A DNA stretch of 64,000 nucleotides from Nymphaea colorata (Eukaryota; Streptophyta; Magnoliopsida; Nymphaeales; Nymphaeaceae): positions 31,779,934 to 31,843,933 of the forward strand of contig NC_045138.2 in assembly GCF_008831285.2 (NCBI RefSeq), in the 5' to 3' direction. The notes under the pieces are model-generated. The model saw nothing but the letters and a program-made list of their open reading frames with translations. It had not been told where the DNA came from and searched no databases. The translations under genes were made by a program, and so were the position numbers. This document shows positions 1 through 64,000 of this stretch, piece by piece. Each line of letters starts with the position of its first letter. The first letter of the stretch is position 1.

Positions 1-2629
1 ACATGAATCTAGAATTTGTCATCAAATTAAGGTCCTTATGCTAGAAGAAGACATGATGGGCCAGCTGACCTATTATGGGCCTTTTTTATGGAATGTAAAG
101 AATAGACAAAAGGAATCTCAAAGCAACAACCACAGTAGTATTCAACCATGACACGAATTCCAGCAAACCATCACTCGAGGGAATTTCCCAGTTAAAGCAA
201 AAGTTGCTATGATATAAAAAGGAAATATGAAAAATTAACTACCAAACAAAATGATACAATCACAAACTATTCAAACAAATTCAGTTCTGAAAACCAGTGT
301 TACCAAATCGGCTGCATCACATTGAATAGGTGGCAAATTCATTTGATTCATTTGCCAATCCTATGGTGCCACACGTCGCACTTTCTTCATTTTTTATTAT
401 GTTTTGATTTCTTTTTGTAATTTTTAAAGGTTGTTGCCCTTGCTTCTAAATATGTAATATTATTGTTTACTGATTCATGCCCAACTCCTATCCCAATTTG
501 ATTCACCCAATTCTCCAAATTGGCCAGCTGCCAGATTCGATCAAAAGACTGATTTTCATAAGATTGCTGAAAGCACATCAATAAATAATATAATACAAAG
601 TTACAAACAAACAGAAGCAATGCATTTCAACAATAATTTTATCATTTGAATGGATCCCCTACAGCATTGTACTTTTCAGGATAAAATAGCATTACATCAT
701 TGAATTGACAAACCTAGGACAGTTTTAGATCACTTGACACCACTTGTTTCCTTCTGGCTTCCAGTTAATTTGTCATTCTATTTTTGTTTTTACCTTCTTT
801 TTTTCATAAAAACTTAGTATAGTTTCAATTTCTTTGGCCATTGAAAGAAAATCATTTAGAAGTGTCAAAAGTTGCCCCCGACAGCTTTTTCTTCACAATG
901 CCATCTACATTAGTTTTCATCCGTTACCTTGCCACTCCTATCCTATGTAATTAGGAACATAAAGGCTTCAGAGGAAACAAAATTTTTAGGTATATCAGGT
1001 CACTCAAGTATTTTGATGAAAAACTTCCAAAGCTCCAATGCTCCATCAAAATGCCAATGCATGTCTCTTAACCAAGTCTGGTGAAATCAAGTCTTTCCCT
1101 GTGTGTGTCAAAAGTATTCATACAAATTGAAACCGACTGACGTAACCATTGATCATGTAACTATTGATGACCATCAAGGTTTGTCATGCACTTTGAGGTT
1201 TTCTGGTAGTTTTCATGTTGTTCGGTTGTTCCTTACAACCTTTACGTCTAAATTTCTGCAGAATCCTGGTTTCAGAACAAGTACTACAAACATAAGACAG
1301 TTCAGCTTGTGCTTTTGATCTGATTATGGCTTATTAGTACCAAACCTATCAAGGACCTAAGTAAACAAACACCTTGTTTAGGTGAAGGTACCCATGTCAA
1401 CACACCCAGACAAGGGTGCAGCACTGAACGCAGCATTGATTGTATGCATCTATTTTTGTTTTATACCCTTTTTTAAATATATGTGCATTCCTTGGACCAC
1501 TGAAGGAAACATACACCAAGGGAACAGGGTTTGTAGTTCATATGGACAAGGAGATAATAGTTTATCATTATTGTTTAGGTCTTCAGTAAAGTCATTCCTC
1601 AAGCCTGTGCAAGCTCCAAGAATGGTCAGCCGAGTATTCCGAAAAGGTCTCAGTGGGCACAGTACATTGCGAATATTACACTAGTAGAGATGTAAACGAT
1701 TAACATTCGGTTTCAAGATTGGTTTCGTCCAAAATCCAACTTCCCATGTACATGGATCATCTGAATGTCATTACATCCTACACCCTAGTCCATCTCTTGA
1801 TCTCATAAAGAATAAGGACCATTCACCACTGAAACAAATTTTTCTTTACGTTGGGTACCAATTCTTCATGGCCTCCTTTTGCATTGTCATGTTTATTAAT
1901 AATAACTTCACAGTGATTGCTGCAACAGAAGTTCTTACGAACATCCAAAACATTGGAAAACATTTCAATCAATGTATTTTGTTATTTGATAGCAAGAAGA
2001 GGAAAAATATGCAATTAATTCATTCAGCAAGTCGACTGAACACCAAACATCGTGCTTTTATGCTCCAGTCCAGACATCATAGTGGAAAGGGTCCACCCAC
2101 AAATAGGGATGTCAACAGAAAGGATTTTATTTGATTCAGTATGAATTGGATTCCAGTTAGTTAGACCAAGTAAAATGAATCAATTTTAGGTTTTTCCTAA
2201 CCAATTCTGATAGGTATATGATCCCAATTGCATGTACAATTTGCATTTGGCTCCTCCGCATTCAAACTGAATTCAGTTCCAGATCTGATTAGCCGATACA
2301 TAATTCACCTGATTATTCAGCTGTGGTGATCGTTACCCCAACCACAATCTGAGACATATATATTCCTACACATAAATAATCAGACTGCTTTGATTCTTAT
2401 CATACCTGGTTGCCAAAGGCCTATAAATGAAGTGACGCCTTCATAGTCCAAAACCAATTTTCTGTCTCAAAGTACTGAGCCGCTTGAGTTCTTAAAGTAG
2501 TCACCTCCTCAGCTAGCAGCATATATAATTACGATCTTATGAAAAAATTTGATGACCTTATGACTATACGCATGGAAATTTATAATGATAATTTTTTATA
2601 GCGGATACCCTTCTTTGTTTTTTATTGAC

Positions 2630-3310
2630 AAGGTTTTTCTCAGGAACTAATCAGGAAACTTGTTTTGCTTGAAGCAAATCTCACAAATTCAAAATTTTAA
2701 AGATTCTAAAGAAATAAATAATATGAAAAAAACAAAAATGTCAATTTTCTATTGTTCTTCTTACAAAAAATTGATAAGTGTCAACATGTCACAAGAAAGA
2801 AACCTCAAATATATATATATATATATATATATAGTTTTTCTAAATGTGAAAAAGTTGCATTTTCACTTTGGCACTCCTTGTTAAAATATCGCTAATTTCT
2901 CACTCTTTTTGTTTTACTTTTTATTTTATCATCTTTTAAAAAAGGATACTTTTGACAATCTTTCTAATGAAGTCAGAGTTCCAACATGCACAAAAAAAAA
3001 AAAAAAACCTAAAAGCATTGCAAACATCATTCTTGGGCTTTTCTTGGCAATATTTTTTCTCAGGCATTAATTGGGAAGTTTGTTTTTCTCAGGAAAATCA
3101 TGGGAACTCAAAAAATATGAAAAAATAATGCAAAATTGAGCTTTCTACTATTTTTCTTACAAAATAATAAGTTCGAGAACATTCAATAACATGTAGAAAG
3201 AGACCGTAAAGTCCAAACTATGTCAAAAATAATTTTCTCAAAAAGGGAAAAACATGATATTTTCATTTTGGCATTTTTTAAACATTGCAATTTTTTAAAT
3301 CCTTTTTGCA
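2630..3310. repeat. Diverged AT-rich dispersed repeat, two copies in tandem
   Basis: The segments at about 2630-2885 and 3050-3300 share an ordered series of similar words: TTTTTCTCAGG, then a run with AAAAAATATGAAAAA, then CTATTxTTCTTACAAAA, then TTTTCATTTTGGCA. They look like old copies of one repeat about 420 bp apart. A similar segment in the opposite orientation seems to lie at about 32,260-32,470. The ends could not be defined. Confidence 0.35.
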
Positions 3311-3762
3311 TTTATTTATTTTCCCATTTCCCACACCTCCTGGAATAAAAAATATTTGTGACAATGCTTAAAGGAAAGCTAGATTTAATGAAATTGATGT
3401 AAAGTGCAGATTGCAGAACTTCAAAAGCACAAAGAAGAAAGTTGCCTCTATAAACTTCCATTAACAGCTAGATTCATGAGCCCAAATGCATTAGTGCTAA
3501 ATGCTAACGAAGAATCAACACGTTGATCCCATCAATATAGATGACATGCTTATTCCACATGGTAGACCAATGTGTCCATAGATACAGATGGTCATAGGAA
3601 TAATCAAAAGTAGCACAGATAATTTTTTTGACAACTGAAATCGGATAGAAGAATAATAGATGAACCAATGATCACCTGGCAATGGAATAGTTGAAATTAA
3701 GAAACAAAGTGATAAGCAAAAGCATCTCATTAAAATTGTGTGACAGAAACTGGAAGTTTTGG

Positions 3763-3840
3763 GTCTTTTCAGAGACATCCGATAAAATTGGAATGATGCA
3801 GAGAAGATTAGCATGGCCTCTGTGCAAAGATGACACGCAC
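3763..3840 (+). pseudogene. U6 spliceosomal snRNA retropseudogene (3'-truncated)
   Basis: The 78 bases match the 5' three quarters of plant U6 snRNA, including the 5' stem, the ACAGAGA-type box (here GCAGAGAAGATTAGCA) and the stretch ending GATGACACGCAC. By recall of the conserved U6 sequence I count nine differences, all transitions and eight of them C-to-T or G-to-A, as expected from decay of methylated cytosines. The U6 3' end is missing. No upstream sequence element or correctly placed TATA box precedes it, so it should be inactive. It is flanked by TGGAAGTTTTGGG on the left and TGGAGATTTTGGG on the right, which could be a decayed target-site duplication from LINE-type retroposition. Confidence 0.85.
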
Positions 3841-4213
3841 TGGAGATTTTGGGAATACAACATAACAAGATAGCCTGCAAGTTAAAATTATTAAAACAAG
3901 ACAAAATAGTGGAAGCATAAAATTGACATGGGATAGTTACACACATTTCTACTTAAAATTTCTGCATCAGCTCTTTATCAGAAAACACCACATAACAGAA
4001 CATTAACAAGAAAAATCTCCAGAAGATCGACAGAAAAATCATCATTTTTTTTAACAAAATAAGGCTTCTTGTTAAGCCATGATATAGCTGCTGCTAGTAT
4101 CATTTGAAGACTATTTCATTATTTTACAAGAAGTTCATGAAAAAATCATTCATGAAGCAGACATATGCATCTTAGAAGACAGACTGTAGATTAGGACAAA
4201 AATAAATTCATAC

Positions 4214-4283
4214 CTCCAGTTGTTCATGCAATCTCTTCTGCACTTCCATTTGTAGTCTCAGTGCTTCAGTAATCTCAATACCC
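4214..4283 (-). CDS. PHR1: PHR1-like coding exon 6 (MYB-CC coiled coil, first half)
   Basis: The exon encodes [11 protein letters not shown] and [12 protein letters not shown], the LHEQLE motif of the MYB-CC family. The acceptor AAACAG is preferred to a nearer TTTGTAG because only it avoids an in-frame stop. The exon ends in phase 0 at a GTATGA donor. The expected continuation of the coil was not found to the left. Confidence 0.9.
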
Positions 4284-7200
4284 CTGTTTACCAAGTCCTA
4301 CAAAGTTAGCGCAGGGAACCCACGGCAGATGGTTCAAAATAAGCATAAATCCATAATAGATATTATCTAATATCTCGTATAAAGATCTTCTGATTTTCCA
4401 GTAGCCCTTCATAGGTGAGTTTTGTCACTAAGATTTCTTTTCATAATGAAAACTACTCTCTCTCTGGTTAGTGTTCACCCTGAAAAAAACTTGTTCCCCA
4501 GTTTCTTTCAAAAGAGTAACTTAACATCAGATCTTCATAACTAAAATAGAAATGGAAGTTAATCAATTTTTAATGCATAAATTAGACAAAGGATTTGAAA
4601 AGTGATGAAAAAGCGAAGGTTTTAAAACTTGAAGCTAGTTGCAGGTCATCCAGTTCAATAGCAGAACCAAGATGCACTTTGTGAGTGTTACGCAATGTGA
4701 CGGTCATGACAATTACTACCAAAAAGAAAAAAAAAAAAACAAGGCATCACACTAGCAAACGTGATTTGAGCTGCTATCGGCCATATCATTGTCCGATAGC
4801 TGAAACGTCTTAAACCAAGGTACAAGACAGTTTGGCTCGTTCTCTCCAAGTTGAATTGACTAATTATGAGATTATTTATCTCCAATATCAGGATCTTGAC
4901 TCCAAGAAACCCATTCAATTTGACCGAGAGGATTTGAATACCCATGGGATTCAACAATACAGCCAGTAATCTGTGCAAGACCAAGTTGGACGGACCATGT
5001 TCATCACATCAAACAAATAAGGCATGAAAGCCACTTCCCAAATGCTATATGCTAACATGCTAACTTGCAAAAGTCAGCAGTTGCACACAGAGAGGCCAAG
5101 CCCTTAAAAAGATTAGTTAGTTGACTAAAATAAAATCAATGAGGTATAAACACAGAGAGGTATGTGTGTGTGTGTAAACAACTAGTTGGTCCAAGCAGGA
5201 CTAGTGAATCCAAATCAAATAAAAAACAAGTCATGGACTAGTTAATCTAGTGAGCTGACCAGTCTACAAAATGCCCTGGTGACTTCAGATCATGAAGCAG
5301 TCGGTTGACCAAGATTGGACAGGGACCACATTCATCACATCAAACAAAACAAGGCATCAAAGACACTTCCCAAATGTTACTCACTGACGTTGCAAAAGTT
5401 AGCAGTTGCACACAAATAGCACAAGCCCTTAAAAAGATTAGTTAGTTAACTAAAATAAAATCAATCAGGTATAAACACAGGGGTTTGTGTGTAACGACTA
5501 GTTGGTCCAAGCAGGACTAGTGGATCCAAATCAAATAAAAAGCTAGTCATTGACTAGTTGATCCAGTAAGCCAAGCAGTGCACAAACGGCCCTGGTGACT
5601 TCAGATCATGGACTTAGTTGGTTGACACAGCCAACTACTCCTAGTCGGACCAACTAGTCGCTAACTTAACATGCTACCCTAAAAAATGTAAAAATATTGA
5701 CTGAACACTTAAAATATATGTTAACATATAAGGTGTCATTCTGTATATTCAACATCAACATTATGCATACCCAGAAACATTCCCACCAAAGCTTTAAGGT
5801 TTAGAACTTTTAGAGTACATATACTTGAAGAGGATAACTAGTCTATTCAAAATTTCTTTCTGGAAGTAATAGTAAGTGCCAACTATGAAGCCCATCATAT
5901 GTAACTCTTGATAACCAGTAGCACAGTAATTAAGAACCTACGTTTTCAGGTCTAGAGATGATATTTCCTCAAGACTTGTTTTCGTGTCTGAACCTCCTGC
6001 ATGAAACAGAAATATAGAATCTTAATTATAAACCAACGGAATAGGAACAATGGATAACAAAATTCACAAGATCACCACATGGAAACAAAATCATTGGAAC
6101 AAAGCAGGATTAAGGAACAAAAACAGTTCATAGTTTTCAAAAGGGTTACGTCAGGATGCCCAGTCACATAGAATGGTAACTATTGGAGAAAAGAACAGAG
6201 CAAGGTCAAAGCCGAACCAGATATGGCCATACTTGGAACAAGACATTATTGAAGAACAAAAAAGGTTAGGGTCTGTAAAAGGAGGCACATAAAGATGCTT
6301 AACAAAATGTTAAAAGAACATAAAGCAACTTGCCTTCAGATGCTTCAGGTCGATACCTAGCTGTTCGATATTTCTGGCCACATAAAACGATAAATGGTCA
6401 AAATCGTGAATTTAATGGCTAAGACAAAAAATGAAAAAAGCATCAACACAGACCTGTAAGTGACTTTTAACATGGTAAATGGTCAGGCCTTCTACTTTCA
6501 TAAGCTTTAGAACACCTTTTGGTGTTGCTTCTGCAGCACACCATATTATGAGCGAGCAAAAATGCTTAAGAAAATATTTCATTACAAAGCATTTTCTTAG
6601 TTACCCACTTTCACTGCCACCAAGACGGTTCACAGCTTCAACAAAGCACTCATGGAGTTCTGGTGTCCAACGCATTCGGGGTTTATTCTGGGTCCCGTTT
6701 GTAACTGATGGACTTGCCACATGGTTTGAATCTCCTGAGAGAGCAGGAACCTGTTGATTAATTTGGGGTTGGCTGACTGTGAAATCTGAAGGCAGCTTGG
6801 GACCCTGGTAAACCTAGAAGAAAGATTGTACTTTAGTTTCTTTGGCAAGTAGCAACAAATGTACCAAAGAGAAAAAGAATCTACAATTTAAATTCTTCTC
6901 AGATTTTAGAATGTTAGAAAGATAACCCTGCCTTTATCTCTGGATCAGGTTCAACAAGGAGGTCATTCCAACCAGTGGCTACTAAAGTGTCATCAGCCAT
7001 TATCTGATCAGCCCATTCCTGAAAGTCACTTTGCCGAGATTGGTCTTGAGAAGCCATGCCAGTGCTGTTTTGTATCTGGCTATGGCAACCACCACCATCA
7101 GAAAAATCAAAAAATAGAGAATCGTCTGACCATGTTGCATCATTATTTTCTCTAGTAAAATTACTAGGTGATGTAGTCTGGAACAAAACTGACTGAGAAG

Positions 7201-10200
7201 GAAGTGCCTGAGCAACAGATGTTACATTGTTTGATGCTTGAGAAAAGAATGGAGCACTGTTGGCATGCATCTGATGCTGTAAAGAGCTAGAATAATGAAG
7301 TTCACTTGTGAAACCTGAACTTGTTGAGAACATGTGTCCAATGGCACCATTGTTTGTCGCTATGGATGCTCGATGTTGTCCAACACGGTTTGCCCAAAGT
7401 TCCTTTTCCATTGAAACCTGCTGGCAATCTGGAAGCTTTGGATATTTTTTTTCAGCAGGTGTAGGCAGAACTGATAAAGAAGATGATCTTCCAACAGATG
7501 AATTCATAGCACTTAGTTGCTTTCCCTCTGACCTCTGGCTTGGAAAGATTGAGCGAGCTTCCATTTCTGCCCATAAAAATTGGAAAGATATCTTATATGA
7601 AGTTCTTCAGACATATATTGTGTTCTCACTTGCCATTGTTTACAATATAATTTCCATAATATTGTCCTTAAGATGCTGAGTTTCCAAATGTAAAAACAAC
7701 ATCCAGTCAAAACCCCCAGGACCTGAGACAGAAGAAACCAATTTTGAACAAAAAATGTGAAAAAAATGAGGCACACATATTCAGCGAAACTAAAAAATAT
7801 TCCCAATACATATTCATTGAGTGCACATTGCAGCCATTTACTTTCTATGCATAATAAAGCATTGTCCTCTTCAAGAACATCTTTCTTAAGCCAAGAGACT
7901 TGAAAGGCTCTTTTTCTCTTATTTAAATGTCAAAGTTTGCTAAACAAAAAAATGTTCTCTGTTGTGTCTAAACGTTATAGCTTACGAATTCCACTGAAAA
8001 AGCATCACCTTTCCTTCATTTTCTTCATAAACAAATCACTAAAGAGCCTCATTGGGAAAAACATGTAAGTTGCATAAATTTAACTAGTTCTACACCGACA
8101 GTTTTTCTTCTTTCTTTTGTTCTTTCTGTTTTATTAACAGTCAACTACATATTAGTTGTTGTAGACCATTTTTTGTTTCTGGATTTAGCAAAACCAAAGT
8201 CCCTGGCAACAGGTTTTTCATAGAACTACACTCAGAATGGTAAAATTCTGAGGCTAGATCCTTTACCAGCTCATTGACATAGACCCTGGTATTGCCATTT
8301 TAGTAATAATATCCTAGTTAGAAACATCACGGAGAAATTGTTATTTTGCTAAAGAAAGAAAATCAAAGTGATATGTAGTTCATGTTTTTTTCGCTTCTTA
8401 CAGAATATTTTGGAATTATGTGAACATCTAAACCTTTGTGTTGATATCACAATGTTTAAAAATAGCTGAAGTGTCCATACTCCATAGTGTCGAATGAGTG
8501 AATTCTGTGGAAGCCATCACCAAAAGCAGTGTCCTAATTGGGGATAGATTAATCCCGATAGCCAATCCAAAGAGCAAACCATCCCAAGGAGAAGGAATGC
8601 TGGATTACCTCTTATCTGGGAACTATCATTGATGGGTGAATGCTGCTGGGTGCACAAAGCACTACAAAAGGAATGTCCCTCTTGCTCCCTGAGGGGTCAG
8701 GATTGGAAGTAGCCATGGCTATGGGAGCTATTAGAAGAAAAAAGCTGTTTTCACTAGGGCAATCATGGTGGCAACACTCATAAGCAGTGTTCACCAACAG
8801 TGTGTGACATAAATGACATGAGTTGGGTCAAAACTAAAACAAACAAAACACTTAAAATTTCTTTTGGCAGATTAGCAAAAAGATAAAAGCTTGTAGCATT
8901 TTCATGTTTTGATTGTGAAGAAGGAGAATGATTCTTATAGGTGCACAGAGATTACACAATCTCTACACACCATCGGTGTGACTGCATATGACCACTGCAT
9001 GGGTGCATGACTCGGAACTGTACAGTCATTGCAGCTTAAACCTCAACTTCAGCATTCATCAGTATCATCACATTAATGCACATTAGCTGTATTCTTTCCC
9101 ATTTGAACAATTTCTTTATATGCTGCAGAACACTGGCATTAGGCTAGTTCCTAACTCAACCCCATTCTTAAATAGATATTCCGTATCAGACATTGTAGAG
9201 CAGTTGAGGTATTAAATTACATATTAACTGCAAATTTCAACTAAGGCGGATGCATATCATCATTTTTGTCATTTCTAAGTGTATTTGTCCAAGATGTTGA
9301 TATTTTCATAAATTTCCAAAAAAAAAAACATGAGTCCTGTACTGTGGTTGTCAAGAGTTTCCTAAAAAGTAAAATCTAGTTTGTCATCATGGTATTTCTT
9401 CCCAAAAATACATTCCCTCCGGACATTTGTTATCAGTTTGATATTGAAGTTTGAGCTGTTGATCCCCTATGCAGCATTCTCCATAGAAGGGAGTAGACAC
9501 GTCTATTAAGCTGTATGCACTTTTGGATGTTCATTCTCAACATATGTTTAATCATCTTGCCACTAAGAAATGAACTAGGCATATAGGCTATTTCTTATAG
9601 GACACAAGGAAAAAGAGACAAATTAGTGACCACCATGCGCACATAAGCAATTCAGCTTGGAAGTTTACCATGAGTCACCTTATGAGAAGCATTTTTCTCC
9701 AGTCAATGTCCAAGCTAGAAACATGAAAGTGGGTATAAATATCTCATTAACCATGGAGTAAAGGCTCCAACACTGGGGTTCCACATTTGCACACATGATC
9801 CTTTATCCAGAGCGTATGAACCTATGCTAGTTAATGTAAATTGGGCCTCACACTTGTTCACCTATGTTCTACTGTCTTGTCTGAACTGTTATAATATATG
9901 AAAGCCCAAGAAATGATCACCCTAACGTCATTCATCGGGTTTAGACATTATAGTGATACCTACTTGTCGGATCCTTTAGCACATTTCATTAATACATTTC
10001 CCAGCATTCCACTTGTAGTCATAAACAAGTCCGACAGGCCATGTTCAACAACCAACTCACAGCATAATGTAGTATGTTTTTTAATATACAATCTCACATT
10101 CTGATTTAATTTTACCTTTGTATTGTAGATCCTTTCTATTTTTTACACCACTTGAAAAGCAAAGGTTTCAATTAATTGCACTACTATATTTTTTTCATAT

Positions 10201-12860
10201 CATCCTAGAAATCTTATTATCTCCTAGAGGTGAAAAAGACATCAGGAGTCATTTTCTTTTTTCTAGAATATTGAACATAAAGGCCTTTCAAAAAATAAAT
10301 AAATAAATGAGAAAGGATCCGCCAGTTCAAGTACTTAGGCATCTATCCTATGATGGACCAAACTTGCCTCACAACACAAATCCTTTTAATTTGAGAAAGA
10401 GTAAATCTGACATTTCTTGTACCTCATCACCTTCTGGAACACAAAATTGAACAGCAAAGATTGCAACAATGAGGGAAGTAAATAACATGTGAAGACATTA
10501 TATTGGCCAGACATCTCCAGAGCTTCAGTTAGGAACCTTCAGCAAGATCATTATTGCTTTCATTTTCCACATTAGGAAACTCTCACTTAACTAGATTGGA
10601 ATTGTTATCTTCTCTTTTCCTCCTACTGCTTCATCCTTTCATAGATTTATTCCCCCTTATACAAAACCTCCTATTGTATCATATTTTCTTGCTAAGAGAA
10701 TTATCTTGTGTTCTTTAAAATTATCCTGTTCTTTTTCTCCTGCAAAATCTTACTTGCAAAAGCATTCCTAAATTGCCCTGTACCACCATTAAAGTTTACA
10801 TGATTAATTTAGTCTCTTTCTCAAGTATCATGCGGTATAAACATAATGATTGTTGGAACCCACTCCTAACCCTAACCTAAGTCACATGGGTACTTCAGTA
10901 AGGTCCACGTACCCATGTCACCGTACCCGTACCCAAAATGGGTACTTTGACACTTGGGTACCTATAGATCCAAACTGCTTAATTTTACTTTGATTTAATT
11001 TTTTCCACCTTATTATTCTATTCTTTGGATGTGAAAACTCGATTGATGTTCATATTTGACTAGGGGGCTGCTTGGTTGTCCATATGTTTAAAGTTTTTCA
11101 TAGGTTTCTTAAACACACTACTGCAAGAGCCGTTAATATATATTTTTTATGTTATTTATTTGTTTATGTTGATGTATATTTTTTATTTTGATATATATTT
11201 TCTAAGTATTTCTTATTGTTTATATATATATATACGACCGTACCCCCGTACCCAAGTTTTTTGAAAATGGTCACCACCCGTACCCGCACCGGCACCCGTA
11301 CCTATGTGACATAGACCCTAACGGAAACATAAAAGATAACTGTTTCAGCAACCCAAGATCCAAAGTCAGAAGTATGGGAATGGTGAAAGCTTTAGGGGCA
11401 GAGTCTTGAAATCTAAAATCTTAGGAAGGAGGAAAAATAAGAATGCCAGATCATGACTGAAATGAAGGTATCCAATAAGAGAATCCAAATGAAGCCTTCA
11501 AAAAGTTACGAAATGATGGCAGAACGAACATAGGAAATAAAAAAATTAAAAAAAAAAGACCTAAAGGGATAAAAATCAATGGTTGCATTGGGATGACACC
11601 CTCAAAAATGATGTTTTGTGAAAACCATGTTTTTAACTAGATTCCAGACCAGGTCTGTGTGTTTGGATGTCAAGAACAAAACCAAGTTTTCACTTTCTGA
11701 AACAAATAGAAGTAGCTAATTGCTGGAGTAGCTAGTAACATAAGAGTAGCAGACAGAAACAATTACTAAAAGCAGACAAATTTAGTCCCACAGCATAAAA
11801 CAACTTTAAAATAGCTGAAGGGGCAGATTCCAAGCAACTAGTTGCAGCTAATCAGGTCATCCAGTGTCCAAGATAACCAACCCGAACAGAGAAATATGAG
11901 CTTTGATGCACGCCAAGAAATAAAAAAATAAAGTTGAATAAAACTTAACAATTCAAATAAACAAAACTAAGTACACACAGAAAAATGCTAACAGAATATA
12001 CTGATCACCTCATGCAAACATGAGAGCGGATTCAGTCCTCCGAAATGCAACAGCATATAACATCTAAAAGAACTCAAAAGAAACACGAAACGAGTAAGTA
12101 ACCGGAAACCCTAAAGTCTCTTAATTCCACATGCAGAAGTTAAGCAAGGGATTCGAGAAAACCAACACCATCGACAACACCGAACTTCTAGCGACCGAAA
12201 AGGAATGAAGAAAGAAAAAACAATCGCACCAACATAAAAAAGTCTTAACGAAAACAAGTCTACATAATGCCAAAAGTATGATGGAAACAAGTCTACCTAA
12301 TGACCTGTCTATCTCAAAATCAGCAATTCCACGCTACAAAACTACCATGCAACCGTGCCAGTAGAACAAAACAATTAGCATCGATCAAAACATGATCAAA
12401 CAACAAAGTATTAGCAGATTCCCAGTCAACCAGCAAAAAAGAACCAAACAAAAGCCCCAAAAAATCGAGCTAAAGACGTTCGTTCTCACACGTCCTCCAG
12501 ACAAATTACCAGAAAAAAAAAAAATCTCTCCAACATCAATCATACAGGAACGTCAATTTATGAAGACCAATTACGCAAAACCATTGACACATGAAGGGAA
12601 AACAACAAAAAAGGGTGCCCACGATTCCTGCATAATCAACCATTAACAAAAACATTACAAAAAGGAAACCCCGATAATTTACCTCCTCGGGTCGTTGAAG
12701 AATAACAAGAAGAAGAAGACGCGATTGAAGGCTCTTTCAACCGACCAGATTCACAATCGGAAGAAATGAATTGAAGAAAAAGGCAGAAAATATTCCGGCA
12801 TGGTCTACTCAGAATTCCATCTCAGCGTCGAACAGGAGAGAGATAACAGAGAGAGAACTT
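4214..12860 (-). CDS. PHR1: PHR1/PHL1-like MYB-CC transcription factor gene (3' end missing)
   Basis: This gene encodes a GARP/MYB-CC transcription factor of the PHR1-PHL1 group, nuclear regulators that bind P1BS sites and activate phosphate-starvation genes. Six coding exons join in frame to give 360 codons: 7564-6932, 6813-6609, 6530-6454, 6373-6334, 5996-5942 and 4283-4214. The N-terminal 211 residues are Ser/Gln/Asn-rich and start [12 protein letters not shown], with a typical WADQIMADD segment. The MYB-like DNA-binding domain covers about residues 255-315 ([19 protein letters not shown], then [15 protein letters not shown]). The MYB-CC coiled coil begins at about 338 ([20 protein letters not shown]) and is cut off at residue 360. 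A separate 5' UTR exon at 12,683-12,860 is inferred. The rest of the coiled coil and the C-terminus are outside the window or unseen. PHR1 and PHL1 cannot be told apart here. Confidence 0.9.
4982..5643. repeat. Tandem duplication, about 331-bp unit, two copies
   Basis: The segments 4982-5312 and 5313-5643 align over their whole length, including TCATCACATCAAACAAA, CCCTTAAAAAGATTAGTTAG, TTGGTCCAAGCAGGACTAGT and CCCTGGTGACTTCAGATCAT, with scattered substitutions and small indels. The duplication lies in the intron between PHR1-like exons 5 and 6. Both units contain several ACTAGT words. Confidence 0.85.
5942..5996 (-). CDS. PHR1: PHR1-like coding exon 5 (linker)
   Basis: The exon encodes [18 protein letters not shown] between the MYB domain and the coiled coil. 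It starts after ATGCAG and ends in phase 2 at GTAGGT. Joining it to the next exon restores the conserved [16 protein letters not shown]. Confidence 0.88.
6334..6373 (-). CDS. PHR1: PHR1-like coding exon 4 ([10 protein letters not shown] microexon), GC donor
   Basis: This 40-nt exon encodes [13 protein letters not shown] and ends in phase 1. The following intron starts with GCAAGT after AAG, a strong GC-type donor consensus. Splicing to the acceptor at 5997 restores [12 protein letters not shown] in frame. Confidence 0.88.
6454..6530 (-). CDS. PHR1: PHR1-like coding exon 3 (DNA-recognition helix)
   Basis: The exon encodes [14 protein letters not shown] followed by [11 protein letters not shown], the hallmark second helix of GARP proteins. 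It starts after CTGCAG and ends at a GTCTGT donor in phase 0. The flanking introns are only 78 and 80 bp. Confidence 0.92.
6609..6813 (-). CDS. PHR1: PHR1-like coding exon 2 (start of MYB domain)
   Basis: The exon begins after TTCTAG with [10 protein letters not shown] and carries the first half of the GARP/MYB domain, [18 protein letters not shown] and NRLGGSE. It ends in phase 1 at a GTGGGT donor (6608). The split codon restores the family sequence SEKATPKG. Confidence 0.9.
6932..7564 (-). CDS. PHR1: PHR1-like coding exon 1 (residues 1-211)
   Basis: The ATG at 7564 lies two bases after an acceptor (GGGCAG, exon begins at 7566), so the upstream leader is spliced. The family-typical MEAR start and the YPKLPD motif support this start. 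The exon is Ser/Gln-rich and ends with EPDPEIK. The only donor that keeps the frame with the next exon is GC-type, AAG followed by GCAGGG, at 6931. The nearby GT choice breaks the frame. Confidence 0.88.
7567..12682 (-). other. Long leader intron of the PHR1-like gene
   Basis: The acceptor GGGCAG at 7567 lies immediately before the start codon exon, and a good donor (GAGGAG then GTAAAT) lies at 12,682. The intervening 5.1 kb has no coding signal I can support. It contains the MITE at 10,877-11,314. Leader introns are common in this gene family, but an additional small untranslated exon cannot be excluded. Confidence 0.55.
10877..11314. mobile_element. hAT-type MITE (CTAAGTCACAT family), intact copy
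   Basis: This 438-bp element has terminal inverted repeats CTAAGTCACATGGGTAC and, read inward from the other end, CTATGTCACATAGGTAC. It is flanked on both sides by the 8-bp duplication ACCCTAAC (10,869-10,876 and 11,315-11,322). Both ends are rich in GTACCC words. The middle is AT-rich, with a short TA run, and has no coding capacity. A second, interrupted copy lies at 54,430-61,812. The 8-bp duplication suggests the hAT superfamily. Confidence 0.85.
12683..12860 (-). other. Probable 5' UTR exon of the PHR1-like gene
   Basis: On the minus strand a CT-rich stretch (CTCTCTCTCTGTT-like, resembling a plant Y patch) is followed by a leader ending at GAGGAG and a GTAAAT donor (12,683/12,682). No ATG-led long frame is present. 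The transcription start is placed only roughly. No clear TATA box is seen upstream at 12,860-12,960. Confidence 0.5.
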
Positions 12861-13195
12861 GAGTTGCCAATAATTTGTCATTTTCAGTTTTTTGGTTCTA
12901 CTATCTTTGACATCTTTGTCCGGACCTTCTCCTCGAATGACATTTGAATACCCCTTTCCCTTTTGGGACCGGATCTCTTGGTTTGGATCAGACCCAATAG
13001 TTCTTGGTCGGGTCTGGATTTGTGGATCGGTTACATGGATTTTATAAGGTCGAAGGAGGTAATGAGGACCGGTGTAAAGTGTAAACCATTATTGGGTAGC
13101 TCAAATTAGGGTTTCTTTTATTTCTACAATCTCAAATCAAATCAAGGGTTGAATAGGACTTCCGGGGTCATACTGCTATTATTATAAGAATATAG

Positions 13196-13198
<3 letters not shown>
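12861..13198 (-). promoter_or_regulatory. Presumed promoter region of the PHR1-like gene
   Basis: This is placed only by position upstream of the inferred 5' UTR exon. It contains an ATTGG (CCAAT complement) near the exon and GGACC/GGTCC-rich words. I cannot identify specific elements with confidence. Confidence 0.3.

Positions 13199-13247
<49 letters not shown>
13199..13247. repeat. (TA)n microsatellite
   Basis: An almost pure TA run of about 48 bp lies in the intergenic region. Confidence 0.95.
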
Positions 13248-13248
<1 letters not shown>

Positions 13249-13644
13249 CAAATTTATCTTTCCAACCAAAGGATTCCTGTTTCATATGTATGTATGTGTA
13301 TGTATGTATATAAATGGTAAACGAGAGATAGAATCAACTGAAAAACAACACAATAATAGTGGAGACTGTCTTTGTTCTAATATATCTTCTATGTTAGTCA
13401 GAAGAATATGAAAAAAAAAACACTAAATAGACGAGGACAAAACAGTGCAAAATAATTGAAGCTTTGATTTCTCAAACTTAGCTCGCTGAATCTGAAAAAG
13501 CTTGTTCTTCTTTAACAGAAGCTCCTCCAGTAACTATATTCAACACGCCACATCTAGATCAACCAAGGAATCAAAGAGATTTTGAAGATTAATCTGGTTG
13601 GATTGAAACTTGTGGATCAGATATTGAGCCTGAACCCTAGGAGC

Positions 13645-13830
13645 GAAGCTAGAAATTTTTCATGAGGGAGGCCAAATTAGAGTTTATAAACTTTGACAAG
13701 GTCCGAAATATCATTTTTTTTAAATTTTTATATACGGCAACTGAAATTTTTTAAAGTTTACATGTAAATTAAAAAAAAAATGAAGGGGGCCAGAGCCCCT
13801 ACGGACCCCCCTAGCTCCACCCTTGCTGAT
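13645..13830. repeat. Short MITE-like repeat with GAAGCTAG / CTAGCTCC ends
   Basis: The left end reads GGAGCGAAGCTAG and the right end CTAGCTCCACCCTTG, an imperfect inverted pair. The interior is A/T-rich, with GGGGGCCAGAGCCCCT near the right end. A related fragment beginning GAGCGGAGCCAAAGGGGGC lies at about 15,388-15,480. The type is inferred from structure only, and no target duplication was established. Confidence 0.4.
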
Positions 13831-14340
13831 CCCCTTCTAGTTCGGTCCCACTTTAAGGCAATCTTGTATCCAATCTAATATTTCAATATATTTTGACTCT
13901 CCACATGTTTACAATTTGAGTTTGGGTTTGTTCATATCTAGTGGTCTCACCTTGACTTTATGAGTTTTCACCCCTTTGGCATAGCTGGTCGGACCAGTAG
14001 AATGTTACATGTGAGCATCCACCCACTCCACAACTCAATGTTGCTCATCCTTGGTTCTATCAATGAGAGCATCAACCTCTTATGCAAGCTAATGCAGCCC
14101 TAGACCATGAGGGCGGAAGGAACTTTGGCTCGTCGTTCTTCCATGAAATGTCGGCTAGCGAAAAGCTGAATCGAATCATGGCATGGTTCACCACATGAGC
14201 CTACTAGCAATTTGATAAGTTTAATCCAATGCCCAGCCTACTGTTTTGAAATTGGACCAAATCATGGAACCATCATTCTCTTACTAATACAATGATAGAT
14301 CTACGATAAAGTCATGCATGATGTTGGATCTAAATAGTAT

Positions 14341-15060
14341 TGTAACGACCCGACTTACCCTCAATCTCGAGCTCTTGGTTCGGTGGATCCTAACGCCCCT
14401 CTAACAGTTTCGGTTCTAACCCTAAAAAAACTAGTATCCATGACAGTTAACCATTTAACAACATTCTTTTATAAGTCTCTCAAAATCCTTCGCAATATTT
14501 AATATGAAACTAAACTTTTGGGTATTACAACTTGCAAATAAAGATCTATACTTTTTAGAATAATGTTTCTTTCCAAATATGGATCTAGACCCGAATACCA
14601 AAAAAGAACCAGTAAATGCATGCTTAATCTCATCCGAACTCTTGGTCCCCAAAATTTATACGTGCAAAGTGGAGTGAGATGGGAGTCGCAAACGTTCCTT
14701 AGACTGGATCGGTTCCGATCCAGTTCCTATCCAAGCGTGGCAGCTAACGCAGGGGTAATATAGTCATTGAAAAAATTGTTGGGGCAGAAATGCGACAGTT
14801 GGTAATAGGAAGGAGAAAGCTGTCAATTTTGGAAATTTTTAATATATTTCCAGAAATTCGATGTATGCGCCGCGAATCTGCTGAGTGGGTCCCGCCAATT
14901 CTCGAGGGGCGCGAACCATGGCCCCTCCCAAGTCTCAGCCGTCGGGGAGGAACCGGATCGGGAATGGTCTTATCGAGTCATTTACTCCCGATACGAGACG
15001 GTTTCTTTTTTAAATGAAGACTGCGTGGCGAGAAAAATTAGTCGGTCGTAGTTGTTACGA
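14341..15060 (+). repeat. Possible Gypsy LTR remnant (TGTAACGACC start)
   Basis: The sequence begins TGTAACGACCCGACTTACC, which resembles the start of many plant Gypsy LTRs. It continues as a GC/AT mosaic with no coding. The right end is not defined, and no matching partner LTR, primer-binding site or target duplication was found. This is a weak structural guess. Confidence 0.25.
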
Positions 15061-18000
15061 ATCTTATCTGAATTAACTATTGTTTTAATTCTTAATAATT
15101 CTCTATGCTTCTCGAAGACACTTTTTAAAGAGAAATATTAATTTCTCTAAACAGAGATTAACAACCAAAAAGCCTTAGCCTACCAACTATTTTAAACTTG
15201 AATTAGAGTATGTTAAAATGACTAAAGATGATTTAAGAGGGAAAAACGTAAGTTGAGTCAACTGGTTAACAGGTATTAATATATAAATGAGAAAAGTTGC
15301 TTAAAAATATTAATAGAAAATAATAAATTTTTTAAAATTTGTATAAGTAATTACCTACTGAAAGAAAGAACCGCATGGTTCGACTCAAGAGCGGAGCCAA
15401 AGGGGGCACCGGTAAGAGCCCTGGACCCCTCTCAAAAACAAAAAAAACTTTTTAAAAATTAACATATAAGTTTTCAAAAATTTATACTAAAAACCGAACT
15501 GACGAGTCGAACATGGTACCGATTCGGAGGGATCACACTCCAAAGAAACCGATTCGGTTGAGTCGTTGAAACGGCTAGGAAAAGGCAAAACGTGACAAAT
15601 GGCAAAGTGCCACTTCATTGGTGGCATCCACGCGGGCGCCTGGCAAATTCCGCATTTTGGAAGCAGGAGAGGGGCCTTTTGGTAATTTGAAAAGGTAAAA
15701 TGGGACCATCCTACGCGGCTACGCCGTTGAGCCCACTTGACCATGGTTCGGTCCTTCCGGGTCAAGCCGAGCCTAGGGTCGTGAGCTACAACCAGGGTCG
15801 GGTCGGACCTATCATCGGTAAGACTTTGTCGAATTCTGGATCCTGTGGGTAAATAATTCGGATCCAACTCATTCCCACCTGGATCTATGAATGCGTATCC
15901 AATTCCCTTAACTTCAAGACAGGTCACTTATATGGCGGGTCGGATCTAGGCATGCATTGAACTTGTGTTTCTTTCGGACCAACACTAATCTGATTATCAA
16001 TTAAATTTTATTTTTGCTACTTTAAAAAGTATTTACTAAAACACGTTCTATTTTTTACTGGTCTTCAAAACACACTTAGCAGTTCGGATAATTTTATATT
16101 TAACTGCTTAAATTACACAAGTAACACGTGGTTTTTTCGAAAAAAACACAAAAACTTAACTAGGTGTTTAAAACTTTAAAAAACACATTTTTTTAAAAAA
16201 ACCGTTAAAAACGAAAAAACACACTTTTTCCTTTTTTTTTTTACTTTTTTTCAGATTTTTAAATGTCAAACAATCTTTTTTTCATTTTCTATTTTTATTT
16301 GTTGCAAGTCTATTTATCTTTTGATGATTGTGTTATTAGTTTCTCACTTATTTTATTTTTTCTTTATTTTTAGTTTTTTTTTAATTTATCATATTTTTTT
16401 ATTTTTTTCAAGTTCGGCATATTATACCCGATAAAAACCTCGTCGTTTAATTGTATGAATTACACATAAAAAACAGCTAAACAAAACATTAGACCTAATT
16501 GTGTTTTTGTTATACCACTAAAGTCGAGATAATATTTGTAAAATTTTCCATTGAGTTTGATAAAGTCATCCCACGGACATCCCCAATACGAATTCAAAAA
16601 TGTGGTTCGTTTGGGTCTAGCGCACACTAAGGCTGGGTGTTGGCTCGGGTCAAGAAAAAGGCATCGGGTTGGGTTGGCTCGAATGAGCCTGATTCGACCT
16701 GATAAATTTTTTTTTATTATATATTTTATCTAGGTTCAGTGGCTAACACCGAACCTGTCTTCAGCCATGTCACAAGAACTTTTCATCCTTCCATTAGAAA
16801 ATTCTATGTCTTCGAAATTCATTTTATAGCTTATAAAGGGGCAGCCAAGCCTTCTTCTTGTTTACCATTAAGGGTATTTTTGTTCATTCTAAGTCCCAAC
16901 ACACGGTCTCATGTTAGGGGGCGAATTATATCAAGAGATTATTAAAAAGGCATCTGATGTCAAAAGGAGACCTGTAAAAGAAAAAATTGGAAAATGAATA
17001 AGGTTCATGATAAAATTATGTATTTTCTAGAAAGTAAAAGAATATCCATCTCCTACCTAAAAAAAGTAACACGGTGCCTTGTGTTAGCCACCCAACAGGC
17101 AGTGTCATCTAAAGAGTGTACAAGTCACTTGGAGAATCTAGGGTAGGTGTATATGAGAATGCAGACTTATGCTACCAATTTATATGATTAAAATATGGTT
17201 TTAAATTCTTTTAGATTGATGTAATTGGAGCCGAATTTCAATATATTTGGATCTTCAAAAAAAATAAATGCGCATCAAGTTTAGCAATACAACAAAATTA
17301 AGCAAACACGGAGTATTCTATTCTACCATCTAGCTGAGAACCGAAGCTCTCATGTTTTTCACAATTACATGCTATCGCATGTTGATGTTGTCAGGATGGT
17401 TAAAATTTAAAAATTATCGTTAAAAAACCATCAATATTGGTATCAACCATGATTTATTTTAACTATATTGGTGACATATGCTAGCACTAACTTATATATA
17501 TATATATATTGCCCGCATCAGCCAAACAAAAATCTTATTATAGCTTTCTAAGATCACATTGTCATGACTCAAAAATTACATGTAATGTTCATACCAAACT
17601 TATGCGGCCAACTCAAATGCCCTTTTAATGGAAAAATCCTCGCTCTGCAGTCGTGTACTTCACTTCCAAATGCAGGAAGAGGTCACTTTCACACTAAATC
17701 GCAAGTTTTCCCACAAAAAAAATGTGTCTCATTTGCATGCCTTTGATGAATAGTCTCTTAGAATTCCACCAAACAGTGTGGATGGGGACATAATAATTTG
17801 TTAGACGACAAACGAGAGAAAAATTTTCCTACCAACCGATTTTCCGCCCTTGTTTGCTCTTTGTCAGTGGTACCACATATAGGCCCACGATTATTTTCCC
17901 AGGGCCTTCTTATTTAAAATAACTAAAAAATTATTTAAAATCATTGAAAGAGCTAATAAAAGTCCTTATTTTAAAACTAGAACCATCTCTTATATTTTAT

Positions 18001-18382
18001 TCTAGAATATATGTGAGCCATAATAAAAATTTCCATCTAGATCGTTGTTTTTTTTTTTTTTAATTTCTTCATCAAACGTGAGATATATAATAGAGGTTGG
18101 TTTCCACCTTATGCCTATGGGGCTGAAAACGTATTCCAACCCTACAACTTGAACGGCATTCTCATGATTTTGTAGGGATATTTTGGACCCGTACCAATTT
18201 GCCCTTACAGGGTGGGGGTCTCACATTTAGCCAACAAAGACATTTTGGTAATTTTAAGCCCTGTTATATGTCATAATATATATTCTGCTCCATATATAGT
18301 AAGGTTACGGAGATAGAAAATAAAAAGAAGACATTAGGAATGAGAGAAATGTAGAATCTATTTTTTTTAATACAAACACACG

Positions 18383-18482
<100 letters not shown>

Positions 18483-18654
18483 GATTGGATTTCTCTTACG
18501 TATCTCTTTCTCCCTCCCTTACCAAGTGACAAATAGTGCAACCAGCCGGGTTAAGAGGCGTGTTATAGCTATGTACTCAGTTCAAATTTTGAAGGGTGCT
18601 ATTCTATTGGTATTGAAGAGTGTTGATCTTAAAAATAGAGGTGCCATTACTTAG

Positions 18655-19150
18655 GACTGCACACGAGCCAAGTTGAGCCCAAGTTTGGTCAGCTCGAGCT
18701 CGACTCGGCTAAAAAAACTCGAGCTCGAGTTCAACTCGAACTCCTTATGGCACGCTCAAGCTCAACTTGACTACACAAAATCAAGCTCGAACTCAACTTG
18801 ATTAACCGATTTCACTTGTTTAGGCGTTAACTCGTATTAGAATTAACTCATTTAACTCATGTAAATGTTAACTCATGTAACTCATTTAGCTCGTGTAACT
18901 TGTGAAAATTTGTTTTTACCCTCAAAGTTAAAACCGGTGAACCATTTTTTATAGTATTATATAGAGTATCAGTTTGCGACTCGAGTCCAGTATAAACTGA
19001 GTCGAGTTCCTGAAACTAGAACCGACTCATTTATCATTTTGAGTATCTTTGTAATCTCAAACTCAACTTGTTTATAAACAAGTTAAGCACGAACCGAGTT
19101 TTTTTCGAGGGAGTTCAAGTCAAGCCCGAGTTAGCTCGGACTCATTGTGT
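18655..19150. repeat. Dispersed repeat rich in GAGCTCGAG words
   Basis: This AT/GC mosaic is full of AGCTCGAGCTCGA and AACTCGAACTC words, beginning near CTGCACACGAGCC and ending near GACTCATTGTGTAACCC. Similar words recur at about 32,530-32,650. The ends are weakly inverted (TGCACACGAGCC against TACACAATGAGTCC). The family is common in plant intergenic DNA, but the exact class is unknown. Confidence 0.45.
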
Positions 19151-20109
19151 AACCCGACCATTTCCCTTCCTTCCCTCCCCCTCTCTTTCTTTCCTTCTTT
19201 CTCTTCCCCCCCCCTCCCTCGGACATTGTTTACCTGATAAAATAAAAAGAAAAAGGAAAGGTTTTCCTTGAAATAATAAAAAATGACCAAAAAAAGGTTC
19301 CATTAGTGCGGATGCACACATGGAGGGGAGATATTTTTACCCACTTTTGAAAAAGTTACTTCCAGATGAGATTCCTAATCATAAGACCCAATATGTCCAT
19401 ACGTGGTGAAAGTGATGGTCCCTGCAGCATATTGACCACTGAAATGAAAAGTTAGCTTTACAAGTGCTAAAGGCAATAATATTACATGTTCCACTTCTGC
19501 ATCGGATATATTGTGACATCGAATCTCCTACTTTTTGCCGAGAACTTCCGTACGCACACACACCTAATTAGATGCAAACAATATATATATGGATGGATGT
19601 GACTATAATCATTCAATTATAGTTTTATACAGGTAATCATAAATTAATCTCATTAAATTATAATCTAATTATGTCATTAAAATAGGCTTATCTAAATTCG
19701 AATAAGCCAATATGAGAGTGCCACATCTCACATGCTTTTTGTTTTTTAATCATTTTAAATACCAATTTAAGAAAAGTATTCAAGCGACATATGATCGTAG
19801 CAAAAAGTTAGCTTTTAAGAGACGATCAACTCGAAAAGATAGTTAGAAGTTTGATAAAATAAAGCAAATCTCTTTGTACAATTCGGTAAGGATGCTACCT
19901 AACCTACCTCGACTAGCCAATAAAGAAGAAGAAAAAAAAAAAAGATCCCACTTGCTTGCTTTCTAAATCTAATTTGAAACGATATGAATTTCAAATTGTT
20001 TGACTCGCATAGAGATAAGTAATGCGTATAAATAATATAAACTAGTACATAAAATAATCTTATATAATGATGATGATGATCTAAAAAGACACTTCATCCT
20101 TGGGGAATT

Positions 20110-20570
20110 TGATCGGCAGATAATTCATATATCTATTTTACCATATCAACCCGAGTTAAATCATATATATTAAAATTTTCTTGTCAAATGTATATTTTAC
20201 CATATCTATTTTTCCATATATCTATTTACTTGAATTCTAATTCAGACAAAGAAAATCCTATACCATATCTGAAATCCGAATTCATAATCAGAATCCGACT
20301 TTTATATTAACATCTGAATCCGAGTCCAATTATTAAATTGAATCCAAAGCACATTATTGACATTGAGTATAGGATATTTACTGAAACTTATACCCAATTC
20401 TAATCTAAATCTGGTCAGTATTTACTTAATCTGAATGTAATTGGATGTCATTTCTTATATCCGAATCCGATTTGATTCCTTAATCAGATATCACATTTTC
20501 TTCTCTATGATTTTTTTAAGTTGGATATCAAATCTAAATTGGATCTATTGACATCCCTATTTACAAACTA
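20110..20570. repeat. Dispersed repeat of the GGGATGTCAA / CCGAATC family
   Basis: Many variants of AATCCGAATC, CTGAAATCCGA and ATCCGAATCC occur, and the right end reads TTGACATCCCTAT. Related sequences begin AGGGATGTCAACGGATT at 22,561 and AGGGATGTCAACAG at about 2,105. The repeated end word suggests a MITE family; I could not fix a target duplication. Confidence 0.45.
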
Positions 20571-21087
20571 TGTAGGGAGCTACACTCTCAATATCAAACT
20601 CTCAGCCTTTTTTAACTCAACGCTGCCTTTGATAGCCTCGGATCTCATATCCAAGTTGCTCAGAGAGCGATGAGACATAGATCTCATGTCGTCCAACCCG
20701 GCCTGTATTTTGCATTCAACTGTAGATCTGAAATCCACTTAAACTTGTTTTTGGTTTTTGGTCAGAACAGTGGATTTTGCAGTCCAATCTCATGTCACCT
20801 TGGTTTTAAGTTGGCAATGTAGCTAGACAGTGGTGGGGCCGGAATGCGTGAGTGGGTACTAATGGTATATAATTTAAACTAGAAGGGACACTCATATTTA
20901 AATAAATAAAAGTATGTAAGGACTCAATGTGTAAATAAAACAATTTCTGTTGACTGGTGTGGGCGATCGCCCACATTAGCCCGCGCTTGTCTCCGCAACT
21001 GTAGCCAGGTGAATGGAACTCTTGTTAGCAGATTGTAAACTTTTGGAGAAAGGATAACATAACATTTTGGATGTAAAGAAAACTTTA

Positions 21088-21213
21088 GAGGCGTTTGGTA
21101 ACAGAAAGGACACTGCGTTCTTTACAATGCATTGTCTTACGAATATGAGATCACGTTCATGAAGCACTGCATAGGTTTGAGAGAACATAGTGTTCCTGTG
21201 ACCAAACACCTGA
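21088..21213. repeat. Small MITE-like element (GGCGTTTGGT ends)
   Basis: The left end reads GGCGTTTGGTAACAG. The right end, read inward on the other strand, is GGTGTTTGGTCACAG. The body is about 126 bp. No clear target duplication could be assigned, so the class is uncertain. Confidence 0.4.
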
Positions 21214-21315
21214 TTAGGGTTTTTGGTTTTGATCACTGAATTATGAACTCTAAAGTTGCTTTGGGTTCTTGTTCTAAAATTTTTGAAAGGATGCCCTTTA
21301 CCAAAGACCCTGAAC

Positions 21316-21591
21316 CATAGTTGACAAATCCGTGACTCAGACTTAGTTCCGCGGACAACTGGGTCACTGAATCAGCGAGTTGACTTGTCGACTTTCAAAT
21401 AACAATAATGTATTTTTACTGCAGCAGAATCGGCAATTTCGGGCAAGTCGGAGCAAGTTGGGGCCCGGTAGGACCAAGTCAGGGGCGAGTCAGGTTCTAC
21501 TTTGCCCAAACCTTGACTCGTGGCCAGATTTGTAGGTGATCCGAGTTGGCTTGGGCGATTCCTGAGTCAGCCGGCGAGTTTGCCAACTATG
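21316..21591. mobile_element. hAT-type MITE (CATAGTTGGCAAA family), intact copy
   Basis: The 276-bp element begins CATAGTTGACAAATCCG and ends CGAGTTTGCCAACTATG, an inverted pair. It is flanked by a perfect 8-bp duplication CCCTGAAC (21,308-21,315 and 21,592-21,599). The interior has many GACTCGG and GAGTCAGG words and no coding. A second, interrupted copy is at 52,920-54,050. Confidence 0.88.
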
Positions 21592-22620
21592 CCCTGAACA
21601 TCACTATTTTAGGGATGTAATTTTGAATTACTTAATTGAGGCAAATGGGTACATCTAAAGTCGAATCGAAGAATTGGATCTAATACAGCAAGAAGATGAC
21701 ATTGCAACTTGGCTTATCGTCGGTCAAGAAAGCAAACAGATCAAATGCTCTTGATCAGAATCTAAAATCATATCCAAACACAATCCAACAAGGGAAAAAA
21801 CGAACCAAAATTCAGAAAATACCTGGAACCAATCGAAAACAGCTAAAAGCGCATTATTTATGTTTAATATTAGTGTTGCTCTATTTGGATTTTGTTCTAG
21901 ATCTATGCTAGATCCAACAAACTATGCTTGATAGTCCCAAAATCTTGTCCAAATGCATGCTTGAATCTAGGTGATCCAGATCTCCGCTTGAGTTTTCAAA
22001 ATCAGAATCTCAATCTCACTGGCATCGAACAAGAGTGAGTAATTAGTTAGATTAATATTTGAATGTATAGATGCTTCTAATCAAATTTATTCTAGATTGC
22101 CTTTAGAAAGATTATACAGTAAATTTTAATGCTAGAAAACACAGGTAAAAAGAAGAGCGACAAATATAAAGTCTCTGTTGTGTTTGAAAGTTCACTCAAG
22201 GCACAAGCTGTTCCAAGAAAAAGTTGTCAGTTCGAGTACATAAAGCAGAAAAGAAGGCACAACAAAACATATTATAATGAAAAAGTAAAACTGGCAAACC
22301 TTAATGCACATCTATAATAGATCAATAAATAAAGAAGCAAAGAAGTTGAGGCGCATTTGGTGCATGATTTTGTCATGTGACTTGTCTTTTTCATTTTCCA
22401 TCATATAGTGGCATAAGATGACACCTCAAAGAACCACTCAGAGCTTCTTTTGTTGTTTCATGTCAAATTTTTGTTTGGTTGGAATGAGTTGTGCGGTGTG
22501 TCTCCAGTTTAACTTAACTTGTGAAAGAAGCCGATGTAGGTTTCCACGTGCAAGTTGAATAGGGATGTCAACGGATTAGATTAAAATTGGATGTCCTTAA
22601 TCATATCCAGGATATTCACA

Positions 22621-22830
22621 TATTCAGAATTGAATTCGGATTCAAACAAAGAAAAATCACATCCGAATCTGAAATCTGATTTTACGATTGGAATCCGAAT
22701 AGATTTTATTATGGGAATATATTGATATTCAGAATTGAATTCGGATTCAAACAAAGAAAAATCACATCCGAATCTGAAATCCGATTTTACGATTGGAATC
22801 CGAATAGATTTTATTATGGGAATATATCTG
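22621..22830. repeat. 105-bp tandem duplication
   Basis: Units 22,621-22,725 and 22,726-22,830 appear identical except for one substitution (GAAATCTGAT against GAAATCCGAT). The unit lies inside a GGGATGTCAA-family repeat that starts at about 22,561. Confidence 0.93.
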
Positions 22831-23003
22831 AAAAATAAAAGTAAACTCGTAAAACACTAAAATATTGTATTTTGTAAAATTTGATGTAAAGATTAAAATA
22901 AATTCAGGCATTGTGGTGGTGCCTCCTTGAGGGCAGGTTTGTTATTTAACTAATTTTCACGGGCCATACCGACCAGTCCTTTTGCCAAAAACTGTATGTA
23001 AGC

Positions 23004-23009
23004 CACGTG
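23004..23009. promoter_or_regulatory. G-box (CACGTG) upstream of the small coiled-coil gene
   Basis: CACGTG lies within CCACGTGG, 54 bp before the start codon at 23,063. It is the classic bZIP/bHLH site. Its function here is inferred from position only. Confidence 0.4.
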
Positions 23010-23062
23010 GAAGCACTCGGACAACACTGTGGGTAACCTGAGAAGAAGCAAACGGGGAAGAG

Positions 23063-23138
23063 ATGGACGAGAAGAGCGTGATTGTCGCCGAGGACGGCCC
23101 TTCTGCTGCGGCATCGCAACTCTCTGCTGTCCTCTTCG
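23063..23138 (+). CDS. Small coiled-coil gene, exon 1
   Basis: The exon encodes residues 1-25 and one base of codon 26. The start codon follows a GC-rich leader (GGGGAAGAG then ATG). The donor is GTAATC. Confidence 0.72.
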
Positions 23139-25460
23139 GTAATCTCTCGTTCCCTCCTTTTTTTCTGCGAAATTCCGCTGGATCTTTCATCTCCTTGAGG
23201 CATTCCAGCGAAATTCGGCCGGAAACTCCAAGGGCGAAGAGGATCTCGTGGAACCATCGCCATTCCCCCCTTTTTCAACGTCCAGGGTGTTCTACTTCTG
23301 CTCCTTCCTTACTCAGTGGATAAGGCTGCCGATCCATTCTTCTTGCTTGATTGAATCGGCTTATAATTCTCAATTCTCTACGATGGCTAGTAAATCTCCT
23401 GCTTCCCAAAATGTTCGCGACATGAGTGACGACGGGCGACGGCCTGGGTGACCGGGAAAACTTGGAGGGAAAACGACGGAAATTTTCAGTCATTTTGAAA
23501 ATGAAGATTGACCTAAATGCCCTTCAGCGTCGCGTTCGAGTCAGCCCCCTGAGGCCCTAACTGGGTCCGTCTCCAAGGTCGAGATCTCTGTTAGGGCAAG
23601 TTGTACATTTTTTTTTGTTGGGTGACATTGAAGTTATAAAATATGTTGATATATTTATTGAATAAAATATGTTGATATATTTTATTGAACTTTCCTCAGC
23701 TTTTAGTTTATAAAATATTAGAAAAAAGAAAGTTGCCTTGGGGAGGTTTGATTATTTTTTTTTTCACCTTTCTCGCCCTAAGACAAAGCATTGATTAAAC
23801 AAACGTGATTCTTTTATTGAACCTAACCAGATGAATTAAGCATCGAATTTATTATTGGATTACATCCAAATCATTGCCATTCCTAATGTTATAAATATAT
23901 TAGCTACTTGAAAATTTCTAATATTTAATATTTTTAATTAGTTTAACTTGGTCTTCAATCGTTTTATAGGTAGAAAAAAATGGGAGAGAGACCGACTTAG
24001 CCTTATAGTATCCAATTCACCCTTTCAGCAAAATGACACAGGTTTCCCTTCGCTATATCACGCCAGAAAAATGATACAGGACCCCTACTGATATTAACAG
24101 AATGAGCAGTTGTCCCCAACATATGAGCAGTGGTTTCAAAATAGATATTTCTTAATGTTTACTTGGGAGAGCATAAAATCCTCAAGACCGTACTCTTACA
24201 CCATTCTGGCTTATTTTGGGATTTGAGTAGGCCTACAATACATCCTTTTACAACTCAGAACAGAAGAATAATACACAGAAGCATCACAGCGATTGCAAGA
24301 TTTGAACTTTGAACTCCTTTAGTGTGAGCCCTCTTGCTGCTTGTTTCATTACGTCCCTGCAGATTCTCAAGGCTCTTACACAAGAAAACTGCATTATTTT
24401 CAGTCTTTCTTTTTAACCTTTATCAGAGAAGGGCGAACACCAGTAAGAAAAAGTTTAATCACGCCAATGGTGATTATTCGTGACTACAATCTGATCCATG
24501 CCTTATCCACTAATTACAGATCAAATGCAGCAAGCACAAGCAGCATATGACAACATGCTCAAGATGATCAGGTGATCTCACCTCTTACATACTTTCCTCA
24601 GTCTCAGTATATTTCTGGTATTCTGTTAATTTTAAAGCTTAATCTAGGTCTGGGTCATCAAGTTGTTGTTTGTTCTTGCATCAGAAGTCGATGTTTGTTC
24701 TAATCAAATTGGTTGATCTTGATCATGATCAGACCTCGAATGACTCTGGGTGAGCATGCATGTTCTTGGGGAGTCTAACTGGATCCACATAGAGTTGGTC
24801 CGGAGTTTGGGCACGCTACAGGATCGGCCATCTTTGGTCTAGGCTTGCATTTTAGTCCCTGATGCGTGATTAGTCTTCATTTAATCCCTTGGTTTCCCAT
24901 TTCCAACCCTGAAGCTGCGGGGGCTCAAACAAGTCCAGGCCTCAGGTTCATGCCTTCCAAGCAGCCTCTGATAGTTCAACTTGAACTTAAGTTCGTCACT
25001 GAACGGGTCGTCCCGGCCATGTTCTTGTTAGGCAGGCTCCACGAATTATTGATGCGTCCAACTAGTGGTGGGGGAATTCGGACCTATTTGAATCTGTGAT
25101 CTGGCTGATGATCCGATCTGCTCTCGTCGTGTCACCATGTACCCACGTCCTGTGCCAGGTTAGGTTTAGTCAAACCGAAGGCGGGTTGTACAAATACTAT
25201 GAACAGACACAAAATGCTCCCTGATCTGCACCAACTGCGTCCGCAAATGAAAATGTGTGTGTCTACTTATTGAAGCTTGACTGGTTTCCTTGGAATAAAT
25301 TGACAGTGAGATAGATAGAAGCTCTTCTGAGATAACGGAGGAAGTGGGCAAATGCAAGGAGTGGGCAATTGAGAGGAAGAAGATGGTGGAGGAAGAGAAG
25401 GAGCGTTTCCGGGTAGCTGCTCTTAGTGCCTTGGATCTCCTCAACACAAGCGGCCCCTGA
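23063..25460 (+). CDS. Small three-exon gene, 93-residue coiled-coil protein
   Basis: Three short exons join in frame: 23,063-23,138, 24,520-24,571 and 25,307-25,460 (282 nt including TGA). Donors and acceptors are canonical (GTAATC with TTACAG, then GTGATC with GACAG). The product starts MDEKSVIVAEDGPSAAASQL. It then becomes a continuous charged helix through YDNMLKMISEIDRSSSEI and KCKEWAIERKKMVEEEKERF, ending LDLLNTSGP. Residues about 26-85 are predicted by eye to be coiled coil; there is no signal peptide or membrane segment. The sequence reads like a conserved small plant protein, but I cannot name the family or assign a function. A GC-rich 5' end and a G-box precede it. It is convergent with the FYVE26-like gene. 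Confidence 0.75.
24520..24571 (+). CDS. Small coiled-coil gene, exon 2
   Basis: This 52-nt microexon follows AATTACAG and ends before GTGATC. It encodes DQMQQAQAAYDNMLKMI in the only frame that links exons 1 and 3. Confidence 0.72.
25307..25460 (+). CDS. Small coiled-coil gene, exon 3 and stop
   Basis: The exon follows TTGACAG and completes a split Ser codon. It encodes SEIDRSSSEITEEVGKC, then a Glu/Lys-rich helix, and ends LLNTSGP with TGA at 25,458-25,460. Confidence 0.75.
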
Positions 25461-25623
25461 TGGCACCACCAGGTTCTGCCCCTCTACTCTGCACAAGAAA
25501 GATGATATACCTAAAAACTTCTTGAAAGTCGCAGGTCGTACAGAACATAGTTGGTCGTAGCTTTTGTTCAAGCTTTGCCATGTGCAGTTCCCTTGGCCAA
25601 TTAAGCACAGCTAAAGCAGAAAG

Positions 25624-25628
<5 letters not shown>

Positions 25629-25697
<69 letters not shown>
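25629..25697. repeat. Compound microsatellite (CT)n(TA)n
   Basis: A CT run of about 33 bp joins a TA run of about 35 bp. On the minus strand this is the (TA)n(GA)n order seen at the other compound loci. Confidence 0.95.
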
Positions 25698-25698
<1 letters not shown>

Positions 25699-27128
25699 TG
25701 TCTGCGTTTGGACAGAAAAATCCACCCATCTTTCATAGCAGACCACTCGATGCATAACGGCCATATTGATGGACGAAGGATTTTAACTCCGACACACACA
25801 CACACATGAAAATTTCTATGCAGCCATGGGGCGGATGGCTAAAAATTAAAAGGTTATTGTTAAAGCACCATGAATTAATTCCTCAATAGACCATGAACTG
25901 TTGCTGCATTATAAATCGTCGGTAATGCGCTGTTTTTTAATAATAATTTTTTTCTTTATCCATCAGCAACATCTTACATGCGCCAACATAAAATTCCCCT
26001 ATAATTAACACCTAACACAATTAACGAGCATCTCTTGATATGCATTTTTAAACATAATCTAACTACATGCCGTTCTGTCAATTTTTAGGCATGTTCATTA
26101 AGAAATGTTGGCAAAGAATTTAATAGCACAAAAGAAATTATCTGATAAAAGATTTTAACAATCAAACGAGAGAAAGCTCCTATGTGCAGCAACACAAATC
26201 TGCTCCGATGGGGAGGTTACGCAGAGGCACGGGGCTCCACCCCAGCGTGAACAGCAGAGTTCGAGAGAGTTTTTGCTTGCTTTAATTTTCACATTTTATT
26301 TTTATGCTTTTCTTTGTCTACTCTGTTAAACATTATCCTGGAAGGCCAAAATAGCTTGTAAGGCTCCATACGGGACGAAGATGCGCTTTTCGGTTCTTGT
26401 CATCGGAAATTCAAGCCATCCATGGCCACCAGTAGTAATAACAATGATTCATGAACACGACCAGGCAGCCCACACCATAATTTCCAATCAGAGATACCGC
26501 ACAGCATGCGCCCATCCATATCAGGCTTTAGGGCTATGATTAGAAATCCCGTTTAGAAGGTAACGGACAGAATAATTAGCTATTTTCACATAAACCCAAT
26601 CCTAGCAATATCTAGCTTTACATAAAGCATCGTTTGATCACCACAATCCTATAAGTTCTTCTACTTGATCATAGGACGCCCATACTTATGTAAGCATAGC
26701 TGTAACTAATCCAACGCCCAAAGCCGGTCGGGTATCTACCCCAATCTTTAAGACAGTTTCACATAACTTTGTGGGAGTGTTCGTTGTCAGACACCCCCTT
26801 ATTATTGCACTATGTTGCTATAAAATGGAGAGCTAGTGAGGAGGGAGTATGATAACCAATTCAAGGGTGAATCTGTTTTAATATCATTATATCAAAACCC
26901 AGCAGCCCAATTTTATCCATCAGAGATTTTTTAGTGGCTCTCACTTGTGACTAACAATTATTTGTTTTAGGAGTTGAAATTGCTTTTAGCAATTGACGAT
27001 CATCCAACACACGTTTTTGTTTTGTATAGCCTGTTAATTTTCCCTTGCATAAAAAATCACCACCTGTGAAATTTGACAAACCATAGGGCAAAATAAATGC
27101 TCCAGACAGGGACACAGAGAAGGGGGGT

Positions 27129-27130
<2 letters not shown>

Positions 27131-27170
<40 letters not shown>

Positions 27171-27174
27171 GAGA
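27131..27174. repeat. (GA)n microsatellite
   Basis: A GA run of about 43 bp with one GG interruption lies 3' of the FYVE26-like stop codon. Confidence 0.93.
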
Positions 27175-27354
27175 CCACACCAGTAGATCACTAGAAAATC
27201 AACTCAAAATATAAGTTATTTTTACACAGTCAAAATTGGAACATATATATTCTTAACCAAAAAAGGGGGAAAAGGAAACAGGCGCATAACCTTTAGCCTT
27301 GCATCCTTTGGCCTTGATCTGTACACGATTTTACAGCACTGCTGGAGAGAGTAC

Positions 27355-27420
27355 TTACAAGTTCCGGTCAAACCACTGTCTGCACATATCGACAACTGGA
27401 AGTGCATTTGACAGCAAGGC
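27355..27420 (-). CDS. FYVE26-like last coding exon
   Basis: The exon encodes ALLSNALPVVDMCRQWFDRN plus Leu and TAA. It follows ATTGCAG. The ALPVVDMCRQW ending is characteristic of this plant protein's C-terminus. Confidence 0.9.
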   Translation of the reverse strand, partial: ALLSNALPVVDMCRQWFDRNL

Positions 27421-30400
27421 CTGCAATATTTGGAAGTAAAACCTGTTAGTGTTAGAGCAATGTGCATCCTCCACTAAGCCATTCATTTCCCAAGTCCACA
27501 GATGAACCAGCAGTAATGACAGGAAGATAATTGCAAGTTTGCCCCAAGATTGATACGAGAATCAAAATGGGTCACATACGACAATGGATCAGCTAGTAGC
27601 AAGCTGAGTTGATTTGTGCAAAGAAACCTGAGGACTGTTACTTTTTAGAATTTAACTTCCAAGTGCAGTAAGGGCAACTCCTCCGTCTTAAAGGACACAA
27701 CTTAGTACATATACAGGCCTGGTTCCTGTTCCATGGTTTGATCAACTCCTAACCACCAAAGTAAGACCTTAGAATCATCGAAAAAAAAAAGCTGCTAAGA
27801 ATTTTTAACAATGAAAGTTGGGAAGTTTTACTTTGTGAAGAGCATAGAATTAGAGAAACAAGTATGTTTAGCAGCAAGACGCCAAAAGAAAGCTTTGTTA
27901 TGGGCAGGATTTAGTTTTGCAGGACATAAAAAGGCTGGGAGAATGCATATGGAGTATGGACTGAAATAAAACAGAAAACTTATATGGCATTCACCAAGAA
28001 AATACTGATAAGGCAGCGTTTAACTTCTATAAATTTTTGTTTTGATGTAATGGAAGAAGTGTCTATTACAGAGGCTAAAAAAATTGTACAGGACAATAGA
28101 GCATGAGAACTGATACCTGATGGGCTACATAATCAACATCTGCCGTGCTTCCATTTCGAGATGCAATCTGAAATGCTGTCTTCAGACGCCCACAGATAAC
28201 ACATGCTATCACCTTCCTGCAATGTGTGATTGGAAAAACAAAATGAACGAACCGTTCACAGTCAATACAACTATTCTGGACCAGAAAACTACAAATCCTT
28301 ACAGCTGCAAGGATTGCCCCAAAGAGCAGCAAAATTATAGGGACTTTTGAGATGACTGCTTAGTAGAAAATTCATAGGCAGTTCTTATCATGTAAGCTTA
28401 CATATCAATAACATTCAATAACCTTTTAGCTCTCCAATTTATATCTTAAGCTTCAACCAAAAAGTCAATGATCAAAATGTTACCTGTGCACACTTTTTAA
28501 CATGTCAATAAGTCGATCTGGCCTTTCTCTGTGCTTGTTTGCATATATGACAATGGCAGCCAGAAGAACCTATATTAAACACAAACACAAGAAAGATTTT
28601 ACATCTTTTTATGGACAAAGAACAACATCAATTGATAACCCAGAACCAACAAGCATTAAACCAATTGAAGTTCTCAGTTTGTATCTTTACAGAGTCAAAA
28701 TTCCATTAGCCATCTTGGTTGGAAGGTACTCATTGATAACATGTCAAGTTATAAGTCACCAACCTGGCCCAAGCAGTAACTTCCAAAAAAAAAAAAAAAA
28801 TCCTCATAAGTTTACCTATATAGCTGGAATCTAGTTAAATGTCCAAATACCAGCTCAGCCCTTCATGCCAAGCAGTTTATGGTCTTGATAGTGCTAAAAC
28901 CTAAAGAACCTCAAAAGGTCTTGAACTTTTTACTAAGCTGACTTTGCAGTATCACTGGATTCACCAGATCCAAGTTCACAAATAATAATTGAGAATAACA
29001 GTCTACAAGATCAGATCAAGATTGTACCTGGTCCCAGTCACTATCATCGATCGTACCCTTGATATTCCTTAGAAACTCTGTCAATTGATTTCCTTTCTTT
29101 CTTTCAGCAAGTGATTTTGCCACGGCAGCATAAATGTCAACAGCTGCAACAAAGATTACAAATAAATAAGTACAACTCAGAAATAAAGATGAGGATCCAA
29201 AGAAGACTATCAAGTGACAGTATAACCATAAAGAGATCAAGTATCAAGCGGTTACCAGGAAGGTTGAACTCATAGATTACTTGAAAAGCTAAATCAAAGT
29301 TCTTTTCGGCAAGCGTTTCAGCCACTTCACATCTTCTCCTGATAAGGAATGCCAAGTGTAAAAATGCAGAAATTCCGTGATGGCACTAAAGCACAAGTTG
29401 AAATTTGAAAGGATCAACTTATAAAGCAATAATCAAAATTTTGAGCAGATAATCTCATAGCACATAAATGTATGATAATGCGTAAATGCACGACAATCCG
29501 TTTTGGCTCAGCTGCTTATGTATGAGAAAAAATGACAGCTCATCATTTCCATGAGCAGTCTACTGCTTCTGTCTAGGGAAAGTACCAACACCATCTCTTG
29601 ATCTCCCTAACATTTTGAGTTCAAGCAAAAGATAAATGTATTTCAGGCCAAGATAGATAAGCTAAATATTGGGAGATAATGTAGAACTGGGAAAGATCAA
29701 TACAGTTCCTGTGACCCATAGCTGATTAGAAGTTCGCTAGCAACCTACAGCATTTCAGCCTTAAGTTATATCTTGTTATTGACCTTGTCCAGCAAAAAGA
29801 AGGACAATAGAACTTCTCACTCAGGAAAGCAGTCTCTTAACACCACAAGATAAATATCGGAAACACAGCCTTATAGCTTCCAAGTAATTCAAGGTAAAAA
29901 AGACAATATTTTGAACAAATTTAATTTATGACACAAACATGTTAATATGATATTGCATGCACCATGCTTCATTCCGTTGTTTAATTCAGCAGAGGCATGG
30001 TATCAAAATCTGTCTGTCTAGATCTGTGTGCTAGGAAGTCCTCATACTCTGACTTGTTGATACTCACAGTCACTGTCTCAGGGTGAGAAGAAGATAAAGA
30101 CCCGTCTATAACTGATGACGCTGCCTGGACAGATCCAATAGGAGACTAAAGAATTCTTGCTCTACTTAGGTGTAATATTTCTTCCTAGGGAAGCAGCGGA
30201 AGGACGACCATGTTTATCCCAACATCTGTATTCCAAATGCCCTATTTTCCCACAATAGGTGCACTGAAATCTCCCCCGACCTCCTCTTATCCCTCGACCT
30301 ATGCCTCTCCCCCTGAATGAACTGTGTCCACGACCTCCTGAGGCTACCAAGGCAGAGACATGAATATCACTAGAGGGCGGAGAAAGGGTCACAACAAGGC

Positions 30401-33400
30401 GGCTGAGTCTATTGTAGGCTTCAGATAGGTCGGGAATTTCTGCTTCAGTCAACATCTGTGCCTTTGCTACTGCATATTTAGGAGAGAAACCCTGTAGAAA
30501 CTTCGCAACCATAGACTGTTCACCATGATTCTTATGGCATGTTGGACATGGGGGACGTAATGCTTTAAGTCGTTCATAGATCGACTTGAGGGAAGCGAAA
30601 TACTGAGCAAGACTCTGGTCACCCTGTTGCAAATTAAGTAATTCCTCCTCCACCTGCAATATCTTGCTAACATTCTTGTCATTCAAGTAAGTTTGTTTCA
30701 AAAAATCCCACATTTGTTTGGCAGAGGTATAGAATGCAATAGCAGAAGTAATCTGTGGTTGCACGCTATTCATGATCCAAGACATGACAATATTATTATC
30801 TTCTTTCCATGAAACATATTTTCCACTCTTTCCCACAAGCTCATCTTCTTCTATAACATGCTCCTTCCGATGTCCAATTACAGACATCATAAACACACGA
30901 GACCAAATCTCATAGTTAGATCCATCTAACTTTACAATAGAACCATAATAAAATGGATTTCCTCCACTTTTAAACTCATGAGAGAAATCAATTTTGAGAT
31001 TTTCAGCCATCGCAAAACTGTCCACAAGAGATCAACCACCAACATCACCCAACAATAATAATATAAATATATCTATAGAGAATGAGACTGATCGGCAATA
31101 ATAAAAGTCCAACACCACACAACAGAGGTAAACGCTATCATGTAGTGCGCAGCACTTCTCCCAAACAAATTATGAACAACCAGACAGTAGAATTGAATAA
31201 TATCGTGAGGAGAAAGCAGCCCTTCTTAAAAAAGATTACCTCCACAGCAGACCCACGACAGAAGAATGCTGTAACAATGCTGTCCACCTGCTAACATAAA
31301 CCTCACGACAGCAGAAACTCATCCACAACTGCTAGTTTCAGCGAATTACAACTGCTAGTTTCTGCTTTCTGCCGTCTTCACCATCAGAAAACTAAAAAAT
31401 GCTGCTGTTTTCAGTCTCCTCACACACCATCGGCAGAACATCATCCAACTTGTTACAATAACTCCACTATCATCACGCCTTAAACATCACAAAAAAAAAA
31501 CAGATCTGCTCCACCTGATCTGCTGGTCCTCATAGCAAACAGCAGCCCTACTTAAGGATCTGATCACGCCTTCCACATAGGCGTGATCAGTCCTTCTCCA
31601 AGCAGCACACCCAACTTTTATCTCTTTGCTGCCTCCCTGTTGGTGGGTAAGAAGAGATAAACATGGGTGACGAGAAGATTAAAGAGGAAGGAAGTCGCCG
31701 GAAAAAGAGGTCGCCGAAGAGAGGTCACCAGAAGAGGAAGTCGCCGGACAACTTACTTGACTGTTGCCACAGGAGAAGGCTCTGATACCACGTTGTAGCC
31801 GTGAGACTTGGAGAAAAAAAATTCTGTATTCATTAACCCTAATCTCCCTTATAAAGAGATTAGGGTAGAAAAGAGATTTACAGATTACATCAACCAAAAA
31901 TAAAGAAATTATTAAAGAGGTCTTATAACTCTTTAATTCTACAAAGAGCCACCTAAAAACATAAACTTTTCTAATTCAATAGAAGCGTTAATAAAATCAT
32001 TTCTTGTTCATTGTTAATTGCTAGTGTTATTATTTGTAGACAATCATATGTAGAGCCACATTGCTAGTGTTATTATTTGTAGACAATCATATGTAGAGCC
32101 ACACCTGCATCTCGCACCTGGGACATAGATAATATCTTTCACAATATTATTGTGCAAAAGATGTTGTAGGTATAGTGGTTGCCTCACTTATTGGTTAAAA
32201 CTATTGTTGCAAAAATTATAATTTAAAAAAAAAAGACAAAAGGAAAGGAAAAATGAAGGAAAAGAACAAAAAAAGTGAAAAAATCACAATATTTTGCAAA
32301 AAATGCCAAACTGAAAATAATGTGCTCTGATCTCTTTCTCTGTTTTTTTCCTCCTTTTTTCAGGAAAAATGTTTTTAATATGTTTTGAACTTTTTTGGGT
32401 TTATTTTAACATTCTAATAACTGTAAAATCATTTTTTGTGAGAAAAATAGTAGAAATATCAAATTTTCATAAATTCTTTTTCCTTTATATTTTAGATTTT
32501 TGAACACACACACACACACATATACATATGGCCGACCTCAATTTGAGCTCAGGCTGTCTTAAGCTCGGAAACCTTAACTTGAGTTGGTGGACTTGATCTC
32601 GAACTAAGCTGTTTCAGACTCAAGAGAAGCTGAAGCGAACTCAGCTTAAGCTTGGCTTGAGCAACCTATTTACACAACTTAAAAATAATAAAGTCCTAAA
32701 AGAAAAAGAAAAGTGAGACCATGATTTTGTGGTTGCTTGCAAGTTGCAACAAGTGAAAAAAAAAAGAGGCAGCAAAAGCAAGGATGTGAGAGATGGTAAT
32801 GAACCTCAAATGTTCTACCAAGACTCTTAACCAATAACCCTTGGTTATATAACACTCAGAGATTATCTCCAAGGAAGTAGTGTCACAAAACTGTGGGAGG
32901 CCTTCATGTTGATAAAAAGCACGCTTGTTATCATAACTTTGCTAGTTTGAACTTTGCAGTATGATTTGTATACATAAATCTACGAAGTGTACATAGGTTT
33001 TACTTGCGTAGTCACTTTTTCCCCTCTTTTATGCATTTCCCTATTTTTCCTTTTTGTATTTTTGCAACTGTCCCTTCTCAGTTGAATTTATTTTTCTTCT
33101 AAGTTCAGCCAAGCTAGTTGTTAGCCAGCCCCAATGGCTAGAAACTTCCTTTTGTTAGTTTTCTATAAAAATGGGATTGTTGTCCCATGTAAGGTTAAGG
33201 CCTTTTAGCCTGTTTTCTGATTGTTTCCAGCAGCCATACATTATGTTTCTTTTTCTTGTGGGTCATTGCAAGAGTAAGTTTCTGTTTAATCCAGTCGTGA
33301 GATTGTTGTAGCTCTGGTTTACAATCACTTTCCCATTGTAAGATTTTGATATCTAATACCAAACCACCGAATGAACTTAGATGCAAGAGGAGGAAGAGAG

Positions 33401-36400
33401 AAGTGGGCTGCACATCGAAGCAAAAGAGAGATGAAAGAGAGCAGCAACAAATGACGTCTGCCTCTTGTTATCATTATATACTAATCACGATTGAGGGTAC
33501 ATCATAAAATACACAAAATAACAATAACATTTACAAGTATGCCACCGCCCATGATGTGTTGGACGTGTGGATCAAATGGGTCGGGTCTGGGTGACCTGAT
33601 CCATATGTACAACACGCAACTTGTTCTTCAATTCCAAGAAATGGTGCCCTGTGAGTCTCTTGGTAAAAAGATCAGCCACTTGTTCAGACGTGGATATATA
33701 AGTGGGAACAATCTCATCTTCCGCAACCTTTTGACGAATAAAGTGTTGATCAATCTCTATATGCTTAGTGCGATTATGTAGAACAAGATTGAAGGCAATC
33801 TTGATTGTGCTTTGGTTGTCACAAAATAGAGATGGCTGAGCAATGAGAAGAGAAAGTTTCCCAAGCAGATGACGTAACCATGAAGCTTCAGCGGTGCCTG
33901 CAGCCATTGCCCTATATTCTGCCTCAGTGCTAGATCTGGCAACTGCACGTTGTTTCCTGCTACTCCAACAAATAAGATTGGAATCAAGAAAGAGACAAGA
34001 ACTGAAAACTGATCGTCTATCATCTGGATCACCTGCCCAATCTGCATCAATATAAGTGGAAATGTTGTGGCCATGCAAAACAGTTGACTGTCTTGTGTAG
34101 ATGAGTCCATCCCCAAGAGTAGCCTTAAGATAACGCAAAATACGTTTGGTAGCATCCATATGCCCTTCTGTGGGTGCATGCATAAACTGAGAGACTTGAT
34201 TCACAACATATACTATGTCTGGACGTGTAAAAGTGAGATATTGCAACATGCCAACTATACTCCGATAGAAACTAGGATTTGGGTATGCATCACTCCCATC
34301 AGATGCATTTAATTTTGTGTTGAAAACACTAGGTGTATTTATGGGTTTGCAACTTGTCATACCTGTCCTATCCAAAATATCAAGAGTGTATTTATGTTGT
34401 GTAAGAGTTAATGTGCCACATTTTCTATCAAGCTCAACACCCAAGAAATACCGTAGTTCGCCGAGATCCTTTATCTTGAATTCTTGTTGCAATACCTCCT
34501 TAACATGGGATATATGACATGAAGAGTTTCCAGTAAGAACTATGTCATCTACATATATAAGTAGCCAAGTGGTAACTTCACATGAATGATAGATGAATAA
34601 AGAATGATCAAGTGAACTTCTGAGGAAACCAGCCTGTTGGATATGGAGGGAAAATCTATCGAACCATGAACGAGATGCTTGCTTAAGCCCATACAGTGAT
34701 TTTTGTAATTTGCACACCCATTTGGTTGGATCATTGGAAACATATCCTGGAGGTTGTTCCATATAAACTTCTCCCTTTAGAAAGCCATGAAGAAAAACAT
34801 TTTTAACATCCAACTGATATAAATTCCAACCATATGAGACGACAAGAGAGATGATAACCCGGATCGTTCCCATCTTGATGACTGGACTGAAAGTCTCATC
34901 ATAATCTTCTTTGTACTGCTGAGTGAAGTCTCTATCCACGAGTCGAGCCTTATATCTATCAATGCTTCCATCAAGTTTATACCTGAGTTTGTAAACCCAT
35001 TTTGAGCCCACTATATTCTTACCATCTGGACGAGGAACAATCTCCCATGTTTGACATTCATTTAAAGCAGTCATTTCTTCATTCATGGCCTCGATCCAAT
35101 GTTTGCTTTTGCACGCTTGCTCATAGCATTTTGGCTCCACCTTTTTGTTCAATTCTGTTATGAAGAGCTGAAAATCCAAAGAGAAATTACCATAACTTAC
35201 CCATCTATCAATAGGGTGCCGCACACGTTCTGATCTACGTGGGCAAGTAGTGGCAGTTTCTGGATCAACTGGAACTGATCGTCGATTATACACCATTCTT
35301 GAAAACCGATTAGGTGAAGTCATGCTCATGTTGTTGGTATGAGTAGATGAAGGTATGTTGTCCATCTGAGTGTTTGTGGCTGTTTCAGGCTCATCAATAG
35401 TTCTGTCACTTTGTACGTGGTGTGTATCAACTCTTTGGTCTAATATTTCAGCATTCAGCCATGAGTCATATACATCATTTGTAACATTAAGTGTTGCATG
35501 TGGCTCCCTTAAATCCTTCAACCTGAGTTTCATAAAAAAAACATGTCGTGAAATATGAACACGTCCAGCTTTTAGATTGTAACAGCAATAGCCTTTATAA
35601 TTTTCTGCACAACCCACAAATCTACACATGACAGCTCGATCTTGAAACTTATTTCTCAAAGAAACATCAACATGAACATAACAAATGCATCCAAAAACAC
35701 GTAGCTCATCATAATTTGGTTGTTCTTGATGTAAAATAAAGAATGGAGATTTTCCTTCAAGCATGGATAGTGACAGTCGATTAATAACATGAACACCAAG
35801 ATGAAAAGCTTCAGTTCATAAAGTCATGGGCACATCAGTGTTATGCATCATACTGAGAGCACTTTCAACTATGTGCCTATGTTTTCTTTCAGCAATACCA
35901 TTCTGTTGTGGTGTGTGAGGACAGAAAATCTGTCTAGTGATCCCATGATTTAGTAAGAACTCAATAAATTCATTTGAAATGAACTCACAACCACCATCAC
36001 ATTGGAAATGCACGATATTACTAGAGTATTTGTTTTGGACCAAGGCGTGGAATTGGGTGAACAAGCGAAAAACTTCTGATTTGCTTTTCATGGAGTGGAT
36101 CCAAGTGTAACGAGAATAAAAATAAATGAAAACAACATAATATTTACTCCCGGAAGAGGAAGAAATAGGAGCAAGCCCCCAAACATCAGAATAAATGGTG
36201 TCAAATAACTTCGAAGCTCGCTTATTTATTGATTGAAAAGGAAGAACATGACTCTTACAAATATGACAACTCGAGCACATGCTAGACTCACTGATAGGAC
36301 TTAGACTGGACTTTTGTAATAGTCCGTCTGCAACAAGACTTTGAATGAAGGACTGACTACAATGTGCTAAACGACCGTGCCAAAGAGATGACATATCATA

Positions 36401-39400
36401 CTCTGTGATATTGACTTCACTATGACTGGGAAAGGATGAATCTGAAACACAAGACTTAGACACTTTTGGAGCTTCTTCAATGACATACATGTCTCCTTTG
36501 TGAACACCCTCAGCGAATGTCTTCTTGGTTTGAGCATCCTTAACATAAACAGAAGAAGGAGTAAACTCAATAGAGGAAAGAGTATCATTAATAAACTTTG
36601 ACACAGAAATGATATTTTTCTTGACATTTAGAACAACAAGAACATTCTTTAAGGGTATTGAGGAATGAGCCATGGATAAGTGTGCATTTCCAATATGTGA
36701 TATTTTGTGATGGGAACCATCTCCTGTGACAACTGAGTCTTTAGCTAAATAAGGGAGAGCACTAGAAAGCTTACCTGCGTCACCAGTTACATGAGCTGCA
36801 ACACCAGAATCCACATATCATTGTCCTTCCTCATTTTGCTTGAGATTGATTTTAGACAACGCTATCATTAGAATCTGCTGCACATCAGGGGAAATGTTCG
36901 ATGCCGCAGTCATGTTCGAAACAGATGACCCTACTGCCTTATTGTCACGCTTGACCTGTTTTCCCTTGTTCTGTGGGTTATGCCAACATTCTGACTTCAC
37001 ATGACCTCTCTTATTGCAATAAAAACAAGTAGGTATCATTCGTGGTACATTTGCCTGTGCATTTGTGTTAGGTGTATGAAGGATACCTCTCCCCATCCCT
37101 GCCTGTGAGTTCCAAACTCTTGGACGACTTCCTTGTAAAGCATGGGTCCCAATGACCAATACATTGTGACCGCCAGAATGAACTAATTCATGTCGTTGTA
37201 CACGACTTGCTTCATGCTGAATCAATTTTGCTTTCAAGTCTTCAAAAGAGGGAAGAACATGCAATACCTCTGAAGCAGTGCAGAAAACATAAAATTGTGG
37301 CCCCAATCCACTCAAAGCCTATTGTACCTTGTCCTTGTCACTGACTGGATGCCCTATGATGGCAAGCTGATCGCTGACATTTTTTATCTCATGTATATAT
37401 TCCAAGACTGAACGTGTGCCTCGCTTGATATCCTGACATTGCCTCTTGAGTTGTAGAAATCTCGCTTCTGATATTTGAGAATATGTGGTAGCAAGTACAT
37501 TCCACAACTCAAGTGCTGAAAGATCATCATCAACACCCGCCAAAACTTCCCTTGATAGTGTGGAGGTGATATAAACAACGAGAAATTGATCATGAGTCAT
37601 CCATATCTCCTATTTAGGAATGATTTCTGCAATAGTCTCTTGAACTTGCCCTGCAGCATTCTTCACCTCTCGCATAATCCATTCAGGTGGCGCAAGTGTG
37701 GTGCCATTGAGATGTCCATAGAGACTGTGACTCTTGATGAACGGGACTATTTGACGCAATGTTGTACGTATCGTACGATACGACCCCGTATCGTACGATA
37801 CGTATCGTATCGTTTGAAGAAAACGATACGATACACCCCTCGTATCGTAAAAAGGGGGTGTATCGGCCCTGTATCGCACGTATCGTACGATACAGGGCCC
37901 GTATCGTACGATACGGGGCGATACACCCCGTATCGTACGATACGGCCTAAAAACGCAAAAGGGGGCCGAGACCTACTTATTCGGCTTCTTTTTCAAATTT
38001 TTCTTTCGTTCTTCATTTCTAACGCTTGGATAGTGCCGTGAGGGAGGGCGATCGTTCATTTTGACCGTGAAGAACTTGATTTTCATCGTCAAATCGAAGA
38101 TTAAGTGGTCGATTTGTGCGTGGGTGCTTGATTTTCGTGGGAAGGAAAGGGGTTTTCTTCATTTCAGACATTTCTTCTTCGTAAGGTATGAAATCTCATG
38201 TTCTTACCATGTATTCTTAATTTTTTACCGTATAATCGTAGATTTGAAGACTTTGAGTGTTTTTCATTAAGTTTACCATAGGATTTCGTTTTTTTTTTTG
38301 AAGATATGGATCCTACATGGCAATGGTGCGAAAGGGTGAAGGAGAATAACCGTTTGAAACTCAAATGTGGCTTCTGTGGGAATACACTTTCAGGAGGAAT
38401 TATTAGAATGAAACACCATTTGGCAGGGACCTCCAAAGATGCGTCTCCTTGTGTTGGAGGACCAAACAAACCTTTGCCTCCATTTGTGCGTCAACAATGT
38501 TTAGATATGCTTCATGCTTTACGTCAAAAGAGAATACAAAAAGAAATTGAAGATGCAGATGTAGGCTATAATGTGCCTTTGGAAGATGAAGAAGAAGAGG
38601 ATGAAGCTTATTAATGTGATGATGAAGACGATAGCAGTCTAAGAACAGATTTGGAGACCTCAAGAGGTAGAGATCGTAGAGGAAAAGGGATTATGTATGA
38701 AGGAGGTCGATCTGGCATAACGGGAAGGAAGAGGAGAGGCACAACAGATGTTAGGGCCAGGCGTGGTATGCGACCACCTAGTGGTAGAGTTCCTACTGGT
38801 AGGTCTAGTGTTGGCTCTATTAAGAGTTTTTTCCCTTCATATACCAGCCCAGGTGGTCAGCCGCAGATTCGTGCTGCTATGACATCTAAAGATATGCTAT
38901 ATCATGCACAAAAGCAGGTAGGGAAATGGTTTTATGATGCCTGTATTCCATTCAATGCAGCTAATTCTTTTCAATTCCAAGCCATGGCAGATGCAATTGC
39001 TTCTATAGGCCCCGGATTCAAAATGCCATCATATCATCAGTTGAGAGGCAAAATTCTTCAGGATACAGTCAAAGAAGTGTCTGAGCATTGCGATGAGTTG
39101 AAATTATGTTGGAAGGAAACAGGTTGCTCCATTATGTCAGATGGTTGGACTGATACAAGGTCAAGAACACTTGTAAATTTTCTTGTGTATTGCCCTAAAG
39201 GTACAATGTTCTTGAAATCTCTTGACTTGTCTGATGTTCCTAAGACTGCTGAGATTTTATTCAATGTTTTTGATAATGTTGTACAAGAAGTTGGACCTGC
39301 AAACATTGTACAGTTTATTACAGATAATGCTGCAAATTATAGAGCTGCAGGAGATTTGTTATTTCAAAAGTATAGAACATTTTATTGGAGTCCATGTGCC

Positions 39401-42400
39401 ACTCATTGTGTTAATCTAATGCTTCAAGATCTTAATGAGATGCATGATATGAAATCAGCCATTGACCAATGTCAAGAGGTAACAAAATTTATCTATAATC
39501 ATGCATATGTATTGAGTTTGATGAGAAAATTTACAAAAGGAGTTGAATTAATACGACCTGCACAAACTAGATTTGCCACAAATGTATTGACTGTGCAGAG
39601 TGTGGTGAAACAAAGAACTCCTTTGAGACAGATGTTTGCTAGTGAAGAATGGGCTGCATATCCACATGCTCATAAAAGAAATGCTTCTTTAGTTGTGGAT
39701 ATTATATTCAATAACGTATTTTGGGAATCATGTGTGAAGCTATTGAAGGTTTGTGTTCCATTAGTTAAGGTTCTCAGGTTGGCTGACAGCGAGGACAGAC
39801 CTTCTATAGGGTACTTATATGAGGCTATGGACAAAGCAAAAGAGGCAATTCGAGACAACTTAAAGGAAAAGAAAAAGTTATATATGCCCATATGGAAGAT
39901 TATAGATAAAAGGTGGACTGGACAGCTTCATCAACCTCTTCATGCAGCAGCTTATTATCTAAATCCTGCAATTAGATTTTCTCCTACATTTAAGAAGGAC
40001 AGAGAAGTCATGCATGGTTTGTTAGATTGTATTAATGTGTTAGTGGAAGATTCTACAGAACAAGATGCTGTGCACAATGAGTTGGATCTATATGATAGTT
40101 GTTTTCGGAACATGGGACTACCTGCCGCCGTTCGAGCCAGGACAACGATGCGTCCAGGTAAATACATAGAAATTTTTAATTTACTTTGCATTTGTTACAT
40201 TTGATTCTTTTAAAACTTTCACATTGATTTGTTATATTTTTGTTTAGATTTGTGGTGGAATAGGTATGGGTTTGATTGTCCAAACCTAGCACGTTTTGCA
40301 GTCAAAGTCCTCAGCCAGACATGCAGTGCTAGTGGATGCGAAAGGAACTGGAGTGTGTTCCAACATATCCATAGCAAAAAAAGGAATAGGCTCGAACATA
40401 AAAGGTTGAATGACCTTGTCTTTGTTCGATATAATATGAGGTTGAAACAAAGGTAATATAGGCATATACCTTAATTAATGTTTACATTTTTATGTACAAT
40501 ATATTTATATGAAATTATATACTAACAAATTTTCTCTTATTTAATGTAGAGAATTAGAAAAATCATTAGCAAGGAAGCACACATCTCAGTTCGATCCTAT
40601 CAGCTTGGAAAATTTTGACGATCTAGAGCCATGGATTGAAGAAGAACCAACTACAATATTTGATGATGAAGATCTTGAATGCTTCAACCTTGAAGTTGAA
40701 GCAACAGAAGGCTTTGTTGATGAAGGAGAGTCTGCTACTGCTGGTGCTGGTGCTGAATATGTTGGTGAAGATCTTCCAATTCTTGACGATGAAGAAGAAG
40801 AAGAAGATGAAGATGAAGATGATGAAGATTATGAATGATGAATCATGAATGAGAGTCAAGTCAAGAGTGCTTTCATTTTATATGTATCAAAAACTTAAGA
40901 GTTATGAATCTATGGTTGTTGAACACTTGATTGAATGTTTTATCATTTATGACTTTATCACTTTATGGCTTATGGCCTTATGCTTTGTTGAATGATATTG
41001 TATTATTGTTATGAATTTTGATGTTTATGAATGATGAACGCGTAAGTTTATAGCAATAATAAGTCTATCATTATCTCAAACATGTTTTCTATGAACAATT
41101 TATTATTTTTAATTTTTTCTGATTTTTTTATGAATTTTCCGAATTTTTTTAAATTTTTTCTGATTTATTAATAATTTTTTTAAAAAATTTACGATACGGT
41201 TACGATACGTTACGATACGGCGTATCTTAAAGCCCGACCGATATGGCTTACGATACGCGTTTTACAACATTGATTTGACGTTTCCATATCAAATAATTGG
41301 TATGATTTAGCTTTTGTGAGATGAGTTGGGAGAGAAAATTGGACGACAAGATGCTGGAATTGCGGTGGGGATCCATAAATGCAATAATCAGAAAATAGGG
41401 GAAAAATAGAAATTTTGAGATTAGGGTTAGGTGGTTGACGGTAGGGCAGACAATAGGATTCGGGCAGATGGTAGGGTTAGGGCAGACGGTAGGATTAGGG
41501 TAGACGATAGGATTCGGGCAGAAAATTTGGGGATTAGGGTTAGGGCAGAAATTTGGGGATTAGGGCAGAAAATAGAGATTTGAGGATTAGGACAGAAAAG
41601 AAACAAAGATTAGGACAGAAATTAGAGATTCTTACCGAACATTCTCAGTGGCAAAACCTTGCTCTGATACCATGTAAGATTTTGATATCCAATACCAAAC
41701 CACCGAATGAACTTAGATGCAAGAAGAGGAAGAGAGAAGTGGGCAGCATGTCCAAGCAAGAGAAAGATGAAAGAGAGCAGCAACCAATGACGTCTGCCTC
41801 TTGTTATCATTATATACTAAACATGATTTAGGGTACATCATAAAATACACAAAATAACAATAAGATTTACAAGTATGCCACTGCCCATGATGTGTTGGGC
41901 GTGTGGATCAAATGGGTCGGGTCTGGGTGACCCGATCCATATGTACAAACTTAACACCCATAAATTCAAAAAGTTAGCTGTATTAAAAGTCTCTACAGTT
42001 TAGACCGGTTCCCTCTGCAGTGCAATTTGAACTGAAGTCCTTGATTTATGTATGAGTGGTCTACTATATAAAATAATAAATAATTCCCATACGACACAAA
42101 GACCAGAAATATACCATGCAATCTGTGTCCTTGATAATTATGAATAACAACAAATATTCCTAGGTTATTTTGCCATAAATGATAGGAGAAACACTAACCT
42201 GAAGGTTTCTGGATCATTAGGATTTCCAAAAAGGGAATGCTTCCATGGAGGCCCATCATTATCGCTGAATGATTTCACTACATTGACCTGCATGCAATAT
42301 GTTAAGTTGTTCAAATTGCTCAACTTTTAAGATTGAATTAAGATTGACAGGGAAGAATGCTGTCTAACTCAAGGACAAGCTCTCTCTCTCTCTCTCACGT

Positions 42401-42866
42401 GTTTTCATTTGTTCAAATAGCCTGTTCAGTGTTAAGCTATGCACATCAGAAAATGTGTCTACTAAATGAAAAACTATCTCCAAATGAAAAGCTACCTACT
42501 AGTATCTACAAGTACTCCAACTTTAAAAAGTGAAACTACTTTCATGGGAAGTCTAAGTAGCATGAAAAGAAATTATTCAGAATGTTTACTTCAGGTGAAA
42601 TTTTGGCCATCATGCACCAACCCACAAACATGGCAAAAATATCACTTGCCCTACAACTGCAAAGGCTTAAAAACCAAGAAAAAAAAGGGGCCAGTTCTGG
42701 AGGGTGAAAGGCTATTATCAAAAGAAAAGATATGATGACCAAAGTGAGACTACTGCTTCCATTTAATACTTTATGCCTGCGATAATTAAAATTTGTACAC
42801 TAATAAAGTGAAATTAGTTTCACAGGTATGGCTTGCAGGGAGTATGCATGCATGTATGTTATGCAT

Positions 42867-42928
<62 letters not shown>

Positions 42929-43493
42929 CGTCTTTCACCATGCAATGTCCAGCTGAGCATCACATGGATGCCCACTTTTTTGCTTTTAAAACAATAAAAA
43001 AAAGAAGAAAGAAAGGACGCTCGACGCTTCGTTGAGAGAGGAGGTGATACCTCCCTTCCCATCAGCGAGAAGGGGGAGGCCGGTCGCCTCCCCCCTCACC
43101 ATTGGTGACCTAATGCCACCTTGCTATGGCTAGCAGACCTGCTGGCAAAGGCAAGATGGTGGCAGGTCACCAGCGGCGAGGGGAAGGCAACCAGCCTCTT
43201 TTTTTTTCTATTTATTCATGTTTAAAAAAAAAGGAAAGCAGGGGAGGCTGTTGTCTCGTCGGCGAGAGCAGGGCAGTGGGAGGTGAGGCAACAACTTCCC
43301 CTGCTTCAGCCCTTATCATTAAGGAAGGTAAAAAAAAAAAAAAAAGGAGGCCGTCACCCCCTCCTTCTTAAACAGGCAGCAGCAATGTCACCACCCTTCC
43401 AGCACTCAAAGCCTTTTCTTTCATTTTTTAATAAAAAAAAATGAGCCGTCTGCATGGACAGCCCAAATGAGCCGAGCATTTTGCTCAGCTGGG

Positions 43494-43582
<89 letters not shown>

Positions 43583-46500
43583 CAGTAACTAATGAACAAC
43601 CAAATAATAATTAAAATTAAACAGAGTTAAATGTAAAGCAATCTAAAGCAACAAATGAATGATCTTATAAAAAACAAAATAATGATTCGGTGAATAAGCA
43701 AACGCAACACAATCAAGAGACAGATTAATTAAATAAGGCAGTGCAAGTGTGAGCTGCATTATGGAGGGAAAGTTTTACGAGAACTAAAAAAAAGGCTAAA
43801 GAATTTTTTGTTAAAAAATGGACGTGCTCAACTTTGATAGAGCCTAGGCTCTGGACAAACCAACAAACAAAGCCTTGCATGCAGTCAGGACCCTTTTTGT
43901 TGGCTCAATCAAGTCTTGTGCGCACTCAGAAGTGGACAAAACTAGTTGTGTGCAGCTGACTTCACCTGACTCATTTGACTTCAAAATTTGGTGCACCCAT
44001 GGCACACTCGCACCTGAGATGAGTTGACTCTGGTGCAAATCTGCTTCAATGAGCCTATGTGAAGTAGATATGAACCTTTAACAACTAAAAAGGTATGCTA
44101 GGGGTGGACAGAACCAATGCATTGCACCTGTATTATTACACGAGAGGAAAATTTGACGAGGTCTTCTTCAGATAGCTTTATTGAGGCACTCCTTCCACGC
44201 ATGCTTTTTAAGACGAGTTTTGCTGATTCCCCAGCTCTATGACGTGCTGACAACCCTTCTTCAAAGTGCAACTGAACATAAAAAGGCATTAAACTGATTA
44301 ATGAATATTATAGACAAAAAAAAAAGAAGAAAAAGGCCAAGCAAGCATAGTAAGGAGATTTTCCCTTATTAAACAATTCAACCAACGGTGCGTATAGTTA
44401 CCAAGGGCAAAAACAGATCATAAAAGAATTCTACAACAACTAGACAATGATTGCTTCAACAAATTTCAACCAACCTGAAGAATCCAAATTAAGCCTCACC
44501 TTGGCATTTTCCAAATGCTTAGTAGCTTCGTCTTGAGAACATGAATTCATGAACAACTGGATGCAACAAAGCCCAGCAGCAACATGGTCCTTCTTGAGAA
44601 CCTGTTTTTATCACAAAGTCAAACCAAGAATAAACTATAAGTAGACTTAAAGTTTTTGAGCTATAGTAAATATATGATGTAAAGATCTAGCATGCAACAC
44701 ATTCTTTCCAACCTATACATTATTGGAATCACTTATTTGAACAAGCAAAAATTATGTGAAGGCAAACATAACAACGTTCAATAATTGCAACCTTGGAAAG
44801 ATAGAGGACATTGGATGAATTTCATACCAAGAATAAACTTAAGTAGACATAAAGTTTCTCGGTTACCATAAAATAAGTGTTACAGATATCACGATATTTT
44901 CAAAAATATCACGAAATTATCGAAAACATAAGAAAAGCGAAAAAAAGAGAAAAAATCGTGATATTTTGAAAAAAATCGGGAAACTTTTGTTTTTTCGCGA
45001 TTTTTTCATGACTTTTTCGTGATTTTTTCATTTTTCTATTTTTAGCATTGATATTATCATGGATTTAAATATAGACTTAAAATAAATTATTTTCATCATT
45101 TTTATTATCATTAAAACATTCCTTTTATCACTGCTATACAGTTTTATTTATGTTTTCCTGTTAGTTTCTCATTTATTTCATTTCTGCCTATTTTTTATTT
45201 TTTTTAAAATTTTCGAGTTTTTCCCGAGATTTTCCCGAAGAATACATCTTCGCCATTAAAAACCTGAGAAAAATCTCACCATTAAAAGCCCAAGAACGAT
45301 ATTTGTGACAACGCTGTAAATCTATAACTAAGAGATCTACAACGTCAACATATTTTTACCAACCTATGCATTACTAAATACTGGTATTTGAACAAAGAAA
45401 ATGTGAAGACAAAGCTGGAAACTTTCAATATTCAATCTCGGAAAGATACACAGGTGTTGGATGAATTTAAGCGATGTGCTATGGCAAAACCTAGGGATTC
45501 AATAAGAATTTCCAGTTCAAGAAGATAGATCAGACAGGATGGAACATAGACATCAATTTCTAACACACCCACCCCCATAGGGCACCCAACTCGGGTGCGG
45601 CAACCTACTTTGAGCAGCCAGGTGAGATAGGGTGAAAGCATTCTAGCTTGATTCAGATTGCCTAACTGAATTCTACAATCAACCTATGGAAACCGAATAG
45701 CAGTCGATCTTTTTCAGGGAAAAAAGTTGTAAAATGCCCTAATCCATTGGGTTGTGAGCAAGATTTGCACACGTCATATAACAAACTCTGAAACTCACAA
45801 ATTTTCAAATTTAAATCCAAAAAGAGTTTAGAAAAAATCATAATAAATATGCAAAAAATCATATTCCATTGAAACACATATTGACACCAAGATGAAACCA
45901 AAATTTGACATTTAAATGGCTATGAATGACATAAAACAATAAAAAGGACGTGCAACAAGCAACATTTCCCTTTTATGATTCAAAATACCTATTAATTGAT
46001 TAAGTTGCTTTCAAATTTCAATATTAACATCAAGTAAATAAAATTTAGTGTGTGTAACTTGCTCTGTGAAGTCTTCAACAACTCAATGGCCATAAAATTT
46101 CAAGTATTTTAATTTTGAGGGCAGGGATAGGATCCTATACAAAGAAAGCATCACAGCCTTCATTTTTCTGCACAAAGTAAGCTTTTTCTTTTTTGCTTCA
46201 AATGTAAAAGGATACAATTCATGACAAACTTAACATTTAGCCTTAAGGAACTTACGTAATTTCAATTTCTTTTCTTTTTTTTTTTAATATCATGCTGCAA
46301 CATAAGATACACCTGCCATTGTATCGTAATTTAATATATGCTTTTGTATCATAAATTACACACAGTATGGTGTAGTTACAACCCTCAAAGGAGTATATAA
46401 TATCAGTTTCCCCATAGTTACGACATGTATCATATTGTATGCTGTGTTACATTATAATACATATAATACATAAAAACATAGCAGAGAAGGGTTCAAAGGG

Positions 46501-49500
46501 AAGAAATTTGGCAGTTGGCTGCCAATACTGGATATCCGAAACCAAAGTGAAGAAATGGACAAAATTTGTATACTGATGGATAGATCAAGTATCTTTTGGA
46601 ATTTTCATTCTATAGGTGTCTTATGGCCCCAAAAATTGCCCCGAAACAAAATATCTTACGAAAACCAGGCCCATCATCCATGGTCAAGATTTTGTTTTTT
46701 CTTGTTATCTTTGGCCTTTGGACATGATTCATGTGTAAGATAAAGAAATATTTATAGTCAATGTGTGGCATGAAGGAGGGGAGCTGACCAATGAACTTCA
46801 GGTATAGTGATATATTCCAAAACTTGAGTGTCAAACCTGATAATAAATCCAGGACCTAAATCTTGTATAGAAGATTTATCAACCAATTATTTGGGGATCT
46901 GTGTACTTACAAGTGCCATGTATATGGCCATAATGGATGGAAGGTATCTGCTATGGGAGGAAGGTGAACAAAGTAAAATATGGAGCTCTTACTGCCAAAA
47001 CTTGTCCAAGGAGCTTAGAGTTCTGGATTAGAAAATATTTTGTGATAAATCTAATGGCTGAAGGGAAGAAACATGTATTTGGCAACGATTCAGCCACGTA
47101 GAGGCTTGACATAACTCTGAATGAACTGAAACCTTTGTTTTGTGTTAGAATATGTTGTTGTGGGAACCGGGTCCATATCTGGACCCGGTTCTATGGGGCG
47201 CGGGTACCGAGGCGGGCTCGGTACCCTAGGCGGCTTCTCCTCTCTCCCTCTATATATTGTCACTTATGTGTAAATGTTGAATTAAGTGGAATAACATTTT
47301 CTCTCTCCTAGGGTTGCGGTTGTGCACCTAGGTTAGAGCTTCTCCGTGGTTTTTCACCTCTCTTTGAGGTTTTCCACGTATATTGTGTGTTCCTTCTCTT
47401 TCTCTCCATCTTGGTGTGTGTTTCTACATGGTATCAGAGCCAACGCGTGAGAGATCGTTGGTGTGATAGTCGTGTTTCCGCCGTTTTTTTGTCGTTGCTG
47501 TTTCCTCCGGTTTTTTCTCTGCCGCTGCTGCGCCGTCGCTCTCTGCTGCGCCGCCGCCGTCCAGCACTGCCAGCTGCGCCGCCACCGTCCAGCGCTGCCA
47601 GCTGCGCCGCCATCGTCCGGCGCGGTTGTTCTCTGCTGCGTTGCCACTGTCCATCACTGCCGTCGCCCACTTCAGCGCTGCCGCCGTCCTGCGCCACCGC
47701 TGCCCATCGCCGTTGCCGTCCATCGTTCCCAGCGCCGCCCAGGAACGTCGCCGCCTGCCTTCCGTAGCCGCTGCCTCATTCCCGTCGCCTCTGCCTAGTC
47801 CTCGCCGCTGTGCCTCTTGTTGCTGTGTGCGTGGTTGTGATGGCAGACGCGATGGGGACTCAAAAAGATGCCGTTCTTGACGCGGGCAGCGCTTCCAAGA
47901 CTGAGAACGTGCCGATCCAGGTCACCTCCATCCGTCTGACCAAGGACAATTACCTATCTTGGTCTGCCGCTCTCGAGATTGGGATTACTAGCCGTGGGCG
48001 TCTCTCTTACATCACTGGCGACAAACCTGCGCCCATCAAATCTGATCCTCATTGGGCAACGTGGGCGTTGGAGGACAGCCAAGTGAAGGTATGGATTATC
48101 AGCTCTGTGTCCTCCGATATCCAGCCACTCATTCTGCGGAAGCCGACCTCTTTTGATATGTGGACTGTGCTTGCGAAGATGTATGGTCGCAAGAAGAGAC
48201 ATCTGCGCACCTATCAGATTAAACGCAGTATTTACTCCCTGACACAGGGTGATTTGTCTGTTGCTGCCTTCTATGCTGCCCTGAAGACCAAATGGGAGGA
48301 GCTAGATTATCATGTGACTGATGAGTGGAAGTGCGGTTCAGATCATTCCCTCTACTGGGAAAAGGAATGGATGGACCGTACGTTTTTGTTTCTGGGAGGC
48401 CTGCGAGATGAATTTGAGTCTATTCGTAGCCAGATTCTTAATGGTGATGAGATTCCGGGGATAGAGGAAGTATATGCCCGAGTTGAGTCTGAAGAACAAC
48501 GTCGCCAGGTGATGCATCTTGACACCGGTCATGGCCCTTCTGCCTTTGTCAGCCGTGCCTCTGGGACTGGGCAGCGTCCTGCCCGGCATTGCACTCATTG
48601 CAACAAGTTGGGGCATTCGGTGGATTTCTGTTGGGATATTCATCCCGAGAAGAGACTGGTCAGAGGTCGTCCTCCCTCTGGCAAGCGTAGCCCTTCTGTG
48701 TCTGATTCCAGTCAGAGCAATTCTTCTAGTGGTGCAAAGTCCAAGTTGTCCCCTGCTCAACTCAAGGAGCTACAGGCGTACATCAGCCGCCTATCTACTA
48801 CCCCTGAGGAGTCCTCCACGTCTGAAGGGGCTCAGCTAGCCCAAGCCCTCGTTGCCTCGACTGATCAAGGTAACCCTTCTCTTGGTGATTGGATTGTTGA
48901 TAGTGGAGCCACTCACCACATGACAGGGGACTCTAAACTCTTTCAAGAATATCAACTTTCCTCTGGCAAGCAACGCGTGTCTATGGCAGATGGGTCTTCT
49001 ATCTCTGTGGCTGGGAAAGGGAGCTTGTCCCTGTTGAACAAATACCGTCTCCACAATGCCTTGCATGTTCCAAATATTCCTGTGAACTTACTCTCTGTCA
49101 GCAGTATTACTAAAGAATTAAACTGTAATCTGATTTTCTCTGCTGATCACTGTTCCCTGCAGGACTTGGTGACGGGGAAGAAGATTGGGATTGGTTCGGT
49201 TACTGATGGGCTCTACAGATTGCCGGTGCAAGTTGCTTCAGCATTGATTTCTGCCACGAGTGGTCACTTGTCTGGTGTGAATGATAGATCTACTGTTCTG
49301 CGATGGCACGAGCGTCTTGGACATCTCCCATTTCAGTTAATAAAGAAGTTGTTTCCTCATTTGTTTGCTTCTGTCTCCATTGACTCATTCGCTTGTGAAG
49401 TGTGTCAATTGGCTAAACATGTCAGGGCTTCGTACCCTATCTCATTGAATAAAACCACTCATCCGTTTGCCTTAGTTCATTCCGATGTTTGGGGTCCTTC

Positions 49501-52500
49501 TGGAGTACCCACGTGTGGTGGTTGTCACTATTTTTTGACGCTTATTGATGATTACTCTAGATGTACGTTCGTGTACTTATTGCGAGACCGTAGTCAGGTT
49601 CCAGCAGTTGTGAAAAACTTTGTTGCCTTTGTTGAGACTCAATTCCATACAACTGTTCAAGCTTTCCGTACGGATAATGCTAGGGAATATGTCTCTCAAT
49701 CCCCTGATGATTTCTTGAAAGGCAAGGGTATTGTTCATGAAACCTCTTGTAGTTATACCTCTCCTCAAAATGGTATACCTGAACGTAAAAATCGTCATCT
49801 TTTGAATGTTACCCGGGCCATTATGTTCCAACGCCATGTCCCGAAGCGGTATTGGGGTGATGCACTTCTCACTAGTGCACACCTCATTAACCGTATGCCT
49901 ACTAGGGTGTTGGATGGTCAGTCTCCTTATTCTACCCTGTGGCCCACTCAGAATCCGTGGCCTCTTACTCCTCGTGTCTTTGGGTGCAGTTGTTTTGTGC
50001 ATAATCATAGCCCTACTCTCAAAAAACTTGATCCCCGGTCTATTAAAGGAGTTTTCTTGGGGTACTCTTCCACTCAGAAGGGGTACAAATGTGTGGATCC
50101 CACTACTTCCAAAGTGTATGTTTCGAGGGATGTCACATTTCATGAACATGAGTCGTATTTTCCGGTGAATCCTCTTCAGGGGGAGTGTCTTGGGAACAAA
50201 GGGGAAGAGTATTCCTCTAATCAGCTGATTCAGTTTATGGAGTTTTTGGACTACAAGGTTAGTCCCAGTGTGATTGACACGGTCACGGTCAGTAATGAGA
50301 AGGGCAGTTATATGGAAGGGGTCACGATGGATGCTCAGCCCACTGTTGCCAGGGATCACTTGTTTGGCCAGGTTTATGTCAGAAAGGAGAAAGCTACAGT
50401 GGAAGATGTTGGTGATGAGGATAGAACCAATCCCAATCCTGTGATCTCCCTGGATGACCCAAGTCCATCGAATGGAGAGCTCCCCATTGCTTTGCGCAAA
50501 GGCACCAGGTCATGTACTTCTCACCCTATTTAGAGATTTGTTTCTTATGCTAAGCTCAGTACAAATTACAAATGTTTTATCACGACCTTATCCAAAGTTG
50601 TTATTCCCAGGTCGGTGGATGATGCTAAGGATGATCCCAAGTGGTTACATGCTATGACGGAGGAGATAGGTGCGTTAGCTAAGAACAAAACATGGGAAGT
50701 GGTTGATATCCCTAAAGGGACACACTTAGTTGGCTCTAAGTGGGTGTACAACGTGAAGTATAAACCTGATGGCACTGTAGATCGATATAAAGCTCGTCTG
50801 GTTGCAAAGGGGTTCAGCCAGAAGTATGGGATTGACTATCTTGAGACCTTTGCCCCTGTTGCAAAGTTGAAGACCGTGAGGGTTATTCTTGCTCTTGCTG
50901 TGCACAGGAAGTGGCGCATGGACCACCTTGATGTTAAAAATGCATTCTTGAACGGCCATCTGGAGGAAGAAGTCTATATGAGCATGCCTCCCGGGTATGT
51001 TCAAGAGGGAAAATGTTGTCACCTCAAGAAAGCTTTGTATGGCTTGAAGCAGTCGCCTAGAGCTTGGTTTGAGAGACTAAGGATCGTTATGAAGTCTACT
51101 GGGTACAAGCAAGGAAATGGAGATCATACCCTATTCATAAAGCAGAGAGATGGTCTGGTGAGTCTTCTCCTGGTCTACGTTGATGATATGATTGTCACTG
51201 GCAGTGACGAGGAAGAAAACAGGAAGATGAAGGAGAGATTAGCTAAAGAATTCGACCTCAAGGATCTGGGTAAACTGAGATACTTTCTGGGGATAGAGAT
51301 TGCTCGATCAGAGACAGGGCTGGTTATGAATCAAAGGAAGTACACTCTTGACTTACTAAAGGAGACAGGTAAACTTGGTTGTAGGCCCTATCTTACTCCT
51401 ATGGAATCGGGGACTAAGATAAGTATCAAGACAGGCACTATTCTGGATGAGGAAGGAAAAGGGCGATATCAGAGGCTAGTAGGTAAGCTTATCTATCTTA
51501 CTCTAACTCGCCCTGATATCACGTATGCGGTAAATGTGCTAAGTCAATTTATGCATGCTCCCACGGATTGTCACTGGAAGAGTGCAGAAAGAGTGTTGGG
51601 ATATCTAAAGAATGACCCAGGAAAAGGACTGCTGTATACTCGACAAGACAAACTTACTATTGAGGGCTACTCAGATGCAGATTGGGCAGGTTGCACTGAC
51701 ACAAGGAGGTCCACTACAGGGTATTGTATCTTTCTTGGAGGTAACCTAGTTGTTTGGAGAAGCAAGAGGCAAGAAGTGTGTTCGAGGTCTAGTGCTGAGG
51801 CTGAGTATAGGGCTGTTGCAATGGGAGTTACAGAGATGCTGTGGCTGAAGATCCTTTTGACTGATATTGGTGTGGAACTGGAAGATAAAATGAAGATGTA
51901 CTGTGACAACAAGTCTGCGATTAATCTTGCCAATAATCCAGTTCTACATGACAGGACCAAACATGTGGAGATTGACCGTCACTTTATCCGGGAACGCATT
52001 GACTCAAAGGAGCTGATTCTGCCATATATGAAGTCTGAAGATCAAGTTGCAGACGTCCTAACTAAAGGGCTTTGTACTTCTTCATTCGAAAAGAATGTTA
52101 GCAAGCTTGGCATGTTTGACATGTATGCCAAGCTTGAGGGGGAGTGTTAGAATATGTTGTTGTGGGAACCGGGTCCATATCTGGACCCGGTTTTATGGGG
52201 CGCGGGGACCGAGGCGGGCTCGGTACCCTAGGCGGCTTCTCCTCTCTCCCTCTATATATTGTCACTTATGTGTAAATGTTGAATTAAGTGGAATAACATT
52301 TTCTCTCTCCTAGGGTTGCGGTTGTGCACCTAGGTTAGAGCTTCTCCGTGGTTTTTCACCTCTCTTTGAGGTTTTCCACGTATATTGTGTGTTCCTTCTC
52401 TTTCTCTCCATCTTGGTGTGTGTTTCTACATTTTGCAATCTTGAAATAGAGAAAACTAGTGAAAGGTAACATGAAAGTGGAGCTTTTAGAACCAGAATCA

Positions 52501-52649
52501 CTGAAGGTACTTACCTACTGTAGTAAACTAAGCAACACAAACTCTTCAAAAAAGATGCCAGACATGAGTTGTGTCATTTTGGATGTGGCTCAGGTGCAAA
52601 AACAGAGAATTTGCTGTCTTTTGACTCTTTTCTGCTCACTAATTGATAA

Positions 52650-52714
<65 letters not shown>

Positions 52715-53222
52715 GACTGAACCCTTGACTCCATATTTATATGGACATTAGGGGACATCAAACCAGAGCAGTCAGATCTGATCACATGACTCAAACTGAT
52801 TTTCCTTTTTCTCCCTATCTCTCTCCCCTCTCTTCCTTCCTGACCACTGGCGGCCCTCCCCCATCACCCTCCACCCATGGTCGGGTGGAGACTTCCTGTT
52901 CCTCCATCCATCTTTACCCTATAGTTGGCAAACTCAGGAATCGGATTCAGATCGGCAGTCAACCGGGTCAGCGGGTCAATGGGTTGACTCGGTGACTCGG
53001 TTGGATCAAGTACCAAGAATCGGACTATCGACATGCAACCAAGTTACCAGACTGTCGCTTCCTCTTTCTTTCTAATTTTCTCCAAATGATCTAAATAACT
53101 ACTCAATGCTAGAAACTTGGTGAAATCATTGAAATGCAAAAGAAAAATATGGTATCCTCTCTCTGGTGGCCCCCCAACAGATTGAGGTTCACCAATGGCC
53201 CGACCGACTCCCTTTCGGGTGT

Positions 53223-53260
<38 letters not shown>

Positions 53261-54320
53261 AAGGATGAGGTTGGTTTTGTTACAATTTAAGGATAAACTC
53301 TAATGTAAATATGCATATATATTTTTATATGTACTATCATATATCTTAAACTTCTAGTAGTTTGATGTATGATTTGTATATATATGTATGTATGCATAGG
53401 CCTTTTTGTATTTATTTTCTTTTATTTTTCATGTATTTTTCTGTATATTTTTTATTTCTTTTTATTAGCAAAGGGAACTAGCTGCTGCCTGCTCCCAACA
53501 GCTAGAAATATAGCAGTTAGAGCTGCCCAACAGCTAGAAATCTAGCAGTTAGAGCTGCCCAACAGCTAGAAATTTAGCAGTTAGAGCTGCCCAACAGCTA
53601 GCTCCTTTTTTTCTCCTTCTTCCTTTATTTCTTCTATAAATAAGGGACTTGGGTTCCTTGCTTAAGATGGCCTTTAAGGCCTGATTTTGTGTATTATTTG
53701 AGATTGAATACAAGTTTTTCACCTCCAGTTTCAGGTTTCTTCTTGTGTGACTTAGTGGAACAGTTGGTATCTTCAAGAGTGTGACTCTTGGAAGTGTTTC
53801 TATCATCAAATTCAGGCCTGCAAAAACCAGATCAAAATTAGTTTTTGTTGGTAATTTGGTTCTGCATTGTACCCATATTGTGTGTAACTCGACTGATTCC
53901 CAACCCAGTAAGCCGATTCTCACTTAGTTAGCCAAGTCTTGGTGTGTACTACTTGGATTCTAATCCGCGACCCAATAACTGAACGATCCCGATTTGACTC
54001 GAGTGCTTCCCGAGTCGGATCGCCGGGTTTGCCAACTATGCTCCACCCACGGTTGGGTGGAGGGTGTCATGGGAGCCCCGATGATCCCCGAAGCCTCCAG
54101 CGATGGGAGGGGGAACGGGGGAGCACCGATGGGCTCCCCCCACTACCGTCCTTGGCGGGCTCACTGGGGCTTCGCCGAGCCAGCGACAGGACGGGGGGTA
54201 ATCACCAGACCTCCCCCTTCCTTCTAAGGGAGCTCTGACAACCACCGGAGGGAGGTGAATAGGATTTAAAATAAAAATAAGAAAAAAAGAAGTTCATCTT
54301 TGTCCAGATGGACGACCCTT

Positions 54321-54402
<82 letters not shown>

Positions 54403-57400
54403 ACCCACACTCTGCACCTGCGTAACCAGCTAAGTTACATTGGTACTTCAGTAAGGTTCACATGCCCGTGTTGCCGTAACCATACCCAAACTGGGTATGT
54501 GAACACACTTGGGTACTTTTTAAATCGGACTGATCCAAACTGCTTAATTTATTCGATTAATTTCTTTCCAACACAGTTTTCATTTTGTTCTTAGAGTTAT
54601 TGTTCATTAACATGGAAAGGACTGCTGTGGGGATGGAGCTAGATCCAAAACAAAGCTGAGTGGAAAGTTGGAAATGGAGAATGGATCAGGTTTTGGATTG
54701 ACCGATGGCTAGGGCAAGTCCTCATCAATAGGGTTGATGGGAATGGGTATGTGATGCTTTATAGTGACGTTAAAATCAGTATTGACGAGAAAACTTGTGT
54801 GAACCAGGAAAGTCTGTCCCTTGCTATTGCTACACATCTTGGAGTGTCCATTGCTAACATTAGGTTACGGGATGCTGAGGATACTTTGGTTTGGAGTGAT
54901 TATGGTAAGGAGAGCTTCAAGGCAGGAGAGATTATCAAGAAGTGTAGAGTCCAAGGTACTAGAGACTGGTGGATGTTAACGTATACGTGTGTTCAGGTCC
55001 GGGTCTGGATCCTGTATGACCTGTTGTGTTGATGTATATTCCTTTTAAGTAACGTGTAACCCCTTTTTTTCATTTTGAATGAGAAATTAAGTGTGAGAGA
55101 GATACCGGCAGCTAGTGGGCACTGGAACTCCCACGTTCGTGATTTTTCTCCCTTCGAGTTCGAGGGTTTTCCACGTTACATTGATCTTCGATTTCTACTG
55201 CACTCTCGATCCTATTTTTATACATGGTATCAGAGCCGACCGGCACGGTTATGAGTTTTCTTTTTCGTGTTGGACTGAGACTCTGCCTTCTCCGGTGCCT
55301 GGCATCGTGCAGCAACCTTCATCGTCTTCCTCTGCCATCTGTGCCTTCTCTGGTGGTTGTGGCATTCCCTTGAAGCTTTGCCGGTGGTCTTCGCTGCACA
55401 TCTGCCAGTGTTGTCGCAATCTGCCTGAACGTGCAGGTGACTAGAGCCATCGCCCGACTCTTTGCAGCGTCGCCTGACTCCCTATTGTCATGGCTCGACT
55501 CAGGACTATCACTGCTCTCCTATAGCTCAATTTCCCTGTTGCCCAGGCTCGATTCAGGACTATCGCTCGACTATCTGTAGCTCGACTCAACCTCCTCCAT
55601 TGCCTGTCGCCGTCAGTTTTTTCTGTCGCTATGGAATGTTGCTGGACTGGACCGTGCCTGAGCTTCTGCCGTCAACAGTGCTCACTGTCGCCAGCGTCAC
55701 ACGACTTTTCTTGTTGGTTGTTCGACTGAGTTACACTGCTTCTTGCTTCTTTCTGTTACACGGCGTCCACCCTCGACCAAGCCAATGCCAGTTTATGAGT
55801 GCTTGAGGACACCGATTCTTTTGTGGTATCGCCTCCCAGTCCTCTCACTGGTATTTTTTCTTTGTCGCAGTTGTTGTTCTGTTGCTGTGTTGCTGCTTGT
55901 CATAGGTGTTTTTTTCTCTACAAATCTTGATTGTTGGGTTACTGTATTTGGATGGCAGAATCAACCTCCTCTACTGTTAGTACTGTCCAGGCAGATATTG
56001 AGGCCTCTAAAACCGAAAATATCCCTGTTCAAGCCACCACTATTCGTCTCACCAAGAATAATTACCTTCAATGGTATGCGGCCATCACTATGGGGATTGC
56101 TGGTCGAGGGCGAATTGCTTATGTAAATGGAAAGAAGACTGAACCACTTGAGACTAACGCAATGTGGGATACGTGGTTTATTGAGGACAACCAAGTCAAA
56201 ACTTGGATTGTCAACTCTGTGTCTTCTGATATTCAACCCCTCATTCTTCGTAACAGGATTGCCAGAGATATGTGGGTCATCTTAGAACAGATGTATGGCC
56301 AGAAGAAGAAAAATGTTCGAGTGTACCAGTTGATGAAGGATGTTTATGCCCTACGGCAAGAAAAACTTTTTGTGGCTGACTTCTATGCGGCATTGAAATC
56401 AAAATGGGAGGAGCTTGACTACTACTCTGATGATACTTGGAATTGTCCCCAAGACCAGCTGCATCATTGGACCAAGGAAATGGAAGAACATGTTCTTTTT
56501 GTTCTTGGCAGGGCTAAAGGATGACTTCGAGGGTATAAGGAGTCAAATTCTTAATTCAGAAGAAACATTTAGCATTGAAGATGTTTATTCTCATATTGAA
56601 GCTGAAGAGCAACGATGCCTTTTTATAACAGGGAAAGGGGAGGCTTATACCTCGTGTAGTGAAAGGTCTGCTCTTGTTAGCCGAGCTCCTATTGCGGCCA
56701 CCCGACCCTCTCGAAAATGCACTCACTGCAAGAAAACTGGTCATACCATGGAATTTTGTTGGGATTTGTATCATGAAAAGAAGAATAGTCGTGGAAGGTC
56801 TTCTAGTTGGAAGAAGCCCATGTCTGATCTCACTAATCCTAATGGGGGAAAAACATTTATCTCTGCTGATCAGATTCGTGAGCTTCGTGCATACTTAAGC
56901 CAAATTGAAACTAGTCAAGCTGAGGCATCAGATGATGTGAGAGTTAATCGCGCCCTTGCTATCTCTGGAGAAAAAGGTAATTATTGTATGAGAGAATGAA
57001 TTGTTGATAGTGGTGCCACCCACCACATGACTGGCAATCCCAAGTTTTTTCATGAGTATCAGCTTTCATCTGGAAAGGAACAGGTTTCACTTGTTGATGG
57101 TTCTCTCTTAAGCCGGGAAAGGGAGTCTCTCAATTTAAAACAAGTTCTTAGTTCACAATGTTTTGCATGTTCCTCATCTGCCCTTGAATCTTTTGTCTGT
57201 CAGTAAGATTACAAAAGACTTGAATTGCGAACTTATTTTTTCTGCGAACCGTTGCGTTTTGCAGGACTTGGTGACAGGGAAGAAGATTGAGATTGGTTTG
57301 GTTTCTGAGGGGCTATATCGGTTACCCATACATGTTGCCACAACTCTCATGACGGCGGTTAACAAAACAAAGAAAAGTAAAGATGACTCCCTTCAGTTGG

Positions 57401-60400
57401 TTTTACGCTGGCATGAGCGCCTTGGGCATCTTCCTTTTGGGATTCTTGGACAGTTGTTCCCTGACTTATGTTTTAGTTTAGATATGACTATAGTGTCTTG
57501 TGATGTATGTCATTTGGCTAGACATGTAAGGGCTTCATACCCTGTTTCTACCAATCATTCTAATGAAGTTTTTGCCTTGATCCATTCTAATGTGTGGGGA
57601 CCTTCGGGAATTCCTTCTTGTCATGGTTTTCAATACTTTATAACTTTTATAGATGATTGTTCTTGCAACACCTTTGTATACTTACTAAAAGACAGTAGTG
57701 AAGTGGCTAATGTCATAGAGACTTTCATCCTCCTCGTGGAAACTCAATTTGGAACCTCTGTTAAGACTTTTCGGTCTGATAATGCTCGTGAATATATGCA
57801 TCATTCTGTTGATAGCTTTTTTCAAAAGAGGGGGATTGTTCATGAGACATCCTGTAGTTATACCCCACCTCAAAATGGGGTCGTTGAACGAAAGAATCGC
57901 CAATTATTGAATGTGCTCGAGCTTTTCTTTTTCAATGTCATGTCCCAAAGAAGTATTAGGGGGATGTTGTACTAACCAGTGCGTATCTAATTAACCATAT
58001 GCCTAGTCGTGTGTTGAAAGGGCAAACGCTTCTTTCTATGTTACCAAGGAGTCGTCATCATTTCTCTCTTCCACCTAGAGTTTTTGGTTGTGTCTGTTTT
58101 ATTCACAATCATAGTCCTAATATTAAAAAACTTGATCGAAGGTCGATTAAAGGTGTGTTTCTAGGTTATTCTCCCACTCAAAAAGGATATAAGTGTCTAG
58201 ACCCTTCTACTGGTGTGTCTATGTCACCAAAGATGTCACCTTCCTAAAACACACTTCTTATTTTGGTGAGAATTCTTTTCAGGGGGAGAGGTCTACAACA
58301 AAGGAAGAGTATTCTCCAAATCAAGAGATTCAGTTTATAAACTTTTGGAGTACAAAAGGAAAGAGATTCAGGTTACCGACCTTCTTGAGCATAATAAGGA
58401 TGATGGTTGCTCAACTGGAAATGAGGAGGAACATAACCGCTTGTTTGGGTAGGTTTACTTTAGGCGAAGATTGCCTGCAGCAGAACCCACTGGTGAGGAG
58501 ACTGGTGACGAAAGTCCTACTCCCAATCCTAATGCTACTCCTTCCTTGGATGACCCAAGTTGTGTTCAGGACACGTCGGTTGAAGGTACTCAGACAGAGA
58601 CTGAAAATGAAGAGTTACCCATTGCTCTTAGAAAGGGCATCAGGTCATGTACTCAACACCCTATTGGTAATTTCATATCTTACTCTAAACTGAGCAAAAA
58701 CTACAAAAGTTTTATATCGTCCCTTTCTATAGCTGTGATTCCTAGGACTATTACTGAGGCTCAGAACAATTCCAAGTGGGCTCATACGATGCAAGAAGAG
58801 ATGGAAACAATGAACAAAAACAGAACGTGGGAGGTGGTAAATATCCCTAAAGCGACTCATCTTGCTAGGTCCAAGTGGGTTTACACCATTAAATATAAGC
58901 TAGACAGGAGTGTAGACAGATATAAAGCTCGCCTAATGGCCAAGGGGTTCAATCAGAAATATGGAATTGATTACCTGGAAACATTTGCACCTGTTGCAAA
59001 GATGAAGACAGTCAGATTTATTATCTCCTTAGCTGTGATAAATGAGTGGAAGATGTGCCAAATTGATGTTAAAAATGCATTTCTAAATGGAGACCTCGAA
59101 GAGGAAATCTATATGTGCATGCCTCCTAGATATGAGGAACCTGGAAAATGTTGCAGGTTGAAGAAAGCTTTGCATGGGCTCAAGCAATTCCCCTGGGCGT
59201 GGTTTGAACAACTTAGACTTGTAATGAGACAACATGAATATCATCAAGGGAATGGAGATCACACTCTCTTTGTAAAGAGAAAGGAGCACAAGGTAATTCT
59301 TTTGTTGGTATATGTTGATGATATGATTGTCACAGGTAATGATGAAGATGAAATAACAAAGTTAAAGGAACTGTTGGACCTTGAGTTCGACCTTAAGGAC
59401 CTTGGCAAGTTGAAATATTTTCTTGGCATTGAAATTGCTAGGTCCAACACAAGTCTTGTGTTAAATCAAAGAAAGTATACTATAGATTTATTAAAGGAGA
59501 CTGGGAAACTTGAGTGTAGACATGCTTCTACTCCTATGGATGCTGGAAATAAACTTAGCCTCTGAGATGGGGAGCTCCTTTGTGAAGAAGCAAAAGGAAG
59601 ATAACAACATCTTGTTGGGAAATTGATTTATCTTACTCTTACTAGACCAAATATTACTTTTGCTGTGAATGTGATGAGTCAGTTTATACATGCACCCACA
59701 AACGTTTACTTAAAGGCTGTCGACAGGATTTTATGTTATTTGAAGAGGAGTCCTCGCAAGGGCCTCTTGTACAGCAAGCAAGGCTCAAGGCTCTCTTGAG
59801 ATTGAATGATATTCTGATGCTGACTGGGCAGGATGTATGGACATCAAGAGATCCACTTCATGTTACTGTATTTACTTAGGAGGAAATCTCGTAGCGTGGA
59901 GAAGTCAAGAACAGTATGTTTGCTCCCGCTTTAGTGTTGAGGCTGAATATAGGGCTGTGGCCATGGGAGTCTCAGAGTTGTTGTGGTTGAAAGTGCTTTT
60001 GGCTGACATAAGAGTCAAAACTGAGGATCCAATGAGGATGTATTGTGATAACAAGTAATCAACTTGGCCAACAATCCTGTGCTACATGATAGAACAAAGC
60101 ATGTGGAAATTGATCATCATTTCATTCGAGAGAGAATTGATGCGAAGGAGCTTGTCCTACCCTACATGAAGACTAAAGACCAAACAACTGATGTATTGAC
60201 CAAGGCCTTGCCATCTATTTCATTTGACATGAATGTATCCAAGTTGGACATGTTCGATCTTTATGCCCAACTTGAGGGGGAGTGTTAACATATATGTGTG
60301 TTCGGGTCCGGGTCTGGATCCTGTCCGACCCGTTGTATTCCTTTTAAGTATTGTGTAACCCCTTTTTTTCATTTTGAATGAGAAATTAAGTGTGTGAGAG

Positions 60401-63400
60401 ATACCGGCAGCTAGTGGGTGCCGGAACTCCCATGTTTGTGGTTTTTCTCCCTTTGAGTTCGAGGGTTTTCCACATTACATTGATCTTCGATTTCTACTGC
60501 ACTCTCGATCCTATTTTTCTACAGTGGAGGAAGAAGATTTGGACTAGCCAAGCTCAGTCAAGAGTTGCTGGCATTCCTACATGCTTGTGAAGGCAGGCTA
60601 CCCGCCCTTATAGGATTCAGAAGGCTGGGATTCAGCTAGCAAACCATTGTTCCTTTTGACGTTGTGCTGAGGAGACAAATGCCCATATCTTTGATAAAAT
60701 GTAAGTTAGCAAATGAAGTTTGGAGGTATATTCCTACAAAGTTTCGTAAGAGTTAAATTTCCCCAAGCCGAGATTGTAAATGAGTTTAAGAGATGGCTGC
60801 AAGCAAGGATCTCTAGGAAGTAGAGGCATCAGTGCTAGAGGATGTCCTTCTTAATTGTTTGTTGGAACATGTGGCGCCTTAGGAACAGATGTTTCCATGA
60901 CAGCCTTGAACCACAGTAAGTAGGTTCAAAAGAGAGGTTTGGAGGAGCGGCATGGATAGCTTTTCCTCTATCAAGTGGCCTCCTGAGATAGAAATTAAAC
61001 TAAGAATTTGGAAGGAAACTAGGCTATACTGTGAAGACACCATCAGTTCGGATAGAAATGGATGGTTAATTAACATTGTTAGAGCTCATACCAGACATGG
61101 ACTAAAAATAGCTGGCTTGAGCTATGTGAGTAATGGGCATCTAGGTTGTGTGGTGATTGTCAAGGATCGTGGAAAGATTCATAAAGAAGATATGGAACTC
61201 TTGGAGCGCATTCTCAGATTCCATAAGGAATATGAGGGTGATTATGCAATCATTTCCCTGTCAAAGATTGGGTGAGGAAAATTAAATAGAGATTGGAAGG
61301 GCAACGGCCAAATGCAGGTTGGAGCAGGTGTTTTGATCAAATTGAGGTGAGAATTTCGATGGAGCAGGGTGCTGCTATACTTGACATAGGACGACAAATC
61401 ATGGATCATGCCAATGACCTTCGTGACTGTTTTGTTGACTTGAATATGTAAATACATAGCTTGTAGGCTATATTCTATAACAATTTGTTTTGGTGAAGGG
61501 TTGGGTCAATCCTTTGTGTTTATTGTTAAGGTCTTTTTTGGCCTTCTCTTGTATATAATCATTTTGTTGGAATAAAGGTAGGGGGTCTAACCCCTAAGCA
61601 AGCTCTTTACTGCAAAATGTAATGTTTTTATTTATGTCGCTTGTTTATTTAAATGTTGCTTTCATTTTGATTTTTTTGTGTTATTTTGCATCATATATAT
61701 ATATATATATATATTATGTCATACCCCCGTAACCATATTTTCTGAAGTTGTCTTGCCCATACCTATATCGCCATACCCTTACCTGAACCGGATCTGTATT
61801 CATGTGACTTAGAAGACCAGTAAACCAGCAGTAGCAACAGATGAACAAAACAGATGCCCAAGATAGAATCCTTTCCCTGAGAAAGTTATCGATGCATAAA
61901 CAACTAGTACTCTAGTTCCTTGTTAAGCTAGACAGCCAGTGTAGTAGGCAGGCATAATGAGCAGCTCTAACTTCTACCAGAAACTAGTGTCAAGAAGTCC
62001 CAACACTTCCCATAGATGTAATGAACTACATAGTGTCATGGACACCCAAATCTTAGCAAAAAAGGAATGTTTAAGTTTCACCTCTCATCCTCTGGACAGA
62101 TCTTGTTATAATATGAAAGTTGATCCAATGACTCCTCAGTTACTTATCTGAATCTAACGTCAACTTTGATGGAAATTACTTATGGTTTTTGCTCAATATG
62201 AACATCAACACAGCAATCAGTAAATAACACCAGGGCATGGGACAACATAAGAAGGTAAGTTCTGATAACTAGCTAGCAAACATATCCATATAACATGCAC
62301 TATAATAGACCACAAATCAACCAGAGAAAGAAATCCATAGACCATGCAATGGGAAAAAACAAGGCATCTAATGCCTTCAACAAAAGTATAGAGAAGGAAA
62401 AAGGAAAGCACACTATAACATCAGAAAATGGCATTACTGCTATTACCTGAAACATGTAGAGAAAATTGAAATGTTTATGGGTTTCACAGTAGGTACATAT
62501 ACGGTTGAGAGCTAGAGAAGTGTGCTCTATGACAGCCATGTTCTGAGAAGCAGCAGCTTCACTTCTTGTTGCAAGGACATGTTCTAATATGGACATAGCA
62601 CCATAACCAACACATAAATCACAAAGATCATCGATAGTTCCATAGTCAGTTGCTAAGGTATCAGGCCTTTGAGGAGAAGCAGTTGGGGTCACTGCTGCAT
62701 GATGTGATGGCTGAGGCGGTGGAGGAACAGTATTTGGAGGAAAGAAGAGCAAGCATGCTTCTGTATAGCGTCCATGCCTGAACATAAAACCAAGCATTTC
62801 CTGCTTTGCATACTGCAAAAGCACATACTCATGTAAGCCCATCCCTCCAGAAAAAAGCAAAAAAAAAATGCAGAAATGCTGGAAGAGGAAACATGTTCTT
62901 ATGGTAGGCTAGCAAAACGTTCTGGAAAAAACTTACAAAATTGATCACAATAAAGAGTAATAAGGGACCATCTACAAAGAAGTCATGATATGAACTATGA
63001 AGCAATTGAAATAAACAAGAAACATGGGAAATATTTTTCGAACTCCTGAAGAGCCAAGTAAAGCCGACTTAAAGGATACATTTAAGTGCTATTGGAAGAG
63101 GAAAGTCTGACTGACCTATAGCGACCTCTAAACATATATATACAAAAATATTCCAGAAAGCACATGGGCTCACCGCTTACCTCTTGCAAGTAGCTGATGC
63201 ACTCTGTGTACCGTGTATGGTCCAAATTGCTTCGAGGACCATCATCTGAATCCTCCAAGCTTGTCGATACGTCAGGATGATTTGTAGCTACCTGAGATCG
63301 TCTTGACCTCTCCGATCGTGGAAAAGTAGAGATATGCAAAACGCTAAGGTACGCATCGGCAGAAAGAGAATCATCCAAGATTGTGGGTGCACTTCTAGCC

Positions 63401-64000
63401 AAATGTTCATACCTAAAACATTAGTGTCAACAATTAAATTTCCAGTCAAACAATAGCTTTATCCATGAAACATTACACAGTTACGTCCACCTAGTTTCTT
63501 AGCTGAAGAGAGGAAAAGTATGGGTCTGATTTCTAAAGTGTACACACCAAATCCACAAACCTGGCCATGTTTTGGTAAATGACCAGTTTCAGATATATGT
63601 AAGTCCAAATATACATGTGCATTTATGCAAGCACTTGAATGTTGTATAACAGCCTCATCAACATGAGAACAGATACCCTCAATCAGTAACTGGTTCTGAA
63701 GGTACTGAAAACTCGATTACACATATGGAAAGGCCACAAAGTGGCTGCAGGAACAGTCATGTTCAGAAACATTATAGAAGGCAAAAAAAAACATGTAAGA
63801 TAGAAGAAGAGGAACCAGGTTCATTCATAAATAGGAACCAGGTTCATTCATAAATGAATACAGGTGCTGCCTAGACCATAATGAAGTTATGAAAAGGAAC
63901 AAAATATTACAGAAACTAACATTTAGTCAAATAACACAAGACCAAAAGTTTCAGTTAACCCTAACATATATGCTTTAAGCAGAGTAGATAAATGTGAAAT
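27355..64000 (-). CDS. ZFYVE26/spastizin-like large gene, C-terminal part (5' part beyond window)
   Basis: Eleven coding exons join in frame to a stop: 63704-63544, 63412-63181, 62812-62447, 44601-44500, 44271-44128, 42287-42199, 29338-29256, 29143-29028, 28569-28484, 28216-28117 and 27420-27355. Together they are 1,545 nt, or 514 residues plus TAA. The protein matches my memory of the very large plant protein annotated as zinc finger FYVE domain-containing protein 26 (Arabidopsis AT2G25730); human ZFYVE26 is spastizin/SPG15, linked to lysosome and autophagy work. No FYVE finger lies in this part. Diagnostic stretches are EMLGFMFRHGRYTEACLLFF, KKDHVAAGLCCIQLFMNS, EGLSARHRAGESAKLV and FDLAFQVIYEFNLP. 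The helical repeats are typical of the family's C-terminus. Two introns, 12.9 and 17.8 kb, are filled with transposons. Confidence 0.87.
28117..28216 (-). CDS. FYVE26-like exon (KVIACVICGRLK...)
   Basis: The exon encodes KVIACVICGRLKTAFQIASR and NGSTADVDYVAHQ. Its borders are TTGCAG and GTATCA. Confidence 0.92.
28484..28569 (-). CDS. FYVE26-like exon (YANKHRERPDRL...)
   Basis: The exon encodes VLLAAIVIYANKHRERPDRL and IDMLKSVH, with a split Arg codon into the next exon. The acceptor is ATATAG. Confidence 0.9.
29028..29143 (-). CDS. FYVE26-like exon (AVDIYAAVAKSLAE...)
   Basis: The exon encodes AVDIYAAVAKSLAERKKGNQ and LTEFLRNIKGTIDDSDWDQ, bordered by TTGCAG and GTACAA. Confidence 0.92.
29256..29338 (-). 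CDS. FYVE26-like exon (RRCEVAETLAEK...)
   Basis: The exon begins after TTATCAG and encodes RRCEVAETLAEKNFDLAFQV and IYEFNLP. It ends in phase 1 at GTAACC. Confidence 0.92.
30162..31025 (-). CDS. Copia gag (capsid and zinc knuckle), open frame
   Basis: An uninterrupted 287-codon frame starts MDSFAMAENLKIDFSHEF and has the Copia gag signature KLDGSNYEIWSRVF and YLNDKNVSKILQVEEE. It ends with an Arg/Gly-rich linker and a CCHC knuckle, CTYCGKIGHLEYRC, near residue 255. The frame stops at TAG and no pol frame follows. An intact gag without pol suggests recent truncation or selection as a gag-only element; I cannot tell which. Confidence 0.85.
   Translation of the reverse strand: MDSFAMAENLKIDFSHEFKSGGNPFYYGSIVKLDGSNYEIWSRVFMMSVIGHRKEHVIEEDELVGKSGKYVSWKEDNNIVMSWIMNSVQPQITSAIAFYTSAKQMWDFLKQTYLNDKNVSKILQVEEELLNLQQGDQSLAQYFASLKSIYERLKALRPPCPTCHKNHGEQSMVAKFLQGFSPKYAVAKAQMLTEAEIPDLSEAYNRLSRLVVTLSPPSSDIHVSALVASGGRGHSSFRGRGIGRGIRGGRGRFQCTYCGKIGHLEYRCWDKHGRPSAASLGRNITPK
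31560..31590 (-). other. Perfect 11-bp hairpin in the Copia leader
   Basis: CTGATCACGCC (31,560-31,570) and GGCGTGATCAG (31,580-31,590) pair perfectly around a 9-base loop. It sits between the primer site and gag, where retroelement RNAs often carry packaging or dimerisation structures. The role is inferred. Confidence 0.6.
31794..31943 (-). repeat. 5' LTR of the truncated Copia
   Basis: Read on the minus strand, the LTR begins TGTAGAATTAAAGAG and ends CTCACGGCTACA, just before the primer site TGGTATCAGAGC. It contains a CCCTAATCTCTTTATAAGGG palindromic stretch. No second copy occurs in the window. Confidence 0.7.
32018..32103. repeat. 43-bp perfect tandem duplication
   Basis: Units 32,018-32,060 and 32,061-32,103 are identical, each starting TTGCTAGTGTTATTATTTG and ending AGAGCCACA. 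Confidence 0.95.
32930..33331. repeat. LTR-like remnant beside Copia
   Basis: Pyrimidine-rich sequence with AGTATGATTTGTATA, a TATAAAAATGGG stretch and a C/T-rich tail resembles the segment at about 53,340-53,745, which is followed by a degenerate Met-tRNA primer site. The partner LTR and the borders are not found. Confidence 0.3.
33337..33614 (-). repeat. 3' LTR of the nested-host Copia
   Basis: The 278-bp LTR matches the 41,674-41,956 copy. On the minus strand it begins TGTTGTACATATGG; the 5' copy has six extra bases there (TGTTAAGTTTGTACATATGG). Confidence 0.92.
37767..37944. repeat. Five palindromic CGTATCGTACGATACG sites, hAT 5' end
   Basis: The 16-bp perfect palindrome occurs at 37,767-37,782, 37,787-37,802, 37,879-37,894 (one mismatch), 37,900-37,915 and 37,929-37,944. 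The fourth extends to a 20-bp palindrome. Partial CGATACGATAC words lie between. Subterminal repeats in hAT elements bind transposase; palindromes of this density could also extrude cruciforms. Confidence 0.9.
38306..40838 (+). pseudogene. hAT transposase (BED finger, DUF659, dimerisation), one stop
   Basis: Three exons (38,306-40,157, 40,248-40,452, 40,550-40,838) join in frame to 781 codons plus stop, with donor/acceptor pairs GTAAAT/TTTAG and GTAATA/TGTAG. The BED-type finger is at about residues 5-50 (KCGFCGNTLSGGIIRMKHH). The DUF659 RNase H-like core includes IMSDGWTDTRSRTLVNF and VQFITDNAANYRAAG. The C-terminal dimerisation motif is SGCERNWSVFQHIHSKKRN, and the tail is very acidic. A single in-frame TAA at 38,612-38,614 (codon 103) separates the finger from the core; otherwise the frame is open. 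The transposase excises the element and pastes it elsewhere by a cut-and-paste reaction. The copy may be recently inactivated, or the stop may be a sequencing error. Confidence 0.88.
41190..41258. repeat. Subterminal TACGATACG half-sites, hAT 3' end
   Basis: TACGATACG occurs four times in one direction at about 41,190, 41,201, 41,211 and 41,249, each the half-site of the 5' palindromes. The asymmetry (palindromes left, half-sites right) resembles other hAT elements with unequal ends. Confidence 0.85.
41281..41661 (-). other. Copia leader with degenerate GATTAGGG repeats
   Basis: Between the primer site and gag, the plus strand shows many variants of GGTAGGATTAGGGCAGA and GGGGATTAGGGTTAGGGCAG across about 41,410-41,620. 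It is a degenerate minisatellite; the telomere-like TTAGGG words are incidental. The gag start codon follows at 41,376. Confidence 0.7.
41674..41956 (-). repeat. 5' LTR of the nested-host Copia
   Basis: The 283-bp LTR is followed on the minus strand by the primer site TGGTATCAGAGC. Its border was set by the matching CCCAT target duplications. Confidence 0.92.
42199..42287 (-). CDS. FYVE26-like exon (VNVVKSFSDNDG...)
   Basis: The exon encodes VNVVKSFSDNDGPPWKHSLF and GNPNDPETF, ending in phase 2 at GTTAGT. The next exon lies 12.9 kb away and completes ETFRRRCEV. Confidence 0.92.
42876..42925. repeat. Compound microsatellite (TA)n(GA)n
   Basis: A TA run of about 22 bp passes into a GA run of about 28 bp. 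Confidence 0.93.
43495..43581. repeat. Compound microsatellite (TA)n(GA)n
   Basis: A TA run of about 51 bp passes into a GA run of about 35 bp, directly after a segment reading GCCGTCTGCATGGACAGCCC. The block at 54,055-54,399 ends in a similar way. Confidence 0.93.
44128..44271 (-). CDS. FYVE26-like exon (EGLSARHRAGES...)
   Basis: This 48-codon exon encodes LHFEEGLSARHRAGESAKLV through SSRVIIQ. It has canonical TTCAG and GTGCAA borders. Confidence 0.92.
44500..44601 (-). CDS. FYVE26-like exon (KKDHVAAGLCC...)
   Basis: This 34-codon exon encodes VLKKDHVAAGLCCIQLF and SQDEATKHLENAK. It follows the 17.8-kb intron and joins phase 0 to phase 0. The Gln-Val junction matches the family. Confidence 0.92.
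44875..45318. repeat. AT-rich MITE-like element with ATCACGATATT words
   Basis: The left end reads AGTGTTACAGATATCACG. The right end, read inward on the other strand, is AGCGTTGTCACAAATATCG, an imperfect inverted pair. The interior repeats TCGTGATTTTTTC and ATCACGA words. A similar AT-rich segment lies at about 16,130-16,460. The target duplication was not resolved. Confidence 0.4.
47143..47428 (+). repeat. 5' LTR of the young Copia
   Basis: TGTTAGAATATG...GTTTCTACA, 286 bp, with a TATATATTG box-like stretch at about 47,250. It differs from the 3' copy at two positions (C/T and T/G). Confidence 0.96.
47429..47839 (+). other. Copia leader: primer site and 28-bp GC-rich tandem repeats
   Basis: After the Met-tRNA-type primer site the leader is strongly GC-rich. 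It contains about three tandem 28-bp units starting CTGCGCCGCC at 47,546, 47,574 and 47,602. Several long frames here are by-products of this composition. Confidence 0.75.
47840..52150 (+). pseudogene. Copia gag-pol polyprotein with one in-frame stop
   Basis: The frame opens with ATG at 47,840 and runs 1,437 codons to 52,150, interrupted only by TAG at 50,531-50,533 (codon 898). Domains by approximate residue are: gag 20-240, CCHC knuckle 250-265 (CTHCNKLGHSVDFC), protease 353 (DSGATHH), GAG-pre-integrase 488 (RWHERLGHLP), integrase 546-650 (HSDVWGPSG, TDNAREY, PERKNRH), RT about 950-1180 (DVKNAFLNGHLEEEVYM, LLVYVDDMIVTG) and RNase H 1279 onward (SDADWAGC, AEAEYRAVA). The stop lies in the integrase-RT spacer, where the sister element has Gly. 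With near-identical LTRs this is one nonsense mutation, or readthrough, away from a coding-complete element. Confidence 0.92.
52145..52430 (+). repeat. 3' LTR of the young Copia
   Basis: A 286-bp copy of the 5' LTR directly follows the polypurine tract and ends TTTCTACA at the TTTTG duplication. Confidence 0.96.
52655..52710. repeat. (TA)n microsatellite
   Basis: An almost pure TA run of about 55 bp. Confidence 0.95.
53226..53258. repeat. (GA)n microsatellite
   Basis: A GA run of about 33 bp inside the sequence interrupting the MITE. Confidence 0.9.
53340..53770 (+). repeat. Copia-like LTR remnant with degenerate primer site
   Basis: A segment with a TATAAATAAGGG box and a C/T-rich 3' part ends near TTAGTGGAACA and is followed by TTGGTATCTTCAAGAG, which resembles a decayed Met-tRNA primer site. 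No coding or second LTR follows. It contains the 32-bp repeats at 53,494. Confidence 0.35.
53494..53605. repeat. 32-bp tandem repeat, three full units and a part
   Basis: Units start CCCAACAGCTAGAAAT at 53,494, 53,526 and 53,558, with a partial unit at 53,590. They differ only in one or two bases after GAAAT. Confidence 0.93.
54055..54399. repeat. GC-rich block ending in (TA)n(GA)n
   Basis: A GC-rich segment (many GGGAGC, CCCCGATGG and GGCTCCCC words) leads to TTTGTCCAGATGGACGACCC and then a TA run (to 54,370) and a GA run (54,371-54,399). The order parallels 43,020-43,581, so both may be copies of one non-autonomous element with a microsatellite tail. This is an inference. Confidence 0.45.
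54974..55224 (+). repeat. 5' LTR of the older Copia
   Basis: TGTTAACGTATACG...TTTTTATACA; the right border is set by the adjoining primer site. Confidence 0.93.
55952..60288 (+). pseudogene. Decayed Copia gag-pol polyprotein
   Basis: The coding starts at ATG 55,952 (MAESTSSTVSTVQAD) and is similar throughout to the young Copia polyprotein. Breaks include a frameshift near 56,508 in gag, TGA at 56,997-56,999 in place of Trp just before the protease DSGATHHM, frameshifts near 57,110 and 57,915, and further breaks around 58,240-58,470. In the last third a TGA lies at 59,563-59,565, with more breaks near 59,600-59,800 and a shift near 60,057. RT motifs (DVKNAFLNGDLEEEIYM, LLVYVDDMIVTG) and RNase H (VEAEYRAVAMG) are still readable. 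It is not functional. Confidence 0.9.
60283..60523 (+). repeat. 3' LTR of the older Copia
   Basis: TGTTAACATATATG...TTTTTCTACA; it follows the purine tract and ends at the GTGGA duplication. Confidence 0.93.
61693..61715. repeat. Short (TA)n run in MITE right half
   Basis: A TA run of about 22 bp precedes TGTCATACCCCCGTAACC. It corresponds to the TA run before CCGTACCCCCGTACCC in the intact MITE copy. Confidence 0.85.
62447..62812 (-). CDS. FYVE26-like exon (MFRHGRYTEAC...)
   Basis: This 122-codon exon starts after TTTTGCAG with YAKQEMLGFMFRHGRYTEAC and ends HKHFNFLYMFQ before GTAATA. It includes a Pro/His-rich loop (VPPPPQPSHH) and DLCDLCVGYGAMSILEHVL. Confidence 0.93.
63181..63412 (-). 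CDS. FYVE26-like exon (YEHLARSAPTI...)
   Basis: The exon starts after GTTTTAG and ends at GTAAGC. It encodes YEHLARSAPTILDDSLSADA, a Ser/Arg-rich acidic linker, and RYTECISYLQE. Confidence 0.88.
63544..63704 (-). CDS. FYVE26-like exon, most 5' in window
   Basis: The exon follows TTTTCAG and encodes YLQNQLLIEGICSHVDEAV and HVYLDLHISETGHLP. It ends in phase 2 at GTGTACAC-type sequence, the only nearby donor that keeps the frame into YEHLARSAPTI. The boundary is less certain than for the other exons. Confidence 0.65.
63810..63855. repeat. 23-bp perfect tandem duplication
   Basis: AGGAACCAGGTTCATTCATA plus AAT is repeated at 63,810-63,832 and 63,833-63,855 in an intron of the FYVE26-like gene. 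Confidence 0.93.

Follow-up and report, generated by a model that had tools for sequence, protein, structure and literature searches.

A probable three-exon gene for a small acidic coiled-coil protein in Nymphaea colorata

The described systems that come closest to the locus analysed here are the small, unnamed coiled-coil proteins of plants, taken as a general category, and several components of the synaptonemal complex. Among the latter, SYCE3 is a small helical protein represented by the Pfam profile PF15191 and by the PDB entries 4r3q and 6h86, and it has been reported as vertebrate-specific (Fraune et al., reported in PMC4132317). For the plant complex, PMC13170185 describes SCEP1 and SCEP2 as small coiled-coil proteins. 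Here we analyse a window of 64,000 nucleotides of Nymphaea colorata DNA, in which three short exons on the forward strand would encode a small protein with a long heptad-patterned helix, and we compare this locus with the systems named above.

Exon structure and coding signals of the locus

A sequence-only reading of this DNA had proposed that three exons, hidden from ordinary open reading frame scans by their small size, encode a coiled-coil protein of 93 residues. Its exon coordinates, the exon lengths of 76, 52 and 154 nt, the GT and AG ends of the introns and the 93-residue translation with its stop codon were all reproduced (Table 1). When joined, the exons form an uninterrupted frame of 93 codons that is translated as MDEKSVIVAEDGPSAAASQLSAVLFDQMQQAQAAYDNMLKMISEIDRSSSEITEEVGKCKEWAIERKKMVEEEKERFRVAALSALDLLNTSGP and then ends in the stop. 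The introns are of phases 1 and 2 and split the codons of D26 and S43, respectively, and an in-frame stop lies upstream of the ATG, as the eighth codon. In the region 22900-23050 the motif TATA[AT]A is absent. Just 5' of the gene, at 22620-22827 of the window, a unit of 105 bases is present in two near-identical tandem copies.

Table 1. Parts of the candidate gene, in positions of the window.
Feature	Position	Strand	Description
Probable 5' untranslated / promoter stretch	22943..23062	+	GAAGAG ahead of ATGGA; CACGTG at 23004
Exon 1	23063..23138	+	start codon, residues 1-25 and first base of codon 26; without heptad pattern
Intron 1	23139..24519	+	1381 nt, GT...AG
Exon 2	24520..24571	+	52 nt; remainder of codon 26 through second base of codon 43; predicted coiled coil begins
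Intron 2	24572..25306	+	735 nt, GT...AG
Exon 3	25307..25460	+	154 nt including stop; last base of codon 43, residues 44-93; predicted long charged helix

Recovery of this structure does not depend on prior knowledge of the exons. A gene finder that combines codon log-odds (from an Arabidopsis codon table) with splice-site weights for Arabidopsis-like plants was applied to the entire window and was not given the proposed exons. Among three-exon models with their stop at 25460, the one that it ranked highest was identical to the claimed structure, with a score of 28.8 bits. This model is the fourth among the non-overlapping loci of the + strand, and the three above it overlie transposon frames; three further loci that outscore it on the - strand lie over or against transposon frames. 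Taken one by one, exons 1 and 3 look coding on their own and exon 2 does not. The codon scores of exon 1 (9.9 bits) and exon 3 (13.6 bits) were each reached by none of 20000 random draws, whereas the 1.0 bits of exon 2 are not significant, a fraction of 0.11 of the draws being as high. Of 13991 stop-free windows of 50 codons in the sequence, 142 equal or exceed the score of exon 3, transposon genes and mutually overlapping windows being counted in. In a list of 40 loci of the window, the top-scoring 50-codon stretches at exon 3 and exon 1 stand 5th and 7th, and that at exon 1 extends into intron 1. Splice-site scores are modest: the two donors have 0.31 and 2.73 bits, the two acceptors 1.56 and -1.14 bits, the second acceptor thus being weak.

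Heptad pattern and predicted helix

The sequence-only reading had also described a heptad periodicity that crosses both exon junctions, and this part holds for one junction and fails for the other. Exons 2 and 3 are in the same register. Over residues 27-88, a stretch of 62 residues that we chose ourselves, a single heptad register is found with the a/d residues MAYMIISIVCARVEFAAL, and only 12 of 20000 shuffles are as good; hydrophobic residues at a and d, repeated over several heptads as in a coiled coil, extend over these 62 residues. Each of the two exons, taken alone, picks the same best register, although the pattern by itself is significant for exon 3 (145 of 20000 shuffles as good) and not for exon 2 (3257 of 20000). 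When the 32 candidates for the middle exon that measure 40 nt or longer were ranked by the joint heptad score and by the hydrophobic fit to the register of exon 3, the claimed exon 2 came first; the register of exon 3 is the best register for nine of the 32. Exon 1, in contrast, lies off the register of exons 2 and 3, which ranks fifth of seven for it, and its own best register is not significant (3358 of 5000 shuffles as good). Continuity of the heptads from exon 1 into exon 2 was therefore dropped.

AlphaFold2 predicts residues 44-93, modelled alone, as one helix over positions 3-47 of 50, with a mean pLDDT of 89.8. The predicted 93-residue protein is acidic, with a pI of 4.5, and two inner heptad positions carry charged residues (R and E). 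Such charges inside the heptad would be easier to reconcile with a partner helix than with a simple homodimer. If the three exons are transcribed and spliced as modelled, the product would begin with an acidic N-terminal part, about 25 residues long and lacking a heptad pattern, and continue with a heptad-patterned helix of about 60 residues. Judged from this pattern, the helix may pack on a like or an unlike helix, and it seems plausible that the protein would be a small subunit with a structural or adaptor role in a larger complex.

A second copy in the genome and the surroundings of the locus

The genome that we searched comprises 407,766,735 bases in 783 contigs, with the window at C1:31779934-31843933, and copy counts obtained from it are lower bounds for repeats. 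A search with the protein recovered the locus in the window, in two rows, and at least one other place, C14:4688939-4689094 (-); a DNA search with positions 24450-25500 of the window led to the same two places. The C14 copy matches positions 24117-25837 at 89%, with an additional match of 22 bases at 24058, and covers exons 2 and 3 together with intron 2. It resembles the window only from about 24058 onwards, that is, from inside intron 1, and the 9.5 kb around it hold no credible match to exon 1. Exon 3 of the copy has a premature stop. By its sequence, the C14 copy is a decayed and 5'-truncated duplicate. Between the two copies, 9 of 206 sites differ in exons 2 and 3 and 82 of 1270 in the non-coding sequence compared (Fisher p = 0.28). 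Since this difference is not significant, the pair neither shows nor excludes selection, and the C14 copy was set aside as a proof of it.

By eye, copia-like sequence seems to flank the duplicate on both sides within C14:4687439-4690594, as though retrotransposons had captured or cut it. In the window, three stretches are of the copia-type LTR retrotransposon kind, partly read by eye from the list of open reading frames (28000-37300 (-), 47768-52150 (+) and 55900-59600 (+)), with Pfam matches to gag at 30162-31031 and to gag-integrase at 47768-50533. An open frame of 529 residues at 38615-40204 (+) carries a DUF659 domain (E = 4.9e-60) and probably belongs to a transposase gene of the hAT type. 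Other features of the window include a match to U6 spliceosomal RNA over the full length of the model at 3763-3860 (+) (70.5 bits, E = 8.1e-16), and fragments at 3300-7606 (-) that, by eye, resemble a gene for a MYB-CC (PHR-type) transcription factor, within which a frame of 230 residues has no Pfam match. An open frame at 62300-62908 (-) presumably resembles a spastizin-like protein; it has no Pfam match either.

Alternative readings and comparison with known proteins

A hidden three-exon coiled-coil gene is the best reading of the evidence, which consists of the open frame, the unguided recovery by the gene finder, the codon scores of exons 1 and 3 and the common register of exons 2 and 3; the periodicity once claimed over the first junction is no longer part of it. 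We consider it likely that the locus is an ordinary nuclear protein-coding gene, in which three exons would be transcribed and spliced to encode an acidic coiled-coil protein of 93 residues. An unlikely alternative is that a real gene includes exons 1 and 3 but is built differently, with a middle exon in place of or besides exon 2, or with another last exon. The missing coding signal of exon 2 and the weak second acceptor are in line with such a differing structure. If extra introns are left uncharged, the best four-exon variant scores 33.6 and the best five-exon variant 41.8 against 28.8 for the claimed model, and the exact structure hence needs transcripts. However, the top five-exon variant no longer ends at the 25460 stop and translates a GA microsatellite. 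When exons 1 and 3 are kept constant, moreover, the claimed exon 2 has the top score among 47 frame-compatible canonical middle exons of 20-400 nt, itself included (29.6 versus 27.0 for the next); in this ranking, as in that for heptad register, the candidates overlap each other and do not count as independent tests. Its first place for the heptad register of exon 3 likewise speaks for the three-exon structure as claimed.

It is quite improbable that the locus is not a gene, its exons being either framed by chance splice-like sites or left over from a gene that has decayed and lost its expression. The gene-finder score favours a gene but alone is not proof, because genomic DNA read in reverse attains it too. 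In 200 kb from the same chromosome, taken as 20 segments, 27 loci score at least 28.8 in the forward direction (16 of 20 segments), and nine do so when the DNA is reversed without complementing (seven of 20 segments), any mirrored real genes counted in; eight of these nine are not low-complexity by our own measure. The nine equal-scoring loci speak for this reading, and so does the lack of visible constraint against the C14 copy. In its favour, too, the window itself contains another three-exon model almost as strong, of 28.4 bits, at 15700-18654 (+), which begins with MGPSYAATPLSPLDHG and runs into an RE-repeat derived from a microsatellite. Against a chance origin, none of 100 dinucleotide shuffles of window positions 1-28000 (1-kb blocks, both strands) reached 28.8, the maximum being 25.9, and the same 28 kb in reverse hold no locus at this score, the top score being 24.9. 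Two separate coding-like exons and a coiled coil that stays in register also argue for a gene. The locus is probably a real, ordinary and unnamed small plant gene.

The sequence-only reading had named no family and considered that the product may be a conserved but poorly described plant protein. Searches for a family of the three-exon gene product gave few leads. For the joined protein no Pfam model reaches the cut-off, the best being ProSAAS with E = 0.1, and NCBIfam lists none; two fragments of the protein yield sub-cut-off Pfam matches only (E = 0.16 and 0.18). A peptide pattern matches 21 stretches of viral contigs and 131 stretches of prokaryote contigs, and tblastn confirmed none of either set. 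The string YDNMLKM does not occur in the literature searched.

A more specific proposal would be that the three-exon gene encodes a plant relative of SYCE3, that is, a small protein of the central element of the synaptonemal complex whose core in common with SYCE3 would be the YDNMLKM-S helix. We regard this special case of the preferred reading as very improbable. It goes back to a phmmer search of the PDB, in which SYCE3 (4r3q) gave a marginal match over residues 31-60 (E = 0.039, domain E = 0.11); the only other chain up to E = 1 was a hydroxyglutarate synthase (0.64). A pairwise BLASTP alignment with SYCE3 has 11 of 24 identical residues over residues 35-58, across the junction of exons 2 and 3, and its score was reached by none of 19993 scored shuffles. 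The lengths of the two proteins, 93 and 88 residues, are similar as well. On the other hand, with 177,635 PDB comparisons a best match of this quality may arise by chance in a few cases per hundred, and the likeness covers one short helical stretch. The Pfam profile Synaptonemal_3 (PF15191) is absent from the matches listed up to E = 10 for the whole protein and for the two fragments, in a search whose speed filters may drop weak matches, although the same profile finds human SYCE3 at 6.7e-46. Membership in the SYCE3 family is thus unsupported by this profile, and the reported restriction of SYCE3 to vertebrates also stands against it. ZSL of Brassica napus was followed as a further lead and proved to be the homologue of SCEP3.

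Compared with the components of the synaptonemal complex, the predicted protein shows both likeness and difference. As in SYCE3 the chain is small and, by prediction, helical, and the two have one stretch of 24 residues with the 11 identities in common; the local alignments reach only residues 31-60 or 35-58, and the family profile is not listed for the protein. SCEP1 and SCEP2 are likened to it by their description in PMC13170185. SCEP3/ZSL differs, since Arabidopsis SCEP3 has 803 residues and 16 exons (PMC12283363). The evidence calls for no new kind of system, and the weak SYCE3 lead alone would be of wider interest: if it were true, part of the synaptonemal complex would predate the split of plants and animals. 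If the gene is real, it is another short multi-exon gene of the sort that escapes open reading frame scans, and the proteins of an early-branching flowering plant would be extended by a small coiled-coil member. From the general category of small unnamed plant coiled-coil proteins the product differs in that no specific family in Pfam or NCBIfam fits it, and it shares with these proteins a short acidic chain and one long heptad-patterned stretch.
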